64,000 bases of DNA from Antarctobacter heliothermus. GTDB taxonomy: Bacteria > Pseudomonadota > Alphaproteobacteria > Rhodobacterales > Rhodobacteraceae. The position numbers and the translations under genes were made by a program. Under the pieces are notes generated by a model. It was not told the origin of the DNA. It searched no databases and saw nothing but the letters and a program-made list of their open reading frames with translations. Positions 1-64,000 of the stretch are shown one piece after another. How positions within the stretch are numbered: position 1 is the stretch's first letter; every line of letters starts with the position of its first letter. The stretch lies in contig NZ_CP022540.1 in NCBI RefSeq assembly GCF_002237555.1, positions 2,981,001-3,045,000 on the forward strand. Reading direction: 5' to 3'.

Positions 1-715
1 GTCGGCCGGACCCGATCGTCGCAGCCACGGCAGAGGCGGTGACCGGGCCGACACCAGGAATAGTCTGCAGGAGTTGAGCCTGTCGGCTGAGGCGCGCCTG
101 AATGCGCAACATGGTTTCGAACCAGCCAAGGCGGTTGTGAAGATCAATCAGCTGTCGGCTGAGGACGCGCAGAACGTCCTGGGCCAGATCGGGCGGTCCC
201 GGCTGCTTGCCGTCGATGATGGACTTGGCGAACTCAATGGCGCGCGCGACGCCCCGAGCGATGGTGATCCCGAACTCCGCTGCAAGGCTCCGGACCATGT
301 TGATCAGCTGCGTCCTCTGACGCACGACGAAGTCACGCGCGCGGTGCAGGGACAGTAGCGCCTGCTGTTCCTTGGACTTGATCTCGACGAACCGCATCGT
401 GGGCCTGGGCCGTGTCACTGCTTCGCAGATTGCTTCGGCGTCGACCGCATCGGACTTGCCGCGCTTCACGTAGGGTTTGACGTACATTGGCGGCATCAGC
501 CTGACGGTGTGGCCGAGTTTCGAAAGCTCCCGCGCCCAATGATGGCTCGAAGCGCAGGCCTCGATGCCGACGAGGCAAGGTGACAGGCGCTGGAAAAACG
601 CCAGAACCTGCGCCCGTCTCAAGGGGCGGTTGAAAGCAACGTCTCCTGTCTCGGTAACTCCGTGGACATGAAAGATGTTCTTGGCCAGGTCGAGGCCGAC
701 GGTGGTAACTTGCAT
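1..715 (-). CDS. IS110-family transposase (3' part beyond window edge)
   Basis: Reading leftward from the ATG at 715, an open frame of 238 codons runs off the left edge without a stop. The N-terminus (MQVTTVGLDLAKN) and the later segments GIEACASSHHWAREL and KRGKSDAVDAEAICEA are the DEDD RuvC-like motifs of IS110-family transposases, with D8, the E of GIEA and the two D of SDAVDAE as candidate metal ligands. The later PGVGPVTA segment is the helix-hairpin-helix-like motif that opens the C-terminal transposase_20 (serine-containing) domain, which is mostly outside the window. Such enzymes recombine the element without terminal-repeat cleavage. No frameshift is visible, so it may be active. A GGAG Shine-Dalgarno lies 8 bases before the ATG. 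Confidence 0.93.
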   Translation of the reverse strand, partial: MQVTTVGLDLAKNIFHVHGVTETGDVAFNRPLRRAQVLAFFQRLSPCLVGIEACASSHHWARELSKLGHTVRLMPPMYVKPYVKRGKSDAVDAEAICEAVTRPRPTMRFVEIKSKEQQALLSLHRARDFVVRQRTQLINMVRSLAAEFGITIARGVARAIEFAKSIIDGKQPGPPDLAQDVLRVLSRQLIDLHNRLGWFETMLRIQARLSRQAQLLQTIPGVGPVTASAVAATIGSGR

Positions 716-986
716 GGGGTGGCTCCTCTCGATCGCAGATTCTGACACCTGCAGTATGGCGCATTGCGACGCCGGGAGCGGGAGCCATCCACCCCATCTG
801 CTACGACGGGCCGTACCGCAGCATGTTGACTGGGTGGCGAAGGTCCGCAATGGACCGCTCTCGTCTCTGAGGTCAAATTGCCGACGGACCCCTGGAAAGC
901 CGATCATTCCCATTACCGACATTCATCAACGTTGGAGTATATGCGGGCCGGAGGTCCCGTTGCCGCTCGCCGCCCCCTGCCAACAA
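714..986 (-). mobile_element. Non-coding upstream end of the IS110 element
   Basis: No convincing gene lies between the transposase start and the terminator at 987. In IS110-subgroup elements this upstream end carries the bridge RNA that pairs with target and donor DNA. Here 714-726 (which includes the transposase start codon and Shine-Dalgarno) is the inverted complement of 781-797 apart from a 4-base bulge, so a transcript would fold over the ribosome-binding site. The true outer end of the element cannot be placed from this sequence alone; the bridge RNA is inferred from family knowledge. Confidence 0.4.
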
Positions 987-1018
987 AAGGACCGGCCCCT
1001 TTGCAGGGGCCGGTCCTT
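987..1018 (-). terminator. Rho-independent terminator of the vWA gene
   Basis: A perfect 13-bp inverted repeat (987-999 with 1006-1018, 6-base loop), very GC-rich and followed on the minus strand by TTTTGTTGG, lies 17 bases beyond the stop codon of the vWA gene. Confidence 0.8.
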
Positions 1019-1034
1019 GTCGCCGTAGCGGACC

Positions 1035-3230
1035 TTATTGCGGCTCGTAGGTCAGTTCGATCGGCCTGCGCGCCAGCACCTTTTTGTCCTTGGCCATGAC
1101 ATAGCGCAGTTCGTACTTGCCCGGACCCTCTGGCAGTTTCAGCACCATCGGGCTGTCCTCGGACGTGTATTTGTAGACGCTGTAGTCTTTGTCCGGGTCA
1201 CCCTCACGGGCGAGGCTGATGAAGTCGCCTTTGAAATCCGGTCCGTCCCAAGTGACGCCCAGTACGGTGCCTGCGGGGATCTTGTCCGGGGCATCGATGC
1301 TGGCGGCGACCTCTGTCAGGGTGATCTGCGTCGTGCCAAGGATCGACCTGCCTTCGCTGGCGGCCACATAGCGGATCTCATAGGTGCCGGGCTCTGGCGG
1401 CATTTGCAGCAGCAGCGGCGTGCCTTCGCGGACGTAGGTATAGGCGTGGTACTTGTCGGCGGGCATATCGGCGTCGGCCACGGTGATGAAATCGGGTTTG
1501 TAGCCGGGGCCGTCCCACGTCACCAGAACCGGGGCCCCGGCGCGCGCCTCTGCCACCACGTCCAGCGTGGCGCTGACGCTGCTGACCTCTACCGTGGTCG
1601 AGGCCAGAACCGTCTTGCCCTGCGCCATGACATAGCGGACCTCATAGGTGCCGGGATCGGCGGGCATGGTCAGGTCCAGCGGCGTGCCCTCACGCGTGTA
1701 GGTATAGGTCTCATAGCCCGCGTCGTCGGGTTTGGAGACGGTGAGATAATCGCCTTTGTAATCCGGGCCGGTCCAGCCGATGGGGATGGCCGCGCCTGCG
1801 GGGGCGGTGTCCGGAACATCCAGCGTGGCGGTCACATCGCTGACGGTGATGGCGCGGGTGGCCAGCACGGTTTTGTCCTGCGCCATGATGTAGCGCAGCT
1901 CGTAGCTGCCCGCTTCTGGTGGCATCACCAGTTCTGCCGGGTCGCCGTCGCGGGTGTAGCGATAGTTGACGTAGCCGGTTTCATCCAGTTTGGACACGGC
2001 AACGTAGTCACCTTTGTAATCCGGGCCGGTCCATGTCACCGGCAGGGTTGCGCCGACGGGCGCCGTGTCGGCGGCGTCCAGCGTGGCCTGCGCCTCTGTC
2101 ACGGTGATGGGTTGGGAGGCCAGCGTGACCTTGCCGTCCGCCATGATGTAGCGCAGTTCGTAGCTGCCCGCTTCTGGTGGCATCACCAGCGCGCCGGGGG
2201 TGCCGTCGCGGGTATAGACGTAATTGACATAGCCCTTGTCGTCGGGTTTCGCGACAGACAGGTAATCGCCCTTGGCGTCCGGTCCGGTCCAGTCTGCCTG
2301 AATGGTGGAACCGGCCACAGCCGAGGCGGGACCGCTGACAGAGGCATCGGGCAGCGAGCTGGGCAGTTCCAGCGTCACGGTCTGGCCTGCGTCCACCACG
2401 GTAAAGGTTTTCTCGACGCTGGCCTCATCATCTGGGCGCAGCACGGACACGGTATAGGTGCCGGCCATCAGGTCGCGGGAAAAGCTGGCGTTGCGTTCCA
2501 GATCGACAACCAGCTCTTCGCCCTGTTTGACGTCCCAGATCAGCGGGGTTTCGATCCGTCCGCCGTTTGCGCCATCGGTGGCGACGAACAGCGTCGGATA
2601 GACCGGCTGCGCCTGCGTGACCTGACCCAGCGCCTGACCCAGTTCGGTGGCGTTGGCAGCCAGCAAGAATTGCCCGCCGGTTTCATCCGCAAGGCACTGC
2701 ATCTGGCGGCGCGCCTCCGGGTCGCTGACGTCAAAGCCGACCACATGTACGGTAAGTTGTGCGCCAGCCTCTTCCAGTGCGCGGGCGGCGGCGCAGGGGT
2801 CTGGGTTGCAGGTCTCGATCCCGTCGGAGACGAGGATCACGGTGGCGGGGTCTTCGGTGTATTTCAGCGCCGTGGCGGCGGCGACAACGGCATCGGTCAT
2901 CGGTGTCTTGCCGCGCGGGCGCAGTTGATTCACCGCAGCGCCGATGGCGTCGCGGCTGGCCGCACCGGGCAGGACCAGCGTTTCGATGTCGGTGCAGTCG
3001 CCCTTGGTGCGGTGGCCATAGGCGGTCAGGCCGATGGATTGCGTCTGGGGCAGGGTACGCAGCAGATCGCCGACCACGCCCTGCGCGATCTCGATCTTGG
3101 TGACTCCGTCGATTTGCCCCCACATGGAGCCTGACGCATCCAGCACGAGGATGGAGTTCACGTCCTCCTGCGCCGTGGCAAGGCCGGGCAGTACACAAAG
3201 CGCCAATGCGGCGCGGCGAAACCGTGTCAT
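1035..3230 (-). CDS. Secreted von Willebrand factor A protein with five Ig-like repeats
   Basis: 731 residues from the ATG at 3230, which has a GGGGGA ribosome site; an in-frame upstream extension to 3377 lacks one. Residues 1-20 form a Sec signal peptide ending ATA-Q. A vWA domain follows, with the MIDAS metal site DASGS at 31-35 and CNPDPCAAA later. From about residue 305 to the end there are five tandem repeats of about 85 residues, each with a core like W-T-G-P-D-x-K-G-D-Y and ending G-S/T-Y-E-L/V-R-Y. Probably an envelope or extracellular protein with metal-dependent ligand binding; the partner is unknown. The first three repeats are nearly identical, implying recent internal duplication. 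Confidence 0.88.
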
Positions 3231-3371
3231 GGAAATCCCCCTTTGGCGGTAATGCGCACAGCCTGCACCCTGTGTCGCGTTGGGGCAAGGAATGGTTTCC
3301 CTGACTGTTGCGGTGCATTTCCGACGGTCTTTGCGGCACGAGACCGCCGCTTTGTGGGTCGTCACCGGAAT

Positions 3372-3386
3372 GTTCACACTTCGTTC
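3372..3386. promoter_or_regulatory. SOS (LexA) box upstream of uvrA
   Basis: GTTCACACTTCGTTC is an exact match to the alphaproteobacterial LexA site GTTC-N7-GTTC. It lies about 70 bases before the uvrA start, and uvrA is a classical SOS gene, so LexA repression is likely. Confidence 0.8.
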
Positions 3387-3455
3387 ACGCTTTTCGATTG
3401 GCGAAGGCGGGGAATCCCCCTATGTACACTCGGGTTGCAATACCGGGGGTCAGAC

Positions 3456-6314
3456 ATGCCGGAACTCAAGAAGATCGAGGTGCGCGGCGCGCGCGAGCAC
3501 AACCTGAAGTCCATCGACGTGGACATCCCGCGCGACGAACTGGTTGTGATCACCGGGCTGTCCGGGTCGGGCAAGTCCTCGTTGGCGTTCGACACGATCT
3601 ATGCCGAGGGCCAGCGCCGCTATGTCGAGTCGCTGAGCGCCTATGCGCGGCAATTCCTCGACATGATGGAAAAGCCGGATGTGGATCACATCAGCGGTCT
3701 GTCTCCCGCGATTTCCATTGAGCAGAAAACGACGTCGAAGAACCCGCGCTCGACCGTTGGCACGGTGACCGAGATTTACGACTACATGCGCCTGCTGTTT
3801 GCGCGTGTTGGCACGCCCTATAGCCCCGCCACCGGCCTGCCGATCGAGGCGCAGCAGGTGCAGGACATGGTCGACCGGGTCATGACCATGGAGGACGGCA
3901 CGCGCGGCTATCTGCTGGCCCCCATCGTGCGCGACCGCAAAGGCGAATACCGCAAGGAATTCCTTGAGTTGCGCAAGCAGGGGTTCCAGCGGGTCAAGGT
4001 GAACGGCGCGTTCCACGAACTCGACGATCCGCCGGTGCTGGACAAGAAGTTCCGCCATGACATCGACGTGGTCGTCGACCGGATCGTGGTGCGCGAGGGC
4101 ATGGAAACCCGTCTGGCGGATTCGTTTCGTACCGCGCTGGATCTGGCCGATGGCATCGCCGTGCTGGAAACCGCGCCGAAAGAGGGCGACCCGGAGCGGA
4201 TCACCTTTTCCGAGAATTTTGCCTGTCCGGTCAGCGGATTTACCATCCCGGAAATCGAACCCCGGCTGTTTTCGTTCAATGCGCCCTTCGGGGCCTGCCC
4301 GGTCTGCGACGGGCTGGGCAAGGAGCTGTTCTTTGACGAACGCCTTGTGGTGCCGGACCAGACGCTGAAGATCAGCGATGGCGCGCTGGCGCCGTGGCGC
4401 AAGGGCAAGTCGCCCTATTTCCTGCAAACCATCGAAGCCATCGCCAAACATTACGAATTTGACAAAAAGGCGCGCTGGAAAGACTTGCCCGCCCATGTGC
4501 ATCAGGTGTTCCTGTACGGGTCTGGCGATGAGGAAATCCAGTTCCGCTATGACGAAGGCGGACGCATCTATCAGGTCAGCCGCGTGTTTGAGGGGGTGAT
4601 CCCCAACATGGAACGCCGCTATCGCGAGACCGACAGCAACTGGATCCGAGAAGAGTTCGAACGCTATCAGAACAACCGGCCCTGTGGCACCTGCGGCGGT
4701 TATCGCCTGCGGGAAGAGGCGTTGGCGGTCAAGATCGCCGATCTGCATGTGGGTCAGGTGGTCGAAATGTCGATCAAACAGGCGTTCGACTGGTGCGAAA
4801 CCGTGCCCGCCAGCCTGACCAAGCAGAAGAACGAAATCGCCCGCGCCATTCTCAAGGAAATCCGTGAGCGGCTGGGGTTCCTGAACAATGTCGGGCTTGA
4901 GTATCTCACGCTTAGCCGGTCTTCCGGCACGCTGTCCGGTGGTGAGAGCCAGCGTATCCGGCTGGCCAGCCAGATTGGCTCTGGCCTGACCGGGGTGTTG
5001 TATGTGCTGGATGAGCCGTCGATCGGTCTGCACCAGCGGGACAATTCACGCCTGCTGGATACGCTGAAAAACCTGCGCGATCAGGGCAATACGGTGATCG
5101 TGGTCGAACACGACGAAGAGGCGATCCGCGAGGCGGATTACGTCTTTGATATTGGCCCCGGTGCCGGGGTGCATGGCGGGCAAGTGGTGGCCAAAGGCAC
5201 GCCCGAAGAGATCCAGAACGACCCGGCCAGCCTGACCGGGCAGTACCTGTCAGGCGCGCGTGAAATTGCGGTGCCTGCGGAGCGGCGCAAAGGGAACCGC
5301 AAGAAACTCAAGGTGGTAAAGGCCACGGGCAACAACCTCAAAGAGGTGACCGCGGAGTTCCCACTGGGCAAGTTTGTCTGCGTGACCGGCGTGTCCGGCG
5401 GCGGTAAGTCGACACTGACGATTGAGACGCTGTTCAAGACTGCCAGCATGGCCCTGAATGGTGCCCGCCAGACGCCTGCGCCCTGCGAGACGATCAAGGG
5501 GCTGGAGCATCTGGACAAGGTGATCGACATCGACCAGCGGCCCATCGGGCGGACTCCGCGGTCTAATCCGGCGACGTACACCGGGGCCTTTACCCCAATC
5601 CGTGATTGGTTCGCCGGGCTGCCAGAGGCCAAGGCGCGTGGCTATAAACCGGGGCGGTTTTCGTTCAACGTCAAGGGGGGGCGCTGTGAGGCCTGTCAGG
5701 GGGATGGTGTCATCAAGATCGAGATGCACTTTTTGCCGGATGTCTATGTCACCTGTGAGACCTGCAAAGGCGCGCGGTACAACCGCGAGACATTGGAAAT
5801 TCTGTTCAAGGGCAAGAGCATAGCTGGCGTTCTTGATATGACCGTTGAGGACGCGCAGGAGTTTTTCAAGGCGGTGCCGTCAATCCGGGACAAGATGGAT
5901 GCGCTGGCACGCGTCGGTCTTGGCTATATCAAGGTTGGCCAACAGGCGACGACCCTGTCAGGCGGTGAGGCGCAGCGGGTCAAGCTGTCCAAGGAACTGG
6001 CCAAACGGTCCACGGGCCGCACGCTATATATTCTGGATGAACCGACCACGGGCCTGCATTTTGAAGACGTGCGCAAGCTGTTGGAAGTGCTGCACGAACT
6101 GGTCGAAGGCGGCAACACGGTTGTGGTGATTGAACACAATCTGGACGTGGTGAAAACCGCCGACTGGATCATCGACATCGGCCCCGAGGGCGGCGATGGC
6201 GGCGGTCAGATCGTGGCCGAAGGGACGCCGGAACAGGTGGCCGAGGTCGAGGCGTCACACACCGGTCGGTATCTCAAACCGATGTTGCAGCCGCGCAAGG
6301 TGGCGGCGGAATAA
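3456..6314 (+). CDS. uvrA: Excinuclease ABC subunit A
   Basis: 952 residues, the usual UvrA length, from ATG 3456 ([17 protein letters not shown], the conserved UvrA start; the upstream in-frame extension is not conserved-looking). It is the DNA-damage recognition ATPase of nucleotide excision repair, acting as a dimer with UvrB. Two ABC modules are visible: Walker A GLSGSGKS at residues 34-41 and GVSGGGKS near residue 650, each with an LSGGE signature (TLSGGESQR and TLSGGEAQR). Zinc-binding pairs are also present: CPVC, CGTC, CEAC and CETC. An SOS box lies 70 bases upstream. Confidence 0.98.
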
Positions 6315-6364
6315 CGTCTGACGTTGGCGCGCGGGGCCCAGTGAGGGCCCCGCCGCTGGCAAGC

Positions 6365-6568
6365 TCAGGATTTGAGCTTGCAGGTGTTGATGCCCAGCAG
6401 GGCGTAGGGCGGGCAGGTGCCCAGTGCGGCGGTGGCCAGCATCACGATGCCCACAACCAGCAACAGCCAAGACCAGCTGCCCGAGACCGTGAAAAAGGCG
6501 ATGATCGCCACGATGCCGATTATGGCGCGGATGATGCGGTCCGATTGACCGACGTTCTTTGCAAACAT
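6365..6568 (-). CDS. DUF2892 family small inner-membrane protein
   Basis: 67 residues from ATG 6568, chosen because GGAGG lies 8 bases upstream; a longer in-frame start to 6742 has no such site. The sequence MFAKNVGQSDRIIR, two hydrophobic helices around residues 14-30 and 34-50, and a C-terminal CPPYALLGINTC are typical of the YgaP/DUF2892 membrane family. Two cysteines near the C-terminus (CPP and NTC) are conserved in the family. The function is not established. It is convergent with uvrA. Confidence 0.85.
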   Translation of the reverse strand: MFAKNVGQSDRIIRAIIGIVAIIAFFTVSGSWSWLLLVVGIVMLATAALGTCPPYALLGINTCKLKS

Positions 6569-6656
6569 GAGTGCCTCCGGGGGAGATGGTTGATCCTGAC
6601 GATTAACTATCATCGCATCATGCTTTTCGCATATGATCTGGATCAACCAACCCGGC

Positions 6657-7073
6657 TCAGTTGCTGAGTTGTGCGAGGGCCCCGATGATGTTGAGAACCG
6701 CCCGGGTGTCCGGGTCAATCTGGTAAACCTCTTTCTCGACAATCACATAGGTGCGGTCTTTGCGCAGGCCGTAGCGTCCGGGGTTTTTGAGGATCGTGTG
6801 ATTGGTCGCTAGGCGTTCCCCTTTGCGAATTTTCACGGTCTGTTTGTGGGTCTGTTTGTGGGTTTGTTTTTGCTCCTGCTTTTGCTTTTGCACCTGTTTC
6901 TGGTGCTGCTGCTGGCCGGGTTTCTTGTCCTGCGCCTTGTGCTGGATCGGTGCTGCACAGGCGTCGGAATGTTTCGATTTTCCGGGTGTGCAGCGGTCTG
7001 CCAACGCGGGGCTGGCAAGGGAGGCGGACAGCAGGCCGGTGCTGAGGAGCAAAGTGAGTGTCTTGAGGTTCAT
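6657..7073 (-). CDS. Secreted Lys/Gln-rich protein with RcnB-like C-terminus
   Basis: 138 residues with a clear signal peptide (residues 1-25, ending SPALA). The mature protein has a low-complexity K/Q/H stretch at about 50-85 made of short KQ, KQTH and QKQ repeats, then a folded C-terminal part (GRYGLRKDRTYVIVEKEVYQ) that resembles periplasmic RcnB-family proteins, whose E. coli member affects nickel/cobalt homeostasis. The family match is by pattern only. Relatives in this position are often misnamed excinuclease because they lie near uvrA; nothing here supports that. Confidence 0.7.
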   Translation of the reverse strand: MNLKTLTLLLSTGLLSASLASPALADRCTPGKSKHSDACAAPIQHKAQDKKPGQQQHQKQVQKQKQEQKQTHKQTHKQTVKIRKGERLATNHTILKNPGRYGLRKDRTYVIVEKEVYQIDPDTRAVLNIIGALAQLSN

Positions 7074-7174
7074 TGCGGATCTCCGGGGTGTGTGCGTTGT
7101 CTATATGAAACGCACCAGCCCGGAGTTCCGTCGGAAATACTGAATGGTTCGGGCGGAAAGCCGCCAATGACCTG

Positions 7175-9085
7175 TCAGCCGCGCCCGCGTTTTTCGAAAC
7201 GCGGCAGCATGGCAGAGAAATCCCGTCCCTTGCCGTCTTCGTCTTCGACGAACTGTTTGTAGAGCTCCATCGCGGCCTGACCCAACGGCGTGTCGGCATC
7301 CGCATCCGTTGCGGCCTGTTGGCTCAGGCGCAGGTCCTTGAGCATCAGGTCGGCGGCGAAACCGGGCTGATAATCGTTGTCAGCGGGACTTTTGGGGCCG
7401 ACGCCGGGGGCCGGGCAATAGGCGTTCATTGACCACGAATAGCCCGAGGAGGTGGAGACCACGTCAAACATCGCCTCGCGCGACAGGCCCAGTTTGTCGG
7501 CAAGGGCAAAGGCCTCACAGGTGGCGATCATGGTCACACCCAGGATCATGTTGTTGCAGATCTTGGCGGCCTGACCGTTGCCGGACGGACCGCAATGCAC
7601 CGCCTTTTGGCCCATGATATCGAACAGCGGCAGGGCGCGGGCAAAGGCGGCGTCCGAGCCGCCCACCATAAAGGTCAGGGTGCCGCCTGCGGCACCACCG
7701 ACGCCGCCCGAGACCGGCGCATCCAGCGCCTCGACACCTTTGGCTGTGGCCTCTTCGGCGACCATGCGGGCAGAGGCCACATCGACGGTAGAGCAATCAA
7801 GATGGATGGCGTCCTTGTCCATCGCTGGCAGGATCTCTGCCGCGACAGATTTGAGGATCTCGCCGTTGGGCAGCATGGTGATGACGATCTCTGATCCCTG
7901 TGCTGCCTCCGCCGCGCTGCTGACCTGTGTCACGCCCTCTGCCTGCGCGCCGGCCACGTCAAAGCCTTTGACGCTGTGGCCTGCCTTGGCGAGGTTGGCG
8001 GCCATGGGGGCGCCCATGTTGCCCAGTCCGATAAAGCCGATCTGCATGGTGTTCTCCTTGAAATCGAGGCTGTCCTTGCCCAGCGGCATCAGCATCTTGG
8101 CGACGTCGATCAGGGGAACCTGATCCAGCGCGTGACGCCACTTGGGCGATTTGTCCTTGTCGATGATGGCCGCGCGGATGCCTTCGAGGAAGTCCCCGTG
8201 TTCCATGATCCGGTGGCTGACACGGTATTCCAGTTCCAGCGCCTTGCGGATGCTGAGCGAAGGCGTCCGCAGCCGGTGGATCATCTCCAGCGTGACGGCC
8301 ATGGACAGGGGGGCGTTGCGCGACATGGATTTCAGCGCCTTCTGCGCGATCTCGCTGTCGCTGTTGCGCAGGGTGTTGAGCACGTCGCGCAGCGCCTCAC
8401 CGCCGAAAAGCGCGTCGATTTCGGGCTGCTGCGCGGCCAGTGGGCTATCCGGCGGTGTGGGTGCGACGCCAAGCGCGGCGATGTCTCCGGTGTCGATCAG
8501 CGCCTGTTTCAGCGCGGGCCAGTCGGCCTGCGGGTGAAAGCGGTCGGCAAAGCCCGCGTGGATCGCGTCGCCAGGACCCATGCGCGCGGCGGTAAGCCCG
8601 AGGTATTCGCCCAGCCGCCCCGGCGCGCGGGCGAGAACATAGGTGCCACCGACGTCGGGCACAAAGCCGATGCCGACCTCTGGCATGGAAATCTGGGTGG
8701 TCTCACCGACGATGCGGTGCGAGCAATGCCCGCCAAGGCCCACGCCGCCGCCCATGACAAAGCCGTGCAGGAAGCTGACGATGGGTTTGGGGTATTCCGC
8801 CAGCTTGGCGTTCATGCGGTATTCGTCGCGCCAAAAGCGGCGGCCATAGTCGAGGTCGCCCGCCGTGCCGGTGCGGTACATCTCGGCGATGTCGCCGCCT
8901 GCGCAAAAGGCGCGGTCGCCGTCTGCGTCGAGGATCACCAGTGCGATGGCATCATCGCTGGCCCAGGCGTCCAGCGCCTTTTCCGCAGCCAGACACATGT
9001 CCCATGTGAGCGCGTTGAGCGCCTTGGGCCGGGTCAGCGTGATGTGGCCAGCGTGGCCTTGGGTGCGGATCTGGATATCGGTCAT
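7175..9085 (-). CDS. Fused 3-hydroxyisobutyryl-CoA hydrolase / 3-hydroxyisobutyrate dehydrogenase
   Basis: One uninterrupted frame of 636 residues from ATG 9085. Residues 1-346 are a crotonase-fold 3-hydroxyisobutyryl-CoA hydrolase (oxyanion-hole segments FCAGGDI and MGGGVGLGGH, catalytic-region SMPEVGIGFVPDVGG). From residue 347 (ATG at 8047) follows a complete 290-residue 3-hydroxyisobutyrate dehydrogenase (MmsB): NAD site GFIGLGNMG, PVSGGVGGA, and GNGQAAKICNN with the catalytic Lys. The two catalyse consecutive steps of valine degradation. No stop separates them, yet AAGGAG sits 6 bases before the internal ATG, so MmsB may also be made separately. The usual arrangement is two adjacent genes; a lost stop codon or sequencing error would give the same picture. 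Confidence 0.9.
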   Translation of the reverse strand: MTDIQIRTQGHAGHITLTRPKALNALTWDMCLAAEKALDAWASDDAIALVILDADGDRAFCAGGDIAEMYRTGTAGDLDYGRRFWRDEYRMNAKLAEYPKPIVSFLHGFVMGGGVGLGGHCSHRIVGETTQISMPEVGIGFVPDVGGTYVLARAPGRLGEYLGLTAARMGPGDAIHAGFADRFHPQADWPALKQALIDTGDIAALGVAPTPPDSPLAAQQPEIDALFGGEALRDVLNTLRNSDSEIAQKALKSMSRNAPLSMAVTLEMIHRLRTPSLSIRKALELEYRVSHRIMEHGDFLEGIRAAIIDKDKSPKWRHALDQVPLIDVAKMLMPLGKDSLDFKENTMQIGFIGLGNMGAPMAANLAKAGHSVKGFDVAGAQAEGVTQVSSAAEAAQGSEIVITMLPNGEILKSVAAEILPAMDKDAIHLDCSTVDVASARMVAEEATAKGVEALDAPVSGGVGGAAGGTLTFMVGGSDAAFARALPLFDIMGQKAVHCGPSGNGQAAKICNNMILGVTMIATCEAFALADKLGLSREAMFDVVSTSSGYSWSMNAYCPAPGVGPKSPADNDYQPGFAADLMLKDLRLSQQAATDADADTPLGQAAMELYKQFVEDEDGKGRDFSAMLPRFEKRGRG

Positions 9086-9110
9086 GGTGTGGCCTGTCTT
9101 GAGGGGGGCA

Positions 9111-9176
9111 GGGGGCTGTCTGCCCCCTCTGGACCTTTGGTCCATTCACCCCCGAGGATATTTTAGGACAGAAGAA
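9111..9176 (+). repeat. Dispersed intergenic hairpin repeat, copy A
   Basis: GGGGGC-loop-GCCCCC (9111-9127) followed by CCCCCGAGGATATTTTAGG and ACAGAAGAA. The same arrangement recurs at 45621-45669 and 50146-50206. It sits between the acyl-CoA dehydrogenase stop and the fused hydrolase start. Function unknown; the hairpin plus T-run could end transcription rightward. Confidence 0.65.
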
Positions 9177-9201
9177 ACCCCGGGCGCGGCGCGTTGCGAG
9201 G

Positions 9202-10341
9202 TCAGTTGGCCAGCATCTGGCGTGAGATGATCAGGCGCATGATCTCATTGGTGCCTTCGAGGATCTGGTGCACACGCAGGTCGCGGACGATTTTTTCCAC
9301 GCCGTAGTCTGCCAGATAACCATAGCCGCCAAACATTTGGAGGCAGCCGTTGGCCACGTCGAAGGCGTTATCTGTGACCATGAGTTTGGCCATGGCGCAG
9401 AATTTGGTGGCGTCGGGGGCTTTGTTGTCCAGTTTCCATGCGGCGTGGCGCAGGAAGATGCGCGAGGCCTGCAGTTTGGTTTCATATTCGGCAAGGCGGA
9501 ATTGCAGCGCCTGAAACTGGTCGATGGTTTTGCCAAAGGCCTTGCGTTCGGACATGTATTGCAGCGTCAGGTCGAGGGCATTTTGGGCGGCCCCCAGCGC
9601 GCTGGCCGAGATGTTGAGGCGGCCGCCGTCAAGTCCCGCCATGGCGTAGGAAAAGCCGCGGCCTTCTTCGCCGATGATGTTTTCGGCGGGCACCGGGCAA
9701 TCGTCGAACTGGACCTGTGCGGTGGGCGAGGATTTCCAGCCCATCTTTTGTTCCAGTGCGCCAAAGCTGAGGCCCTCTGCGCCGTCCTCGACATAGAAGG
9801 TGGAGATGCCTTTGGGGCCGCCCTCACCTGTGCGGCACATGACGACATAGGCGTCCGAATAGCCGCCGCCGGAAATGAACGCCTTGGTGCCGGTCAGGCT
9901 GTAGCCGGCGTTGGTGCGGGTGGCGCGGGTGCGCAGGGCGGCGGCGTCAGAGCCGCTGCCCGGTTCGGTCAGGCAGTAGCTGAGCACGGTTTCCATGGTC
10001 AGCACTTTGGGCAGGACGCGGGCCTTGAAGTCATCACTGGCGAAGCTGTCGATCATGCGCGCGCACATGTTGTGGATCGACAGGAAGGCCGCGACCGAGG
10101 GGCAGGCCATGCTGAGCGCCTCAAACACCAGCGCCGCGTCGAGGCGCGACAGGCCGGAGCCGCCCGACTCCTCTGAGACGTAGAGCCCGCCAAAGCCCAG
10201 CTGCGCGATCTCTGGCCAGAGCTCTTTGGGGATGGTGCCTGCGGCCTCCCACTCGCGGGCGAAGGGCGCGATGCGCTCTTGCCCGAAGGCGTGGGCCATG
10301 TCGAAGATGGCCGTCTGTTCCTCTGAAAGCGCAAAATCCAT
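9202..10341 (-). CDS. Acyl-CoA dehydrogenase, probably isobutyryl-CoA dehydrogenase
   Basis: 379 residues from ATG 10341 (MDFALSEEQTAIFD), preceded by AAGGAGG. This FAD flavoenzyme oxidises an acyl-CoA to the 2-enoyl-CoA. Family motifs: CLTEPGSGSDAAAL (FAD/substrate contacts), the C-terminal GGYGYLADYGVEKIVRDLRVHQILEGTNEIMR split around the flavin site, with the catalytic Glu in the EGTNEI region. Its position directly upstream of the 3-hydroxyisobutyryl-CoA hydrolase/MmsB fusion, with mmsA nearby, points to isobutyryl-CoA as the substrate, i.e. the first CoA-ester oxidation of valine breakdown. Substrate is inferred from context. Confidence 0.92.
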   Translation of the reverse strand: MDFALSEEQTAIFDMAHAFGQERIAPFAREWEAAGTIPKELWPEIAQLGFGGLYVSEESGGSGLSRLDAALVFEALSMACPSVAAFLSIHNMCARMIDSFASDDFKARVLPKVLTMETVLSYCLTEPGSGSDAAALRTRATRTNAGYSLTGTKAFISGGGYSDAYVVMCRTGEGGPKGISTFYVEDGAEGLSFGALEQKMGWKSSPTAQVQFDDCPVPAENIIGEEGRGFSYAMAGLDGGRLNISASALGAAQNALDLTLQYMSERKAFGKTIDQFQALQFRLAEYETKLQASRIFLRHAAWKLDNKAPDATKFCAMAKLMVTDNAFDVANGCLQMFGGYGYLADYGVEKIVRDLRVHQILEGTNEIMRLIISRQMLAN

Positions 10342-10483
10342 CGCGGCCTCCTCCTTCGGCTGAAATGAACACTTGTTCAGATTGTTGCGCGAAGGCGCGT
10401 GCAATGCAACAGGGCTGGTTGCAGGTCTGCTTTGCAATTTTGCAAAACCCGGCGTGGAAATGAAGGTTTGTGTTTGCGGTAAC

Positions 10484-11620
10484 TCAGGTGTTGGCGCAGG
10501 TCTGGCGGATGACCTGTTCGACCCGCGCAAGGCCGACGTCATTGTCGAATTTGGCCTCTGCGGTGGCGCGGGCGGCGCGGGCCATGGCGCTGCGGTCGGG
10601 CGTGTCGAGGATCTGGGCAATGCGCGCGGCAAAGCCGTCTTCGTCCCATTCCTGCACCAGCAGACCGTTGACGCCGTCCTCGACCGCCTCGGGAATGCCA
10701 GCGTGGTGGGTCGAGATGGTGATGCATCCGCAGGCCAACGCCTCCTGGATGGCGGTGGGCAGACCCTCTGTGTTGCCGTTCTTGGCGGTTACCGAGTGTT
10801 GGAGGAAGACCTCTGTCGTCAGCAGGTGCTCGCGGACCTGATCGTGGGGCAGGGCACCGGTAAAGGTGACCTGATCGGCCACGCCCAAGGTGGCGGCCAG
10901 CGTGCGGCAGTCGTCCAGCAGGGGGCCGTCGCCGATGAAGGTCAGATGCGCGTCGCGCCCCTGGGCCGCCTTGGCAAAGGCGCGCAGGGTGATGTGCGGG
11001 GCCTTTTTCTCAACCATACGCCCGACGGCGAGGAAACTGCCGGGGCGCTTTTCGCCGGGGGTAAAGCGGCGGATATCGACACCGGAGGGGATGACATGGG
11101 CATTGGGGTGACGGATGCCGTGATGAGCGAGGTTATCGAGCAGGAACTGGCTGACGGAAAACATGCCGGCAAGGCGCGGCATCATCAGCCGGTACGAGCG
11201 GATCCGCTGTTTCGAGCCAAGCGCGGCAGAGGCATCGGTGCCGCGCCAATAGGTAAAGACCGGGATACCCATGTCATTGCCCAGCTTCGCCAGAACCAGC
11301 GCCTGGGTGCCGAATTCTGCGAGGATGACCTGCACCCCCTGTTCACGCAGAAAAAACGCCAGTTGGTGTAGGTTGTCTCCAAAGGGCAGCCGAGAGGTGC
11401 CGTGGCGGGCCGCGCTGATGGCGGCGGCAAAGGGCGCGCGGATCTTGTCCATCGGGGTGAGCGGCGCGCGGCGGGTGAACAGCGGTTTGCCCAGTGGATC
11501 CTCGCCGTTGAACCGGCCGCAGACGACGCAGGTGTCGCCGCCAAAGAGGTGTTGGATGTGACGATTGATAAAGGTTTCGCCCATGACGAAATAGTCCGAC
11601 GTGGCGATGGCGGTTTTCAT
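10484..11620 (-). CDS. Glycosyltransferase family 4
   Basis: 378 residues from ATG 11620 (GGAGA upstream). N-terminal half MKTAIATSDYFVMGETFI is the acceptor-side Rossmann domain; the C-terminal half has the donor-binding features of GT4 enzymes: FLAVGRMVEKKAPH, LTFIGDGPLLDD, VTFTGALPHDQV, and EGLPTAIQEALACG with the E-x7-E nucleotide-sugar motif. Transfers a sugar to an unknown acceptor in envelope polysaccharide or lipid. It interrupts the valine genes and has no sugar-biosynthesis partners beside it. Confidence 0.88.
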   Translation of the reverse strand: MKTAIATSDYFVMGETFINRHIQHLFGGDTCVVCGRFNGEDPLGKPLFTRRAPLTPMDKIRAPFAAAISAARHGTSRLPFGDNLHQLAFFLREQGVQVILAEFGTQALVLAKLGNDMGIPVFTYWRGTDASAALGSKQRIRSYRLMMPRLAGMFSVSQFLLDNLAHHGIRHPNAHVIPSGVDIRRFTPGEKRPGSFLAVGRMVEKKAPHITLRAFAKAAQGRDAHLTFIGDGPLLDDCRTLAATLGVADQVTFTGALPHDQVREHLLTTEVFLQHSVTAKNGNTEGLPTAIQEALACGCITISTHHAGIPEAVEDGVNGLLVQEWDEDGFAARIAQILDTPDRSAMARAARATAEAKFDNDVGLARVEQVIRQTCANT

Positions 11621-11737
11621 GTTGCGGTGTCTCCGGGGTGGTCCCAGCGGTGGTAACGCGGGGTGTGGGCGCTGCCAAGGGGAACGCGGCGACTGGCGAT
11701 AGATCGCCATTTGCGTGCGCTGAACCCGGACACAGGA

Positions 11738-12865
11738 TCACAGATCGGCGTGATATTCGTCAATCAGGTGGTGGACGATGGCGCGCATCCGCCCCTCATG
11801 ATCGGCGCCGTCCGCCTCTGCCCGGGCATAGACCGCGCGCTGACGATCGGCCGAGGTGCCGTGTTCGACGATCTCGCGCACGCGCGCGACCTCTGTCAGG
11901 CATTTCAGCGCCACGGCGTCCTCTTCGATCAGGTCTAGGAGATCTTCGGCCAGTTGGTCAAAGGGCACCACCTGCGCCGCGCCGAAATCGATCAGCCCCT
12001 CACTGACGCCGTAGCGCTGCGCGCGCCAGCGGTTTTCGCCGATCAGGAACCGGTCATACAGTCGCCAGCGTTGATTGCGGACGCGCAAACGCCAGAGCAT
12101 CCGCATGATGCACTGGATCAGCGCGGCCAGCGTCAGAGCGTGTTCAAGGCGCGGTTGCACGTCCATGATGCGCGCCTCCAGCGTCGGATAGCGGGCTGAG
12201 GGGCGCAGATCCCACCAGATGCGGGTTGTGTCCTCGATCGCGCCGGTGTCGACAAGGATCTGGGTCGAGCGTTCAAAGTCCTGCCAACTGTTGAACTGAG
12301 GCGGCAGGCCGGTGCGGGGCAGGTTGTCGAAGACCGAGATGCGGTAGCTGGCCAGCCCGGTGTCGCGCCCCTGCCAGAATGGTGAAGACGCCGACAGCGC
12401 CAGAAGATGTGGTAGAAAATAGCTGGTCTGCGCCAGCAGGTCGGCGCGTAGCGGGTCGTCCTCCAGACCCACATGCACATGCATCCCGCAGATCAGCATA
12501 CGCCGCACAACCCCGCCTAGATCGCGGTCCAGTTCATTGTAGCGCTGCTTGTCGGTGTGCTGTTGGTTTTTCCAGTCCGCCAGCGGATGGCAGGAGGCGG
12601 CGATGGGCGACAGGCCGTGTTGTTCCGCATGACGGGAAACCGCGCCGCGCAGGCGGCGCAGATCGTCACGCGCCTCGGCGACACCGGCGCAGGGGCGGGT
12701 GCCGATTTCGATCTGGCATTGCAGGAACTCGGGGCTGACCTGCCCCTCCAGTTCTGCGGCGCAGGCCGCCATCAGGCCATCTGGCGCCTCGACCAGTGCG
12801 CAGGAGTCGCGATCGACGAGCAGGTATTCCTCTTCGATGCCGATGCTGAAGGGTGGTTCTGCCAT
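11738..12865 (-). CDS. YbdK-type carboxylate-amine ligase (glutamate-cysteine ligase family 2)
   Basis: 375 residues, normal for the GCS2/YbdK family. The start [18 protein letters not shown] carries the conserved G-I-E-E-E-Y metal/ATP motif, followed by CQIEIGTRP, the central CGMHVHVGL and [15 protein letters not shown], all hallmarks of the family. Members show weak glutamate-cysteine ligase activity in vitro; the physiological amine is not established. It is preceded by a GGGGGA ribosome site and transcribed with the glycosyltransferase downstream. Confidence 0.9.
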
Positions 12866-12942
12866 GTGGTCCCCCGCTTTTGGCCAAGAAAAGCAGAGGC
12901 GTTCGTGAAAGGAAAGACACTCCTTGTCGCGGTTCGGTGGTT

Positions 12943-13395
12943 TCAGCCGGCGGGGTGGGACAATGCGGCGTATAGTGCATCAAAGCTGAGTTCGTCCTGT
13001 CCCGCGTTTGCAAGGGCCTCGGTCTCGTCGCGCAGGATGTCAAACCTAAGATATGAGAGCGGCTCAACCACTTGTTGCATGACCCGTGCCATGCCAAACG
13101 CCACGTCCTGCGGGGCGTAGATGACGTTATGCGCTTCTTGGCGGAAATTACAGAACAAGGCCCGAGAGCGGTGCGCGCCGCCGACTATGCCAATAAAACT
13201 TGCGACCACGTCATCGACATGACGCGCATCGGTCAGCATCACCAGACCGGGATCAAACAAAGGGTGTTCAACAAAGCTGCGCAAGCCGTCTATCGCGTCG
13301 GGCACGGTGATCACGCCGTGCATTTCAAAAAGGGCCAACCTGCGGGCCGGATGGACGGAGACGTCTACCGGCATGTTTGTTGTCGTGATGCGCAT
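12943..13395 (-). CDS. Hypothetical STAS/SpoIIAA-like protein
   Basis: About 150 residues from ATG 13395 (no clear ribosome site; ATG 13374 is an alternative). The layout [22 protein letters not shown] ... [20 protein letters not shown] resembles small STAS/SpoIIAA-like proteins of alphaproteobacteria, which have a beta-alpha fold that binds partners rather than catalysing. No signal peptide or membrane segment. Function unknown; low certainty on the family. Lies between mmsA and ybdK on the same strand, separated from mmsA by three strong hairpins. Confidence 0.6.
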
Positions 13396-13560
13396 CGGGT
13401 TACGGGATCCGCCACGCCGAACGCGCGCCCAATGCAGGGCGCGCGTGTGTTTGCCCGGCAAATCGGGCCACTGGCGTTTGCAATCAGGCAGGGTATGGGA
13501 ATTGCCCTTTTCGTCTGGCGGCACCGGCAAACGGTGCCGCTCTTCGCTGCACCGGGATGG

Positions 13561-13587
13561 CCGGGGGTGCCGTAATGACACCCCCGG
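13561..13587 (-). terminator. Hairpin downstream of mmsA
   Basis: Perfect 9-bp stem CCGGGGGTG/CACCCCCGG with a 9-base loop begins 11 bases after the mmsA stop. Two further perfect hairpins follow at 13518-13540 (9 bp) and 13421-13446 (10 bp). None has a clear T-run, so termination is inferred from stem strength and position. Confidence 0.5.
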
Positions 13588-13597
13588 TCCGCCGAGG

Positions 13598-15097
13598 TTA
13601 GTCCATCGCCTTGAAGTTGAACTCTCCGCCTTCTTTGATACCCGAGAACCAGCGCGCCGTCACGGTCTTGGTCTTGGTGTAAAAGCGGAAAGCGTCGGGG
13701 CCGTACTGGTTGAGATCGCCAAAGGCCGATTTCTTCCAGCCGCCAAAGGTGTGGTACGACAGCGGCACCGGGATCGGGAAGTTGATGCCGACCATGCCGA
13801 CGTTGACCCGATGGGCAAAGTCCCGCGCGGTGTCGCCATCGGCGGTGTAGATCGCCGTGCCGTTGCCATAGGGGTTGTCGATCACAAGGTTCAGCGCGTC
13901 CTCATAGGTGTCCGCGCGGACTGTGGACAGGACCGGGCCAAAGATTTCCTCTTTGTAGATGTCCATGTCCGGGGTCACGTTGTCGAACAGCGAGGGGCCG
14001 ACGAAAAAGCCGTTCTCATAGCCCTGCATTTCGAACCCGCGACCGTCGATGACCAGCTTGGCACCTTGATTGACGCCGCTGTCGACCAGCCCCTCGATGC
14101 GTGTCTTGGCGGCGGCGGTGATTACCGGGCCATAGTCCACGTCCTCGCCCGAGGTATAGGGGCCGACCTTGAGCTTTTCGACCCGCGGGATCAGGCGTTC
14201 GATCAGCCCGTCGGCGGTTTCCTTGCCCACCGGTACGGCGACAGAGATCGCCATGCAGCGTTCGCCAGCCGCACCGTAGCCAGCCCCGACCAGCGCATCG
14301 GCGGCCTTGTCCAGATCGGCATCGGGCATGATGATCATGTGGTTCTTGGCACCGCCAAAGCACTGGGCGCGTTTGCCGTTGTTGGCGGCGCGGCCATAGA
14401 TGTACTGCGCGATGGGTGTCGAGCCGACAAAACCCACGGCGGCGACGTCCTCATTGTCGAGGATGGCATCGACCACGGATTTGTCACCGTTCACAACCTG
14501 CAAGACACCATCGGGCAGACCGGCCTCTTGCAGCAATTCGGCAAGGCGCAGCGCGGTCGAGGGCACACGCTCGGACGGTTTGAGGATCATGGCGTTGCCG
14601 CAGGACAGCGCCGGGGCCATTTTCCACAGCGGGATCATGGCGGGGAAGTTGAACGGCGTGATGCCCGCAACCACACCCAGCGGCTGGCGCATGGAATACA
14701 GGTCGATGCCGGGGCCGCCGTCATCGGTGAACTCACCCTTCAGCAGGCTGGGCGCGCCCATGCAGACCTCAACCACCTCAAGACCGCGCTGCACGTCGCC
14801 CTTGGCGTCGGGCAGGGTCTTGCCGTGTTCGCGGCTGACCAGTTCAGCCAGTTCGTCCATGTGTTCGTTGATGAGGGCACCGAACTTCATCATCACGCGG
14901 GCGCGGCGCTGCGGGTTGGTGTTGCCCCATGCCACTTGCGCCTCTTTCGCCTTGGCGACGGCATCGTTCAGTTCATCCACAGAGGACAGCGGTGTCTTGG
15001 CCTGAACCTCGCCGGTGGCGGGGTTGAAGACGTCCGAATACCGGCCTGAGCCGCTTTTGACGTGCTGGCCGTTGATCCAGTTGGTGAGTTCGGTCAT
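13598..15097 (-). CDS. mmsA: Methylmalonate-semialdehyde dehydrogenase (CoA-acylating)
   Basis: 499 residues, the usual length, starting MTELTNWINGQHV after AGGAG. Converts methylmalonate semialdehyde (from valine) to propionyl-CoA, CO2 and NADH; it can also act on malonate semialdehyde. Motifs: GITPFNFPAMIPLWK, GNAMILKPSERVP, VGFVGSTPIAQYIY, catalytic Cys in GAAGERCMAISV, and EEIFGPVLS. It takes the product of the MmsB domain encoded at 7175-8047. Divergently transcribed from a LysR regulator with a shared 102-bp gap containing an inverted repeat, so regulation by that protein is likely. Confidence 0.96.
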   Translation of the reverse strand: MTELTNWINGQHVKSGSGRYSDVFNPATGEVQAKTPLSSVDELNDAVAKAKEAQVAWGNTNPQRRARVMMKFGALINEHMDELAELVSREHGKTLPDAKGDVQRGLEVVEVCMGAPSLLKGEFTDDGGPGIDLYSMRQPLGVVAGITPFNFPAMIPLWKMAPALSCGNAMILKPSERVPSTALRLAELLQEAGLPDGVLQVVNGDKSVVDAILDNEDVAAVGFVGSTPIAQYIYGRAANNGKRAQCFGGAKNHMIIMPDADLDKAADALVGAGYGAAGERCMAISVAVPVGKETADGLIERLIPRVEKLKVGPYTSGEDVDYGPVITAAAKTRIEGLVDSGVNQGAKLVIDGRGFEMQGYENGFFVGPSLFDNVTPDMDIYKEEIFGPVLSTVRADTYEDALNLVIDNPYGNGTAIYTADGDTARDFAHRVNVGMVGINFPIPVPLSYHTFGGWKKSAFGDLNQYGPDAFRFYTKTKTVTARWFSGIKEGGEFNFKAMD

Positions 15098-15133
15098 GGA
15101 ATTCTCCTGCTATGCTTGGCGCAGATCCTACTC

Positions 15134-15189
15134 TTGCAAAAATGCTGTGAACAGACAGAATGCAGCAAAGGCGTTTTGCGTTTTTGCAA
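15134..15189. promoter_or_regulatory. Inverted repeat in the mmsA/lysR divergent promoter
   Basis: TTGCAAAAATGC (15134-15145) and GCGTTTTTGCAA (15178-15189) are inverted copies with one mismatch, 32 bases apart, between mmsA and the LysR gene. The placement suits a LysR-type recognition plus activation site bridging both promoters. Binding is inferred. Confidence 0.5.
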
Positions 15190-15199
15190 AGGTGGTGTC

Positions 15200-16114
15200 G
15201 TGGACAACTGGGATGACCTGCGGATTTTCCTTGCCGTGGCGCGGGACGAAAGCCTGTCGGCGGCGGGGCGGCGGCTGCGGATGGATGCGGCAACGGTTGG
15301 GCGGCGGGTGGCGCGGCTGGAGGAAAGCCTTGGCGCGCCGCTGTTTGCCAAGTCACCGCAGGGTTACGCGCTGACAGAGGCGGGTTCACGTCTTGTGCGG
15401 TTTGCCGAAGAAGCGGAGCAGGCGGCCAGTCAGGCGTCGGAGGCGCTGGTGGGCCGGGCGGAGGGCCTGTCAGGGCAGTTCCGGATCGGCGCACCGGATG
15501 GTTGCGCGAATTTCCTGCTTCCACAGGTCTGCGCGCGTATTGCCGACGACAACCCGGATCTGGATGTTCAGATCGTGGCGCTGCCGCGTGTGGTCAACCT
15601 CAGCCGACGGGAGGCGGATATGGCGATTGCCGTCTCACCGCCCTCTGCCGGGCGGCTGGTTGTGCAGAAAGTGACCGACTACCGGCTGCATCTTGCAGCA
15701 AGTGACGAATATCTTGCTGCACATGCCCCCATCACCACGCTCGACGATCTGAAAGGCCACCGGGCGATTGGCTATATTCCGGACATGATCTTTGACAAAG
15801 AACTGGACTACCTTGGCGAACTGGGGGTGGAGCGGGTGCCCTTGGCGTCCAACTCTGTTGCGGTGCAGTTTCACTGGCTGCAGCAGGGGGCGGGGCTGGG
15901 GATCGTGCATGACTTTGCCATGCCCACGGCCCCCGGTCTGCGCTATGTCTTGCGCGAGGCCATCTCTCTGACCCGCAGCTTTTTCCTTGTGCGCCACGCC
16001 GACGACCGGCGGCTGGAACGCCAGACCCGTTTCGCCGAGGCGTTGGTGGCAGGAATGCGCGAAGAATTGACCCGGCTGGAGCTGCTGGCAGAGCGGGCCG
16101 GGGCCCCTGATTGA
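15200..16114 (+). CDS. LysR-family transcriptional regulator
   Basis: 304 residues from the GTG at 15200 (VDNWDDLRIFLAVARDESLS), the position where LysR proteins normally start; the in-frame ATG 138 bases upstream would add non-homologous sequence overlapping mmsA. Helix-turn-helix at about residues 17-36 (SAAGRRLRMDAATVGRRVARLEE), then a periplasmic-binding-protein-like effector domain. Likely regulates mmsA, which is divergent, in response to a branched-chain catabolite. Effector not deducible. Confidence 0.88.
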   Translation: MDNWDDLRIFLAVARDESLSAAGRRLRMDAATVGRRVARLEESLGAPLFAKSPQGYALTEAGSRLVRFAEEAEQAASQASEALVGRAEGLSGQFRIGAPDGCANFLLPQVCARIADDNPDLDVQIVALPRVVNLSRREADMAIAVSPPSAGRLVVQKVTDYRLHLAASDEYLAAHAPITTLDDLKGHRAIGYIPDMIFDKELDYLGELGVERVPLASNSVAVQFHWLQQGAGLGIVHDFAMPTAPGLRYVLREAISLTRSFFLVRHADDRRLERQTRFAEALVAGMREELTRLELLAERAGAPD

Positions 16115-16233
16115 GCACGGCAGGCGTGGGCGCGGTTGTCCGATCAAAGGGTCTTGGGACTTTCAACCACTTGACAGGTTGTATCGACCCGCGCCACGCT
16201 GCTGTTATGGCCATGTTGCAGGGAGGTCACGCG

Positions 16234-16671
16234 ATGCAGGTTCACCAGATCCTCAAGAGTAAGGGCACCGACGGGGTATATACCGTCACGCCGGGAACCA
16301 CGGTTTCAGAAGCCGCGAGAATCCTCACAGAGAAACGCATCGGGACGGTTGTTGTCTCTGAAGACGGTGAGGTTGCCTTGGGCATCCTGTCGGAACGCGA
16401 CATCGTGCGCGAACTGGCGGCCAAGGGCGCGGCCTGTCTTGATGCGTCGGTGGACACATACATGACGTCGGACCCCTTTACCTGCGCGCGCGAGGATTCC
16501 GCCGACGGCATCCTTGCCAGAATGACCGAAGGCCGGTTCCGCCACATGCCCGTGGTCGAAGATGGCAAGATGGTCGGGTTGGTGACGCTGGGGGACGTGG
16601 TCAAGGCGCGCCTGACAGAACTGTCCGCCGAAAAGGACGCGCTGGAAGGCATGATTTCAAACCCCTGGTAA
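16234..16671 (+). CDS. CBS-domain protein
   Basis: 145 residues from ATG 16234, preceded by GGGAGG; a longer frame from 16111 lacks a site. Two CBS motifs: residues about 10-65 (TVTPGTTVSEAARILTEKRI ... GILSERDIVREL) and 75-130 (MTSDPFTCAREDSADGILARM ... GLVTLGDVVKARL). Tandem CBS pairs bind adenine nucleotides and sense energy state; stand-alone forms regulate other proteins. Partner unknown. Confidence 0.88.
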   Translation: MQVHQILKSKGTDGVYTVTPGTTVSEAARILTEKRIGTVVVSEDGEVALGILSERDIVRELAAKGAACLDASVDTYMTSDPFTCAREDSADGILARMTEGRFRHMPVVEDGKMVGLVTLGDVVKARLTELSAEKDALEGMISNPW

Positions 16672-16759
16672 CCGGATTTGCCGCAACGCGGCGGATCTTG
16701 GTTGCATTTCGCGGCGCAATATTGTTGCGTCTCAAAGGCAAACCAGAAGGGAAGCTGCG

Positions 16760-17254
16760 ATGCGCGTCGGTCTTTACCCCGGAACTTTTGACCCCCTGAC
16801 GCTGGGGCATACCGACATTATCCGCCGAGGCGCGTCCCTTGTGGATCGGCTGGTGATTGGCGTGGCCATCAACCGCGACAAGGGGCCATTGTTCCGTCTC
16901 GAAGAGCGTGTGGCCATGATCGAGGCCGAGTGCTGCGAATTGTCAGAGCAGACGGGCACGGAAATTGTCGTCCATCCGTTCGAAAACCTGCTGATCGATT
17001 GCGCCAATGACGTTGGCGCGCAGATCATCATTCGCGGCCTGCGCGCCGTGGCGGATTTCGAGTATGAATACCAGATGGTTGGCATGAACCGCGCGCTGGA
17101 TGACAGCGTCGAGACGGTGTTCCTGATGGCAGAGGCGCGGCATCAGGCCATTGCCTCCAAGCTGGTCAAGGAAATCGCGCGGTTGGGCGGGGACGTGTCG
17201 AAATTCGTCTCTCCGGCCGTGAATACCGCGCTGAAACAACGTCTGAAAACCTGA
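16760..17254 (+). CDS. coaD: Phosphopantetheine adenylyltransferase
   Basis: 164 residues. Start MRVGLYPGTFDPLTLGHTD holds the nucleotidyltransferase T/H-x-G-H signature, and the C-terminal region has ISxKLVKEIARLGGDVSKFV as ASKLVKEIARLGG. Transfers AMP from ATP to 4'-phosphopantetheine, the penultimate step of CoA biosynthesis, as a hexamer in the cytoplasm. Ribosome site GAAGGGAAG upstream. Confidence 0.97.
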   Translation: MRVGLYPGTFDPLTLGHTDIIRRGASLVDRLVIGVAINRDKGPLFRLEERVAMIEAECCELSEQTGTEIVVHPFENLLIDCANDVGAQIIIRGLRAVADFEYEYQMVGMNRALDDSVETVFLMAEARHQAIASKLVKEIARLGGDVSKFVSPAVNTALKQRLKT

Positions 17255-17463
17255 TCCGAACGGTCATTGTGTCGGCTTTCGGTCCTGTCCACGGCGCGGT
17301 CAGGTCTTGCAGATGAATTGCAGCGCCACGTTTGCCGCAGGGTAGGTGCCACGGGTGACGTGGTGGCGGGTCTGGATGTATTCGGTGATCAGCCAGCGGT
17401 ACAGAGCGAGGCGCCGCCCTGATTTTTCAGGAGCAGCGCCTTGTCGCGAGTCGCGCAGCGGTC

Positions 17464-17622
17464 TCAGCCGTAGACAGCCTGACGCGCGATGCGACGGATT
17501 TCTGTCGGGGCAATGTCAAGATCGCGGGCGACTGCTGCGTCGAGCGATTCCAGTTCGCGGACAGTGGCGCGGAATTTGGCGTGCTTGTTCATGCGGTCGC
17601 GGATGTCGGTGAAGAGTGTCAT
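17464..17622 (-). CDS. DUF1127 family small protein
   Basis: 52 residues from ATG 17622 (AGGAA upstream), MTLFTDIRDRMNKHAKFRAT. The C-terminal LARDLDIAPTEIRRIARQA-like pattern (ARDLDIAPTEIRRIA) matches the short DUF1127/YjiS domain common in alphaproteobacteria; Agrobacterium members bind RNA and affect phosphate and carbon metabolism. In the gap toward coaD, a minus-strand frame ending at 17300 (LYRWLITEYIQTRHHV ... ICKT) looks protein-like but has no start of its own and may be a remnant. Confidence 0.75.
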   Translation of the reverse strand: MTLFTDIRDRMNKHAKFRATVRELESLDAAVARDLDIAPTEIRRIARQAVYG

Positions 17623-17779
17623 GTCATAGGTTCCTGTTTGCGTTTGTGTTATCGCAAACATAGACATGCTGCAGTGCAGCACAATTGCCGGAAACAGATA
17701 GTCGCCTTGCGTTTTTTGCAGGTCTTCCCTTAGGGAAAGTTAACGGGTGTGTTGGTGCGACCGCGTCCCATCCATGCAA

Positions 17780-17803
17780 AAAGGCCGCCCGAAGGCGGCC
17801 TTT
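17780..17803 (-). terminator. Terminator of gap
   Basis: Perfect 10-bp stem AAAGGCCGCC/GGCGGCCTTT closed on the minus strand by a UUCG tetraloop, with further Ts after it, 23 bases beyond the gap stop codon. Confidence 0.85.
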
Positions 17804-17826
17804 GACAGTCACCGCGCAGAGCGATG

Positions 17827-18828
17827 TCAGATCAGTTTACCCATTGCGACTGCGGTGTCGCCCATGCGGTTGGAAAAGCCCCATTCATTGTCATACCATG
17901 TCAGGATGCGGCACATCGTGCCCTCCATCACCTTGGTCTGGTCGGTGTGAAAGATCGACGAATGCGGGTCATGGTTGAAGTCGACCGAGACTAGCTTTTT
18001 ATCGGTATAGCCCAGCACGCCCTTGAGCGGGCCATCGGCGGCGGCGCGGATCACGGCGTTGATTTCTTCGACCGTCGTGTCACGGGCCGCCTCAAACGTC
18101 AGGTCCACGACCGAGACGTTCGGCGTGGGCACGCGGATCGCAACGCCGTCCAGTTTGCCGTTCAGTTCCGGCAGCACCAGACCGACAGCCTTGGCCGCGC
18201 CGGTAGAGGTGGGGATCATCGACAGGGCTGCGGCGCGGGCGCGATACAGATCCTTGTGCATGGTGTCCAGCGTCGGCTGGTCGCCGGTATAGCTGTGGAT
18301 CGTGGTCATGAAGCCTTTGACGATGCCGATTTCGTCGTTGAGCACCTTAACCACCGGGGCCAGACAGTTGGTGGTGCACGATGCGTTGGAGACGATCAGA
18401 TCCTCTGCAGTCAGCACGCTGTCGTTGACACCGTAAACAATGGTCTTGTCCGCGTCCTTGCCGGGGGCAGAGATCAGAACACGGCTGGCGCCGTTGTCCA
18501 GATGCGCCTGACACGCCTCTTTCGAGGTGAAGATGCCGGTACATTCCAGCACCACGTCCACGTCCGACCACGGCAGGTCGGCGGGGTTGCGGATGGCGGT
18601 CACGCGGATCGGGCCACGGCCCACGTCGATGCTGTCGTCGCCATGCGTCACCTCGACCGGAAACCGCCCATGCACGCTATCGTATTGCAGCAGGTGGGCA
18701 TTGGTTTCGACCGGGCCTAGATCGTTGATGGCGATCACTTCGATGTCGGTGCGGCCGGACTCGATTATGGCGCGCAGGACATTGCGTCCGATGCGGCCGA
18801 AGCCATTGATGGCGACTTTGACGGTCAT
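17827..18828 (-). CDS. gap: Glyceraldehyde-3-phosphate dehydrogenase
   Basis: 333 residues. Oxidises glyceraldehyde 3-phosphate to 1,3-bisphosphoglycerate with NAD+ (or the reverse in gluconeogenesis). NAD fold GFGRIGR at residues 9-15; IND with Asp at about 35 favours NAD over NADP; catalytic cysteine in [12 protein letters not shown]; the phosphate-binding STGAAKA; C-terminal [12 protein letters not shown]. Followed by a strong terminator and preceded by AAGGGACC. It appears to be transcribed alone. Confidence 0.98.
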
Positions 18829-18935
18829 TGGGAGGGTCCCTTTTGTGTCGTGGGGCGGATACGGGTAAAATAGGCTTCGTTACCGCTAACAATCATCCGC
18901 GCACGAAAAAGTCAAGCCGGACGACTGGCGTCAGA

Positions 18936-19079
18936 CTAGCGCCAAAAGGCCAGCCAGTCGATCAGGACAAAGACTTTGCGCCCAAGGAACAGCAGGTTCG
19001 CGCCATCGGTCAGGGACATGTCCGCGACCACCGCGCCGACAAGAATAAGCCCAAGGATGATGGCAAGCCGGTTGGTCAT
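18936..19079 (-). CDS. Small single-pass membrane protein upstream of gap
   Basis: 47 codons on the minus strand: MTNRLAIILGLILVGAVVAD, then MSLTDGANLLFLGRKVFVLI and a DWLAFWR end. Residues 4-20 form a membrane helix, and the C-terminal half is amphipathic and aromatic. Codon usage and hydrophobic pattern are those of a real gene, and short proteins of this kind sit beside gap in roseobacters. No good ribosome site (AAAGGCC only). Function unknown. Confidence 0.6.
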   Translation of the reverse strand: MTNRLAIILGLILVGAVVADMSLTDGANLLFLGRKVFVLIDWLAFWR

Positions 19080-19153
19080 GGGGCGCGGGCCTTTGTTGCA
19101 GATGGGTGCGCCCAGTCATGCCAGAGCGCGCAAGCCATGTCACGCCGGGCGCT

Positions 19154-19612
19154 TTAGCGCGCCTTGGCTGCCAGCACAAACAATCCCGCAATCGCGGCTG
19201 AGGCGAAGACGTTGTAATTGGCCATCGACAGGCCGAACAGCTCCCACGGGATCTGGTCGCATGGCACCATTGGCGCGTTCATGATCGCGTCCAGTGCCTC
19301 TTGCGGGGTCAGCGTCTCGATCGACGGCGCGGTGCAGCTTTGCAGTCCGTCCCACCACTTGCGTTCCACGCCGCTGTGAAAGATCCCGACCAGGGAACTG
19401 GACAGCGCCGAAAGTGCGCCCAGACCCAGCAGGATGCGCGACGGGATCACCAGCGCGACGGCACCAAACCCCAATGCGGCGAAATGGCCGTAGCGTTGCC
19501 AGTAACACATTTGGCAGGGCAGCAATCCGCGAAAATACTGAAAGTACAGCGCGCCCAGCAAGAGCCCGGCGGAACCGGCCAGCGCAAGAAGGGTGTAGGT
19601 GCGGCGGGTCAT
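19154..19612 (-). CDS. dsbB: Disulfide bond formation protein B
   Basis: 152 residues with four membrane helices. Redox cysteines C33-x2-C36 (LPCQMCYWQR) after the first helix, and a second pair (LQSCTAP and MVPCDQIPW) in the long periplasmic loop: exactly the DsbB arrangement. It reoxidises DsbA in the periplasm and passes electrons to quinone. No dsbA is next to it. Confidence 0.92.
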   Translation of the reverse strand: MTRRTYTLLALAGSAGLLLGALYFQYFRGLLPCQMCYWQRYGHFAALGFGAVALVIPSRILLGLGALSALSSSLVGIFHSGVERKWWDGLQSCTAPSIETLTPQEALDAIMNAPMVPCDQIPWELFGLSMANYNVFASAAIAGLFVLAAKAR

Positions 19613-19704
19613 GGTATCCTCATGATGACTTGGCCACTTGGCATGTGGCGCAGGACGGCGCGCGGTTCAAGTCATCGCGGCCCTTGGGGGCATATTCGGT
19701 GGGC

Positions 19705-20322
19705 TCAGAGGCCGAGCCATGTCTTGATCAGGCTGGCCAGCGTTGCACCGGCAAAAATGAGCGTGGCGATCCAGGTCGTCCCCAGAACCGCGCCAACGAG
19801 AACCAGTATGCCATCGCGCTGCAACAGCCCCATGGCCACAACCACAACCGCAAAGCCGGGCACCGTGTTCGTCCCGGGCAGCGGCACCATGATCGAGGCG
19901 CTGAACACCACAAGGCCCAGCCCGACAAGCCGGTCGATGGGGCGGCGTGTCAGCGCGCCCAGTCTGGGGCGGCTGACGGCCTCGATTCGGCGCAGCCAGG
20001 GTCCAGCGCGGCGGGACAGACTGGCCAACCCAGACGTCGAGACCGTGCGCGCGCCCAGTTTGCGCGGCAGCCATGGCATCCGTCGGCCCAGCAGGATTTG
20101 CACGGACACGAACATCAACGGCAATGAGACGATTTGCGGAATTCCGTAAAGAAATGGAATGCAGCAGGGCAGGGCGAGGATCAGCAGAAAGAGACCAAAG
20201 GCCCGCTCATGCAACTGCGACAGGATCCAGTCGAGCGACACAGAGTCGCCGGGTGCCTCCGCGACCAGACTGTCGAGGCGGTCCGATATGGCCAGAGTGC
20301 TTGCGGCAGAAGAGGTCGTCAT
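19705..20322 (-). CDS. exoD: ExoD family exopolysaccharide synthesis protein
   Basis: 205 residues from ATG 20322; the frame extends upstream to 20448 but without family resemblance. The pattern LFLLILALPCCIPFLYGIPQ, GRRMPWLPRKLG and VPLPGTNTVPGFAVVVVAMG defines ExoD, an integral membrane protein first described in Sinorhizobium exopolysaccharide and alkaline-tolerance mutants. Three to four hydrophobic segments in the C-terminal half. Mechanism unknown. Confidence 0.88.
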   Translation of the reverse strand: MTTSSAASTLAISDRLDSLVAEAPGDSVSLDWILSQLHERAFGLFLLILALPCCIPFLYGIPQIVSLPLMFVSVQILLGRRMPWLPRKLGARTVSTSGLASLSRRAGPWLRRIEAVSRPRLGALTRRPIDRLVGLGLVVFSASIMVPLPGTNTVPGFAVVVVAMGLLQRDGILVLVGAVLGTTWIATLIFAGATLASLIKTWLGL

Positions 20323-20553
20323 GACAGGGTTTCCTGACCTTGTGACGCGCAAGGCCGCGTCCGTGATTTGCCCCCGGTTAGCAAATCGGGTGCGGGGGCG
20401 CCAGCGATTGACCGTCGCACCCGTGACGCAGGTTGAGACATTGCGCATGAGTTAGGCACCTCATTGTGCGGATGCCGCGATGGCGGGTTTTGTCATTTGT
20501 GTTGCAAATCGCCCTTGTCCAGACAAATGCAGGCCGCTAAAGACGTGGTCCGT

Positions 20554-20639
20554 GCCCAAGTGGCGGAACGGTAGACGCAGGGGATTCAAAATCCCCCGCC
20601 CTAACGGGTGTGTGGGTTCGAATCCCACCTTGGGCACCA
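20554..20639 (+). tRNA. tRNA-Leu (anticodon CAA)
   Basis: Acceptor arms GCCCAAG/CTTGGGC, discriminator A and an encoded CCA (20637-20639). D-arm GGCGGAACGGTAGACGC as in leucine tRNAs; anticodon loop TTCAAAA with CAA at 20587-20589; a long variable arm (GCCCTAACGGGTGT) typical of class II; T-loop GGTTCGAATCC. Reads UUG codons. The phosphonate gene block begins about 570 bases beyond its 3' end. Confidence 0.97.
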
Positions 20640-21212
20640 TGAAACTTTGGTAAGTTTCTGTATGCGTAGGGAAATTTCTGCTGATCGCGGTGGCATTCCC
20701 CTTTCATCCATCTTTCGCCCTCTGGTGCTTGGCACGTTCAGGGCGGTCGGAATGCAGAGCAAGGTCAACGAATCCGGGTCTCGAAAGAAGCGAGCGTTGA
20801 TTGGTTGGCGCGATGCATTTCCTGATGGCTCCATCTCGCGAACTCGCCGCCCGGCTTGCACTTGGTGCCTAGTGCCAGTGCCGCCGGCCTATTTCCCAGC
20901 AATATGCGTCCGGGCTGCAATCAACCTGCGTTCGGGTGTCAGGAGGCTGGGTGTAGCGGAGCAGTCAGTCAGCCACGCACCGTTGCGCTAAGCAAAAGAC
21001 GGGAAAGGTTCCGTCTGAGAATAGCTTGCCCTCTGCTTCACCCAGATTGCATTCCCGCCTTTCCCACTCATGAGATACGCTATGCCTTAGATTTTCGCTC
21101 CGAAACTTTGAAGGAAAAGCTGAGCGCAGTCCTTGGCATTGCCGACACCGCCGTCGCGACGAAATGGGACCGCCTATCTTGAGAAGGCAACCGGTACGCA
21201 ATGCCAAGGTTG
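20640..21212 (+). other. 573-bp gene-free stretch after the tRNA
   Basis: No frame here has a ribosome site, recognisable motif or sensible composition. The base composition is visibly less GC-rich than the surrounding genes. Regions like this directly 3' of a tRNA are common junctions of integrated elements, but I see no integrase and no second copy of the tRNA 3' end at the far side of the phosphonate block. Confidence 0.5.
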
Positions 21213-22028
21213 TCAGCAGGCCAACCCAAGCGCTTGAAGATGGCCAAAGCCCTGCGGGATCTTCTCCGGGTCTTGCAGTTCCAGAACCAGATGGGGGGTC
21301 GCATTGCAGTCGGACAAGGCCGCAAACACAGCTGCCCATTCGATTTCGCCCTCGCCGGGGGGCCAGTGGCGATCTGCAAAGCCGTCCAGATCTTGCAGAT
21401 GCACATGTGCCAAACGGTCACCCGCGTCCCGGACAAAATAGTCCACCGGCGGAGCGCCAGTCATGCGTCGCGCAAGCTGGGCGTGTCCGGTGTCGATAGA
21501 CAGGGCAATGGCGTCCGAGCCAAAGCTTTCGACCATTTTTCGCCGCGTGGCCGGGTCCACGTCATGGATGTTCTCGATCACCAGTGTGATACCGTGGGTC
21601 TCGGCAGAACGGACCACCGGGGCCATGATTTCGTGGATGCGCGTCAGCTTCTTTTCCGCATAGTGCGGCGACGCCAGCAGGTTGTTCTGATACCACAGCG
21701 TATAAGGCGAATGCAGAACCATCTGCCGTGCGCCGATGCGGTCTGCGGCCTCCAGCGCCTTGAGGAACCGTTTGGTGATAAGCGGGCGCAACTCGGCATC
21801 CTTGTTGTCGATGTCCAGACCCTCGAACGGGCCATGAATGCCACGCCGACCGCTATGCCCGTCCAGTGCCTTGACTGCGGCTGCGATCCGCTCCTCAAAC
21901 TCGGAGGTCAACGCCGCATGGGACATAAAGTCCTGAATCTCGACGTCGCGCTCTGCGTCGAATAGCCAGTCGCGATGCGGGGCGATTTCGGACGCTTGCA
22001 AGCAGGCGCCGATCCTTAGCGGAGTCAT
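21213..22028 (-). CDS. TIM-barrel sugar-phosphate isomerase/epimerase family protein
   Basis: 271 residues from ATG 22028, overlapping the phnM stop as ATGA. Xylose-isomerase-like (AP endonuclease 2) fold: GPFEGLDIDN, LHSPYTLWYQ, the metal-ligand segments VIENIHDVDP (Glu), SIDTGHAQLA (Asp, His), AHVHLQDLDG (His) and LVLELQD (Glu). A divalent-metal isomerase or epimerase acting on a sugar or sugar phosphate. It is the last gene of the leftward phnD-phnC-phnE-methyltransferase-phnM unit, so a ribosyl-phosphonate or ribose-phosphate derived substrate is plausible. Substrate is inference. Confidence 0.8.
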   Translation of the reverse strand: MTPLRIGACLQASEIAPHRDWLFDAERDVEIQDFMSHAALTSEFEERIAAAVKALDGHSGRRGIHGPFEGLDIDNKDAELRPLITKRFLKALEAADRIGARQMVLHSPYTLWYQNNLLASPHYAEKKLTRIHEIMAPVVRSAETHGITLVIENIHDVDPATRRKMVESFGSDAIALSIDTGHAQLARRMTGAPPVDYFVRDAGDRLAHVHLQDLDGFADRHWPPGEGEIEWAAVFAALSDCNATPHLVLELQDPEKIPQGFGHLQALGLAC

Positions 22029-23269
22029 GCGAACACCTCGTCTTTCTTGTCGATACGCATATGGCCCGCCGACTGTCCGCGATAGGCCATGCGCCCGGAG
22101 ATCCATGTTCCAGTGATCGCGGGGGTCTGGCCGTCGGGCCACTCTACCAGCACCAGATCGGCGCGTTTTCCGACCTCGATCTGACCGCGATCGCGCAGTC
22201 CCATGGCCCGCGCGGGACCGGCAGAGACCAGCGACCATAATAGTAGCCGGTCTGCGCGTCTTTCGACGTCCAATTGCGCTACGGCCGCCAGCATCGCGGG
22301 GTAGAAATAGTCGGATGCCAGCGCGTCGCACAATCCCGCCTCGACCATGTCGCCTGCTCCGAGCGAGCCGATGTGACTGCCCCCTCGGGCCGCATTCGGC
22401 GCCCCAAAGATGATGGCATCGCCGGCGTTTCGTGCAGCCTGCGCCGCCTCTAACACCATGGGGAATTCGGCGACCGTGGCGCCGATGTTGCGGAACCACG
22501 CCCGTGTTTCGGGGGTGGTGTCGTCATGGCTTAGCATCGGCGCACCGGCATCCCGCGCCATCCGTGCGACGGTCGTGATGGTGGTGGGAACATCGCCACG
22601 GCGGTCCCAGACTTGGGCCAAGAGGGCGATATAGTCTTCCACGGACAGGCCTGCGCGACTCGCCTTTGAGGCGGTGCGCTTTTTCATGCGTTCATCGTCC
22701 AGCGCTGCGATCGAGAAATCTGGTGACAGTTCAAAGCCGCGGCCCTGTATCGGCACATCATAGGCACGCATCGTCATCGACGTGTGATCGTTAAAGGCGA
22801 GCGATGGCAGCAGCGGTGCCCGCAGCGCCTCTTCAATCACCTCGATCGCTTCGAAGGCAAATGTCTCCCACCGCAGTTGTACCCGGTTTTCAACTGTCAG
22901 ACGAGGCGCAAGAGCGGTCAAAGCGCGGATCAGATCACGGCCACGGGTCACGTCCCGCAACCCCGGCTCCCACCCTAAGGTGATGGCGTGATAGGCGGTT
23001 GCGATACCGTTGGCCGCCAGTTGGCGGTCGGTGTCGATCAATGCGGCGTCCTGCGGGAAATAGACCCCCGGGCGCGGCATCAACTGGCGTTCGAACGCAT
23101 CGCCATGCACGTCAATCAGTGCAGGCGCGAGGATCATGCCGCTGGCGTCGATCCGGGTGCCCTGAACCGGCCCGCCGATCTCTGCAATCTTGCCGTCCGC
23201 GATGGTCACGTTGGTCTTGGCGATCTCTGACGGCAGATAGACCGTCGCGCCATGGAATGTCTGGATCAT
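22025..23269 (-). CDS. phnM: PhnM-like phosphonate-metabolism amidohydrolase (first copy)
   Basis: 414 residues. PhnM proteins hydrolyse alpha-D-ribose 1-(methyl)phosphonate 5-triphosphate to the 5-phosphate plus pyrophosphate. Metal-site features are present: IDVHGD (HxD), FNDHTS, MLSHDDTTPE, EFPMVLEAA, GAPNAARGGSHIGS and SDYFYPA. It differs clearly from the second copy at 31769-32941: it lacks the DHSPGQ-type segment and has a longer insert (GRGFELSPDFSIAALDDERMK). Four-base overlaps with both neighbours place it in a tight operon under the phnD promoter. Could act on a different ribosyl substrate. Confidence 0.85.
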   Translation of the reverse strand: MIQTFHGATVYLPSEIAKTNVTIADGKIAEIGGPVQGTRIDASGMILAPALIDVHGDAFERQLMPRPGVYFPQDAALIDTDRQLAANGIATAYHAITLGWEPGLRDVTRGRDLIRALTALAPRLTVENRVQLRWETFAFEAIEVIEEALRAPLLPSLAFNDHTSMTMRAYDVPIQGRGFELSPDFSIAALDDERMKKRTASKASRAGLSVEDYIALLAQVWDRRGDVPTTITTVARMARDAGAPMLSHDDTTPETRAWFRNIGATVAEFPMVLEAAQAARNAGDAIIFGAPNAARGGSHIGSLGAGDMVEAGLCDALASDYFYPAMLAAVAQLDVERRADRLLLWSLVSAGPARAMGLRDRGQIEVGKRADLVLVEWPDGQTPAITGTWISGRMAYRGQSAGHMRIDKKDEVFA

Positions 23270-23922
23270 GGGCGTGCTCCCAGTCGTTCAAGAATCAGAT
23301 GCCAGTGCCACGAGCCCGGCTTTTCATGCTCTCGGTCTTCGAGCCGCAAACATTCGAACCCCGAGAACAGCGCCAGCAGTTCAGCGGCAGAGCAAAAGTA
23401 GTGCGGGTGGATCTTGTCGGTGCCGGGGGCGTCAAAGACCCAGGCATTGCGGCCAATCTCGCGACCTGTGTATTTCGCCTGCTCGTGCGGCAGACGGCGT
23501 ATTGACAGCATCGTGCCCAGATAGGTTCCGCCGGGTTTTAGGACACGCCGGATTTCCGCGATGGTGCGCAGCAGGATGTCTTCGTCACCGTGGTAGATCA
23601 CGTTCCATGAAAGCACATGGTCAAAGGCGCTGTCCTCAAAGGGTAAGGCGTCCATGCGGGCCAGCACAGTCTCGACCCCGCCCGCATTGTCTATCGCGGA
23701 CAGCCCTTCGGGCGCGGCGTCCAGCGCCACCACGTCAAACCCCTGCGAGGCCAGCCAGAGCGCGTGCCGACCGACACCCGCGCCAAGGTCAAGAATGCGC
23801 GCGCCGGGTGTCAGTCCGCTGGCCCATGCCAACACATCCGCTTCGGGTGTCAGCCACTTGCTGTCTGCCGCGATCCCCGACCATTCGGCGTTCCAGTGGG
23901 CGTCGGCGGTATCTGTCTTCAT
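23266..23922 (-). CDS. Class I SAM-dependent methyltransferase
   Basis: 218 residues. AdoMet-binding motif I ILDLGAGVGRHALWLA at about residues 43-58, acidic residue in VVALDAAPEGL, then MDALPFEDSAFDHVLSWNVIYH and VLKPGGTYLGT. TehB/UbiE-like small-molecule methyltransferase. Translationally coupled (4-base overlaps) between phnE and phnM, an unusual member for a phosphonate operon; it may methylate or trap a pathway intermediate. Substrate unknown. Confidence 0.85.
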   Translation of the reverse strand: MKTDTADAHWNAEWSGIAADSKWLTPEADVLAWASGLTPGARILDLGAGVGRHALWLASQGFDVVALDAAPEGLSAIDNAGGVETVLARMDALPFEDSAFDHVLSWNVIYHGDEDILLRTIAEIRRVLKPGGTYLGTMLSIRRLPHEQAKYTGREIGRNAWVFDAPGTDKIHPHYFCSAAELLALFSGFECLRLEDREHEKPGSWHWHLILERLGARP

Positions 23923-24725
23923 CGCTGTTCTCCGATGATTTTCGACCGGGCATAACCCGATAGTTGCTCGATCCCGATCACCACCACGGCGATCATCAGG
24001 ATCACCGTCACGGCTGTCGGATAGTCAAAGAGGTCGAACCCGACCTTGAGTTCGATACCAATGCCGCCCGCGCCCACAAGTCCAAGGATGGTCGACGACC
24101 GGACGGCCTTTTCCAAGGCGAAAAGCCCGGTCGAGACAAAGGCCGGCATGGCCCCGGGGATGGTGGCGCAGGCCACCACGTCGATCTTGCGGGCCCCTGT
24201 CGCAGTCAGGCTTTCCGCCGCGCCTTTGTCGGCGGCCTCCATGTCGTCGGCAAAGAAGCGGCCGCAAAAGCCCACGGTATCCACCACAATGGCAAGCATC
24301 CCGGCAAATGGGCCAAGCCCCACAGCGACGACAAAGACCAATGCCCAAGCGATGTCCGGCACGGCCCGGATAAAACTGAGGACAACGCGCACGAGTTGGT
24401 TGACCCAATTGCCGGCAATCAACCCGCGCGCCGCCAAGAGCGCCACGGGCAGTGACAGGATCACCCCCAGAACCGCACCGCCCACGGCGATCTGCATCGT
24501 CTCGACCATTTTCCACCCCAACCGGGCCAGCACGTCCGGCGACAGGTTCGGAGGAAAGGCACGTGACAAGAAATCGGCAAAGCGCGGCGGCGCGGTGATC
24601 ACCTTTTCGACGGAAAACCCGGCGCCTGCGAGACACCACAGGATCAGGACAACCCCGGCGGCGTAGCCAAGAAAGCTGATCGCCGAGGGGCGTTCGAAAC
24701 GGGACGGAACGGCAGAGTCAGTCAT
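23919..24725 (-). CDS. phnE: Phosphonate/phosphate-ester ABC transporter permease
   Basis: 268 residues from ATG 24725, which overlaps the ATPase stop by 8 bases. Six predicted helices with the binding-protein-dependent permease EAA-loop region (AAESLTATGARKIDVVACATIPGA) and RAVPDIAWALVFVVAVGLGP typical of PhnE. Works with the ATPase and binding protein encoded just upstream. Only one permease in this transporter, so it probably homodimerises, unlike the second system at 34928-36723. Confidence 0.9.
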   Translation of the reverse strand: MTDSAVPSRFERPSAISFLGYAAGVVLILWCLAGAGFSVEKVITAPPRFADFLSRAFPPNLSPDVLARLGWKMVETMQIAVGGAVLGVILSLPVALLAARGLIAGNWVNQLVRVVLSFIRAVPDIAWALVFVVAVGLGPFAGMLAIVVDTVGFCGRFFADDMEAADKGAAESLTATGARKIDVVACATIPGAMPAFVSTGLFALEKAVRSSTILGLVGAGGIGIELKVGFDLFDYPTAVTVILMIAVVVIGIEQLSGYARSKIIGEQR

Positions 24726-25530
24726 ATAGCCCCCTGAGGTCATCGGCATTCAGGCTGGCGGCGGTGGCATCAAGCTTCATCCGCCCCTGAGCCAGTCCCA
24801 GCACCCGGTCGCCATAACGCAGCGCGTGGTCGATATTATGCGAGGTAAAGACAACTGTGACGCCGTCCTGCCGCGCGAGATCAAAGAACAACTCCATGAC
24901 GTCCTCACCCGCAGAAGGATCCAGTGACGCGCAGGGTTCATCGGCAAACAGCACCTCGGGCGCAGAAACGATGGCGCGGGCGATTGCCACGCGCTGGGAC
25001 TGACCACCGGACAGGCGTTCGGCCCGGCGCATCGCGAACTCTGTCAGTCCGACCTTTTCCAGCGCCCGCATCGCCTGCTGGCGTGAGGCCTGTGGCGCAA
25101 AACCGTGACACCAGTGTCGAACTCCCGGCTGTTGGCCCAGCAGACCGTGCAGCACGTTGGACAGCACCGACAGGCGCGGCACCAGATTGTGTTTCTGCGA
25201 CACCAACCCCACGCGCGCCCGCAAGGCGCGCAGATCGGCGGGTCTGGCAGAGGTCGCCTCTTGGTCCAACAAGCGCACTGTACCCGCTGTCACCGGGATC
25301 AACCCCATCAGGCAGCGCAGTAGCGTGGATTTTCCGGCCCCGTTCGCGCCTACCAGCGCCGTGGCCTCACCTCGTGCCAGACGAAAGGAGATGTCGGAGA
25401 ATACCGGTGTGTCGCCAAACTGTTTGGACACGGCCCGGACCTCGATGTCGACGGCAGGAACCGGGGCGCGCTGCTGCGCCCCGGCCTGTTCGACCCTTGT
25501 GGGCCGCTTTATCAGGGCAAGATCACTCAC
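24718..25530 (-). CDS. phnC: Phosphonate ABC transporter ATP-binding protein
   Basis: 270 residues from GTG 25530, chosen because it overlaps the phnD stop by 8 bases (coupled translation) and keeps the extra N-terminus short; an in-frame ATG 200 bases upstream would run through phnD. Walker A GANGAGKST, signature LSGGQSQRVAIAR, Walker B VLFADEPCASLDPS, switch His in FTSHNIDHAL. Energises the PhnE permease. The Walker-B region carries a Cys (EPCASLD), a minor variation. Confidence 0.9.
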   Translation of the reverse strand: MSDLALIKRPTRVEQAGAQQRAPVPAVDIEVRAVSKQFGDTPVFSDISFRLARGEATALVGANGAGKSTLLRCLMGLIPVTAGTVRLLDQEATSARPADLRALRARVGLVSQKHNLVPRLSVLSNVLHGLLGQQPGVRHWCHGFAPQASRQQAMRALEKVGLTEFAMRRAERLSGGQSQRVAIARAIVSAPEVLFADEPCASLDPSAGEDVMELFFDLARQDGVTVVFTSHNIDHALRYGDRVLGLAQGRMKLDATAASLNADDLRGLYD

Positions 25531-26392
25531 CGAGGAACGTGTCGAATTGCGGGTAGCCCGCGTTGGAATACATCGAACGCACATAAGCATAGGCGTCGTC
25601 GTTGATGGCAACGAGATCCATGCCGACGTATTTGTCGTTTTCTTCATGCACGGTGATGCCCGCGATGATCTGTTCCTTGTTCTCAAGGATTGCATCACGC
25701 ACTGCTTCGGCAGCTTCGACCGGGACATGCGCGCCTACCATGATCATGTCGTTGGGCAGGTCGCCCGAGCGCGCGATCATTTTGAAGAACCCATAGGGCA
25801 GGTCGGTCTCGTTGTTGCGGACGTTCAGCCACGATCCCGCGTTCGACCCGATGGCATCCACATCGCCATTTTTCAGCGCCTCATGCGCGATATTGCGCGA
25901 TGTGTGGGTTTTCTCGATGTCGTTCACCGGATCGACGCCGTGATCGGCCAGCACCTGCATCGGGCAAAGCATGTTCGAGGTCGAGCCGATGTCGCCAAAG
26001 GCCACTTTCTTGCCTACCAGATCCGCCGGCACGTTAATGCCACTGTCGGCGCGCACGATGATCGCGCAGTGGTAGTCCGGACGGCCAAGACCAATCAGTG
26101 GTGTGGCTTGGGTCAGCTTGTTTATGACGATATATTCGGCCGGGCCGGATACCACGAAATCGACCGTTTTGCCGCGCAGCGCTTCGGCGGCGGCGGTGCG
26201 GGAGTTGACCGGGTAGAACTCAAAGGTATCGCCGGTCGCGGTTTCCAACGCCGCCTTGAAGGGGCCCCACTCCGTCTGCAGGCGCTCCATGCCTTCGACG
26301 TCAGTGACAGCGAGTTTCCAAGTTTCGGCAGCAGCGCCGAACGCGGTCAGGGTGGCGATGCCGAACCCTAGAACAACAGATTTGATTTTCAT
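25523..26392 (-). CDS. phnD: Phosphonate ABC transporter substrate-binding protein
   Basis: 289 residues with a signal peptide (MKIKSVVLGFGIATLTAFGAAA) and a PhnD/TroA-type type II fold: TDVEGMERLQTEWGPFK, VNSRTAAAEALRGKTVDFVVSGPAEYI, GKKVAFGDIGSTSNMLCPM. Periplasmic receptor of the transporter. GGAGG ribosome site. Its start codon is 18 bases from a perfect palindrome (26410-26425), the likely PhnF operator. Only remotely similar to the second PhnD at 33913, so the two transporters probably take different ligands. Confidence 0.88.
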   Translation of the reverse strand: MKIKSVVLGFGIATLTAFGAAAETWKLAVTDVEGMERLQTEWGPFKAALETATGDTFEFYPVNSRTAAAEALRGKTVDFVVSGPAEYIVINKLTQATPLIGLGRPDYHCAIIVRADSGINVPADLVGKKVAFGDIGSTSNMLCPMQVLADHGVDPVNDIEKTHTSRNIAHEALKNGDVDAIGSNAGSWLNVRNNETDLPYGFFKMIARSGDLPNDMIMVGAHVPVEAAEAVRDAILENKEQIIAGITVHEENDKYVGMDLVAINDDAYAYVRSMYSNAGYPQFDTFLGE

Positions 26393-26409
26393 GTCAGCCT
26401 CCGATGAAA

Positions 26410-26425
26410 ATTCATCCGGATGAAT
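26410..26425. promoter_or_regulatory. PhnF operator 1 (phnD side)
   Basis: ATTCATCCGGATGAAT is a perfect 16-bp palindrome 18 bases upstream of the leftward phnD start. Near-identical copies precede phnF (26584) and the second phnC (33015). Assigned to PhnF because GntR/HutC-type PhnF proteins bind such short palindromes and the gene lies here. Confidence 0.8.
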
Positions 26426-26583
26426 CAACATTTTTGTAATATGGTCGCGACGGACACATGAAGACTTTGTGAAACCTGATGTGATCCGCCTGCCGCGCTC
26501 TGGCGAGGTTGAGGTGGGTCTGAAATTGTCATGCGGACGCAACGCCATGTTCACCGACTTGTCATAATGGCGCTGTAGCGAAA

Positions 26584-26599
26584 ATTCATTCGGATGATT
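26584..26599. promoter_or_regulatory. PhnF operator 2 (phnF side)
   Basis: ATTCATTCGGATGATT differs from the perfect palindrome at two positions and ends 5 bases before the phnF start codon, covering where its ribosome site should be. Suggests autorepression that also blocks phnGHIJKLM. Confidence 0.75.
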
Positions 26600-26604
26600 G
26601 ACAC

Positions 26605-27324
26605 ATGAACAGAGACCGCTGGCGCGAAATCCGCGCACTGATCGAGCAGGACATAATGGACGGCGTGATGGAGCCGGGGGCCAAACTGCCCACCGAACCG
26701 GAGTTGATACAGCTCTATAATGCAGGGCGCCATACGGTGCGCCGCGCGGTGACGGAACTGGCCAAGGCCGGATACCTCAGCGTTGAGCAGGGGCGTGGCA
26801 CCTTTGTGCAGGCCCGCCCGATGATCGACTATGCCATTGGACGACGCACGCGCCTGAGCCGTAACCTTGACCCTAAAGGGATCGATGTCTCGGGCGAAAC
26901 GCTTGGATATGACCTGGTCCCCGCTTCACCGCGCGTTGCCCGCCTGTTGGGGGTGGCTGAGGGGGCAGAAGTCGTGGCCACGCGCCGCCGGTCCATGGCG
27001 GACGGGGTGCCGGTGAATATCGGTTTGATCTATCACGACGCCGCGCGGTTTTCGGAGTTTGCGATCCGCCGCCGCGCCATGGGGTCGACCACCGCCGTCT
27101 ACGAATCTTATGGCATCACGGACTATCTGCGCGGTCAAACCCAGATCCATGCCCGCCCCGCCCGCGGTGAGGAGCCCCGTCAGCTGCATCAGCACGCCGA
27201 TATGCCGGTTTTGGTGGTGCGCGCGGTGGACACGCTTCTGGACGGCACGCCCATCGCCCACAGTGAGGTGATCTGGTCTGCGGCAAGGGTGAAATTCAGC
27301 TTTAATCTCGACGAGGACGATTGA
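26605..27324 (+). CDS. phnF: GntR/HutC-type regulator of the phosphonate cluster
   Basis: 239 residues. Winged-helix N-terminus (WREIRALIEQDIMDGVMEPG, KLPTEPELIQLYNAGRHTVRR) and a UTRA effector domain (LGYDLVPASPRVARLLGVAEGAEV ... AHSEVIWSAARVKFSF) define a HutC-subfamily GntR protein; TIGR02325-type PhnF regulators look like this. It heads the phnFGHIJKLM operon (1-base overlap with phnG) and is divergent from phnD. The three palindromes are its probable sites. Inducer unknown, expected to be a phosphonate or pathway intermediate. Confidence 0.92.
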   Translation: MNRDRWREIRALIEQDIMDGVMEPGAKLPTEPELIQLYNAGRHTVRRAVTELAKAGYLSVEQGRGTFVQARPMIDYAIGRRTRLSRNLDPKGIDVSGETLGYDLVPASPRVARLLGVAEGAEVVATRRRSMADGVPVNIGLIYHDAARFSEFAIRRRAMGSTTAVYESYGITDYLRGQTQIHARPARGEEPRQLHQHADMPVLVVRAVDTLLDGTPIAHSEVIWSAARVKFSFNLDEDD

Positions 27325-27767
27325 TGACCCAATGCATCGGCACAGCGCCGGACCATAACCACGAGCATATGCTGAGCGTTCTGGCGCGGGCTGATGCCAC
27401 GCGGCTGAAAACCTTTGTAGAGCCACTGATCGCCGATCTTGGCGATATCGAAGTGCGCGAGAACCGGACCGGGCTCGTGATGCTGCCGATGCGCGACACC
27501 GCACAGGGAACTCATTTTCACCTTGGCGAAGTGCTGGTCAGCGAAGCGCATATCACGGCCGCCGGGTGCGAAGGATATGGGATGCGCCGAGGCCGCGATC
27601 TTGAGGCCGCAATGGCCATGGCCATCGTCGACCTTTGCGCGGCGATGGGGCTGCATCGCGATGTCTGTGCCGATTTCGTGGCAGCAGAAGCGACTACGCA
27701 GGCCGATGACGATCACGAAACCCTGCGCCGGGTTGAGGCCACTCGCGTTGATATGGAGACGTTCTGA
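27324..27767 (+). CDS. phnG: PhnG, ribosyl-phosphonate synthesis subunit
   Basis: 147 residues, starting inside the phnF stop (TGATG). Family features: HMLSVLARADATRLKTFVEP, ENRTGLVMLPMRDTAQGTHFHLGEVLV, GYGMRRGRDLEAAMAMAIVD and VEATRVDMETF. In E. coli PhnG joins PhnH, I and L to make alpha-D-ribose 1-alkylphosphonate 5-triphosphate from ATP and phosphonate, and is part of the PhnGHIJ core complex. Confidence 0.94.
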   Translation: MTQCIGTAPDHNHEHMLSVLARADATRLKTFVEPLIADLGDIEVRENRTGLVMLPMRDTAQGTHFHLGEVLVSEAHITAAGCEGYGMRRGRDLEAAMAMAIVDLCAAMGLHRDVCADFVAAEATTQADDDHETLRRVEATRVDMETF

Positions 27768-28303
27768 TGCTGGCTGCACCCGTTCCCTCAGAATTTGAAA
27801 GCCGCTGCAACGCGACCTTTGATGCGTTGATGTGGGCATTGTCGCGGCCAGGAATGTCGCGCGACCTGCACGATACGGGGCAGGCGCAGATTGTCGATGC
27901 GCTGATCGACCGTGAATGCGCAATCTATTGCGATACGCCCGAACGCACACAGCATGCCGCGCGCAGTGGCGCCGCACCGGTCTCAAAGGACGCAGCAGAG
28001 TACCTGTTTCTCGAAAACCCTGTCACGCCGGACCTGTTGCCGAGACTGCGCCAAGGGTCGGACCTGCACCCCGAGGAGGGTGCAACTGTAGTACTGAATG
28101 CGACGCTGGGCATCGGGCAGGATCTTCGTCTGACCGGTCCGGGGGTCGACGGTTCGATCGACATCCGTGTCGCTGGTCTGCCAGACGGCTTTTGGCGGAC
28201 GCGGGCGCAGGTGATGCGCTATCCCATGGGGTTCGAGATTTTTCTGGTCGACGGCGCGCGCATCCTTGGCGTGCCCCGGTCGACCGTTGTGGAGGTGCTG
28301 TGA
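27767..28303 (+). CDS. phnH: PhnH, phosphonate C-P lyase core subunit
   Basis: 178 residues, TGATG overlap with phnG. Recognisable PhnH pattern: FDALMWALSRPGMSRDL near the N-terminus, GSDLHPEEGATVVLN, LTGPGVDGSIDIRVAGLPDGFW and a C-terminal RYPMGFEIFLVDGARILGVPRST. Core-complex subunit related to PLP-enzyme folds but without cofactor. Confidence 0.94.
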   Translation: MLAAPVPSEFESRCNATFDALMWALSRPGMSRDLHDTGQAQIVDALIDRECAIYCDTPERTQHAARSGAAPVSKDAAEYLFLENPVTPDLLPRLRQGSDLHPEEGATVVLNATLGIGQDLRLTGPGVDGSIDIRVAGLPDGFWRTRAQVMRYPMGFEIFLVDGARILGVPRSTVVEVL

Positions 28304-29367
28304 TGGCCTATGTCGCGACCCGTGGCGGAGAACGCGCAATTGAGCAATCGCAGCGGTTGTTCAAAGAGGAAATGGGCCCGATCACGCCCGAGCGCGTAGC
28401 CGAGGTGCGCCGCGCTTTGCCCTATCTGATTGATCGCGTGATGGGCGAAGCTTCGCTGTACGATGAAGATCTGGCTGCGCTGGCGCTGGCCCAGACCGGC
28501 GGCGAAAGCTATGAGGCAATCCTGTTATTGCGTGCATGGCGCACGACGCAACCGCGTCTGGCGGTGGCCGAGCCGGTGACGCAAGAGACCCTGTTCACCC
28601 ACCGCCGTATCTCTGCCGCTTTCAAGGATATTCCCGGAGGGCAACTGCTGGGACCGACGCTGGACTATGCCCACCGTATTCTGGCCACCGAGGTGCTGGA
28701 GGGCGATACGCATGTGCCCGCCGCCGTGACCCCGGCCGACACTCCCGCACCGGCGCAGCAGCCATCGGTCGCGGCGTGGCAGGCGGCGAACGGCCTGCTG
28801 ACTGCTCCCGAGGCGGACCAGACCCTTGGCAATGCCATTCCCGATGTCACACGCGAACCGCTGCTGTTTCCCGCCAAGCGTGCTCATACCCTGCAATCGC
28901 TGGCGCGGGCGGAAACCGGCGGCGTGCTGGCGCTGGGCTATGCGGCGCAGCGCGGCTATGGGCAGGCCCATCCGACCGTCAACGAACTGCGACTGGCCGA
29001 GGCCGAAATTGTGGTGAAACACCCGCGCGGCACGCAGTTCAGCGCCGGGCGGGTCAAGGTTTCGCAGGCAGAGGTGGTGTCTAAGCAGGGCCGCGAATTG
29101 GGGCTAGGCTTTTCGGCAACGCTGGGCTGGAACGAGGTCAAGGTGATCGCCGCCGCCACGCTGGACCTGAACGCCAAGGGCGCGCCCAAAGGGGCGGCGA
29201 CGGAAGAAGAGTTCTTTCTCTATCACACCGAAGGCGTCGAAAGCTCAGGCTTTTGCATTCATTTCAAACTGCCCCACTACGTCACATTCCAATCCTCGCT
29301 GGACGCCATGCGCGACGCGCGCAGCACGGCCGCAGCAAAGGACAAGCAACCGGAGCCTGCCGAATGA
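28303..29367 (+). CDS. phnI: PhnI, nucleosidase subunit of the C-P lyase complex
   Basis: 354 residues from ATG 28303 (TGATG overlap with phnH). Start MAYVATRGGERAIEQS; further RRISAAFKDIPGGQLLGPTLDYAHR, LALGYAAQRGYGQAHPTVNELR and the near-C-terminal IHFKLPHYVTFQ, which keeps the two histidines (H-x4-H) that in the E. coli complex lie at the PhnI/PhnJ metal site. PhnI displaces adenine from ATP with phosphonate. Catalytically intact as far as motifs show, in contrast to the PhnJ next to it. Confidence 0.94.
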   Translation: MAYVATRGGERAIEQSQRLFKEEMGPITPERVAEVRRALPYLIDRVMGEASLYDEDLAALALAQTGGESYEAILLLRAWRTTQPRLAVAEPVTQETLFTHRRISAAFKDIPGGQLLGPTLDYAHRILATEVLEGDTHVPAAVTPADTPAPAQQPSVAAWQAANGLLTAPEADQTLGNAIPDVTREPLLFPAKRAHTLQSLARAETGGVLALGYAAQRGYGQAHPTVNELRLAEAEIVVKHPRGTQFSAGRVKVSQAEVVSKQGRELGLGFSATLGWNEVKVIAAATLDLNAKGAPKGAATEEEFFLYHTEGVESSGFCIHFKLPHYVTFQSSLDAMRDARSTAAAKDKQPEPAE

Positions 29368-30275
29368 CCCTCAAATCCCTGACACGCGACTGGGAGCCGA
29401 TGGCCTACGGTTTTCTCGACGGGTCCGCCAAGCGCGAAATCCGCCGCAAGATGCTGAAGGCAATTGCCGTGCCCGGCTGCCAGATGCCCTATGCCAGCCG
29501 AGAGGTGCCCATGGCGCGCGGCTGGGGCACTGGCGGGCTGCAGGTGTCCTGCACGCTGGTGAATCCCCGGACCCGGATCAAGGTCATCGACCAAGGCGCA
29601 GATGACAGCGTCAATGCCGCCTCGATCCGCAAGTTTCTGGCGCGCGTTTCAGGCGCGCCCGTGACCACCGACACGCTAGAGGCGGACCTGATCCAATCGC
29701 GCCACCGCATCCCAGAGGAACGGCTGCGCGCCGATCAGGTGCTGGTGTTGCAGGTTCCCAACCCCGAGCCGCTGAGGTCTGTGCAACCCAACATGTCCAT
29801 TGCTCGCCAGATGCATGCCGACGCCGATTACGGGCGGATGTGGCTGCAACTATATGAGCAGATCGTGCGGGCAGGGCGGGTGATGCAGGGCGCGTCCTAT
29901 CCGTCGATGGTCAATGGCCGCCACGTCATGACGCCCTCACCGATTCCGCGCTGGGATGTGCCAAAGCTGCACATGGCGCAGCACCTGACGCTGCTGTCGG
30001 CGGGCCGCGAAAAGCGGCTGCACGCGGTGCCGCCCTTTACCCGGGTCGAGCCGTTGACCTTTGACGATGTGGCCTACCGGGTCGAGGATCACGCGGGCTT
30101 GACCTGCCACAGATCTGGCGCGCGCGGCTATTTCATGAACGAGATTCCGCAGGCTGACGGTTCTTCGCTGCACGAAGTTTCGGACAGCGACCTGGGCGTC
30201 AAGGTAATCCGCCGTGGCGAAGGCGATCCGGTGCAGATCGGAACAACCTGGTACAGCAACGGAGAAATGACATGA
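29364..30275 (+). CDS. phnJ: PhnJ homologue lacking most radical-SAM cysteines
   Basis: 303 residues from ATG 29364 (ATGA overlap with phnI). Clear PhnJ over its whole length: VPGCQMPYASREVPM, GWGTGGLQ, KVIDQGADD, QSRHRIPE, SPIPRWDVPKLHM, GREKRLHAVPPFTRVEPLTFDD. The glycyl-radical glycine of E. coli PhnJ (G32) is kept as G38. The C-terminal Fe-S part is not: E. coli has Cys241, 244, 266 (cluster) and 272 (thiyl radical) in CxxC ... CSDTDYC. Here the same stretch reads CHRSG (C248, then S251) and EVSDSDLG, leaving one of four cysteines. The frame is otherwise undamaged and under coding constraint, so classical C-P cleavage by this protein is doubtful. Confidence 0.93.
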   Translation: MTLKSLTRDWEPMAYGFLDGSAKREIRRKMLKAIAVPGCQMPYASREVPMARGWGTGGLQVSCTLVNPRTRIKVIDQGADDSVNAASIRKFLARVSGAPVTTDTLEADLIQSRHRIPEERLRADQVLVLQVPNPEPLRSVQPNMSIARQMHADADYGRMWLQLYEQIVRAGRVMQGASYPSMVNGRHVMTPSPIPRWDVPKLHMAQHLTLLSAGREKRLHAVPPFTRVEPLTFDDVAYRVEDHAGLTCHRSGARGYFMNEIPQADGSSLHEVSDSDLGVKVIRRGEGDPVQIGTTWYSNGEMT

Positions 30276-31066
30276 AAACCATGGACGCCCCCCGTCTGGT
30301 CAAGACCCGTCCGCTGCTGACCGCGCAGGGCCTGTCGCTGAACTATGGGTCTGTGCAGGCCATGCGCAATGTGTCCGCCACCGTTTTTCCGGGCGAGGTG
30401 CTGGGTATCGTCGGCGAAAGCGGTTCGGGCAAATCCACTTTTTTGCGCTGCCTCAACCTAGAGGAAACGCCGGATACGGGCAGCTATACGCTGGACCTGC
30501 CGGACGTGCAGGGCAACCTGTTCGACCTTGACCGCTATGCGCGGAGGATGCTGTGTGCGACCCGGATCGGGATCGTTTACCAGAACCCGCATCTTGGCCT
30601 GCTGATGCAGCATTCCTCGTCGGGCAACGTGGCCGAGCGGTTGCTGGTTGCGGGCGAACGGCGGTTCAACGTCCTGCGTGACAAGGCGCGCGGCGCACTG
30701 GACGCATCAGAGTTCCCTCTGGAACGGATGGACGCCCCGCCCATCGATCTGTCCGGCGGCATGCAGCAGCGGGTGCAGCTGGCCAAGGCAATTGCGCTGG
30801 AACCGGCGCTGTTGCTGCTGGACGAGCCGACCACCGGGCTGGACGTCAGCGTTCAGGCTTTGGTGCTGGACACGTTGAAACGGCTGCAACAGGACCGCCA
30901 GATCACCATGGTCATCGTCAGCCACGACCTCGGCGTAATCCGAACGCTGGCCGACCGCGTCATGGTGATGCGACGCGGCGAAGTGGTCGAGGCCGGCCTT
31001 GCCGATCAAGTCTTTCAAGACCCGCAACACGCTTACACACAACAATTGGTGCACGCAAAGCTATGA
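30272..31066 (+). CDS. phnK: PhnK, ABC-type ATPase of the C-P lyase complex
   Basis: 264 residues, ATGA overlap with phnJ. ABC features: Walker A GESGSGKST, Q-loop GIVYQNPHLGL, signature LSGGMQQRVQLAKAIA, Walker [15 protein letters not shown], switch MVIVSHDLGV. In E. coli PhnK docks on PhnJ of the core complex and is needed in vivo; it is soluble, not a transporter ATPase. The HSSSGNVAERLL stretch is PhnK-like. Confidence 0.94.
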   Translation: MKTMDAPRLVKTRPLLTAQGLSLNYGSVQAMRNVSATVFPGEVLGIVGESGSGKSTFLRCLNLEETPDTGSYTLDLPDVQGNLFDLDRYARRMLCATRIGIVYQNPHLGLLMQHSSSGNVAERLLVAGERRFNVLRDKARGALDASEFPLERMDAPPIDLSGGMQQRVQLAKAIALEPALLLLDEPTTGLDVSVQALVLDTLKRLQQDRQITMVIVSHDLGVIRTLADRVMVMRRGEVVEAGLADQVFQDPQHAYTQQLVHAKL

Positions 31067-31782
31067 CCCGGATTCTTGACGTACGCGGCCTGTCCAAAGG
31101 CTTTGACATGCACCACCTTGGCACGCATATGGCGGCCTTTTCCGACATTTCCCTGACGTTGGATGCGGGCGAATTCCTGCTGCTCAAGGGGCGCAACGGG
31201 GCAGGCAAATCCACGCTGCTGCGGACGCTGTACCGCAGCTATTTGGCGGCCAAGGGCGAAATCCTGTTCCATTCCTCACACGGGGTGATCGATCTGGCCC
31301 GCGCTGCGGATGTGGATGTGACCCATTTGCGCCGGACCGAGATCGGCTTTGTCACTCAGTTCCTGACCGCGCGCCCGCGTGTCAGCGCCGAGGCGCTGGT
31401 GGCCGAGCCACTGCGCCTTGCCGGACACGACGCCGGGGACGCGCTGGAACGGGCCCGGCACTGGCTGGCGGCCTTTGGCGTCAAACCTGCCCTCTGGCCC
31501 GCTTATCCCACCACGTTTTCCGGCGGTGAACAGCAAAAGGTCAATTTGGCCCGCGCGCTGATCCTGCCACAACGGCTGCTGCTGCTGGATGAGCCGACGG
31601 CCTCTCTGGATGCTTCGGCTCGCGCGGCCCTGATCGACCGGCTGGCCGAACTGAAACGTCACGGCACGGCGATGGTCGGGGTATTCCACCATCCCGGCGA
31701 CGTGGCGACCCTGATCGACCGCGAGATCGACTTGACCCCCGACGCCCCCCAAAAGGAGATCCGAGACGATGTGGCTGTCTGA
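31063..31782 (+). CDS. phnL: PhnL, ABC-type ATPase for ribosyl-phosphonate synthesis
   Basis: 239 residues, overlapping phnK by 4 bases. Walker A KGRNGAGKST, signature FSGGEQQKVNLARAL, Walker B LLLLDEPTASLDA, and VGVFHHPGDVATL in place of the usual switch region, all typical of PhnL. Works with PhnG, PhnH and PhnI. Its last 14 bases overlap the following phnM. Confidence 0.93.
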   Translation: MTRILDVRGLSKGFDMHHLGTHMAAFSDISLTLDAGEFLLLKGRNGAGKSTLLRTLYRSYLAAKGEILFHSSHGVIDLARAADVDVTHLRRTEIGFVTQFLTARPRVSAEALVAEPLRLAGHDAGDALERARHWLAAFGVKPALWPAYPTTFSGGEQQKVNLARALILPQRLLLLDEPTASLDASARAALIDRLAELKRHGTAMVGVFHHPGDVATLIDREIDLTPDAPQKEIRDDVAV

Positions 31783-32941
31783 TTTTACCCTCGTCCTGCC
31801 TGACACGGTGCAACGCGGATCGCTGCGGATCGAGAATGGCCGGATCACCGAAATTATCGACGGCTCAGTGTCCGGCGGCATCGACGGTCGCGGCCACACG
31901 ATCTTTGCCGGTTTCATCGACATGCATGGCGACATGATCGAACAAGAGCTGGAACCGCGCGCCCGGGTGGATTTCCCAATGGACGTGGCGTTGAACGCAT
32001 TGGACGCCCGACTGGCGGCCAGCGGTGTGACGACGGCCTATGCCTCGGTCTCGTTCTCTCGCTCGGCGGCGCAGGGCGAGAGGCGGTCCTATGAGCATAC
32101 GTCGCAGGTGATCCGGGCGTTGCATGGCGCGCGGCAGGGATGCCGGGTGGATCACCGTATCCATGCGCGATTTGATATCACCTTTGACAATGCGGTCGGC
32201 GTACTGGCGCAATTGCTTGAGGATGGTCAGGTCGACCTTGTGTCGCTGATGGACCACACACCGGGGCAGGGACAGTATCGCAACCTTGAAATCCACATCC
32301 GGAACAAGGCCGCGCAGAACGGCATCTCGGTCCCCGAGGCACGACAGATCGTGGCGCAATCCATTGCCGACCGGGACCGACCCCAAGAGGTGCTACTTGC
32401 CAACATGCGCACCGTGGCGCGGCTGTGCCGAGAACACGGCGTCGCGCTGGCCAGCCATGACGACGACACCGTCGAAAAGGCACAGTTGATGGCCGATTTG
32501 GGGGCGGTGATTGCGGAATTCCCGGTCACACATGAAGCCGCGCAGGCCGCTATCGCCACGGGAATGATGACTGCCATGGGCGCTCCGAATGCCATGCGCG
32601 GACAAAGCTATTCCGGCAATCTATCCGCGCGGCAGGCGCATGCCGAAGGTCTGTTGTCGATCTTGGCTGCCGATTATCACCCGGCGGCGATTCTACCCGC
32701 GATCCGCCGCCTGGCCGAGGTCGACGCCAACGGTCTTGCAGGCGCTGCGCGTCTTGCCACAGTGAATCCGGCCAAGGCGCTTGGCCTTGCCGACAGGGGT
32801 GCGATTGCGCCCGGCAAGCGGGCAGATCTGGTCATCGTGGATGACCGTGACCGCGTGGCGCTGACCCTTGGCGATGGCTGCGTGGTCTATTCCAACGGCA
32901 CCATGGAAACCGCGAGCGAGGCATTGCGCACGGTCGCCTGA
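31769..32941 (+). CDS. phnM: PhnM, ribose-1-phosphonate 5-triphosphate diphosphatase (second copy)
   Basis: 390 residues. Amidohydrolase motifs: FIDMHGDMIEQ (HxD metal ligands), VSLMDHTPGQGQYRN, ALASHDDDTVEKA, EFPVTHEAAQAA, GAPNAMRGQSYSGNL and AADYHPAAIL. The DHxPGQ segment matches canonical PhnM better than the copy at 22025 does. Removes pyrophosphate from the ribosyl triphosphate before C-P cleavage. No phnN or phnP accompanies the cluster. Confidence 0.93.
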   Translation: MWLSDFTLVLPDTVQRGSLRIENGRITEIIDGSVSGGIDGRGHTIFAGFIDMHGDMIEQELEPRARVDFPMDVALNALDARLAASGVTTAYASVSFSRSAAQGERRSYEHTSQVIRALHGARQGCRVDHRIHARFDITFDNAVGVLAQLLEDGQVDLVSLMDHTPGQGQYRNLEIHIRNKAAQNGISVPEARQIVAQSIADRDRPQEVLLANMRTVARLCREHGVALASHDDDTVEKAQLMADLGAVIAEFPVTHEAAQAAIATGMMTAMGAPNAMRGQSYSGNLSARQAHAEGLLSILAADYHPAAILPAIRRLAEVDANGLAGAARLATVNPAKALGLADRGAIAPGKRADLVIVDDRDRVALTLGDGCVVYSNGTMETASEALRTVA

Positions 32942-33014
32942 ATAATCTGTTAGGAAACCTTCACGCACGGTTTGTGGACTTGTTACGCACACCAGATACG
33001 AAAGCCCCAAACAC

Positions 33015-33030
33015 ATTCATCCGGATGATT
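33015..33030. promoter_or_regulatory. PhnF operator 3 (second transporter)
   Basis: ATTCATCCGGATGATT, one base from the perfect palindrome at 26410, lies 35 bases before the second phnC. Places the phnC-phnD-phnE-phnE-acetyltransferase unit in the same PhnF regulon. The 120-bp gap around it separates this unit from phnM and probably holds its own promoter. Confidence 0.75.
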
Positions 33031-33064
33031 GGCCCGATAAAGTCGGGCGAAGGGGGCCACGACC

Positions 33065-33880
33065 ATGACCGCGACGCTAAGCCTGAAGAATCTGTCCAGA
33101 GAATTCGGCACCACCACCGCCGTGGACAACGCTACGCTGGATATCAATCCAGGTGAGTTTGTCGGTGTCATCGGGCGGTCCGGAGCGGGAAAGTCCACCA
33201 TGCTGCGTTTGATCAACCGTCTTGTCGACCCCACTTCGGGGTCGATTTCCTTTGACGGGGTCGAGATCACGGCGCTCAGGGGACGCGCCTTGCGCAATTG
33301 GCGACGCGATTGCGCAATGATTTTTCAGCAGTTCAACCTTGTCGACCGGCTGGACGTGCTGACCAACGTGCTGATCGGGCGGCTGGCCGAACACGGGTTC
33401 CTGTCATCCATGGCCATGTCGTTCTCCGACGCCGAGCGAACCATGGCCATCGAGGCGCTGGACCGGCTCGACCTTGTACCGCAGGCACTGCAACGCGCAG
33501 GCACACTTTCCGGTGGCCAGCAACAACGTGTGGCCATCGCCAAGGCGCTAGTGCAACAACCTAAAATCATGCTGGCGGATGAGCCGATTGCCTCGCTCGA
33601 CCCGGCCAATGCCACCCGAGTCATGGACGGGCTGAAGCGGATCAACAGCGAAGACGGTCTGACCGTGTTGGTCAACTTGCACACACTGGACACCGCACGC
33701 GCCTATTGCGACCGCATCATCGCCATGCGGGCGGGCCGCGTGATGTTCGACGGCACTCCCAATCAGCTGACCGATGACGTGGTGCGCGACATCTACGGCA
33801 TCGAAGGGCTGATGGAATTCAACGAAGCGGTCACCTCTACCTCTGCCCGGGCAACCGGCAGGGTGTTTGTGCCCAGCTGA
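33065..33880 (+). CDS. phnC: Phosphonate ABC transporter ATP-binding protein (second system)
   Basis: 271 residues. Walker [11 protein letters not shown]-loop [19 protein letters not shown], signature [15 protein letters not shown], Walker [15 protein letters not shown], then [15 protein letters not shown]: the classical PhnC pattern. First gene of a transporter operon preceded by a PhnF-type palindrome. More similar to textbook PhnC than the copy at 24718. Confidence 0.95.
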
Positions 33881-33912
33881 CTCAACGACAACGCAACCAA
33901 GGGGATACAACC

Positions 33913-34833
33913 ATGCGTTTCATTACCGCCACCGCACTTGCTGCACTGATCGCCGCGCCAGCTTTGGCCCAAGGCTGGAAAGACGACTATCAGGTCGTGA
34001 AATTCGGCATCCTGTCCAGCGAAAACGAAAAAGACCGCCTGATGCGCAATGAGCCACTGCGCGCCTATCTGGAAGAAACGCTGGGCGTTTCTGTCGAGAT
34101 CTTCACCGCTGGCAACTATGACGGCGTGATCCAGGCCATGGCCGCCAACCAGATCGAGGTCGCGCGCCTTGGGTCGTCCGCCTACGCTGCGGCCTACACG
34201 GCGACAGACGGTAATATCATCCCGACGCTGACCAGCGTCGCCAAGGACGGCAGCACTGGCTATTACTCGGTCGTTCTGACGCGTTGCGACAGCGGCATCA
34301 AGAACCTTGAAGATGCCAAGGGCAAGATCCACGCCTTTGCCGATCCTGACAGCACTTCGGGCTATGCCGTGCCCTACTTCAACATGGTCGAGCGTGAAGG
34401 CTTCAAGCCCGAAGAACATTTCAAAAGCGTCGTCTTTTCCGGTAGCCATGAGGCGGGCGTCACTGGTGTGGTGAACGGCACCTTCGATACCGCCGCGACC
34501 TATCAGGACAACGACGTCTCGGGCATTTACCAGCGCATGGAAGACAAGGGCATGATCGAGCCCGGCCTGATCTGCAAGATCTGGGAAAGCCCGGAAATCA
34601 CTTCTGGTCCTTGGACGTTCAATGGCAACCTGCCCGCGGACATGATCGAAGAAGTCACCGCCGCCATTGAAAGCTTTCCGAAAAATGACCCGGAAGGCTA
34701 CAAGCTGTATTCCTCGTTTAATCCCGAAGACGCAAATCCTGAAAACGGTTTTGTCCGCGTCGACCATGACCGCTATCAGTGGATTGTCGACATGCGCGAC
34801 TGGATCAAAGACCACCGCCGCTCGGGTTCGTGA
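33913..34833 (+). CDS. phnD: Phosphonate ABC transporter periplasmic binding protein (second system)
   Basis: 306 residues with a signal peptide (cleavage after ALA-Q, residue 19). PhnD-family sequence: FGILSSENEKDRLMRNEPLRAYLEETLG, NYDGVIQAMAANQIEVARLGSSAYAAA, ADPDSTSGYAVPYFNM. Delivers phosphonate to the two-permease system. Followed by a hairpin that may keep its mRNA level above that of the permeases. Confidence 0.94.
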   Translation: MRFITATALAALIAAPALAQGWKDDYQVVKFGILSSENEKDRLMRNEPLRAYLEETLGVSVEIFTAGNYDGVIQAMAANQIEVARLGSSAYAAAYTATDGNIIPTLTSVAKDGSTGYYSVVLTRCDSGIKNLEDAKGKIHAFADPDSTSGYAVPYFNMVEREGFKPEEHFKSVVFSGSHEAGVTGVVNGTFDTAATYQDNDVSGIYQRMEDKGMIEPGLICKIWESPEITSGPWTFNGNLPADMIEEVTAAIESFPKNDPEGYKLYSSFNPEDANPENGFVRVDHDRYQWIVDMRDWIKDHRRSGS

Positions 34834-34880
34834 TCCCAATGCCGGGCGGGCTTGCTGCCCGTCCGGCACCGCGCTGAAAA

Positions 34881-34901
34881 GGGTGGGCAAATAGCCCACC
34901 C
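34881..34901 (+). terminator. Hairpin between phnD and phnE (partial terminator/mRNA stabiliser)
   Basis: Stem GGGTGGGC/GCCCACCC with a 5-base loop, then CGATTTTTC. A second GC-rich hairpin lies just before it (about 34844-34868). In binding-protein operons such elements usually reduce transcription into the membrane genes. Confidence 0.5.
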
Positions 34902-34927
34902 CGATTTTTCTCCGACCGGAGCGGACC

Positions 34928-35869
34928 ATGACCGCAACATCCGACTTTCACGCCGAATCCGCACGCGGCGACGGCACGATTGCGCGTTTCGAGAACGCCT
35001 ACGCCGACCAGCGCCGCCGGGCGCAGCGCGCCTGGCTGATCGGCACAGTGATCTTCATGATCGTCTTTGCCTTCACCGCCTGGATCGGCGATTTCTTCAA
35101 GGTTGCCCAAGTGACCATGCCGGATGGATCGCGTGAATGGCGCTGGATCATCCCCGCCGGGCTGCCACGACTGGGTGAATTTATTGTAAAAATGATCCCA
35201 TCGCTAAGCTGGGACAGCCTGGGTGCGGATCTGGCCAACTGGTTCTGGCGCTGGAAAACTTGGCTTGTCCTGCTCGTCGAGACCATCCAGATTGCATTCA
35301 TGGCGACCGCGCTGGGTGTCGTCGGTGGGTTTGTCCTATCGTTTCCCGCCGCCCGCAACCTGAGCCCCAACAAATGGGTTTTGTTCCTCACCCGCCGCTA
35401 TCTGGAGATCGCGCGCACGGTGCCGGAACTGGTCTGGGCGCTGATCTTCGTCTTCTGCTTTTCCGTCGGCCCCATGGCCGGGGTCATGGCCATCGGCCTT
35501 CACACCACCGGCGCGCTGGGGAAACTCTATTCGGAAGTGAACGAAAACATCGACATGCGCCCACTGGAGGGCGTCAAGGCGGCTGGTGGAACATGGTTTG
35601 ACCAAATCCGTTATGGCGCGGTGCCGCAGGTACTACCCAACATCATCAGCTACACGTTGCTGCGGTTTGAAATCAACGTGCGCGCCTCGTCGATCATCGG
35701 CTACGTCGGCGCGGGCGGTTTGGGCCAAGAGTTCCGCACCGCGATGAGCTTTCAAGAATACACCGACCTCTCGGCGCTGTTCATCATCATCTTTGTGACC
35801 GTGATGGTGATCGACTACGGCTCGGAAAAGCTGCGCCACCGGGTCATTGGCATGGAGGCACGGCCATGA
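34928..35869 (+). CDS. phnE: Phosphonate ABC transporter permease 1 (second system)
   Basis: 313 residues. Long N-terminal cytoplasmic part, one helix near 37-55, a periplasmic segment, then the five-helix permease core with ARTVPELVWALIFVFCFSVGPMAG and the EAA-like loop (EGVKAAGGTWFDQIRYGAVPQVLP). Ends in GAGGLGQEFRTAMSFQEYTD. Overlaps the next permease as ATGA; the pair probably forms a heterodimer. Confidence 0.93.
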   Translation: MTATSDFHAESARGDGTIARFENAYADQRRRAQRAWLIGTVIFMIVFAFTAWIGDFFKVAQVTMPDGSREWRWIIPAGLPRLGEFIVKMIPSLSWDSLGADLANWFWRWKTWLVLLVETIQIAFMATALGVVGGFVLSFPAARNLSPNKWVLFLTRRYLEIARTVPELVWALIFVFCFSVGPMAGVMAIGLHTTGALGKLYSEVNENIDMRPLEGVKAAGGTWFDQIRYGAVPQVLPNIISYTLLRFEINVRASSIIGYVGAGGLGQEFRTAMSFQEYTDLSALFIIIFVTVMVIDYGSEKLRHRVIGMEARP

Positions 35870-36723
35870 GCCTGACCACTGACCAGATCGACGCCGCCCG
35901 CGCCCGCGTGCCGCTGGCCTTTCGCGACCCACTGCCGGTTCGCTTGCGTCGCTACGTCCTGTGGAGTTTTTTCATCGGGTTGTTCTGCTGGTGTCTGTAC
36001 GACTTCAACATCACGCCCGCGCGCATCTGGGAGGGGCTTGCCCGCTTTGGCACTGTTGCCAGCTTTATGTTCCCGCCCCATATCTGGACGGAATGGGAAC
36101 CGTTCGCGGATGTTCTCAACGGATTGGGCGAAACCTTGGCTATCGCCTTTCTGGGCACGCTGCTGGGCGCGGTCTTTGCCTTCCCGCTGTCGTTCCTGGG
36201 TGCCAAGAATATCAATCGGCTGAACTTCCTGCGGTTGTCGACGCGGCGCGGCTACGACGTCATACGCGCCATCGAGACCCTGATCCTTGCCTTGATCTTT
36301 ATCCGCGCCTTTGGTCTGGGGCCGCTGGCCGGTATCCTGGCCATCGCCGTCAGCGAGATCGGCACCTTTGCCAAGCTGTTCTCCGAAGCGATCGAAAATA
36401 CCTCGTCCAAGCCGGTTGACGGGGTCAAGGCATCGGGCGGCTCGCGTCTGCAACAGATCCGCTTTGGCATCGGCCCGCAGGTCAATCCGGTACTGCTGTC
36501 AATCCTGCTGTACAACTTTGAATCCAACGTCCGGTCCGGCACCATCCTTGGTATCGTCGGTGCCGGGGGCATCGGTTTCCTGCTGTCCGATCGCATCGCC
36601 GCCTACAAATGGGACGAAGCGTGGTCCATTATCTTCCTCATCATCGCAATGGTCTACTTGATCGATTGGCTTTCGGGCTTGATCCGCAGCCGGATGATTG
36701 GCGCGCAGTCGCTTACAAAATGA
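35866..36723 (+). CDS. phnE: Phosphonate ABC transporter permease 2 (second system)
   Basis: 285 residues. PhnE features: GLGETLAIAFLGTLLGAVFAFPLSFLG split over two helices, RAIETLILALIFIRAFGLGPLAG, EAA loop KPVDGVKASGGSRLQQIRFG, and GTILGIVGAGGIGFLLSDRI. Translationally coupled to permease 1. Confidence 0.93.
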   Translation: MSLTTDQIDAARARVPLAFRDPLPVRLRRYVLWSFFIGLFCWCLYDFNITPARIWEGLARFGTVASFMFPPHIWTEWEPFADVLNGLGETLAIAFLGTLLGAVFAFPLSFLGAKNINRLNFLRLSTRRGYDVIRAIETLILALIFIRAFGLGPLAGILAIAVSEIGTFAKLFSEAIENTSSKPVDGVKASGGSRLQQIRFGIGPQVNPVLLSILLYNFESNVRSGTILGIVGAGGIGFLLSDRIAAYKWDEAWSIIFLIIAMVYLIDWLSGLIRSRMIGAQSLTK

Positions 36724-36802
36724 TTGGTTTTTCTATGACATATCTCTGTGATGCGATCGTTGAGGTCCGATCGGAAAGAGCCGCAATGACCAAGGTGTCG
36801 AC

Positions 36803-37411
36803 ATGAAACGCCTCTCTGAAGTCGCCACCATCCACCCCGAGGCCAGCGTTGTGGATTGCACGCTGGGTGCTTGGACTGAAGTCGGGCGGGGCACGCAAAT
36901 GCGTGAATCCACGATGGGGGATTGGTCCTATATCACCCAAGATTGCAACGTGGTGTGGACGACCATCGGCAAGATGTGTTCGATTGCCAATGCAGCCCGG
37001 ATCAATCCGGGGAACCACCCCACATGGCGCGCCATTCAGCATCATTCGGTCTACCGAGCCGAAGCCTATGGTTTGGGCGAAGACGATACCGAGTTCTTTG
37101 GCTGGCGCAGGGCCGATCATGTGACCATCGGGCATGACGTCTGGATCGGGCACGGTGTCACGGTCACGGCAGGCGTAACCATCGGTGACGGTGCCGTGGT
37201 TGGCGCTGGTGCCGTCGTGACCCGCGATGTGGCACCTTATACTGTTGTTGGCGGCGTCCCGGCCCGGGTCATCAAGCATCGATTTGACGCTGCTCAGTCA
37301 GAGGCGCTTCAGGAAATTGCGATCTGGGACTGGTCGCGCGAAAAATATAGGGCTGCATTGCCGGACATTCGCGATCTGAACATCGATGCCTTCATCGAAA
37401 AATACGCCTGA
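36803..37411 (+). CDS. Phosphonate-metabolism hexapeptide-repeat acetyltransferase
   Basis: 202 residues. Left-handed beta-helix repeats ([51 protein letters not shown]) and the N-terminal [21 protein letters not shown] correspond to the hexapeptide transferase family regularly found in phn operons (TIGR03308-like, chloramphenicol/serine acetyltransferase relatives). Likely O- or N-acetylates an aminoalkylphosphonate or related compound. Last gene of the second transporter unit. Confidence 0.88.
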
Positions 37412-37727
37412 GGCCGGCATTTTCGACTCAATCGGACGGATATGAGGATGTGTCCGCTCCTTGGCGGCATTCGCGCCTTCGCAATGGAAAGTCGTCGTAT
37501 TGGCTCAGGACGAAACACGCGCCCGGATGGGCTGATTGTTCAAGCGGCCATCGGGATGAGGGTTTGTCGACACGCACCGGGGCGTTGAAGGCAAGACGTG
37601 CCCGGTGGATGAGTGCCTAGTATGCCAGGGAGCTGTCTTGGCCGGGCCGTGGATGCCAGCCACCACAGGACAATGCTACTTTCCCATCAAGTGCGGACAG
37701 GGTGGCCCCTGTCCGCATCCGTGTCTG
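37412..37727 (-). other. Intergenic gap with rsgA terminator
   Basis: 316 bases between two convergent genes. A perfect 11-bp hairpin TGCGGACAGGG/CCCTGTCCGCA (37692-37717) lies just after the rsgA stop and is the probable terminator, although its T-run is poor. The rest contains no frame with a ribosome site or motif. No copy of the tRNA-Leu 3' end was found here. Confidence 0.5.
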
Positions 37728-38768
37728 TCAGGCGGTGTCGCCGGGGGTCCGCTTGCGCTTGCTCTTGGACACGGCCTCTTTCACGACCCGGTTGAACGCT
37801 TTGCCGCGCGCGCGCGCTTCGGCCACCGATTCAGAGTTGTGACGATCCTCGCGCAGCAGTTTTCCCCAGCGGGTCAGGCGGTCGGCGTCCAGATCTCCGG
37901 CGGTAATGGCGGCTTGCACGGCGCAGCCCGGTTCGCCTTCATGTGCGCAATTTCGGAAACGGCAGGTCAACGCCAGTTCCTCAATGTCGTCAAAGACCGC
38001 GCTGATGCCGTCGCCCACATCGGCCAACTGCAATTCGCGCATTCCCGGCGTATCGATCAGCCAACCGCCCGCCAGCGTCGGCGCAAGGCTGCGGTTTGTT
38101 GTGGTGTGGCGGCCTCTGGCATCATCCTCGCGGATGCCGCGTGTGGCGGCGTCCCCACCTGTCAACGCATTGCGCAAGGTGGTCTTGCCCACGCCGGATG
38201 AGCCGACAAGCGCGAGCGTTTGACCGTTCTTACACCAAGGCGTCAGGCGGGCGACCTCTTCGGGATCGCGGGCGTTCAGGCTGATCGCGGTAACCAGCGG
38301 CGACAGGCGCTGCGTCTGTCGCAGGTAGGTGTCCGCGTCTTCGGCCATATCGGGTTTGGTCAGCACGATAAGCGGCAGGCAGCCGCCGGAATGCGCCAGA
38401 GCCAGATAGCGTTCCAGCCGCGCCACGTTGAAATCCGCGTTGCAACTGGTGACGATGCCCAGCGTGTCGACGTTTGCTGCGATGCGCTGAATCCTGACGT
38501 CGCGTCCGGCGGCCCGGCGGGTGATGTCGCCGGTCGGGGTCAACCGTCGCACCGCGTGGGTGGCGTCGCTCAGAACCCAATCGCCCACAACATAGGTTCC
38601 AGTGGATTCTGACGGCAACAGGTCAGCCTGACCCGCAAGGGTCACGGCGCGCAGCCGGTCGCGGTGAACCTCGGCGATCCGGGCAGGGGTCAGGCCCGTA
38701 TCCTCTGGCGTCAGTTGTCGTGCAAAATGGTCCGACCATCCAAGGCCGGTCAGTGTTTCATCTGTCAA
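37728..38768 (-). CDS. rsgA: Ribosome small subunit-dependent GTPase A
   Basis: 346 residues. OB-fold N-terminus, then a circularly permuted GTPase domain: LTKPD (G4, about 138-142) comes first, then GSSGVGKTTLRNAL (G1), and IDTPGMREL (G3). C-terminal zinc site CRFRNCAHEGEPGCAV with the Cys/His ligands. Assists late 30S subunit maturation and release of RbfA. Basic tail (KSKRKRTP). Confidence 0.96.
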   Translation of the reverse strand: MTDETLTGLGWSDHFARQLTPEDTGLTPARIAEVHRDRLRAVTLAGQADLLPSESTGTYVVGDWVLSDATHAVRRLTPTGDITRRAAGRDVRIQRIAANVDTLGIVTSCNADFNVARLERYLALAHSGGCLPLIVLTKPDMAEDADTYLRQTQRLSPLVTAISLNARDPEEVARLTPWCKNGQTLALVGSSGVGKTTLRNALTGGDAATRGIREDDARGRHTTTNRSLAPTLAGGWLIDTPGMRELQLADVGDGISAVFDDIEELALTCRFRNCAHEGEPGCAVQAAITAGDLDADRLTRWGKLLREDRHNSESVAEARARGKAFNRVVKEAVSKSKRKRTPGDTA

Positions 38769-39030
38769 TGTGATAAATCCCGTTCAGACATGCAAATGGA
38801 CCCGCTGTCAGCGGCCCGGTGTGCGTGCACGGGCGGCGAGCTGTTGGTCAGCGCGCGGCCCGGAGGGGTGATGCAATCTCCATCTTGTCCTCCGTCCAGT
38901 TGGGTCTGGATCGACATTAGACGCGGCGCGCCTCCGCTGCAAGCGCCGGTGTCAGTCACCGGTATCAAGCGCTGGTATTTCGGGGCCTGCGTTGTTATCT
39001 GCCGCGCAACAGCAAACGCAGGGGTGCGCG

Positions 39031-39828
39031 ATGTCACCGATCAACGTCATGTGCATCAAATGGGGGACGCTGTTTGGTCCCGAATACGTCAACCGGCTGT
39101 ATTCGGGGGTGCGACGGAACCTGTCGCGCCCGGTGCGGTTTCTTTGCATGACCGAGGACAGCGCAGGGTTTCACCCGGACATCGAGGTGTTGGACCTGCC
39201 GGTAGAGCCCTTTGCAGAGCCGATGAACGCAGCCCTTGCGGTGGCCAACCGCCAGGGCGCAATGCGCAAGACTTCGCTATTCCGGCCCGATCTGGTGCCA
39301 GACCTTGAGGGGCCGGTGCTGGGCTTTGATCTGGACGTGGTGATCACCGGGTCGCTGGACGAGATCCACGACCTTGCGCCCGGCACGGTGGCGATGCGCC
39401 ACGACTGGACCGAAAAGCGCAAGGGGCGGCCAACTGGGCATGGATCGGTGTTCCGCTTTGATCCGGCGCTTCATGGGTTTCTCTACGAGGATCTGGCTGC
39501 CAACCCCTATGCAGAGGTCGAAGAGGCGCGCGGGTCAGAGCAGCGCTATACCTCGCACAAGGCGATGGGGCGGGATGTTTTTACCTATATTCCAGACCCT
39601 TGGGTCGTCTCGTTCAAGTATGATTGCAACCCGTTCCCGGGTAACTATTTGCGCGCGCCGCGCTTGCCCGCAGATGCCCGGGTTGTCTGTTTTCACGGGC
39701 ATCCCAAGATGCCAGAGGCCATCGCCGGTTATAGTGGGTCGGTGATCCGCCATGCTAAGCCTTGCGATTGGCTGCAGGATCACTGGGTCACGCGGGCACG
39801 CGCCGATCTGGGCAGCGACTGGGCCTGA
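39031..39828 (+). CDS. Putative glycosyltransferase (DUF-type, DxD-containing)
   Basis: 265 residues from ATG 39031; MCIKWG at 39049 is an alternative. The opening INVMCIKWGTLFGPEYVNRLYSG, RPVRFLCMTEDSAG, GFDLDVVITGSLDEI (DxD-like metal site) and VVCFHGHPKMPEA resemble small glycosyltransferase-A fold proteins of roseobacters that transfer a sugar to cell-surface glycans. No signal peptide. Acceptor unknown. Preceded by 262 bases without a recognisable gene. Confidence 0.7.
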   Translation: MSPINVMCIKWGTLFGPEYVNRLYSGVRRNLSRPVRFLCMTEDSAGFHPDIEVLDLPVEPFAEPMNAALAVANRQGAMRKTSLFRPDLVPDLEGPVLGFDLDVVITGSLDEIHDLAPGTVAMRHDWTEKRKGRPTGHGSVFRFDPALHGFLYEDLAANPYAEVEEARGSEQRYTSHKAMGRDVFTYIPDPWVVSFKYDCNPFPGNYLRAPRLPADARVVCFHGHPKMPEAIAGYSGSVIRHAKPCDWLQDHWVTRARADLGSDWA

Positions 39829-40038
39829 AGGACGGGTACGGCGCTCTTTCGGCTATGCCGAAAATCGCCCCGCCCACCGTCCCCGGCCGCTGGCCCCGTG
39901 GCAGAGGACGCGGGCTTGGTCCGCGAAATCCCGCTTTGACCGGCTGACAGGCGGCGATCACGCGGCCCGCTGCACTTGCCCCCATGTGTCAAGGCGCGGT
40001 AAGAGCGAAGGAAAGAGCGAACCGAAAAGGGCAGGCGC

Positions 40039-41301
40039 ATGACACGTCGCGTAGTTGTCACCGGGCTGGGGCTGGTCACGCCACTGGCCTCCGGAGTGGA
40101 AGAAACATGGTCGCGGTTGCTGGACGGACAGTCCGGCGCGGGCACGATCACCAAGTTCGACGCCAGCCATCTGGCCACGACCTATGCCTGTGAAGTGCCC
40201 TATGGCGACGGCACTGACGGCACCTTTAATGCCGATGACTACATGGACAAGAAAGAACAGCGCAAGGTGGATGAGTTCATCCGCTTTGGCATCGCGGCCG
40301 CCGAACAGGCGGTCCAGGATGCAGGCTGGACGCCTGAGGACGAAGAGGACCGCCTGCGCACCGGCGTCATGATCGGGTCGGGTATCGGTGGTCTGAATTC
40401 CATCGCGGAAACCGCGCTGTTGATCCGTGACAAGGGTCCGCGCCGCGTGTCGCCGTTCTTTATCCCCGGCGCGCTGATCAACTTGATTTCCGGCAATGTG
40501 TCGATCCGCTACGGCTTCAAGGGGCCGAACCACGCGGTTGTGACCGCGTGTTCCACCGGCGCGCATGCCATCGGCGATGCGGCGCGACTGATCAAATACG
40601 GCGACGCCGACGTGATGATTGCGGGCGGTGCAGAGGCGGCCATTTCAGAGATCGGCATCGCCGGGTTCAACGCCTGCAAGGCGCTGTCGACCAAACGCGG
40701 CGATGATCCGCAAAAGGCCAGCCGTCCCTATGATGCTGACCGCGACGGATTTGTCATGGGCGAAGGCGCGGGCGTCGTGGTGCTGGAAGAATACGAACAC
40801 GCCAAGGCGCGCGGTGCTAGGATCTACGCCGAGGTTTGCGGCTACGGGTTGTCGGGCGACGCCTATCATATCACCGCGCCCTCGTCAGACGGGGACGGCG
40901 GCGAGCGGTCGATGCGGGCCGCGCTCAAGGATGCGGGCCTGACGCCGGATGCGCTGGACTATATCAACGCGCATGGCACCTCGACCATGGCGGACACCAT
41001 CGAACTGGGCGCGGTAGAGCGTATGTTGGGCGATGCGGTGTCCAAGGCCACCATGTCCTCGACCAAATCGGCGACCGGGCATCTGCTGGGCGCGGCGGGC
41101 GCGATCGAGGCGATCTTTTCGATCCTCGCAATCCGCGATCAAGTGGCCCCGCCGACCATCAATCTGGACAATCCGGCGGTCGAAACACCCATCGACCTTG
41201 CGCCCAACGCCAAACGCGAACGCGAGATCACCTATGCTTTGTCGAACTCTTTCGGCTTTGGCGGTACCAACGCCAGCGTGATCTTCGGCAAACCGGAGTA
41301 A
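40039..41301 (+). CDS. fabF: Beta-ketoacyl-ACP synthase II
   Basis: 420 residues. Condenses malonyl-ACP with acyl-ACP in fatty acid elongation. Start MTRRVVVTGLGLVTPL; active-site Cys in VVTACSTGAHAIGDA; catalytic His in INAHGTST and SATGHLLGAAG; C-terminal SFGFGGTNASVIF. Six bases precede mltG, the common alphaproteobacterial fabF-mltG pair; acpP is not in the window. Confidence 0.97.
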   Translation: MTRRVVVTGLGLVTPLASGVEETWSRLLDGQSGAGTITKFDASHLATTYACEVPYGDGTDGTFNADDYMDKKEQRKVDEFIRFGIAAAEQAVQDAGWTPEDEEDRLRTGVMIGSGIGGLNSIAETALLIRDKGPRRVSPFFIPGALINLISGNVSIRYGFKGPNHAVVTACSTGAHAIGDAARLIKYGDADVMIAGGAEAAISEIGIAGFNACKALSTKRGDDPQKASRPYDADRDGFVMGEGAGVVVLEEYEHAKARGARIYAEVCGYGLSGDAYHITAPSSDGDGGERSMRAALKDAGLTPDALDYINAHGTSTMADTIELGAVERMLGDAVSKATMSSTKSATGHLLGAAGAIEAIFSILAIRDQVAPPTINLDNPAVETPIDLAPNAKREREITYALSNSFGFGGTNASVIFGKPE

Positions 41302-41307
41302 ATCCAC

Positions 41308-42465
41308 ATGTGGCGCAGTATCGCCTCGAACGCGCTGACCTTTCTGGTTGTCGCGCTGTTCCTTTTCGGCGGCGTCCTGATCTGGGGCCAGTCCGAGTAT
41401 TCGGCCGAAGGGCCGCTTGACGCGCCGATCTGCCTTGAGGTGCCGCGCGGCACCAATATGCGCGCGGTGTCGGAAGACCTGTCAGAGCAGGGCGCGGTGT
41501 CTAGTGCGATGATCTTTCGCCTAGGCGCGGATTACACCGATAGGGCGCAAGAGTTGAAAGCGGGCAGCTATCTGGTGCCGGAACACGCCTCGATGACCGA
41601 GATCACCGATATCGTCACGCGTGGCGGGGCCTCGACCTGTGGGACAGAGGTGGTGTACCGGATCGGGGTCACGCGCGCCACGGTGCAGGTGCGTGAGATC
41701 GACCCGGCGACGGGCCGCTATGAGGAACGCGCCAGCTTTGACCCCGGTGAGGGGGATATCCCCGAGGTGTACACCCGCGTCAAGCAAGCGGGCGACACGC
41801 GCTACCGCGTGGCTCTGGCCGAGGGTGTGACCAGCTGGCAGGTGGTCGAGGAGTTGAAACAGATCGACGTTCTGGAGGGCGCGGTGGACGTGCCGCCAGA
41901 AGGCAGTCTGGCCCCCGACAGTTATGAGATCGGGCAAGGCGACAGCCGCGCCGATGTCATCGCACGGATGCAGCAGGCGCAGGAGGTGATCCTTGCTCAG
42001 GCGTGGTCAAACCGCGCATCTGGCCTGCCATTGGAAAGCCCGGAAGAGGCGCTGATCCTTGCCTCGATCATCGAAAAGGAAACCGGTGGTCCGCAAGAGC
42101 GGCGCGAGGTGGCCAGCGTCTTTGTGAACCGTCTGGAAAAGGGCATGCGCCTGCAAACCGACCCGACGGTGATTTATGGCGTGACTGAAGGGCAGGGCGT
42201 GTTGGGTCGGGGACTACGGCAGTCCGAACTGCGTAGGGAAACGCCGTGGAACACCTATGTGATCAACGGGTTGCCGCCGACACCCATCGCCAACCCCGGC
42301 CGCGCCAGTATTGAGGCAGCGCTGGACCCGGCGAACACGGACTACATCTATTTCGTGGCCAAGACGCTGAACCCTGCGGATGGGCATAACTTTGCCGTCA
42401 CGCTGGATGAGCATAACCGTAACGTGGCAGCGTATCGCGCGCTGGAGGCGGCGCGCGACCAGTAG
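41308..42465 (+). CDS. mltG: Endolytic murein transglycosylase
   Basis: 385 residues, one N-terminal membrane helix (residues about 9-27), LysM-like region, then YceG catalytic domain with LILASIIEKETGGPQERREVASVFVNRL (the catalytic Glu is in EKE), LQTDPTVIYG, and TPWNTYVINGLPPTPIANPG. Cleaves nascent peptidoglycan strands in the periplasm, setting glycan chain length. Downstream of fabF, probably co-transcribed. Confidence 0.95.
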   Translation: MWRSIASNALTFLVVALFLFGGVLIWGQSEYSAEGPLDAPICLEVPRGTNMRAVSEDLSEQGAVSSAMIFRLGADYTDRAQELKAGSYLVPEHASMTEITDIVTRGGASTCGTEVVYRIGVTRATVQVREIDPATGRYEERASFDPGEGDIPEVYTRVKQAGDTRYRVALAEGVTSWQVVEELKQIDVLEGAVDVPPEGSLAPDSYEIGQGDSRADVIARMQQAQEVILAQAWSNRASGLPLESPEEALILASIIEKETGGPQERREVASVFVNRLEKGMRLQTDPTVIYGVTEGQGVLGRGLRQSELRRETPWNTYVINGLPPTPIANPGRASIEAALDPANTDYIYFVAKTLNPADGHNFAVTLDEHNRNVAAYRALEAARDQ

Positions 42466-42496
42466 CGGCCCGCGTGCCGTGGGCGTGATCCGGCGG

Positions 42497-42516
42497 AGCG
42501 CGCTGACGCGCGCGCT
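42497..42516 (+). terminator. Possible terminator after mltG
   Basis: Stem AGCGCGC/GCGCGCT with a 6-base loop followed by GATTTATCC, about 30 bases after the mltG stop. Short stem and weak T-run. Confidence 0.35.
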
Positions 42517-42638
42517 GATTTATCCGTCCGGCGGCCTGCGGCCTTTGGTCGGGCGATTGGCGGGCCGTTTCGGCGAGGTATTACGCTTCAAGGCTCACCA
42601 GCAAACAGACACTCCGGGAAGGGGCGCGCGCGTTTAGG

Positions 42639-42983
42639 TTAGTGGCCCGAGACAGCGCGCTGCGCTTTCTTGGTGAGGTTGGAAAGGACGATCTGGTAGG
42701 AGGTTTCGATCCGGTCACGCAGTTCCTCTGGGGGGATGGCGTTCCAATCCACCTGCACCCATGAGCGGTGGAAATAGGGCGCGCGGGCGGCGCGCTGCAT
42801 GTCGATCAGCAGTTGGGCATCTGCGATCGACGGGGTTTTGACCGAAACGCCGCCGCCCATGCTGCCGATGCAGGCGAACATCTTGCCGCCCACCTTCCAC
42901 GCGTCATGGCCGCCGCCCCATGGGTCGGACCAGTCTGCGCCGGGCAAGCTCCGGCAAATGTCGTTGACGATGTCCCGGCTCAT
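42639..42983 (-). CDS. MmcQ/YjbR family protein
   Basis: 114 residues. Pattern WGGGHDAWKVGGKMFACIG, VSVKTPS, and RSWVQVDWNAIPPEELRDRIETSYQIV is that of the MmcQ/YjbR (DUF1801-like CyaY-fold) family, a small DNA-binding-like double-wing domain of unknown role. Co-directional with soxR upstream (24-base gap), so it may be part of the same transcript. Confidence 0.88.
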   Translation of the reverse strand: MSRDIVNDICRSLPGADWSDPWGGGHDAWKVGGKMFACIGSMGGGVSVKTPSIADAQLLIDMQRAARAPYFHRSWVQVDWNAIPPEELRDRIETSYQIVLSNLTKKAQRAVSGH

Positions 42984-43007
42984 ACAGAGAGCATGGCCTG
43001 CACGCGG

Positions 43008-43463
43008 CTATTCGTCCAGCGGCCGATCCCCCATCAGGTAGCGTGGGCCAGCCCCTGCGCGGGCGGCGCGGTCCTCTGGGTTGTAAAGCTGGCAGCTTTG
43101 CAAGGATAGGCAACCGCAGCCGATGCAACTGGCCAGCCGCTCTCGCAGAGCGGTCATGCGGTCGATGCGCGCATCCAGCACCTGCCCGAAGCGGCGCGAG
43201 ATCCGGGTCCAGTCCGCCTTGGTCGGTGCGCGGTCCAGCGGCAGGGTCGACAGTTCGGTCCGGATTTCAGCAAGAGTAAATCCAAGTTGCTGCGCGATCA
43301 TCACAAACGACAGCCGCCGGACATCGGCCCGTTGATAACGCCGCTGCCCGCCTTCGTTGCGGTCGGGAAAGACCAATGATTCGGATTCGTAGTGGCGGAT
43401 GGCGGAGGGGGCCAGCCCGGTGCGTGCCGAGATATCCCCGATCGTCAGACCATGTTTTTTCAT
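43008..43463 (-). CDS. soxR: Redox-sensitive transcriptional activator SoxR
   Basis: 151 residues. MerR-type helix-turn-helix (LTIGDISARTGLAPSAIRHYE), dimer helix, and the [2Fe-2S] motif CIGCGCLSLQSC (C-x2-C-x-C-x5-C) that defines SoxR. Senses redox-cycling compounds through oxidation of the cluster. Divergent from the VOC-family gene, with a sox-box-like palindrome in the 93-bp gap. In non-enterics SoxR directly controls such neighbours instead of soxS. Confidence 0.95.
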   Translation of the reverse strand: MKKHGLTIGDISARTGLAPSAIRHYESESLVFPDRNEGGQRRYQRADVRRLSFVMIAQQLGFTLAEIRTELSTLPLDRAPTKADWTRISRRFGQVLDARIDRMTALRERLASCIGCGCLSLQSCQLYNPEDRAARAGAGPRYLMGDRPLDE

Positions 43464-43495
43464 CCCTCTGATAATCCGTAATTTATTGTCATTGA

Positions 43496-43513
43496 CCTAA
43501 AGTATACTTGAAG
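43496..43513. promoter_or_regulatory. SoxR operator (sox box)
   Basis: CCTAAAGTATACTTGAAG matches the SoxR consensus CCTCAAGT-TA-ACTTGAGG at most positions and lies directly after a TTGACC -35 element in the soxR/VOC gap, the MerR-family layout for activation of the rightward gene. Confidence 0.75.
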
Positions 43514-43556
43514 TGTGATCCTGTCGCCATCTTCAACAAGAACAAGAGGTGCAGCA

Positions 43557-43934
43557 ATGGCACGATTGGAACACGTCAACATCACCGTCCCAGACGCCAA
43601 GGCGACGGCGGCGTTCCTGACCCGGCTTCTGGGCTGGCAGATCCGTTGGGAGGGAGACTCTCTCAATGGCGGGTATTCTGTGCATGTGGGAGAGGCGGAC
43701 AGCTATCTGGCGCTGTATTCGCCGAAGACGATAGTGGCCCCTGCCGGACCGCGCTACGTCAACAGTGCCGGGTTGAATCATATCGGCATCGTGGTGAACG
43801 ATCTGGACGCGGTAGAGGCGCGGGTGCGTGATCTGGGGTATGAGACCCACAACCATGCGGACTATGAGCCGGGCCGCCGGTTTTATTTCGACGGGCCGGA
43901 TGCGGTGGAATATGAGATGGTCTGCTACGACTGA
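43557..43934 (+). CDS. VOC (glyoxalase/bleomycin-resistance) family protein, likely SoxR-regulated
   Basis: 125 residues from ATG 43557 (GAGG upstream). Two beta-alpha-beta-beta-beta units: LEHVNITVPDAKATAAFLTRLLGW and LNHIGIVVNDLDAVEARVRDLGY, the second with H and the final E in AVEYEMVCYD as metal-type ligands (H, H, E pattern). Probably modifies or binds a redox-active small molecule, given its divergent SoxR and sox box. Substrate unknown. Confidence 0.85.
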   Translation: MARLEHVNITVPDAKATAAFLTRLLGWQIRWEGDSLNGGYSVHVGEADSYLALYSPKTIVAPAGPRYVNSAGLNHIGIVVNDLDAVEARVRDLGYETHNHADYEPGRRFYFDGPDAVEYEMVCYD

Positions 43935-44137
43935 TCCCAATGGTGGCCGAGAGGCGGGGCTTGGCGTCCTGCCTCTGGTCTGCTATCACCGCGCCATGAC
44001 GACCGCCGCACACACACCCTGCTGTATTATCTGCTGACATCGGTCGGGTTTCCCCCGGCCAACGGCGGGACGGTCCTCTATTCCAATCCATCATGAGAGT
44101 TGCTAGGCCCGCCGCAACATTTGCGAAGGACGAGGCT

Positions 44138-45592
44138 ATGGACATTCGCTTTACCAATTCCCGGACCCGGAAGAAGGAAATCTTCCGGCCGATCGACCGG
44201 ACGAACGTGCGGATGTATCTCTGCGGCCCAACGGTCTATGACCGCGCCCATCTGGGTAACGCGCGGCCCGTGCTGGTGTTCGACGTTCTCTACCGCTTGC
44301 TGCGTCACGTCTACGGTGCCGATCACGTCACCTATGTGCGCAACTTCACCGACGTGGACGACAAGATCAACGCCACCGCGCTGAAACGTAAAGAGGCGGG
44401 GGCGGCCGGGTCTTTGGAGGATTTGGTACGCGAACGGTCGGATGAGACGATTGGTTGGTATCACGCCGACATGGACGCCTTGGGCGCGTTGCGACCGGAT
44501 CACGAACCGCGCGCCACCGGTTATATCGGTGAGATGGTCGCCATGATCGAGACCCTGATCGCGCTCGGCCACGCCTATGCGGCGGAGGGCCATGTGCTGT
44601 TCTCGGTCGAGAGTTACGCAGGCTATGGCGCGCTGTCTGGCCGGTCGGTCGAGGACATGATCGCCGGTGCCCGGGTCGAGGTAGCACCTTACAAGAAAAA
44701 TCCGATGGACTTTGTCTTGTGGAAGCCGTCTACGGACGACTTGCCGGGATGGGAGTCTCCCTGGGGGCGTGGACGACCGGGGTGGCATATCGAATGCTCT
44801 GCGATGAGCCACGCGCTGTTGGGTGAGAGTTTTGACATTCACGGCGGCGGCAATGACCTGACCTTTCCGCACCATGAGAATGAGATCGCCCAGTCGAAAT
44901 GCGCGCACCCTGAGGGGGATTTCGCGCGCGTCTGGCTGCACAACGAAATGCTGCAGGTCGAGGGCAAGAAGATGTCCAAGTCTTTGGGCAACTTCTTTAC
45001 GGTGCGGGATTTGCTTGATCAGGGCATTCCTGGAGAGGTGATCCGGTTTGTGATGTTGTCGACGCATTACCGCAAACCGATGGACTGGACGGCGGAGAAG
45101 GCGCGTGAGGCTGAAGCCATACTGCGCAAGTGGCGCGGCCTTGCTGTCGGTGCGCGTGCGACCAATGACGTTAGCCCTGATGTTCTGGCAGCTTTGAAGG
45201 ATGACTTGAATACCCCGAAAGCAATAGCAGAACTGCATAGCCTTGCAGACAAGCTCAATCGGACTCAGCGTTCAGAGGTTCCTCAAGGCGATGTCGATCA
45301 GTTTACTGCTTCTGCAGGCCTGCTTGGGCTTCTAGAAGACAACTCAACGATGGGATCTTGGATTTTTGGTGGTGCTGTCGACAAAGCGGCGGTCTCACTA
45401 TTGTTAGAGAGTTTTGAAAGTAAGCTGTTCCAGGCTCGATCAGAGGCCATGAAGACCAAGGATTTCTCCGAGGTCGACAAGTTGAAAGCCGCGCTGATCG
45501 CAACAGGGGTCGAGGTGCGCATGTCCAAGGCGGGCGTGGAACTGGTGCCGGGCGCAGGGTTTGATGCGGCCAAGTTGGAGTCATTGGAATGA
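44138..45592 (+). CDS. cysS: Cysteinyl-tRNA synthetase
   Basis: 484 residues from ATG 44138 (AAGGACGAGG upstream). Class Ia motifs: HLGN in place of HIGH (residues 41-44 area), KMSKSLGNF for KMSKS, and the zinc ligands in [17 protein letters not shown] and HHENEIAQS. Attaches Cys to tRNA-Cys. The anticodon-binding C-terminal part (nucleotides about 45165-45460) is clearly less GC-rich and uses TTA, CTT and other rare codons absent elsewhere in the gene, suggesting a recombined or compositionally odd segment. Confidence 0.96.
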
Positions 45593-45620
45593 GCGGTTCG
45601 GTCGCGGCAATGGACGGGTG

Positions 45621-45669
45621 CGAGGGGCCAGCCCCTCGCGCTCCCCGGGATGTTTTTGGACAAAAGAAG
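45621..45669 (+). repeat. Dispersed intergenic hairpin repeat, copy B
   Basis: CGAGGGGC/GCCCCTCG hairpin (45621-45638) followed by CCCCGGGATGTTTTTGG and ACAAAAGAAG, between cysS and cimA. Same layout as copies at 9111 and 50146. Confidence 0.65.
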
Positions 45670-45683
45670 GCAGGGGCGTGGTG

Positions 45684-47309
45684 ATGGGAAAAGAACGACT
45701 CTCCCTCTACGACACCACATTGCGTGACGGGCAGCAGACGCAGGGCGTGCAGTTTTCGACTGCTGAGAAGCTGCGGATCGCGGCGGCGCTGGATGCGCTT
45801 GGCATTGATTATATCGAGGGCGGCTGGCCAGGGGCGAACCCGACCGACAGCGCCTTTTTCGACGAGGTGCCCAAGACCCGTGCCACTTTGACTGCCTTTG
45901 GGATGACCAAGCGGGCCGGGCGCTCTGCCGCCAATGATGAGGTGTTGGCCGCCGTGTTGAACGCCGGCACGGCTGCGGTCTGCTTGGTGGGCAAGACCCA
46001 TGATTTCCACGTCACCACGGCGCTGGGGATCACGCTGGAAGAGAACATCGCCAATATCGCCGCGTCGGTCTCACATCTTGTGGGGCAGGGGCGCGAGGCG
46101 CTGTTTGATGCCGAGCATTTCTTTGACGGCTACAAGGCGAATGCGCCCTATGCGCTGGACTGCCTGCGCGCCGCTTTGGAGGCGGGTGCGCGTTGGATCG
46201 TGCTGTGTGATACCAATGGCGGGACTTTGCCGCATGAAATCGGGCAGATTGTGCGCGATGTGATTGAAAATGGGGTGCCGGGGGACCGATTGGGCATCCA
46301 CACCCATAACGACACTGAAACAGCAGTGGCCGGGTCTTTGGCGGCTATCATGGCCGGCGCGCGGCAGGTTCAGGGCACGCTGAACGGGTTGGGCGAACGC
46401 TGTGGCAATGCCAATCTGACGGCGCTGATCCCGACCTTGCTGTTGAAAGCGCCCTATAAGGATAAGTTCGAGATTGGCGTCACCGATGAGGCGCTGGCCG
46501 GGTTGACCCGCACCAGCCGGATGCTGGACGACATCCTGAACCGGGTGCCGCAAAAGCAAGTTGCCTATGTTGGGGCCTCGGCTTTTGCACATAAGGCTGG
46601 GCTGCACGCCAGCGCGATCCTCAAGGATCCAACGACCTATGAGCATGTCGACCCCGCGCTGATGGGCAACCGCCGCGTGGTGCCGATGTCCAATCAGGCG
46701 GGGCAGTCGAACCTGCGCAGGCGGCTGGGCGAGATGGGGCTGGAGGTCGACAAGAGCGAGCCGGCGCTTGCCCGTATCCTTGACCGCGTCAAGGAATTAG
46801 AGAGTGAGGGGTATTCCTATGACACCGCGCAGGCCAGTTTTGAGCTGCTGGCGCGGGATGAACTGGGACTGCTGCCCGAGTTTTTTGAGGTCAAACGCTA
46901 CCGGGTGACGGTCGAGCGGCGCAAGAACAAGTACAACAAGATGGTGTCCCTGTCCGAGGCGGTGGTTGTCGTGAAGGTAGACGGCGAAAAGAAGCTGTCT
47001 GTGTCGGAATCGATGGACGAGGCGGGCAATGACCGCGGCCCGGTCAACGCGCTGTCCAAGGCATTGGCAAAGGATCTGGGCCGTTACCAAGAGGCGATCG
47101 ACGACATGCGATTGGTCGACTTCAAGGTGCGCATCACGCAGGGCGGCACGGAGGCGGTGACGCGCGTCATCATCGACAGTGAGGATGGGCAGGGGCGTCG
47201 GTGGGCCACCGTCGGTGTCAGTGCCAACATCGTGGATGCCTCGTTCGAGGCGCTGCTGGACGCGGTGCGCTGGAAGCTGGTGCGCGACGGTGAGACAGGG
47301 GCTGCCTGA
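45684..47309 (+). CDS. cimA: Citramalate synthase
   Basis: 541 residues from ATG 45684, preceded by GGGGCGTGGTG. DRE-TIM metallolyase family: LYDTTLRDGQQTQGVQFS (metal Asp and catalytic Arg), IHTHNDTETAVA (metal His-x-His), GTLNGLGERCGNANL, and a LeuA-like C-terminal regulatory domain. The TIGR00977-type citramalate synthase condenses pyruvate and acetyl-CoA to (R)-citramalate, a threonine-independent route to 2-oxobutyrate for isoleucine. Close relatives include 2-isopropylmalate and homocitrate synthases, so substrate choice is inferred from length and motif style. Overlaps the methyltransferase by 1 base. Confidence 0.9.
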   Translation: MGKERLSLYDTTLRDGQQTQGVQFSTAEKLRIAAALDALGIDYIEGGWPGANPTDSAFFDEVPKTRATLTAFGMTKRAGRSAANDEVLAAVLNAGTAAVCLVGKTHDFHVTTALGITLEENIANIAASVSHLVGQGREALFDAEHFFDGYKANAPYALDCLRAALEAGARWIVLCDTNGGTLPHEIGQIVRDVIENGVPGDRLGIHTHNDTETAVAGSLAAIMAGARQVQGTLNGLGERCGNANLTALIPTLLLKAPYKDKFEIGVTDEALAGLTRTSRMLDDILNRVPQKQVAYVGASAFAHKAGLHASAILKDPTTYEHVDPALMGNRRVVPMSNQAGQSNLRRRLGEMGLEVDKSEPALARILDRVKELESEGYSYDTAQASFELLARDELGLLPEFFEVKRYRVTVERRKNKYNKMVSLSEAVVVVKVDGEKKLSVSESMDEAGNDRGPVNALSKALAKDLGRYQEAIDDMRLVDFKVRITQGGTEAVTRVIIDSEDGQGRRWATVGVSANIVDASFEALLDAVRWKLVRDGETGAA

Positions 47310-48034
47310 TGGACTGGAGAACGTTTTTCGAGGTCCACAAAGACCTGCCGCGTGAAGGTCCAGGTACGTCAGGGGATGTGATCTGGGCCACGGATCTGGC
47401 GGGGTTGGCCGAGGGGGCGGTGATCTGCGATGCGGCGGCCGGGCCAGGGGCGGATGTGGATGCTTTGGCACAGGCCGTGCCGGGCGCGCAGGTGCTGGCT
47501 TTTGATAAACAGACGGCGTTTGTCGCGCAGATGACTGCGCGTTTTTCCGGTGCGCCGAATGTCGCTGTCCAGCAGGCCGATCTGGCGCAGATTGCCGACC
47601 TGCCGCAAGCCCCGTTTGACATGATCTGGTGTGCGGGAGCGTTGTATTTCCTTGGTTTGGATCAGGGGTTGCAGATCATGCGCCGCGCGCTGAAAGCGGG
47701 CGGCGTGCTGGCGTTTTCCGAGCCGTGTTACTTTACCGAAACGCCCGGCCCAGAGGCGCGCGCCTTTTGGGACGGGTATCCGACCCGTGACCGGGCGGGC
47801 ATCGCTGCGGCTGTGACGGCGGCGGGATTTGAGACCCTTGGCGCCCGGGATGTCTCCGACGCGGGCTGGGAGGCCTATTATCAGCCGATGGAGGCGCGCA
47901 TCGCTATGTTGCGCGCAAAGGGCGATCAGGGCCTGACAGAGATGTTGGATATGTGCGCCAAGGAAGCACAGGATTGGCGCGCTGTGCGAAGCCAGACCGG
48001 TTATCTGCTCAGCGTCGCGCGGCGGCTGTCATGA
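47309..48034 (+). CDS. SAM-dependent methyltransferase-like protein
   Basis: 241 residues, TGATG overlap with cimA. Motif I VICDAAAGPGADVDALAQ, acidic residue in VLAFDKQTAFV, motif IV FDMIWCAGALYFLGLD, then MRRALKAGGVLAFSEP. Class I methyltransferase of unknown substrate. Overlaps the next gene as ATGA. Confidence 0.85.
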   Translation: MDWRTFFEVHKDLPREGPGTSGDVIWATDLAGLAEGAVICDAAAGPGADVDALAQAVPGAQVLAFDKQTAFVAQMTARFSGAPNVAVQQADLAQIADLPQAPFDMIWCAGALYFLGLDQGLQIMRRALKAGGVLAFSEPCYFTETPGPEARAFWDGYPTRDRAGIAAAVTAAGFETLGARDVSDAGWEAYYQPMEARIAMLRAKGDQGLTEMLDMCAKEAQDWRAVRSQTGYLLSVARRLS

Positions 48035-48801
48035 ATTTTGAACCGGGCAGCGACCTGTACGCCTGTGCGCAGATTGTCGAGCGAGGTGATCCGGAGCGGT
48101 TTGCCGCGGCGATGGCGTCGCCGGTGTCGGCGCGCGCGGTGCTGTTTCCGCTGTATGCCTTCAATGTCGAAGTGTCGCGCGCGCCATGGGTGACGCAGGA
48201 ACCGATGATCGCGCGGATGCGGCTGCAATGGTGGCACGATGCGCTGGGTGAGATGGCCTCGGGCGGATTTGTGCGGCGGCATGAGGTGGTGACACCTCTG
48301 GCGCAGGCACTGGCCGGTGTGGATGTGGTCCCGTTGCAGGCGACGATAGATGCGCGGGAGGCCGATCTGGACCGCGCGCCCTTTGCCGATGAGGCGGCCT
48401 TGTTGGACTATCTCGACAAGACGTCTGGCGGAATTGCCGTGGCCGCACTGGTCGCACTGGGAGCCCCGCGTGAGCGGGCGGACTCGGTCCTGCCGATTGC
48501 GCGTGGTGCGGCTCTGGTGCGGTATCTTCAGGCGGTGCCGGAACTGGAGGCGCGCGGTAAGCTGCCCTTGCCGGACGGTCGGCCAGAAGCGCTGGCGCGG
48601 TTGGCACAGGCGCGCCTGACTGAGATGCCGCGCAGCCTGCGGGCGCTGCGGCGGTCCTTTGGTCCGGCGGGCGCGGCGCTGCGGGAGTTTGCGTTGGCGC
48701 GACCCCTGTTGCAGGTCGTTGCACGGGATCCGGGGGCGGTGGCCGAGGGCCGCCTTGCGCTCAGCGAGTTCAGACGCCGCTGGGCGCTGCTGCTGGGTTG
48801 A
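48031..48801 (+). CDS. Squalene/phytoene-synthase family protein lacking DxxxD motifs
   Basis: 256 residues from ATG 48031. N-terminal ERGDPERFAAAMASPVSARAVLFPLYAFNVEVSRAP and RLQWWHDAL match the family, as does DYLDKTSGGIAVAAL. The usual paired Asp-rich DxxxD diphosphate/Mg2+ motifs of CrtB and squalene synthase are not visible, resembling the NDUFAF6-like branch linked to complex I assembly. No other carotenoid genes lie nearby, so a prenyl-synthase role is doubtful. Confidence 0.8.
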   Translation: MNFEPGSDLYACAQIVERGDPERFAAAMASPVSARAVLFPLYAFNVEVSRAPWVTQEPMIARMRLQWWHDALGEMASGGFVRRHEVVTPLAQALAGVDVVPLQATIDAREADLDRAPFADEAALLDYLDKTSGGIAVAALVALGAPRERADSVLPIARGAALVRYLQAVPELEARGKLPLPDGRPEALARLAQARLTEMPRSLRALRRSFGPAGAALREFALARPLLQVVARDPGAVAEGRLALSEFRRRWALLLG

Positions 48802-48853
48802 GCCTGTCGGGGTAAGGCTGCAGGTCTCTTAGGTCAGGCCCGGGACGGGGCAG

Positions 48854-50074
48854 TTATCCCTCCGCGCCAACCTCATCGCGTGGCCGCAGCACCAACCAGA
48901 TCAGTGCGCCGCCAGCCAGCACAAGGAAGGGTGCCATGGCCAGGTTCACCGCCGTCCAACCCTGCTGCGGTGTTCCGCCAGAGCAGTTCATCAATCCACC
49001 GGAGGAGAGGGAGGCAAAGGTCACGCCGCCAAAGACGATGAGGTCATTCAATCCTTGCATCCGGCCACGCTCATGCGGTTCATGCGCGCCGGCCAGCATT
49101 GTGGTGGCGCCGATAAAGCCAAAGTTCCAGCCCAGCCCCAACAGCACCAGCGCGACAAAGAACTGTTCCAATTCGACGCCCGAGAGGCCGACAATGCCTG
49201 CCCCCGCAAGGATCACCAAACCCGTGGCCATGATCTTTTCAACTCCGAAGCGGGCGATCAGGTGTCCGGTGAAAAAGCTGGGGGCGAACATCGCCAGAAC
49301 GTGCGCGGTGACGACATTGGCGGCATCGTTCGTCTCAAACCCGCAGCCGACTACGGCCAGAGGGGTGGAGGTCATGACAAGGTTCATCAGCGCGTAGGAG
49401 ACAGTGGCGCAGATCACCGCGACGGCGATGCGCGGCGTGGCCAGCAATTGCATTCGGGTGCGACCCTTGGGCGCGTCCTCTGCCGGGCGCGGCGGGCGCG
49501 GGATCTTGAGGAAGAGAAACAGCAGCGCGCCCAGCAGGTTGAGCGCGATCACCGCCGCATAGGTGCCAAGGAAGGGCACGACAAAGGCATCTGACGTCGC
49601 CTTGACCAGTTGCGGGCCAATGATGGCGGAGGCTAGGCCGCCCGCCATGACGTAGGAAATCGCCTTGGGGCGGAATTCGTCCGACGCGGTGTCAGCGGCG
49701 GCAAAGCGGTAAAAGCCCTGCGCTGACATATAGGTGCCGGTGATCAGCGACCCCAGCAGGAAGATCGGGAAGGAAGCCAGGTAGAGCCCGTAGGCCCCGA
49801 CCGCCCCGCCAAGCGCGCCTGCGCCTGCGCCGACAAAGAACCCGGCGCGTCGTCCGTATTGCTGCATCAGCCAGGACACCGGCGTCGCCGACAGCATCGA
49901 GCCCAGCACGATCAGAGAGATCGGCAGAGTTGCAAAACAGATGTTGGAGGCCAGCGACTGTCCGGCCAGCCCGCCGATGGTAAAGATCATCGGCATCTGC
50001 GCGCCCAGGATCGCCTGAGCGAGGACAAGAACGACTACGTTGCGGCGGGCGGGGGCGTCATGTGCGGATGTCAT
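48854..50074 (-). CDS. MFS transporter
   Basis: 406 residues from ATG 50074 (upstream frame has no ribosome site), twelve predicted hydrophobic helices. Loop 2-3 motif QQYGRRAGFFVGAG is the MFS motif A. Overall sequence resembles drug- or metabolite-efflux members (fold YcaD/Bcr-like). Substrate unknown. Confidence 0.88.
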   Translation of the reverse strand: MTSAHDAPARRNVVVLVLAQAILGAQMPMIFTIGGLAGQSLASNICFATLPISLIVLGSMLSATPVSWLMQQYGRRAGFFVGAGAGALGGAVGAYGLYLASFPIFLLGSLITGTYMSAQGFYRFAAADTASDEFRPKAISYVMAGGLASAIIGPQLVKATSDAFVVPFLGTYAAVIALNLLGALLFLFLKIPRPPRPAEDAPKGRTRMQLLATPRIAVAVICATVSYALMNLVMTSTPLAVVGCGFETNDAANVVTAHVLAMFAPSFFTGHLIARFGVEKIMATGLVILAGAGIVGLSGVELEQFFVALVLLGLGWNFGFIGATTMLAGAHEPHERGRMQGLNDLIVFGGVTFASLSSGGLMNCSGGTPQQGWTAVNLAMAPFLVLAGGALIWLVLRPRDEVGAEG

Positions 50075-50145
50075 GATGTGATGGGTAAGCGGCGGCGCGG
50101 GCAGGAGCAAGAGCGTTTGTGTCGCGCCTACGGTCGGATGTGGTT

Positions 50146-50206
50146 GGGGGCGCTGCCCCCGTCTTCCTTCGGTCGACTCCCCCGGGATATTTTTAGACAG
50201 AAGAAG
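50146..50206 (+). repeat. Dispersed intergenic hairpin repeat, copy C
   Basis: GGGGGC-GCT-GCCCCC hairpin (50146-50160) followed by CCCCCGGGATATTTTTAG and ACAGAAGAAG (to 50206), between the divergent MFS and cobK genes. The cleanest of the three copies. Confidence 0.7.
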
Positions 50207-50261
50207 CCGAGGGGCGTGGGCTGAGGTTTCGCTTTGATCGGTGCTGTTCTAAGAGTTGGGG

Positions 50262-50969
50262 ATGAATGGGATCGTGATCATCGGCGGCTCGATCGAGGCG
50301 TTTTTGCTGGCCAGGGCAGTGCCGGGCGTGCGGGTGATCTTGCCCGTTGCAGAGCGCGTGGCGCGGCGCTGGCCCTGTCCCGTTGATGTGGGGGCCATCA
50401 CGCCGGATGAACTGCTGGACGCCGGGGCGCGAGTGGTGGTCGAGGCGGCGCATCCTTGTGACATTGGAACCGCTGGTGCGGCGGTCAAGGCGGCACGAGA
50501 CCTGGGCTTGGGCCATCTGCAACTGGTGCGTCCGCCGTGGCGCGCGACACGGCGCGATTTGTGGGTGCAGTTGCGTGAGGCGCGGCAGGCGGCCGCTGTG
50601 ATCCCTGAGGGGGCGCGGGTGTTTGTCGCCACCGGGGGCGAAGCCTTGACCGAGTTGCGCGCGTTGCGCGCAGAGGTGCTGATGCGCCGGATCGGTGAGG
50701 CGTCCGGCACGCTGCCGTTGCGCAAGGGGCGTTTTCTGTTCGGGCGGGGCCCGTTTACGGTCACCGACGAGGTGCGGCTGTTGCGCAAGGAACGGATTGA
50801 CTGGCTGTTGGTCAGCAATGCAGGCGGGGCAGGCGGTTGGCCCAAGCTGGCCGCCGCGCGGGCCCAGCGCCTGCCTGTTGCTATGATCGATCGCCCACGT
50901 CGACCTTGCGGGCCGCGTGTTTCAACCGTCAAGGAGGCCCTGACATGGCTGAGTGCCCATCCCGTATAG
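50262..50969 (+). CDS. cobK: Precorrin-6A reductase-like protein
   Basis: 235 residues from ATG 50262 (TTG 50256 possible). Pattern VVVEAAHPCDIGTAGAAVKAARD, LVRPPWR, VFVATGGEAL, LMRRIGEA, GPFTVTDEVRLLRKERIDWLLVSNAGGAGGWPKLAAARAQRLPVAMIDRP corresponds in parts to CbiJ/CobK, which reduces precorrin-6A with NADPH in aerobic B12 synthesis. No other cob genes in the window; relative order in Rhodobacteraceae varies. Overlaps the glycosylase by 25 bases. Confidence 0.85.
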   Translation: MNGIVIIGGSIEAFLLARAVPGVRVILPVAERVARRWPCPVDVGAITPDELLDAGARVVVEAAHPCDIGTAGAAVKAARDLGLGHLQLVRPPWRATRRDLWVQLREARQAAAVIPEGARVFVATGGEALTELRALRAEVLMRRIGEASGTLPLRKGRFLFGRGPFTVTDEVRLLRKERIDWLLVSNAGGAGGWPKLAAARAQRLPVAMIDRPRRPCGPRVSTVKEALTWLSAHPV

Positions 50970-51592
50970 GGCGGATAATTCGCGGTGAGGCCTGCGTGGC
51001 CGAAGGGGCGGCGTGGCTTGTGACCTGCGAGCCGCGCTTTGCTGTGGCGTTGGCGCAGACCGGCCCGCTGCCGTTGCGATTGCGTGAAGACGGTTTTGGC
51101 CAGTTGTTCAGCGCCATTGTCAGCCAGCAGGTCAGCGTTGCCTCGGCGCGCGCGATCTGGGCCAAGCTGGAGGGGGCAGGCATGGTCACGGCTGAGGCGA
51201 TCCGTGCAACCGATCATGACGGGTTGCGCGCATTTGGTCTCAGCCGCCAAAAGGCCACCTATGCGCAGGCGCTGGCCGGGGCGGGCATTGATTTTGACGG
51301 CTTGCGCGCGATGCCCACTGAAGAGGTCATCAAAACGCTGGTAGCAGTCAAGGGGATCGGCGTCTGGACCGCCGAAATCTATGTCATGTTCAGCCTGGGT
51401 CGCGCTGACGTGTTCGCCCCCGGCGACCTTGCGTTGCAAGAGGCGGCGCGGCTGCTGTTCGATTTGCCTGACCGACCCAAGGAAAAGGCGTTGCGACAGA
51501 TGGCCGAGGCGTGGAGCCCGTGGAGATCGGTTGCGGCGCGGGCGCTCTGGGCCTACTACCACGTTGAAAAAAGCCGGGAGGGTATTGCGTGA
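50945..51592 (+). CDS. alkA: DNA-3-methyladenine glycosylase II
   Basis: 215 residues from ATG 50945 with AAGGAGG upstream, inside the end of cobK. Helix-hairpin-helix (VKGIGVWTAEIYVMF) then FAPGDLALQEAARLL with the catalytic Asp, the HhH-GPD signature. Excises alkylated purines, starting base excision repair. N-terminal domain short, as in the AlkA-like single-domain branch. Confidence 0.88.
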   Translation: MAECPSRIGRIIRGEACVAEGAAWLVTCEPRFAVALAQTGPLPLRLREDGFGQLFSAIVSQQVSVASARAIWAKLEGAGMVTAEAIRATDHDGLRAFGLSRQKATYAQALAGAGIDFDGLRAMPTEEVIKTLVAVKGIGVWTAEIYVMFSLGRADVFAPGDLALQEAARLLFDLPDRPKEKALRQMAEAWSPWRSVAARALWAYYHVEKSREGIA

Positions 51593-52254
51593 CACGGGTA
51601 TTGCAGACAGGCCGGAAAGAGCCGGTTTCAGGAGAGATGCGGTCCTGCGTCGTCTTTCTGCACGGCTATGGTGCCAATGGGGCGGACCTGCTGGGGTTGG
51701 CCGACCCGTTGGGCGAGCACCTGCCGGATACGCTGTTTGTGTCGCCTGACGCGCCCGAGGCCTGTGCCGGGGCGCCGATGGGGTTTCAGTGGTTTCCGAT
51801 CCCGTGGATCGATGGCTCATCCGAAGAGGAATCGATGGCGGGCATGGCGCGCGCGGTGGATGATCTGAACGCCTTTCTGGACGCGTTGATGGTGGATGAG
51901 GATCTGTTGCCCGAACAGGTCGCGCTGCTGGGCTTTTCGCAGGGCACGATGATGAGCCTGCATGTCGGGCCGCGCCGCGAAGAGGAGCTGGCGGGGATCG
52001 TCGGGTTTTCGGGTCGGCTGCTGGCGCCGGAGCTGCTGGCGGATGAGGTGCAGAGCAAGCCGCCGATCCTGTTGATCCATGGCGATCAGGACGATGTGGT
52101 GCCGGTGCAATCGCTGCCGCAGGCGGCGGAGGCGTTGCAGGAGGCGGGCTTCAAGGAAGTTTTTGCCCACGTCATGGAGGGCACCGCGCATGGCATCGCG
52201 CCCGATGGGCTGGGTGTGGCGCTGGCCTTTTTGCGGGACAAATGCGGGTTCTGA
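51589..52254 (+). CDS. Phospholipase/carboxylesterase family alpha/beta hydrolase
   Basis: 221 residues from GTG 51589, overlapping the previous stop (GTGA). LHGYGANGADLLGLA near the N-terminus, nucleophile Ser in LLGFSQGTMMSL, Asp in LLIHGDQDDVVPV and His in EGTAHGIAPDG: complete catalytic triad of the LYPLA1/YpfH carboxylesterase family. Cytoplasmic. Substrate not known. Confidence 0.92.
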   Translation: MTRVLQTGRKEPVSGEMRSCVVFLHGYGANGADLLGLADPLGEHLPDTLFVSPDAPEACAGAPMGFQWFPIPWIDGSSEEESMAGMARAVDDLNAFLDALMVDEDLLPEQVALLGFSQGTMMSLHVGPRREEELAGIVGFSGRLLAPELLADEVQSKPPILLIHGDQDDVVPVQSLPQAAEALQEAGFKEVFAHVMEGTAHGIAPDGLGVALAFLRDKCGF

Positions 52255-52859
52255 TCCGGGGCTGTCCACATGTGGCGGCAAAGTTGACGTAACGTCTTCA
52301 ACGGCTTGCAGAGACGGATTTACCCTTTGGCAAGGTTTGCGCGCGTGTGCATTCCTTACTGGGCGCGGAGCAAATCCTTGTTACACCGACCGGCGAGTTC
52401 CCTTGTCCGGCGTCGCGATTTTTCGCCCTTTTTCTAGTCCCATCCCCGCTTGAGCCTTGCCCCATCTGTCGTTGCCCGATCGACGATGGCCCATGCACAG
52501 GGCTGATGCTCTTCCCGCCTGAGCCCTTTGGCCCGGAAGCAGACCATAGAACAGGCGGGGCGCGCCCGGCTTGCCGCACTGCAAAAAACCAATGGGCCGA
52601 CCTGACCGATGGCGGACCCAAGGGCGGAGGGGCCGAAGCCTGTTGCGCTGCTCGCGGCCTCATCGGGCTATGTGGGGCTGCATGTTCAAGACATGACGAT
52701 CGAAATGGCCGATGTGCTGGGAATGGCTGGGCAACAGGATTTGTGGGTGTCCGAAACTCCGCAGCCCTCGCCCACGGGCCTGCGGACCTGAGTGCGGGCG
52801 ATGTGGTATGATGGGGCAGGGGCCGGGGTGTTCCGGCCCGTCACGCGGGAGGCCCTACC
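52255..52859 (+). other. 605-bp region without a confident gene
   Basis: Between the esterase and the monooxygenase. A 60-codon frame at 52609-52791 (MADPRAEGPKPVALLAASSG) and a longer overlapping frame from 52347 lack ribosome sites and recognisable motifs; their amino acid composition looks random. I call neither a gene. Nothing else noted. Confidence 0.4.
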
Positions 52860-53156
52860 ATGATCATGCGTATCTTTCAGGTTGTAACGCGCCCCGGCAA
52901 AGAGGCGGAATTCAGCAAATTCTTTCACGAAGTGGCGATTCCCCTGATGAAAGGGACAGAGGGGATCGTGGATGTTTTTCCCGGCGCCGCGCGGCCCGAG
53001 AGTCCGCGCGCGTTTGCCTTTGTGATGATCTGGCGCGATCTGGATGCGCTCAAGTCCTTTGTCGGTGAGGATTACACCACGGCGCATGTGGACCCGGCGG
53101 AAGACGCGCTCGTCGAACACCGGCTGATCCGGCATTACGATCTTGTGCCGGGCTGA
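52860..53156 (+). CDS. Antibiotic biosynthesis monooxygenase (ABM) domain protein
   Basis: 98 residues, GGAGG 8 bases before the ATG. IMRIFQVVTRPGKEAEFSKFF and FAFVMIWRDLDALKSFVGEDY give the ABM dimeric alpha-beta barrel. Such small proteins include monooxygenases and heme-degrading enzymes, but also non-catalytic folds. Role unknown. Confidence 0.85.
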   Translation: MIMRIFQVVTRPGKEAEFSKFFHEVAIPLMKGTEGIVDVFPGAARPESPRAFAFVMIWRDLDALKSFVGEDYTTAHVDPAEDALVEHRLIRHYDLVPG

Positions 53157-53352
53157 TCATCTGTTCTGCTTGTGTGTATCGCAATCCCGTTTGTCACATG
53201 CCGTTTACCTAAGCAGGCTAAGCCTCTGTCTGACCACTTCATCTTGCGGGACTTGCCAGAGCGCAAACGCGAGATATAGTGTTTTCAAGCTGGGGCGGGT
53301 TCCCCGCTCTGGCGCTTGATGAACAGCAGACCGGGCAGAGGGCGAGTCTCTC

Positions 53353-53937
53353 ATGAATAGCGAGTTCAGAACCAATTTCGTGCGCGAACCGGGCGCACTC
53401 AAGCATCATCCTGCGCTGGTGCTGAACGCGGACTATCGGCCGCTGTCCTACTATCCGCTCAGCCTGTGGACATGGCAGGATGCCATCAAGGCGGCGTTTC
53501 TGGACCGGGTCGATATCGTTGCCGAATACGAAGAGGTGGTGCGCAGTCCGAGTATGTCGATCAGGATCCCCAGCGTGGTGGTGCTGAAAGATTTCGTCAA
53601 ACCTCAGAAGCGCGTGGCATTCACGCGCTTCAATCTTTTTCTGAGGGACGAATTTCACTGTCAGTATTGCGGGGCCAAGGCTGAATTGACCTTTGACCAT
53701 GTGATTCCGCGCGCGGCGGGGGGAATCACCAGCTGGGAAAACGTGGTGGCGGCCTGTGCGCCGTGCAACCTGCGCAAAGGGTCCAAGAGCCTGCGGCAGG
53801 TGGGCATGGCGTTGCGCAAGCCGCCGCGCCAGCCGTCCGCCGGAGAACTGTTGAACATGGGGCGGCGGTTCCCACCCAACCACCTGCACGACAGCTGGCT
53901 GGACTTTCTCTATTGGGATGCCGTGCTGGAGGCCTGA
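53353..53937 (+). CDS. HNH endonuclease family protein
   Basis: 194 residues. N-terminal ALVLNADYRPLSYYPLSLWTW (a beta-alpha segment seen in this family), then the zinc-binding CQYCGAKAELTFDHVIPRAAGG with the HNH catalytic D/H, N in WENVVAACAPCNLRKG (CxxC). Common single-copy protein of alphaproteobacteria, often near cell-division or stress genes; native substrate unknown. Short variant: no DNA-binding extension. Confidence 0.9.
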   Translation: MNSEFRTNFVREPGALKHHPALVLNADYRPLSYYPLSLWTWQDAIKAAFLDRVDIVAEYEEVVRSPSMSIRIPSVVVLKDFVKPQKRVAFTRFNLFLRDEFHCQYCGAKAELTFDHVIPRAAGGITSWENVVAACAPCNLRKGSKSLRQVGMALRKPPRQPSAGELLNMGRRFPPNHLHDSWLDFLYWDAVLEA

Positions 53938-53947
53938 TGGGTCGCCC

Positions 53948-55327
53948 CTAGTCGGGGTGAAAGCAGAAGGTGTTGCCGGACGATTCGCTGCGCGGGCACC
54001 GGTCCTCTGCCCCTTTGGGGCGCGGATCGGGCCAGTACCAGCTGCCGGTCGCGGCCCCGTTGATCCGATCCACCAATCCTGCGGTTTCGACCACCGTGCG
54101 CGCGCCCGACGGCCAGTGATGGACGGCCTGCAGCGTGCCATCGGCCAGAACGCTGCGCGACTGTGTGCAGGGCTCTTGATCGGTCAGCGCGTCGTCGCGG
54201 TTGTAGACAAAGCAGGTGCCGGGGCGGTCGATGGTGAAGGTCTGTCCATTGCGGGGCAGGGCGATCAGCGGGATCTCTGGCGGATAGGCCATGTAGTTCT
54301 GCATCAGGGAAAAGAACAGCGGTGGTTCGGCGTCGGGAAACGATCCCTCACCCCAGACAGAGGCCTGCACCGCGCGGGCCGGTCCCCAGAAATTGCGGGC
54401 GATGTTGTACTCGTCCGATCGGTTGATAAAGCGGCCCTGACAGGTGCCGACCGCCTCCATGCCGAAACCCTGATAGCTGAAGGTGTCGGTGTCGCGGTTG
54501 ACCCGGTTGTTGGGATCGCCGCTGAGGTGCCAGACGTCCGGATTGCTGGTCTGCAGGTCCATCGTGGCGCGGTACAGGTTGGCGCAGGCGGTTTTGATCA
54601 CCGGGTCCGATACTTGTGAGGGCGGGTCGATCCCGATCACGGAAATCCCCCAGCGGGCGGCCTCTTGCACGGTAGAGATGTGGAACATGTCCTGCGGCGG
54701 GGTTTGGTGCATTTTGGCGGCAAGCGACGGCGGAAAGCGGAAGGCGACCAGATTGCGGAAGATCAGAGCCGTCGCTTCGACAGAGACCTGATAGGCCTTG
54801 GCGACGGTTTCGGCGCTGTAATTGCCGTCCGGCACGGTCAGGCTGGGTGCGTGAAAGCCAAGACGCCCGTCGACGTGCAAGTGGCGGCTGGTGACGGTGC
54901 CGATGTCGCTGCCGGTGTCGTAGGAGCCGGCCATAAAGACCAGCGCGCAGGCGCTTTCGCAGCGCGCGCCGGGGCGGATCATCGTGCCCAGCCTGCCATG
55001 CACCGCCTGCGTCAGTGCGACCGCCTCTTGCAGGGCGCCGCCCGGGCTGTCGAGACACAGATTGAGCGGTGTCTTTAAGTCGATGTAGGGGCCTTGGTCG
55101 CCGTCCTCATCGCTGTACCAGATGGTGTCGGCATAGCGCGATTCCGTCGAGGCCCGTTTCATCACCGCCAGCATGGCATCGGTGTCGCCAGGCGCGATGA
55201 CCCCGTCCAGCGTGACAAGACAGCCGTATTCAGGGTCATCGGCCAGCCGGATGTCCGCCGCCTGCGCCGCCTGTGGTGACGTGAACGCAAGAGCGGCGGC
55301 AAGTGGGGCGGCAATCAGTTGGCGCAT
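53948..55327 (-). CDS. Secreted ClpP-fold protein (COG3904-like)
   Basis: 459 residues from ATG 55327; signal peptide 1-23 (ending AQAA-D). A ClpP/crotonase-like core: LCLDSPGGALQEAVALTQAV and ARCESACALVFMAGS, with G-G in SPGG and Ser in the ESACA motif as in the COG3904 periplasmic family; a possible Ser nucleophile. The remaining 250 residues have no family I recognise: paired cysteines (CQGRF, GTCFVYN, EPCTQ, CFHPD) suggest disulfides. Role unknown; possibly a periplasmic protease or sensor. Confidence 0.72.
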   Translation of the reverse strand: MRQLIAAPLAAALAFTSPQAAQAADIRLADDPEYGCLVTLDGVIAPGDTDAMLAVMKRASTESRYADTIWYSDEDGDQGPYIDLKTPLNLCLDSPGGALQEAVALTQAVHGRLGTMIRPGARCESACALVFMAGSYDTGSDIGTVTSRHLHVDGRLGFHAPSLTVPDGNYSAETVAKAYQVSVEATALIFRNLVAFRFPPSLAAKMHQTPPQDMFHISTVQEAARWGISVIGIDPPSQVSDPVIKTACANLYRATMDLQTSNPDVWHLSGDPNNRVNRDTDTFSYQGFGMEAVGTCQGRFINRSDEYNIARNFWGPARAVQASVWGEGSFPDAEPPLFFSLMQNYMAYPPEIPLIALPRNGQTFTIDRPGTCFVYNRDDALTDQEPCTQSRSVLADGTLQAVHHWPSGARTVVETAGLVDRINGAATGSWYWPDPRPKGAEDRCPRSESSGNTFCFHPD

Positions 55328-55529
55328 GGATTTATCCCTGTTTTTCTGGGCGTTGCTTGCACGCTTGGTGGAGAGAAGAGCAAAACCGGCCACAGAATGC
55401 GAGGTTTTTTTGTTGTGGATGTGTGCGTGTGCGCTGTCAGAGGCGCCGCAACGGGTGACGGATCAACAGCAGGTCCAGCCCCCAAGCGCGGCACCTGCGC
55501 CTCGTCTGGGTGAAGAACCACAGGAACGC

Positions 55530-55556
55530 AAAAGGCCCCGCATGTGCGGGGCCTTT
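55530..55556 (-). terminator. Terminator of the bactofilin gene
   Basis: 13-bp stem AAAAGGCCCCGCA/TGCGGGGCCTTTT with a 1-2-base loop, 26 bases after the bactofilin stop; the flanking A and T runs would end transcription from either side. Confidence 0.8.
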
Positions 55557-55582
55557 TACGTTCCAAAGACTGCGCTTGGAAT

Positions 55583-56095
55583 TTAGTCGTTGTTGCCGGG
55601 AGCGGCGGGCGCGGCCTGTGCGCCGGGCTGCTGCACCGGACGCTTGCCGCCGTTGAGCGGATCGTCCTGACGCTGAACGGAACCTTCGAAATGGGCCCCG
55701 GATTCGATTGCAATGGTCTTGTGGATGATGTCGCCCTCGACACGCGCGGTGGCGGTCAGACGCACCTTCAGGCCGCGCACGCGGCCCACGATACGACCGT
55801 TTACAACAACATCGTCGGCGACCACTTCGCCTTTGATGGTGGCGCTTTCGCCGATGGTCAGCAGGTGGGCGCGAATGTCGCCCTCTACTGTGCCTTCAAC
55901 CTGAATGTCGCCGGTTGTCTTGAGATTGCCGGTCACATGCAGGTCTGCCGACAAAACAGAGGCCGGGGGCTTTGCCTTGGGCGCCGCGGCGGGCTTGTAG
56001 TCCCCTGCGGAGGCTTTCGAAGGCTCAGGCATGGCCGGTTTCGACACGTCGTCGGCCTTGTGGCCGGGCTCATTGATCTTGCTCTTAGAAAACAT
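55583..56095 (-). CDS. Bactofilin
   Basis: 170 residues. Proline/alanine-rich disordered head, then the right-handed beta-helix core of about 90 residues (SVLSADLHVTGNLKTTGDIQ ... GDIIHKTIAIESGAHFEGSV) with the regular hydrophobic repeat of DUF583/bactofilin. Forms nucleotide-free filaments at the inner membrane that position peptidoglycan enzymes. Begins inside the upstream M23 peptidase gene (11-base overlap), a pairing conserved for bactofilins with their LmdC/M23 partner. Confidence 0.92.
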   Translation of the reverse strand: MFSKSKINEPGHKADDVSKPAMPEPSKASAGDYKPAAAPKAKPPASVLSADLHVTGNLKTTGDIQVEGTVEGDIRAHLLTIGESATIKGEVVADDVVVNGRIVGRVRGLKVRLTATARVEGDIIHKTIAIESGAHFEGSVQRQDDPLNGGKRPVQQPGAQAAPAAPGNND

Positions 56096-57395
56096 CGTTC
56101 GCAGCCTTGATATAGATCATCGGATTGACGGGTTTGCCACCGACTCGGACTTCGTAATGGAGATGGGTACCGGTCGATCGACCAGTGTTTCCCATATCAC
56201 CGATCCTCTGCCCGCGCGAGACCCTATCCCCGACTTTCACGCGGATTTTCGACATATGCGCATAACGTGTCTCGATGCCAAATTCGTGCTGGATTTTAAC
56301 CAGGCGTCCATAGCCCGACTGCCAGTCGGCGTGGATCACGACGCCGTCGGCTGTGGAATAGATCGGCGTGCCGTGGGGGGCGGCGAAATCGGTGCCTGCA
56401 TGCAGACGGCCCCAGCGATAGCCAAAGCCCGAGGTAAAGCGGAACGCATCCTTGAGCGGCGAGGCAAACGGTGCCTTTTGGGCGGCGATCCGGTACAGGT
56501 TCAGCCGGTCCATCTGGTTGAGAATACGGTTGGCGCGCAGGGTGTCGGGGGAGGGGGCGTCGTCACCCTTGGTCGAGAAGGACAGCGGTGTCAGCGGGCC
56601 GCCCTGACCGGAATAGCCCTTGCGGACCTCATCCAGAATGCGGTCCGGGTCCATCCCGGCCTTTTCGAACATCTTGTCCAGCGGCACCACGGAGACGGTC
56701 ATCGCCTCTTCGAGTTGGCGGAAGATGCGGTCATTCTTGTCTTCGAGGGTTTCGATGGCGGCCTGCATCTCTGCGGCGCGGATCAGGGACAGTTGCGCGT
56801 CGGCGATGACCTGATCGCGTTCCTCTGCGACGCGGGACAGGGCGTCGGTCAGCAGGTTCACGGTGGCGTCGTCGCCGCTGGCGCGGGCCACGGCCACCTC
56901 ACCTTTGAGGTCGGATTCCAGTTCGGCCAGCCGCTTGGTGGCGTTCTCACGCGATTTCATGACGTCGCGCAGGGTGGCCTGGATCACGTCGATCCCGGTT
57001 TCCAGTTCGCGGCGGTGCGCCTCAGAGTCCAGCAATTCGGTCTGCATGACCGATACTTGACGAAGCGCTGCGGAGAAACGGTCCTGCGCGGCCAGTGCCT
57101 CGGCGGTGCGGGCGTCGCGTTCCGCCGACAGGGCGTTCAGACGCTGCTGATAGGTGATCTGTTCCCGTTTGGCCTGTTCGCGAAAGTTTCCGGCACCGAT
57201 GGAGTCCATCAACAGGATCGCGGTGGCCACGATGGTCCAGCCCATCAATGCAGTCAGACCGACAAAAGCCACTGCCTGCGTTTCTGACCGAAGGCGGATG
57301 AACCGCGTATCGGTGTCGGATCTCAGAAAGAGCCGACGTTCTGGAAAAAAGCGCTCAACGAGCGCATGAAATCTGATCGTCAGACGTGATCTCAC
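56085..57395 (-). CDS. M23 family metallopeptidase with coiled coil, partner of bactofilin
   Basis: 436 residues from GTG 57395 (GGGGA 8 bases upstream); a further in-frame GTG at 57443 is possible. Cytoplasmic arginine-rich N-terminus, one membrane helix near 45-65, a long coiled coil about 75-240 (heptad-like EERD, AEMQAAIETLE), then LytM domain: SGFGYRWGRLHAGTDFAAPHGTP (H of HxGxD), and HLHYEVRVGGKPVNP (HxH) with Zn ligands. Cleaves peptide cross-links in periplasmic peptidoglycan. Its cytoplasmic start could contact the bactofilin filament. Confidence 0.92.
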   Translation of the reverse strand: MRSRLTIRFHALVERFFPERRLFLRSDTDTRFIRLRSETQAVAFVGLTALMGWTIVATAILLMDSIGAGNFREQAKREQITYQQRLNALSAERDARTAEALAAQDRFSAALRQVSVMQTELLDSEAHRRELETGIDVIQATLRDVMKSRENATKRLAELESDLKGEVAVARASGDDATVNLLTDALSRVAEERDQVIADAQLSLIRAAEMQAAIETLEDKNDRIFRQLEEAMTVSVVPLDKMFEKAGMDPDRILDEVRKGYSGQGGPLTPLSFSTKGDDAPSPDTLRANRILNQMDRLNLYRIAAQKAPFASPLKDAFRFTSGFGYRWGRLHAGTDFAAPHGTPIYSTADGVVIHADWQSGYGRLVKIQHEFGIETRYAHMSKIRVKVGDRVSRGQRIGDMGNTGRSTGTHLHYEVRVGGKPVNPMIYIKAANDVF

Positions 57396-57557
57396 CCGAC
57401 TGTCCCCTAGTCCCGTCCCATACAAGGTGCGCGCTGTCCCCACAGAACGGCACCCTTCGACGGGCTTACCCCAGCCATTCGTTACTCCGCAAGAATTTTA
57501 GCCATGCGATTCGGTCGCACCGGCGGGAAGGGGCCGAAATGGCAAAAAACCGCCTAT

Positions 57558-58385
57558 TCAACGGGTTCTAGGTGGGGTCTGATCCGCGAGGGGCCAATAG
57601 AAGTCCGGCGGCAGCCCCGCTTCGGCGCGTTTTTCATCGTTGAAGGGCGGTTTGAGGGCACCTTTGAAGTAGCGTCTGACAAGATCGTGAAACACAACAA
57701 TTGGGTCCGTGTCGTGTCTGCCACACAAGAAGTGGAACCATTTGGAGCCATAGGCCACATGGCTGACCTCTTCGGAATAGATCGTTTCCAACGCGGCCAC
57801 GGCGCTGGTGACACCCGCCTTGCGAAAGATCCCGATCATGCCGGGAGTGACGTCCAGGCCGCGCGCCTCTAGCACCATCGGGACCACGGCGAGCCTGCCC
57901 ATCAAATCATCAACTGTGTCTTCTGCGGCACGCCACATGCCGGCATGCGCGGGCAGGGCGCCGTAGAAACTGTCCATCTCCTCCAGACAATCACACATCA
58001 GGTTGAAGTGTTTGCTCTCATCATCCGCCGCCCGGACCCAGTCGTCATAGAACCCGGCAGGCATCGGCGTCGCGGCAAAGCGCGGGATGATGTCCCAATG
58101 CAGATCGACGGCGTTCAACTCGATATGCGCGACGGCGTGCAGCAGGGCGATGCGGCCCTGCGGGCTGCCGGGCTTGCGTTTGGGCACGTCACGCGGGTTC
58201 AGCAATTCCGGTTGGTCGGGCCGCGCGGGCCGGAGCGGCGGGTCGGCCCGCCCAACGGGAATCGGCGTATCCGTTTCGCGTGCGGCGATCCATTGCGCCG
58301 CATAGTCCCGCGACTTGGCGGTTTTCTGCCGGCCATCGGCGGTGGTCAAAACGTCCACCGCCATCTCGCAAAGGGTCATCGTCAT
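57558..58385 (-). CDS. DUF455 ferritin-like protein
   Basis: 275 residues from ATG 58385. Ferritin-like diiron pattern: HAVAHIELNAVDLHWD with E and H ligands, DDESKHFNLMCDCLEE (E-x2-H), then IYSEEVSHVAYGSKWF (E-x2-H). DUF455 proteins may oxidise or hydroxylate; tRNA-modification relationship (MiaE-like fold) is speculative. Single genes of this type are common in alphaproteobacteria. Confidence 0.88.
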   Translation of the reverse strand: MTMTLCEMAVDVLTTADGRQKTAKSRDYAAQWIAARETDTPIPVGRADPPLRPARPDQPELLNPRDVPKRKPGSPQGRIALLHAVAHIELNAVDLHWDIIPRFAATPMPAGFYDDWVRAADDESKHFNLMCDCLEEMDSFYGALPAHAGMWRAAEDTVDDLMGRLAVVPMVLEARGLDVTPGMIGIFRKAGVTSAVAALETIYSEEVSHVAYGSKWFHFLCGRHDTDPIVVFHDLVRRYFKGALKPPFNDEKRAEAGLPPDFYWPLADQTPPRTR

Positions 58386-58478
58386 GCGGCGTCTCCCATG
58401 TGGTCTGGTGCTCTCAGAACTGGGGCCGGGTATGGGGGCCATGGCCACATGGCGCAAGGCCCGGCACAACGCATGGGA

Positions 58479-58940
58479 TCACAAGGCGCGGGCCGCCTCC
58501 AGCACTGCTTCGGCATGGCCCGGCACCTTGACCTTGCGCCACTCTTGTACGATCCGCCCGTCGCCATCAATCAGGAAGGTGGACCGCTCAATCCCCCAGA
58601 ACGTCTTGCCGTACATTGATTTTTGCTTCCACACGCCCAGCCGTTCCGACAGGTCGGATCCTTCGTCAGAGATCAGCGGCACGGACAGGTTCTTCTTGGC
58701 CATGAATTTTTCATGGCTGGCAATCGTGTCCTTGGAGATCCCGTAAACCTTGACCCCAAGCGCCTCGAACTGTGGCAGAAGGGCGGTAAAGGCCTCATTC
58801 TCTTTCGTGCAGCCAGAGGTGTCGTCGCGCGGGTAGAAGAACAGCACAAACGCCGTCCCCTTGAGCGCTGCAAGCGACACCTCGCCATCGGTCGAAGGCA
58901 GGGTAAAGTCAGGGGCAAGAGCCGGGGCAGTGTCGGGCAT
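58479..58940 (-). CDS. bcp: Thioredoxin-dependent peroxiredoxin (Bcp/PrxQ)
   Basis: 153 residues, GGAGATATCC ribosome site. VLFFYPRDDTSGCTKENEAF holds the peroxidatic Cys; the resolving Cys usual five residues after is absent (CTKEN only), so a 1-Cys mechanism or another thiol partner is likely. Reduces H2O2 and alkyl peroxides. C-terminal ERSTFLIDGDGRI and WRKVKVPGHAEAVL typical of the family. Confidence 0.93.
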   Translation of the reverse strand: MPDTAPALAPDFTLPSTDGEVSLAALKGTAFVLFFYPRDDTSGCTKENEAFTALLPQFEALGVKVYGISKDTIASHEKFMAKKNLSVPLISDEGSDLSERLGVWKQKSMYGKTFWGIERSTFLIDGDGRIVQEWRKVKVPGHAEAVLEAARAL

Positions 58941-59022
58941 GGATATCTCCTTTGTTTCGATGTTCTAAGGTGTGCCATAGAGCTACGCCAAGAGAGAGTA
59001 AGACAGAAGATGCGGGCTTGCA

Positions 59023-62000
59023 GTGAGCAGTGAGGCAAAAAAACCGACGTCGCCCCCCCGTCGCAGGCGGCGGCGTGGCCGTGCCGTGCTGTTGGTGCTG
59101 TTTGCGCTGATCGCGGCGATTGGTGTTTCGGGTTTTCTGATGATCGGGCGCCCGGTGGACGCGCCTGCCTGGGTCCGTGAACGGATCGAGGCGCGTCTGG
59201 CCCAGAGCCTGCCGGGTATCCGGGTTGATTTCGGTCGCATGAGCCTGCTGGTCCAGCGGTCCGGTCTGGCGCGGGTCATTCTGTGGGATGTGGATATCCG
59301 CAATCAATACGGCGCGCCGGTGGCGCAATTGTCGGACATCGAGGCGGGGATTTCGGCGGGCGCGCTGCTCCGCGGTAAGGTCGTGCTGCGTGAGGCGCAG
59401 GTTTCTGGCGCGTTTGTCACCCTGCGGCGTGACCGCGACGGGCGGCTGGGGTTGGCACTTGGCGATGCCTTTGCCGAAGGCAACGACATGCCCGACATTG
59501 GCCAGATCATCGCGCGGGTCGACACGATCTTGGCCGACCCCAAACTGGCGCAACTGGAGGTGTTTGAGGCGGACGCCTTGACCCTGCGCTATGAGGATCA
59601 GCGCGCCCGGCGTGGCTGGACCGCCGATGGTGGGCGGCTGCGGCTGGCGCGTGAGGACGGGGTCTTGCGGGCGACCGGCGATGTGGCGCTGCTGTCGGGC
59701 GGCGACGGGGTCGCCACGGTGGAGGTTGAGGCGTTCAGCCCGATTGGGGCGCAAAACCTTGATTTCAGCATTCATCTGGACGGGCTGGCGTCGCGAGACA
59801 TCGCGACGCAAAGCCCGGCACTGTCCTGGCTCAAGGAACTGGATGCACCGATTTCGGGCGCGCTGCGCTCGGCCCTGGACGACAGCGGCATGCTGCAACC
59901 GCTGGAGGCGTCGTTGCACATCGGCGCGGGGGCGTTGCAGCCGACTGCCGCCACCCGCGCGCTGCCGTTTGACGCGGCAGAGACCGCCTTTACCTACCAG
60001 CCGGAAGAGGGCGTGCTGCGGTTTCAACGCATCCAGTTGACCTCGCCGCTGGGCACCGTGACGGCGGCCGGAACCGCCCGGTTGAACGGGATCGAGACAG
60101 GCTGGCCGCGCGGATTGACCGGGCAGTTCCTGCTGTCCAACATGTCGCTGGCCGAAGGCGCAGTGCTGGACCGCCCGATTGCGCTGACCGGGGCCGAGAT
60201 GGCCTTTAAGATCCGGCTGGATCCTTTTCAGATGACGCTGGGCGAACTGCGCGTGACCGATCCCGCGTACCCGTTGCGGGCCTCGGGGCGGTTGTCGGCG
60301 GAAAGCGCGGGCTGGCAGCTGGCGCTGGACGCCCACGCGGCCCGCACGACCCCGGAGCAGGTCCTGAGCTTTTGGCCCCCCGACAGGTTTCCGGGGGTGC
60401 GGCGCTGGATCACCAACAACGTCAAGAGCGGCCAGATCGAGGATGTGCATTTTGCCCTGCGCGCCGCGCCGGACGACGCGATGCCGCAGACTTTCCTTGA
60501 TCTTGGCTTTTCCGACGGCATCGCCACCTTCAACCCGCGCCTGCCCGGCCTGACCGGGGCGGCGGGACGGCTGACGCTGCACGACAACCGGCTTGGCCTG
60601 CGGCTGGAGGCAGGGACCACCGACGCCGGGCGCGGACCGATCGACATCTCCGGCAGCGAATTTGTCATCGCTGACCTGCGCGAGAAACCGGCCATCGGAG
60701 AGGTGCGCCTACAGGCCGCGGGCGGTGTCACCGCCGCGCTGTCCTATCTCAACAATGACGCTTGGCGGTTGATCGACAAGGCGGACCGGACCGTCGACAT
60801 GGCCAGCGGCGCGGCGCAAGTGTCGGGCCGTATCGCGATGCCTCTGATAGATGGTCTGACGCTGGATCAGGTGGTGCTGGACCTGTCCGGTGCGCTGCGC
60901 GACATTGATGCGCCCACCGCGATCCCCGGCAAGCCGCTGACCGCCGACCAACTGGCGTTGAGCGTCACCAATGCCGCCGTGGCGCTGGAGGGCGCGGTGC
61001 TGGTGGACGGCGTTCCCGCCAAGGGCCGCTGGGCGCGGCCCCTGCAAGGCAGCGGCGGTGAGGTCGACGCCGAGGTGACGCTGACCGCGCAGAGCATCGC
61101 CGCGCTTGGCATCGGATTGCCGCCAAACAGCGTGCGCGGGCGCGGCATGGGGCGGTTGCGCATCGACATGCCACGCGGCGCGCCGGCCCGGTTCGAGCTG
61201 ACCAGCGATCTGGACGGGCTGGGCCTGTCGTTGCCGCAAATCGGCTGGGATCTGCCCCCCGGCGCGCGGGGCAGTTTCAGCGTCGCGGGCCTGTTGGGCA
61301 CGGTGCCGACCATTGAACGGCTGGCGCTGTCTGGGGCGGGGCTGGATGCACAAGGGCGGGTTCTGCTGGATCGCTCCGGCAGGTTTGACCGGCTGGAGCT
61401 GTCGCGGCTTACGGTCGGCGACTGGCTGGACGTGAGCGGGCGGTTGGTGACGCGCGGAGGCGGCATTCCGGGGATCGAAGTGGACAAAGGCCGCATCGAC
61501 ATGCGCAGCGCGCCGTTTACCTCCAGTTCCGGCACCGACGGCGGGGCCGGTCCGGGCGGCGGGGGCGCGCCGCTGGCCTTGACGCTGGACAGTTTGCGGC
61601 TGACCGACAGCATCGTCTTTGAGGAGTTCCGCGCCGATTTCGACACCACGCGCGGACTGAACGGTGCCTTTACCGCCAAGCTGGGCGGGCGCGCCCCGGT
61701 CAAAGGCGTTGCCGTGCCGCAAAACGGCGGCACCGCCTTTCGCATCACCGCAGAGGACGCGGGCGAGGTGCTACGCGCAGCCGATATGCTCAAGACCGTG
61801 CGCGATGGGGCGTTTCGGCTGGACCTTGCGCCGGTGCGGGGCAAGCCGGGCACCTATGACGGCATGATGACGATCAAGGGCACGCGGCTGCGCAAAGCGC
61901 CCGCCATTGCCGCCCTGTTGGATGCGGTCAGCATCGTGGGGATGCTGGACCAGCTGAACGGGCCGGGGATCTTTTTCTCGGATGTCGAGGCGCGTTTTCG

Positions 62001-62307
62001 GCTGACCCCCAGCCGCGTTGTGATCAGCCGGTCCAGTGCGGTGGGGCCGTCGATGGGGATCTCGCTGGACGGGTATTACGATCTGGCAAGCGGGCGCATG
62101 GACCTGCAGGGAGTGTTGTCGCCCATCTATCTGGTGAACGGCATCGGGCGGTTGATCTCGCGACAGGGAGAGGGGCTGATCGGGTTCAACTTCAACCTGC
62201 GCGGCACGGTCGAAAATCCGCGTGTTCTGGTCAATCCGCTTTCGGCCTTCACTCCGGGTATGTTCCGTGACATCTTTCGGCGGCCTCCGCCCAAGCTGTC
62301 TCAATGA
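59023..62307 (+). CDS. AsmA/YhdP-like (DUF3971) transmembrane protein
   Basis: 1094 residues from GTG 59023 (MSSEAKKPTSPPRRRRRRGR). Basic N-terminus, one membrane helix (about 21-43), then a huge periplasmic region of beta-rich DUF3971 and C-terminal AsmA_2 repeats (e.g. DGYYDLASGRMDLQGVLSPIYLVNGIGRLI). Proteins of this type form long grooved rods bridging inner and outer membranes for lipid movement (YhdP, TamB, YdbH group). Ribosome site poor. Part of a queA-containing transcript (gap 17 bases). Confidence 0.85.
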   Translation: MSSEAKKPTSPPRRRRRRGRAVLLVLFALIAAIGVSGFLMIGRPVDAPAWVRERIEARLAQSLPGIRVDFGRMSLLVQRSGLARVILWDVDIRNQYGAPVAQLSDIEAGISAGALLRGKVVLREAQVSGAFVTLRRDRDGRLGLALGDAFAEGNDMPDIGQIIARVDTILADPKLAQLEVFEADALTLRYEDQRARRGWTADGGRLRLAREDGVLRATGDVALLSGGDGVATVEVEAFSPIGAQNLDFSIHLDGLASRDIATQSPALSWLKELDAPISGALRSALDDSGMLQPLEASLHIGAGALQPTAATRALPFDAAETAFTYQPEEGVLRFQRIQLTSPLGTVTAAGTARLNGIETGWPRGLTGQFLLSNMSLAEGAVLDRPIALTGAEMAFKIRLDPFQMTLGELRVTDPAYPLRASGRLSAESAGWQLALDAHAARTTPEQVLSFWPPDRFPGVRRWITNNVKSGQIEDVHFALRAAPDDAMPQTFLDLGFSDGIATFNPRLPGLTGAAGRLTLHDNRLGLRLEAGTTDAGRGPIDISGSEFVIADLREKPAIGEVRLQAAGGVTAALSYLNNDAWRLIDKADRTVDMASGAAQVSGRIAMPLIDGLTLDQVVLDLSGALRDIDAPTAIPGKPLTADQLALSVTNAAVALEGAVLVDGVPAKGRWARPLQGSGGEVDAEVTLTAQSIAALGIGLPPNSVRGRGMGRLRIDMPRGAPARFELTSDLDGLGLSLPQIGWDLPPGARGSFSVAGLLGTVPTIERLALSGAGLDAQGRVLLDRSGRFDRLELSRLTVGDWLDVSGRLVTRGGGIPGIEVDKGRIDMRSAPFTSSSGTDGGAGPGGGGAPLALTLDSLRLTDSIVFEEFRADFDTTRGLNGAFTAKLGGRAPVKGVAVPQNGGTAFRITAEDAGEVLRAADMLKTVRDGAFRLDLAPVRGKPGTYDGMMTIKGTRLRKAPAIAALLDAVSIVGMLDQLNGPGIFFSDVEARFRLTPSRVVISRSSAVGPSMGISLDGYYDLASGRMDLQGVLSPIYLVNGIGRLISRQGEGLIGFNFNLRGTVENPRVLVNPLSAFTPGMFRDIFRRPPPKLSQ

Positions 62308-62324
62308 TCCCAACAGGTTGACCT

Positions 62325-63380
62325 ATGAAACTTAGCGATTTCGATTTTGACCTGCCGGATCGGCTGATTGCCACCCGTCCCGCGCGCCCACGCTCCTCTG
62401 CCCGGCTGCTGGTGGCTGAGGGGGATGCGATAACGGACGCGCATGTCTTTGACATCGCGCGTTGGCTGCGTCCCGGTGATCGGCTTATTCTGAACGATAC
62501 CAAGGTGATACCGGCCAGACTTCAAGGCGTTCGCAAGCGGGTGTCTGATGCCGGAGAGACCGAGGCCAGGATCGAGGTCACCCTGCTGGAGCCACAGGCA
62601 GATGGCACATGGGCGGCGTTGATCAAACCGCTGAAGAAAGTGCGAGATGGTGAGGAAGTAATATTTTCCAATGATTTGAGTGCCGTTCTTGAGGCGCGAG
62701 AGGACGGGCGGGGAAGCCTGCGTTTCAACCTGTCGGGGGAGGATTTCGATGCGGCGCTGAATGCCGCCGGGGCCATGCCTTTGCCGCCCTATATCGCCGC
62801 CAAACGCGCCGCCGATGACCGCGACCGCGAGGATTATCAGACCGTCTGGGCGCGCAACACGGGCGCCGTTGCGGCCCCCACGGCCTCGTTGCATTTTGAC
62901 GACGCGCTGCTGGCGGCGCTGACAGCCAAGGGTGTCAGCTTTACCCATGTCACGCTGCATGTGGGCGCGGGCACGTTCCTGCCGGTCAAGGTTGAGGACG
63001 TGACCAGCCACAAGATGCACGGCGAATGGGGTGAGGTGACAGAGACCGCCGCGGCAGAGATCGCCGCAACCCGCGCCGCCGGGGGGCGGATCATCCCTGT
63101 TGGCACCACCGCGTTGCGGTTGATCGAGACCGCCGCGCGCGGCGGTCGGATCGCGCCATTTCAGGGGGTGACGGATATTTTCATCTACCCCGGTTTCACC
63201 TTCAACGTGACCGACGCGCTGATGACCAATTTCCACCTGCCGAAATCGACGCTGATGATGCTGGTTTCGGCCCTGATGGGCTCTGAGCGTATTCGCGCCA
63301 TCTATGAACACGCCGTGGCCGAGGACTATCGTTTCTTCTCTTACGGTGATGCCTCGCTGTTGCTGCCGCACCGCGACTGA
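62325..63380 (+). CDS. queA: tRNA preQ1(34) S-adenosylmethionine ribosyltransferase-isomerase
   Basis: 351 residues. [19 protein letters not shown] start; [41 protein letters not shown], and [31 protein letters not shown] are QueA motifs. Adds the ribosyl moiety of AdoMet to preQ1 at the tRNA wobble position, forming epoxyqueuosine. Neighbour tgt is often found next to queA but is not in the window. Confidence 0.97.
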
Positions 63381-63551
63381 CGACCACCGCGACGTTGGGA
63401 AATCCCCAAAATCCAATCGCTGAAACGCGAGTTTCCGCCGCTCGGGTGCCGGGAATGGTTTCCCTGCGACATCGAATCGTGCAGGGCGTCGCCTGTGGTC
63501 TGCAAATGATCAGCCATGCCCGGCAGTCTGGGCAAAAGAAGGAATAAACCG

Positions 63552-64000
63552 TTGCTGCATGTGATGAAAAACTCTTGGGCGCTCTTGCTTGGCATGTTGC
63601 TCCTGATGATCGGCAACGGGTTGCAGGGCTCTTTGCTGGGCGTGCGGGGGGCAGAGGCCGGTTTCTCTGCCGGCACCATGTCGATTGTGATGTCGGGCTA
63701 TTTTGCCGGTTTCCTGTTCGCGTCGCGGACGGTGCCCGGCATGATCCGGCGGGTCGGCCACGTCCGGGTCTTTGCCGCGCTGGGGTCGCTGATCTCGGCG
63801 GCGCTGATCTTGTTTCCGGCCTTGCAAGATCCGATTGCCTGGACGCTGGGGCGGTTGGTGCTGGGGTTCTGTTTCTGCGGCGTCTATGTGACCGCCGAAA
63901 GCTGGCTGAACAATGCCGCCGACAATGAAACCCGCGGTCAGACCCTGTCGGCCTACATGATTGTCCAGATGGGCGGCATCATCATCAGTCAGGGGCTGTT
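63552..64000 (+). CDS. MFS transporter (3' part beyond window edge)
   Basis: 149 codons reach the right edge. Start taken as TTG 63552 because AAGGA lies 8 bases upstream; ATG 63564 is the other candidate. Hydrophobic helices at MKNSWALLLGMLLLMIGNGLQ, SIVMSGYFAGFLFAS, FAALGSLISAALILFPA, and loop motif MIRRVGHVRVFA. YcaD-like member. Substrate unknown. Confidence 0.85.
   Translation, partial: MLHVMKNSWALLLGMLLLMIGNGLQGSLLGVRGAEAGFSAGTMSIVMSGYFAGFLFASRTVPGMIRRVGHVRVFAALGSLISAALILFPALQDPIAWTLGRLVLGFCFCGVYVTAESWLNNAADNETRGQTLSAYMIVQMGGIIISQGL

Follow-up and report, generated by a model that had tools for sequence, protein, structure and literature searches.

The window analysed here, a 64,000-nucleotide stretch of the Antarctobacter heliothermus genome, encodes a PhnJ that, judged by its sequence, is a member of a distinct lineage apart from the classical C-P lyase. 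Three of the four cysteines that serve the Fe-S cluster and the thiyl radical are lost in this lineage, while the zinc site (PhnI His219/328/333, E. coli numbering) and the 5-phospho-ribose pocket (PhnJ loop 47-50, Arg107, His108 and Gln124) are, at the level of the aligned residues, intact. The gene lies in a complete cluster of the order phnFGHIJKLM-CDEE-act, with every member of the phnGHIJKLM set present (Table 1).

Table 1. Genes of the Cys-less cluster and key codons of its PhnI and PhnJ, in window positions
Feature	Position	Strand	Basis
Divergent accessory cassette	21213..26542	-	PhnD-like, PhnC-like, PhnE-like, methyltransferase, second PhnM-like, AP-endonuclease-fold protein
phnF regulator	26605..27324	+	TIGR02325 187 bits, cut-off 156.8
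phnG	27321..27767	+	PF06754 78.3 bits
phnH	27767..28303	+	PF05845 98.8 bits
phnI	28303..29367	+	PF05861 357.1 bits; aligned with 7z15_C
PhnI H227 (= E. coli His219, open-state Zn ligand)	28969..28971	+	52/52 Cys-less, 67/67 Cys-complete
PhnI C322-I323-H324; Cys two residues before E. coli Zn ligand His328 (E. coli V326)	29254..29262	+	
PhnI H329 (= E. coli Zn ligand His333)	29275..29277	+	51/51 covered Cys-less, 67/67 Cys-complete
phnJ, Cys-less lineage, 303 aa	29364..30275	+	PF06007; alignment with E. coli PhnJ
PhnJ G38 (= E. coli Gly32), then C39 (= E. coli Tyr33)	29475..29480	+	Residue tables
PhnJ R113, H114 (= E. coli Arg107, His108)	29700..29705	+	53/53 Cys-less, 68/68 Cys-complete
PhnJ Q130 (= E. 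coli Gln124, ribose contact)	29751..29753	+	53/53 Cys-less, 68/68 Cys-complete
PhnJ C248 (= Cys241), sole remaining ligand cysteine	30105..30107	+	51/53 of Cys-less group
PhnJ S251, replaces Cys244	30114..30116	+	Ser 44, Thr 9 of 53; Cys 68/68 Cys-complete
PhnJ V272, replaces Cys266	30177..30179	+	V/L/I/A/T/M in 53/53
PhnJ G278, replaces thiyl-radical Cys272	30195..30197	+	Gly 43, Ala 7, W/M/I 3 of 53
phnK	30272..31066	+	ABC ATPase PF00005; position and similarity across loci
phnL	31063..31782	+	ABC ATPase PF00005; position and similarity across loci
phnM (RPnTP diphosphatase)	31769..32941	+	NF011988 466.8 bits, cut-off 369; TIGR02318 403.5, cut-off 390.55
phnC	33065..33880	+	TIGR02315 327.7 bits, cut-off 266.1
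phnD	33913..34833	+	TIGR03431 261.3 bits, cut-off 261.1
Two phnE permeases	34928..36723	+	TIGR01097 260.8 and 271.1 bits, cut-off 216.7
Hexapeptide acyltransferase of phn operons ('act')	36803..37411	+	TIGR03308 269.3 bits, cut-off 201.65

A PhnJ lineage without the cluster and radical cysteines

The phnJ frame is open throughout, and its product scores 381.7 bits against Pfam PF06007 (cut-off 25) over profile positions 4-268 of 275, which places it within the PhnJ family. Residues 15-276 align with E. coli PhnJ (PDB 7z15_D/4xb6_D); because that alignment stops at residue 270, Cys272 was placed via the normal PhnJ of the same genome, and the codons of the key residues were checked individually. 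Cys244, Cys266 and Cys272 have been reported as essential in E. coli. The window protein carries Ser, Val and Gly at these positions, so that among the cysteines of a radical-SAM C-P lyase PhnJ (241, 244, 266 and 272) the first alone is kept, together with the glycyl-radical glycine, exactly as an earlier note on this DNA had described a PhnJ of preserved fold. The whole protein contains three cysteines (C39, C63 and C248), and the motif is therefore not recoverable by realignment. Both errors that the earlier note had allowed for are thus excluded: beyond C248 only C39 and C63 could have been misaligned, and a sequencing fault is ruled out by relatives that are likewise non-Cys at the same three positions. 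C39, which directly follows the glycyl-radical glycine and had gone unmentioned, is present in 120/120 of the closest homologues listed. As a new thiyl it fits the roseobacters, but the wider group has Cys in 43/53 and otherwise Tyr (nine) or His (one), and we rejected this candidate.

The loss extends well beyond this genome. Positions 244, 266 and 272 are non-Cys in all 120 closest homologues listed and in 53/53 Cys-less loci, versus Cys in 68/68 Cys-complete loci; the two groups were assigned after reading the motif, but identity to the window PhnJ separates them as well (60-100% versus at most 54%). Gly32 is kept in all 53 Cys-less loci and in 119 of the 120 closest homologues listed, while two MAG copies have no cysteine at all in the aligned stretch, position 241 included. 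The Cys-less type alone carries, besides its own C-terminal tail, an FMNE[IL]P..DG....E.SD stretch that varies in Thermus. Its members come from Pseudomonadota, from Anaerolineae MAGs and from plasmid pVV8 of Thermus thermophilus HB8. In the PhnJ tree they form one side of a single branch (support 100/100), and the split retains an SH-aLRT of 99 after removal of the C-terminal and residue-39 columns; the deep PhnJ branch measures 0.78 changes per site. Their PhnI partners likewise occupy one side of a branch (SH-aLRT 100). Both trees are unrooted and the split is a single event, so the joint variation of PhnI and PhnJ adds no independent support. What had been taken for a loss in one gene is a real loss, and it is fixed throughout a PhnJ/PhnI lineage that spans several phyla. 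No report of a PhnJ without these cysteines was found in the literature searched, outside which most subscription papers fell.

The predicted zinc and ribose site at the PhnI-PhnJ interface

In E. coli, according to PMC9947105, about 30 Å separate Gly32 from the proposed Fe-S site, and how the two connect is left unexplained. A product-like ligand is bound at a second site, which holds zinc and where PhnJ Arg107 and His108 touch PRcP. The counterparts of this second site are all found in the window proteins, where PhnI H227, H324 and H329 and the PhnJ GWGT loop, R113, H114 and Q130 would form the predicted Zn/PRcP site (PhnI numbering starts at 28291, with Met as residue 5). The Cys-less type thus has in common with the classical C-P lyase not only PF06007 and the GHIJKLM operon logic, but also Gly32, Arg107, His108, Gln124, loop 47-50 and PhnI His219/328/333; it differs from it at Cys244, 266 and 272. 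An AlphaFold model of the Cys-less PhnJ has a mean pLDDT of 59, with residues 36-55 below 50, and no distances were therefore taken from it.

Operon context and companion PhnJ genes

The accessory cassette, whose PhnC-like protein scores 245 bits and thus falls under the phnC cut-off, adjoins some Cys-less clusters in whole or in part; none was seen next to those canonical clusters read that lack an adjoining Cys-less cluster. No phnM lies beside the Cys-less cluster in three loci (L134, L135 and L157). Consensus Pho boxes in the window are at chance level (6 matches against a mean of 3.94 expected, with as many in 14/100 shuffles).

A classical roseobacter C-P lyase cluster resides in the same genome (C1:425000-444900, L060). 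It holds the same subunits as the Cys-less cluster, and its PhnJ, which is 49% identical to the window PhnJ, has all four cysteines; the search for a second, cysteine-complete phnJ that the earlier note had called for thus succeeded. No gene for PhnN, or for PhnP or a 2H phosphoesterase, lies beside the window cluster, whereas the classical one has its own PhnN and TIGR03223 gene. Within the family sample, a second PhnJ match occurs in 21/24 genomes bearing a Cys-less copy, the window's own included, and five genomes (G305, G080, G250, G317 and G230) carry both phnJ genes within about 25 kb on one contig. The Cys-less copy is the only PhnJ found in 11 genomes, namely G074 and G297, both about 99% complete, and nine of 29 others. 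Additionally, among 298 genomes of the class of one Anaerolineae MAG, the 9 that bear PhnJ have the Cys-less type in 9/9. One of these 9 has an additional, doubtful PhnJ fragment.

The downstream genes are unevenly distributed. All five proteobacterial Cys-less-only genomes have a PhnN over cut-off and a TIGR03223 match (2 over cut-off), whereas among the six non-proteobacterial ones PhnN never exceeds the cut-off and TIGR03223 matches once, weakly. Specifically, in G074 the TIGR03223 gene, F-M, CDEE, act, a putative membrane protein and PhnN form one same-strand run; PhnN and the TIGR03223 gene stand beside the Cys-less phnJ in G297, and PhnN is close to it in Haematobacter and Devosia loci. 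The phosphonoacetaldehyde hydrolase PhnX (TIGR01422), a non-radical C-P hydrolase of the HAD type unrelated to PhnJ, follows the Cys-less cluster in two loci (L138 and L141); with these two proteins as queries, no further copies were found in the loci searched.

The pVV8 PhnJ has the same three positions changed as the window PhnJ; the locus differs from that of the window in the Tyr after Gly32 and in PhnI Ala322. Its cluster has the order CDE-GHIJKLM with a DapH-like gene, and a sugar-phosphate isomerase is nearby. No PhnN is annotated in the 24.8-kb pVV8 stretch read, and the calcineurin-like proteins encoded upstream of certain roseobacter clusters show no notable similarity to the Thermus metallophosphoesterase.

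Proposed reaction and competing readings

We tentatively favour the reading that the Cys-less complex resembles a C-P lyase in attaching ribose to a phosphorus compound, which it then cuts without PhnJ radical chemistry. Such a complex would comprise PhnGHIJKL and PhnM with its own PhnCDE importer. By analogy with E. coli, PhnI, together with G, H and L, would couple the imported compound to ATP at its ribose, after which PhnM would remove pyrophosphate; the final cut would fall to the PhnI/PhnJ zinc site, with neither a [4Fe-4S] cluster nor a thiyl radical on PhnJ. In the simplest form of this cut, the ribose 2-OH would attack phosphorus, which would restrict the substrates to compounds with a leaving group, such as phosphate esters, P-N/P-S compounds and activated phosphonates. 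The same cyclic ribose phosphate would form and pass to the 2H phosphoesterase and PhnN where present, and methane release from methylphosphonate would not be expected; no published test of alkane release from an alkylphosphonate by this type was found in the literature searched. The PhnN and putative 2H phosphoesterase genes in or near several Cys-less operons favour a pathway that continues to (cyclic) ribose phosphate. They could also be leftovers of a lost classical cluster, and the six non-proteobacterial genomes indicate that this downstream half is not universal. The three loci that lack an adjoining phnM also weigh against this reading. The invariant Gly32 is also what a radical enzyme would show, and counts against a non-radical reading.

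Alternatively, the complex may go no further than ribosyl-phosphonate, making RPnTP and then RPnP, for detoxification, storage or signalling; PhnJ would then have a structural role, closing the pocket and providing the dock for PhnK. This we place on the unlikely side. It would suit the loss of the radical cysteines alongside a retained PhnI/zinc site and PhnK/PhnL, the genomes without PhnN over cut-off and the separate PhnX of two non-proteobacterial clusters, but the neighbourhoods in G074, G297, Haematobacter and Devosia speak for further processing, and a dead-end use of ATP is hard to explain in operons with dedicated importers.

It is unlikely that the complex performs genuine radical C-P cleavage with a cluster or radical from elsewhere, whether it comes from a separate activase, from another metal, or from Gly32, activated by an external enzyme in the manner of glycyl-radical enzymes. 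The conservation of Gly32 and its unexplained link to the distant Fe-S site in E. coli would agree with such a supply; however, Gly32 may persist merely for its loop, no PhnJ cysteine is universal, and no activase-like gene was seen among the recurring neighbours, part of which were searched against family libraries. We also regard as improbable that even unactivated C-P bonds are cut at the PhnI/PhnJ zinc site without the PhnJ [4Fe-4S] cluster or thiyl, which would amount to a second, non-radical-SAM solution on the same scaffold.

That a rebuilt metal site on PhnI (C322-x-H324-x4-H329) carries out oxidative or thiol chemistry, with a PhnI thiol replacing that of PhnJ, seems quite improbable. 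PhnI Cys322 is present in 51/51 covered Cys-less clusters versus 1/67 Cys-complete ones, and additionally in eight further Anaerolineae-class genomes and four plasmid loci. The residue is Ala, however, in both Thermus PhnI read, and the Cys-complete relative L166 carries Cys322, so it cannot serve the group as a whole as its essential new catalyst. Rescue by new cysteines on the partner proteins was rejected as well: C322 alone is invariant among PhnG-M of the Cys-less loci, and Thermus breaks that pattern.

We assign a similarly small probability to a division of labour in which the Cys-less complex works together with the cell's own classical PhnJ, whether by preparing substrate, by exchanging it or by assembling into mixed complexes. 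The frequent second PhnJ and the five closely paired loci would fit, but the window's Cys-less cluster has its own partner set, and the Anaerolineae class sample and the 11 genomes whose only PhnJ found is the Cys-less one show that reliance on another enzyme, as the earlier note had suggested, cannot be general where that enzyme is a normal PhnJ. Finally, a degenerate gene or a sequencing or assembly error has a negligible probability: residues reported essential in E. coli are lost, but all 120 closest homologues listed have the same loss, the cluster recurs in several phyla and eight pairs of Cys-less phnJ show purifying selection (pN/pS 0.04-0.17), which agrees with the earlier argument against pseudogene drift.

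The C-P lyase mechanism is still partly open, and this lineage has the Fe-S site removed and the zinc site kept. Since one site is lost and the other kept in at least three phyla (Pseudomonadota, Chloroflexota and Deinococcota), comparing the two types could show the role of each site, and the plasmid copy in Thermus thermophilus HB8 opens the lineage to experiment. If zinc-site cleavage of unactivated C-P bonds were true, the assignment of the site of chemistry in E. coli would need re-examination. Surveys count phnJ as a marker of methane release from methylphosphonate; PMC8774927, for one, counts K06163. The annotated public records opened label the Cys-less copies plainly as PhnJ, so phnJ-based counts may overstate methane potential, including in roseobacters such as Marivita (P0039).

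Cysteine loss in PhnJ

The window PhnJ is the 303-residue product of an intact frame; it scores 381.7 bits against PF06007, and its alignment with E. coli PhnJ spans residues 15–276 of the window protein. Specifically, the glycyl-radical glycine (G38, E. coli Gly32) and the first cysteine of the C-terminal motif (C248, Cys241) are kept, and S251, V272 and G278 stand at Cys244, Cys266 and Cys272; C39 and C63 are the only other cysteines. The loss of radical and Fe-S cysteines claimed in the earlier note is thus borne out at three of the four positions. Judged from its sequence, the protein is PhnJ by family and context, yet would fail the defining catalytic test of a radical-SAM PhnJ.

The same loss recurs in related clusters. 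A homologue search scored 7434 matches, and in all of the best 120 examined the same three cysteines are absent, Cys241 is present and a cysteine lies right behind the glycyl-radical glycine, where E. coli has Tyr33. We compared 53 loci lacking Cys244, Cys266 and Cys272 (Cys-less; one contig entered twice, as L049 and L119) with 68 loci carrying all four cysteines (Cys-complete); the PhnJ counts retain every locus of both groups, and the PhnI counts lose 1/53 and 1/68. Cysteines at 244, 266 and 272 occur in 0/53 Cys-less versus 68/68 Cys-complete loci, counts that in part repeat the sorting, since the grouping was made from the C-terminal motif after it had been seen. Cysteine at 241 is found in 51/53 versus 68/68 loci, and the aligned PhnJ of the Anaerolineae loci L136 and L140 contains no cysteine. 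Identity to the window PhnJ also separates the groups (60–100% versus at most 54%); the Thermus PhnJ, added afterwards, are Cys-less at 58–62%. A cysteine follows Gly32 in 43 of the 53 Cys-less loci and is therefore a trait of the alphaproteobacterial part, where exceptions exist as well, and not of the whole group.

Zinc site and phylogeny

According to PMC9947105, the proposed Fe-S site of E. coli PhnJ (Cys 241, 244, 266, 272) lies 30 Å from Gly32, while PhnI His328 and His333 hold zinc at the PhnI-PhnJ interface, with His219 added in the open state; the bound ligand was modelled as PRcP, and PhnJ Arg107, His108, Gln124 and loop 47–50 take part in its binding. The PhnJ residues G47/W48/G49/T50, R107, H108 and Q124 are kept in 53/53 Cys-less loci, as are PhnI H219 (52/52) and H328 and H333 (51/51 covered), and likewise in both Thermus copies. 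One putative site is thus removed and the other preserved, and residue conservation predicts an intact zinc site in the Cys-less group. Additionally, a cysteine stands at E. coli PhnI position 326, two before His328 (C322 in the window), in 51/51 covered Cys-less versus 1/67 Cys-complete loci; Thermus PhnI has Ala there.

In the unrooted maximum-likelihood PhnJ tree (120 rows, 52 Cys-less and 68 Cys-complete), a branch of length 0.78, supported at 100/100, separates the Cys-less from the Cys-complete copies, with the bootstrap not fully settled and a program warning of long branches meeting at this split. The split persists when the C-terminal columns and that of residue 39 are dropped (SH-aLRT 99), and PhnI of the same clusters divides likewise with the Cys322 column taken out (SH-aLRT 100), the PhnI/PhnJ association counting as one evolutionary event. 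The two Thermus sequences group with the Cys-less side (SH-aLRT 99 for PhnJ, 100 for PhnI). The pN/pS ratio is 0.04–0.17 in eight Cys-less PhnJ pairs, which agrees with the earlier view that this is not pseudogene drift, and 0.19 in one canonical pair. It is near certain that Cys-less PhnJ is a real, selected lineage, and the sequences indicate a lineage of whole complexes.

A further Cys-complete group (L158, L162, L163, L164, L166, L174) is also supported at 100/100 in the PhnJ tree. In L174 and L166, PhnJ has insertions close to the Cys motif and shares IPGYQVPY with part of the Cys-less group, and L166 PhnI carries a cysteine before the zinc His.

Gene neighbourhoods

The window order is phnF-G-H-I-J-K-L-M-C-D-E-E followed by the phn-operon hexapeptide acyltransferase (act), and the roseobacter set repeats it, save where gaps or contig ends interrupt. 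GHIJKL recurs in the named loci where the contig permits, with phnM next in most; phnM does not adjoin the cluster in L134, L135 and L157. The divergent second-transporter cassette, whole or partial, adjoins some Cys-less clusters, and none was found beside the canonical clusters examined that have no Cys-less neighbour.

Coordinates of phn-associated features, each on its own record
Record	Position	Strand	Feature
Window	29364–30275	+	PhnJ
Window	21213–26542	-	Divergent cassette: second PhnD/PhnC/PhnE-like importer, SAM methyltransferase, PhnM-like amidohydrolase, AP-endonuclease-fold (TIM-barrel) protein
L060, other phn cluster of the window genome	7928–8878	-	Extra ORF between phnK and phnL, presumably a CorA-type transporter; similar matches in L065, L069
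L138	14277–16247		PhnX (TIGR01422) and TIGR03364 FAD oxidoreductase after Cys-less cluster
L141	10201–12933		PhnX (TIGR01422) and TIGR03364 FAD oxidoreductase after Cys-less cluster
L157, Rhodobacteraceae MAG UBA6796	1865–2782, 10685–12058		Cys-less PhnJ and second cluster ~9 kb on, its PhnJ Cys-complete and of different look
L235, Thermus thermophilus HB8 pVV8	6489–24253		phn cluster, then TIGR00282 metallophosphoesterase, sugar-phosphate isomerase (29% identity over 211 residues to a roseobacter neighbour protein), sugar ABC transporter, SurE

The non-proteobacterial L138 and L141 thus each hold two C-P systems in one neighbourhood. Just upstream of phnF, three roseobacters (L047, L050, L054) carry what we take to be a sugar-type ABC transporter and calcineurin-like phosphoesterase(s), hinting at a substrate that may come in as an ester.

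A cysteine-complete second phnJ, sought in the window genome, is present in the classical cluster L060, which carries PhnN and a TIGR03223 gene, presumably DUF1045. Both genes are absent beside most Cys-less clusters examined. In the family genome G074, the TIGR03223 gene and PhnN share one co-directional run with F-M, CDEE, act and a putative membrane protein; in G297 both genes lie just upstream of the Cys-less cluster, and L129, L130, L133 and L134 have one or the other close by. TIGR03223 is taken to be the 2H phosphoesterase proposed as a PhnP replacement in PMC3840354. Among genomes with Cys-less PhnJ only, PhnN exceeds the cut-off in 5/5 proteobacterial versus 0/6 others, and TIGR03223 matches in 5/5 (2 over cut-off) versus 1/6 (weak); PhnP exceeds it in none of 12 genomes, these and the window's. 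Both phnJ genes lie ~25 kb or less apart in G305, G080, G250, G317 and G230, which favours a working link where both occur.

Distribution and proposed function

Each genome sample covers part of a larger group, and a gene missing from a MAG or draft assembly is soft evidence of absence. PhnJ matches occur in 203/394 sampled genomes of the window's family, and the Cys-less type in 24 (the window's included; 76–100% identity), 21 of which have a further PhnJ match. By PF06007, PhnJ is single in G074 and G297 (both ~99% complete), and also in G335, left out of the count at 79% complete. Nine of the 29 genomes behind named Cys-less loci likewise have a single PhnJ, here without completeness figures: a Devosia MAG, Haematobacter massiliensis CCUG 47968, one alphaproteobacterial MAG and all six non-proteobacterial genomes (four Anaerolineae, one Bacteroidetes, one MAG unclassified by title). 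Extra PhnN/TIGR03223 copies in the Devosia MAG hint at a missing classical cluster, and the Bacteroidetes copy, nesting within the Anaerolineae copies in the PhnJ tree, may be transferred or misbinned. In the class of G797, an Anaerolineae MAG among these nine, 9 of 298 genomes have a PhnJ match, each with a Cys-less copy; G1010 has in addition an 86-residue PhnJ fragment on a chimeric-looking 2-kb stretch.

Among 385 sampled genomes of the window's class, close matches occur in the window's genome and G210 only, and the named loci (best 80 listed) place the Cys-less type in Devosia, Hoeflea, Neorhizobium, Phyllobacterium, Mesorhizobium, Paracoccus and Aureimonas. Near-identical copies in Aureimonas altamirensis (L131) and Paracoccus shanxieyensis (L123) point to recent transfer or cross-contamination. 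Identity of 60–80% is reached in 13/196 matching plasmid records, and all six examined (L235–L240: Haematobacter, Microvirga, Sinorhizobium, Nitratireductor and two Thermus, one at 57.7%) are Cys-less.

NCBIfam returned no model for the window PhnJ at E 0.001 nor for canonical PhnJ at 1e-30, so no automatic name was seen that separates the two types. The four cysteines are confirmed and relied on in the PhnJs studied by PMC11978286, and primers are placed on them in PMC12413358; no report of a Cys-less lineage was found in the literature searched, as far as its available parts go. To that extent, the lineage is a variant of the known C-P lyase PhnJ that is new to the literature searched. Gene content and residue conservation tentatively suggest a separate C-P-lyase-like machine that would ribosylate a phosphorus compound and, with no part for the PhnJ radical apparatus, act at the zinc site; we rate this reading as a whole at somewhat less than even. 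By analogy with E. coli, PhnI would ribosylate the compound and PhnM would release PPi; the cleavage at the zinc site would be non-radical, this step and the substrate class being our own proposal.
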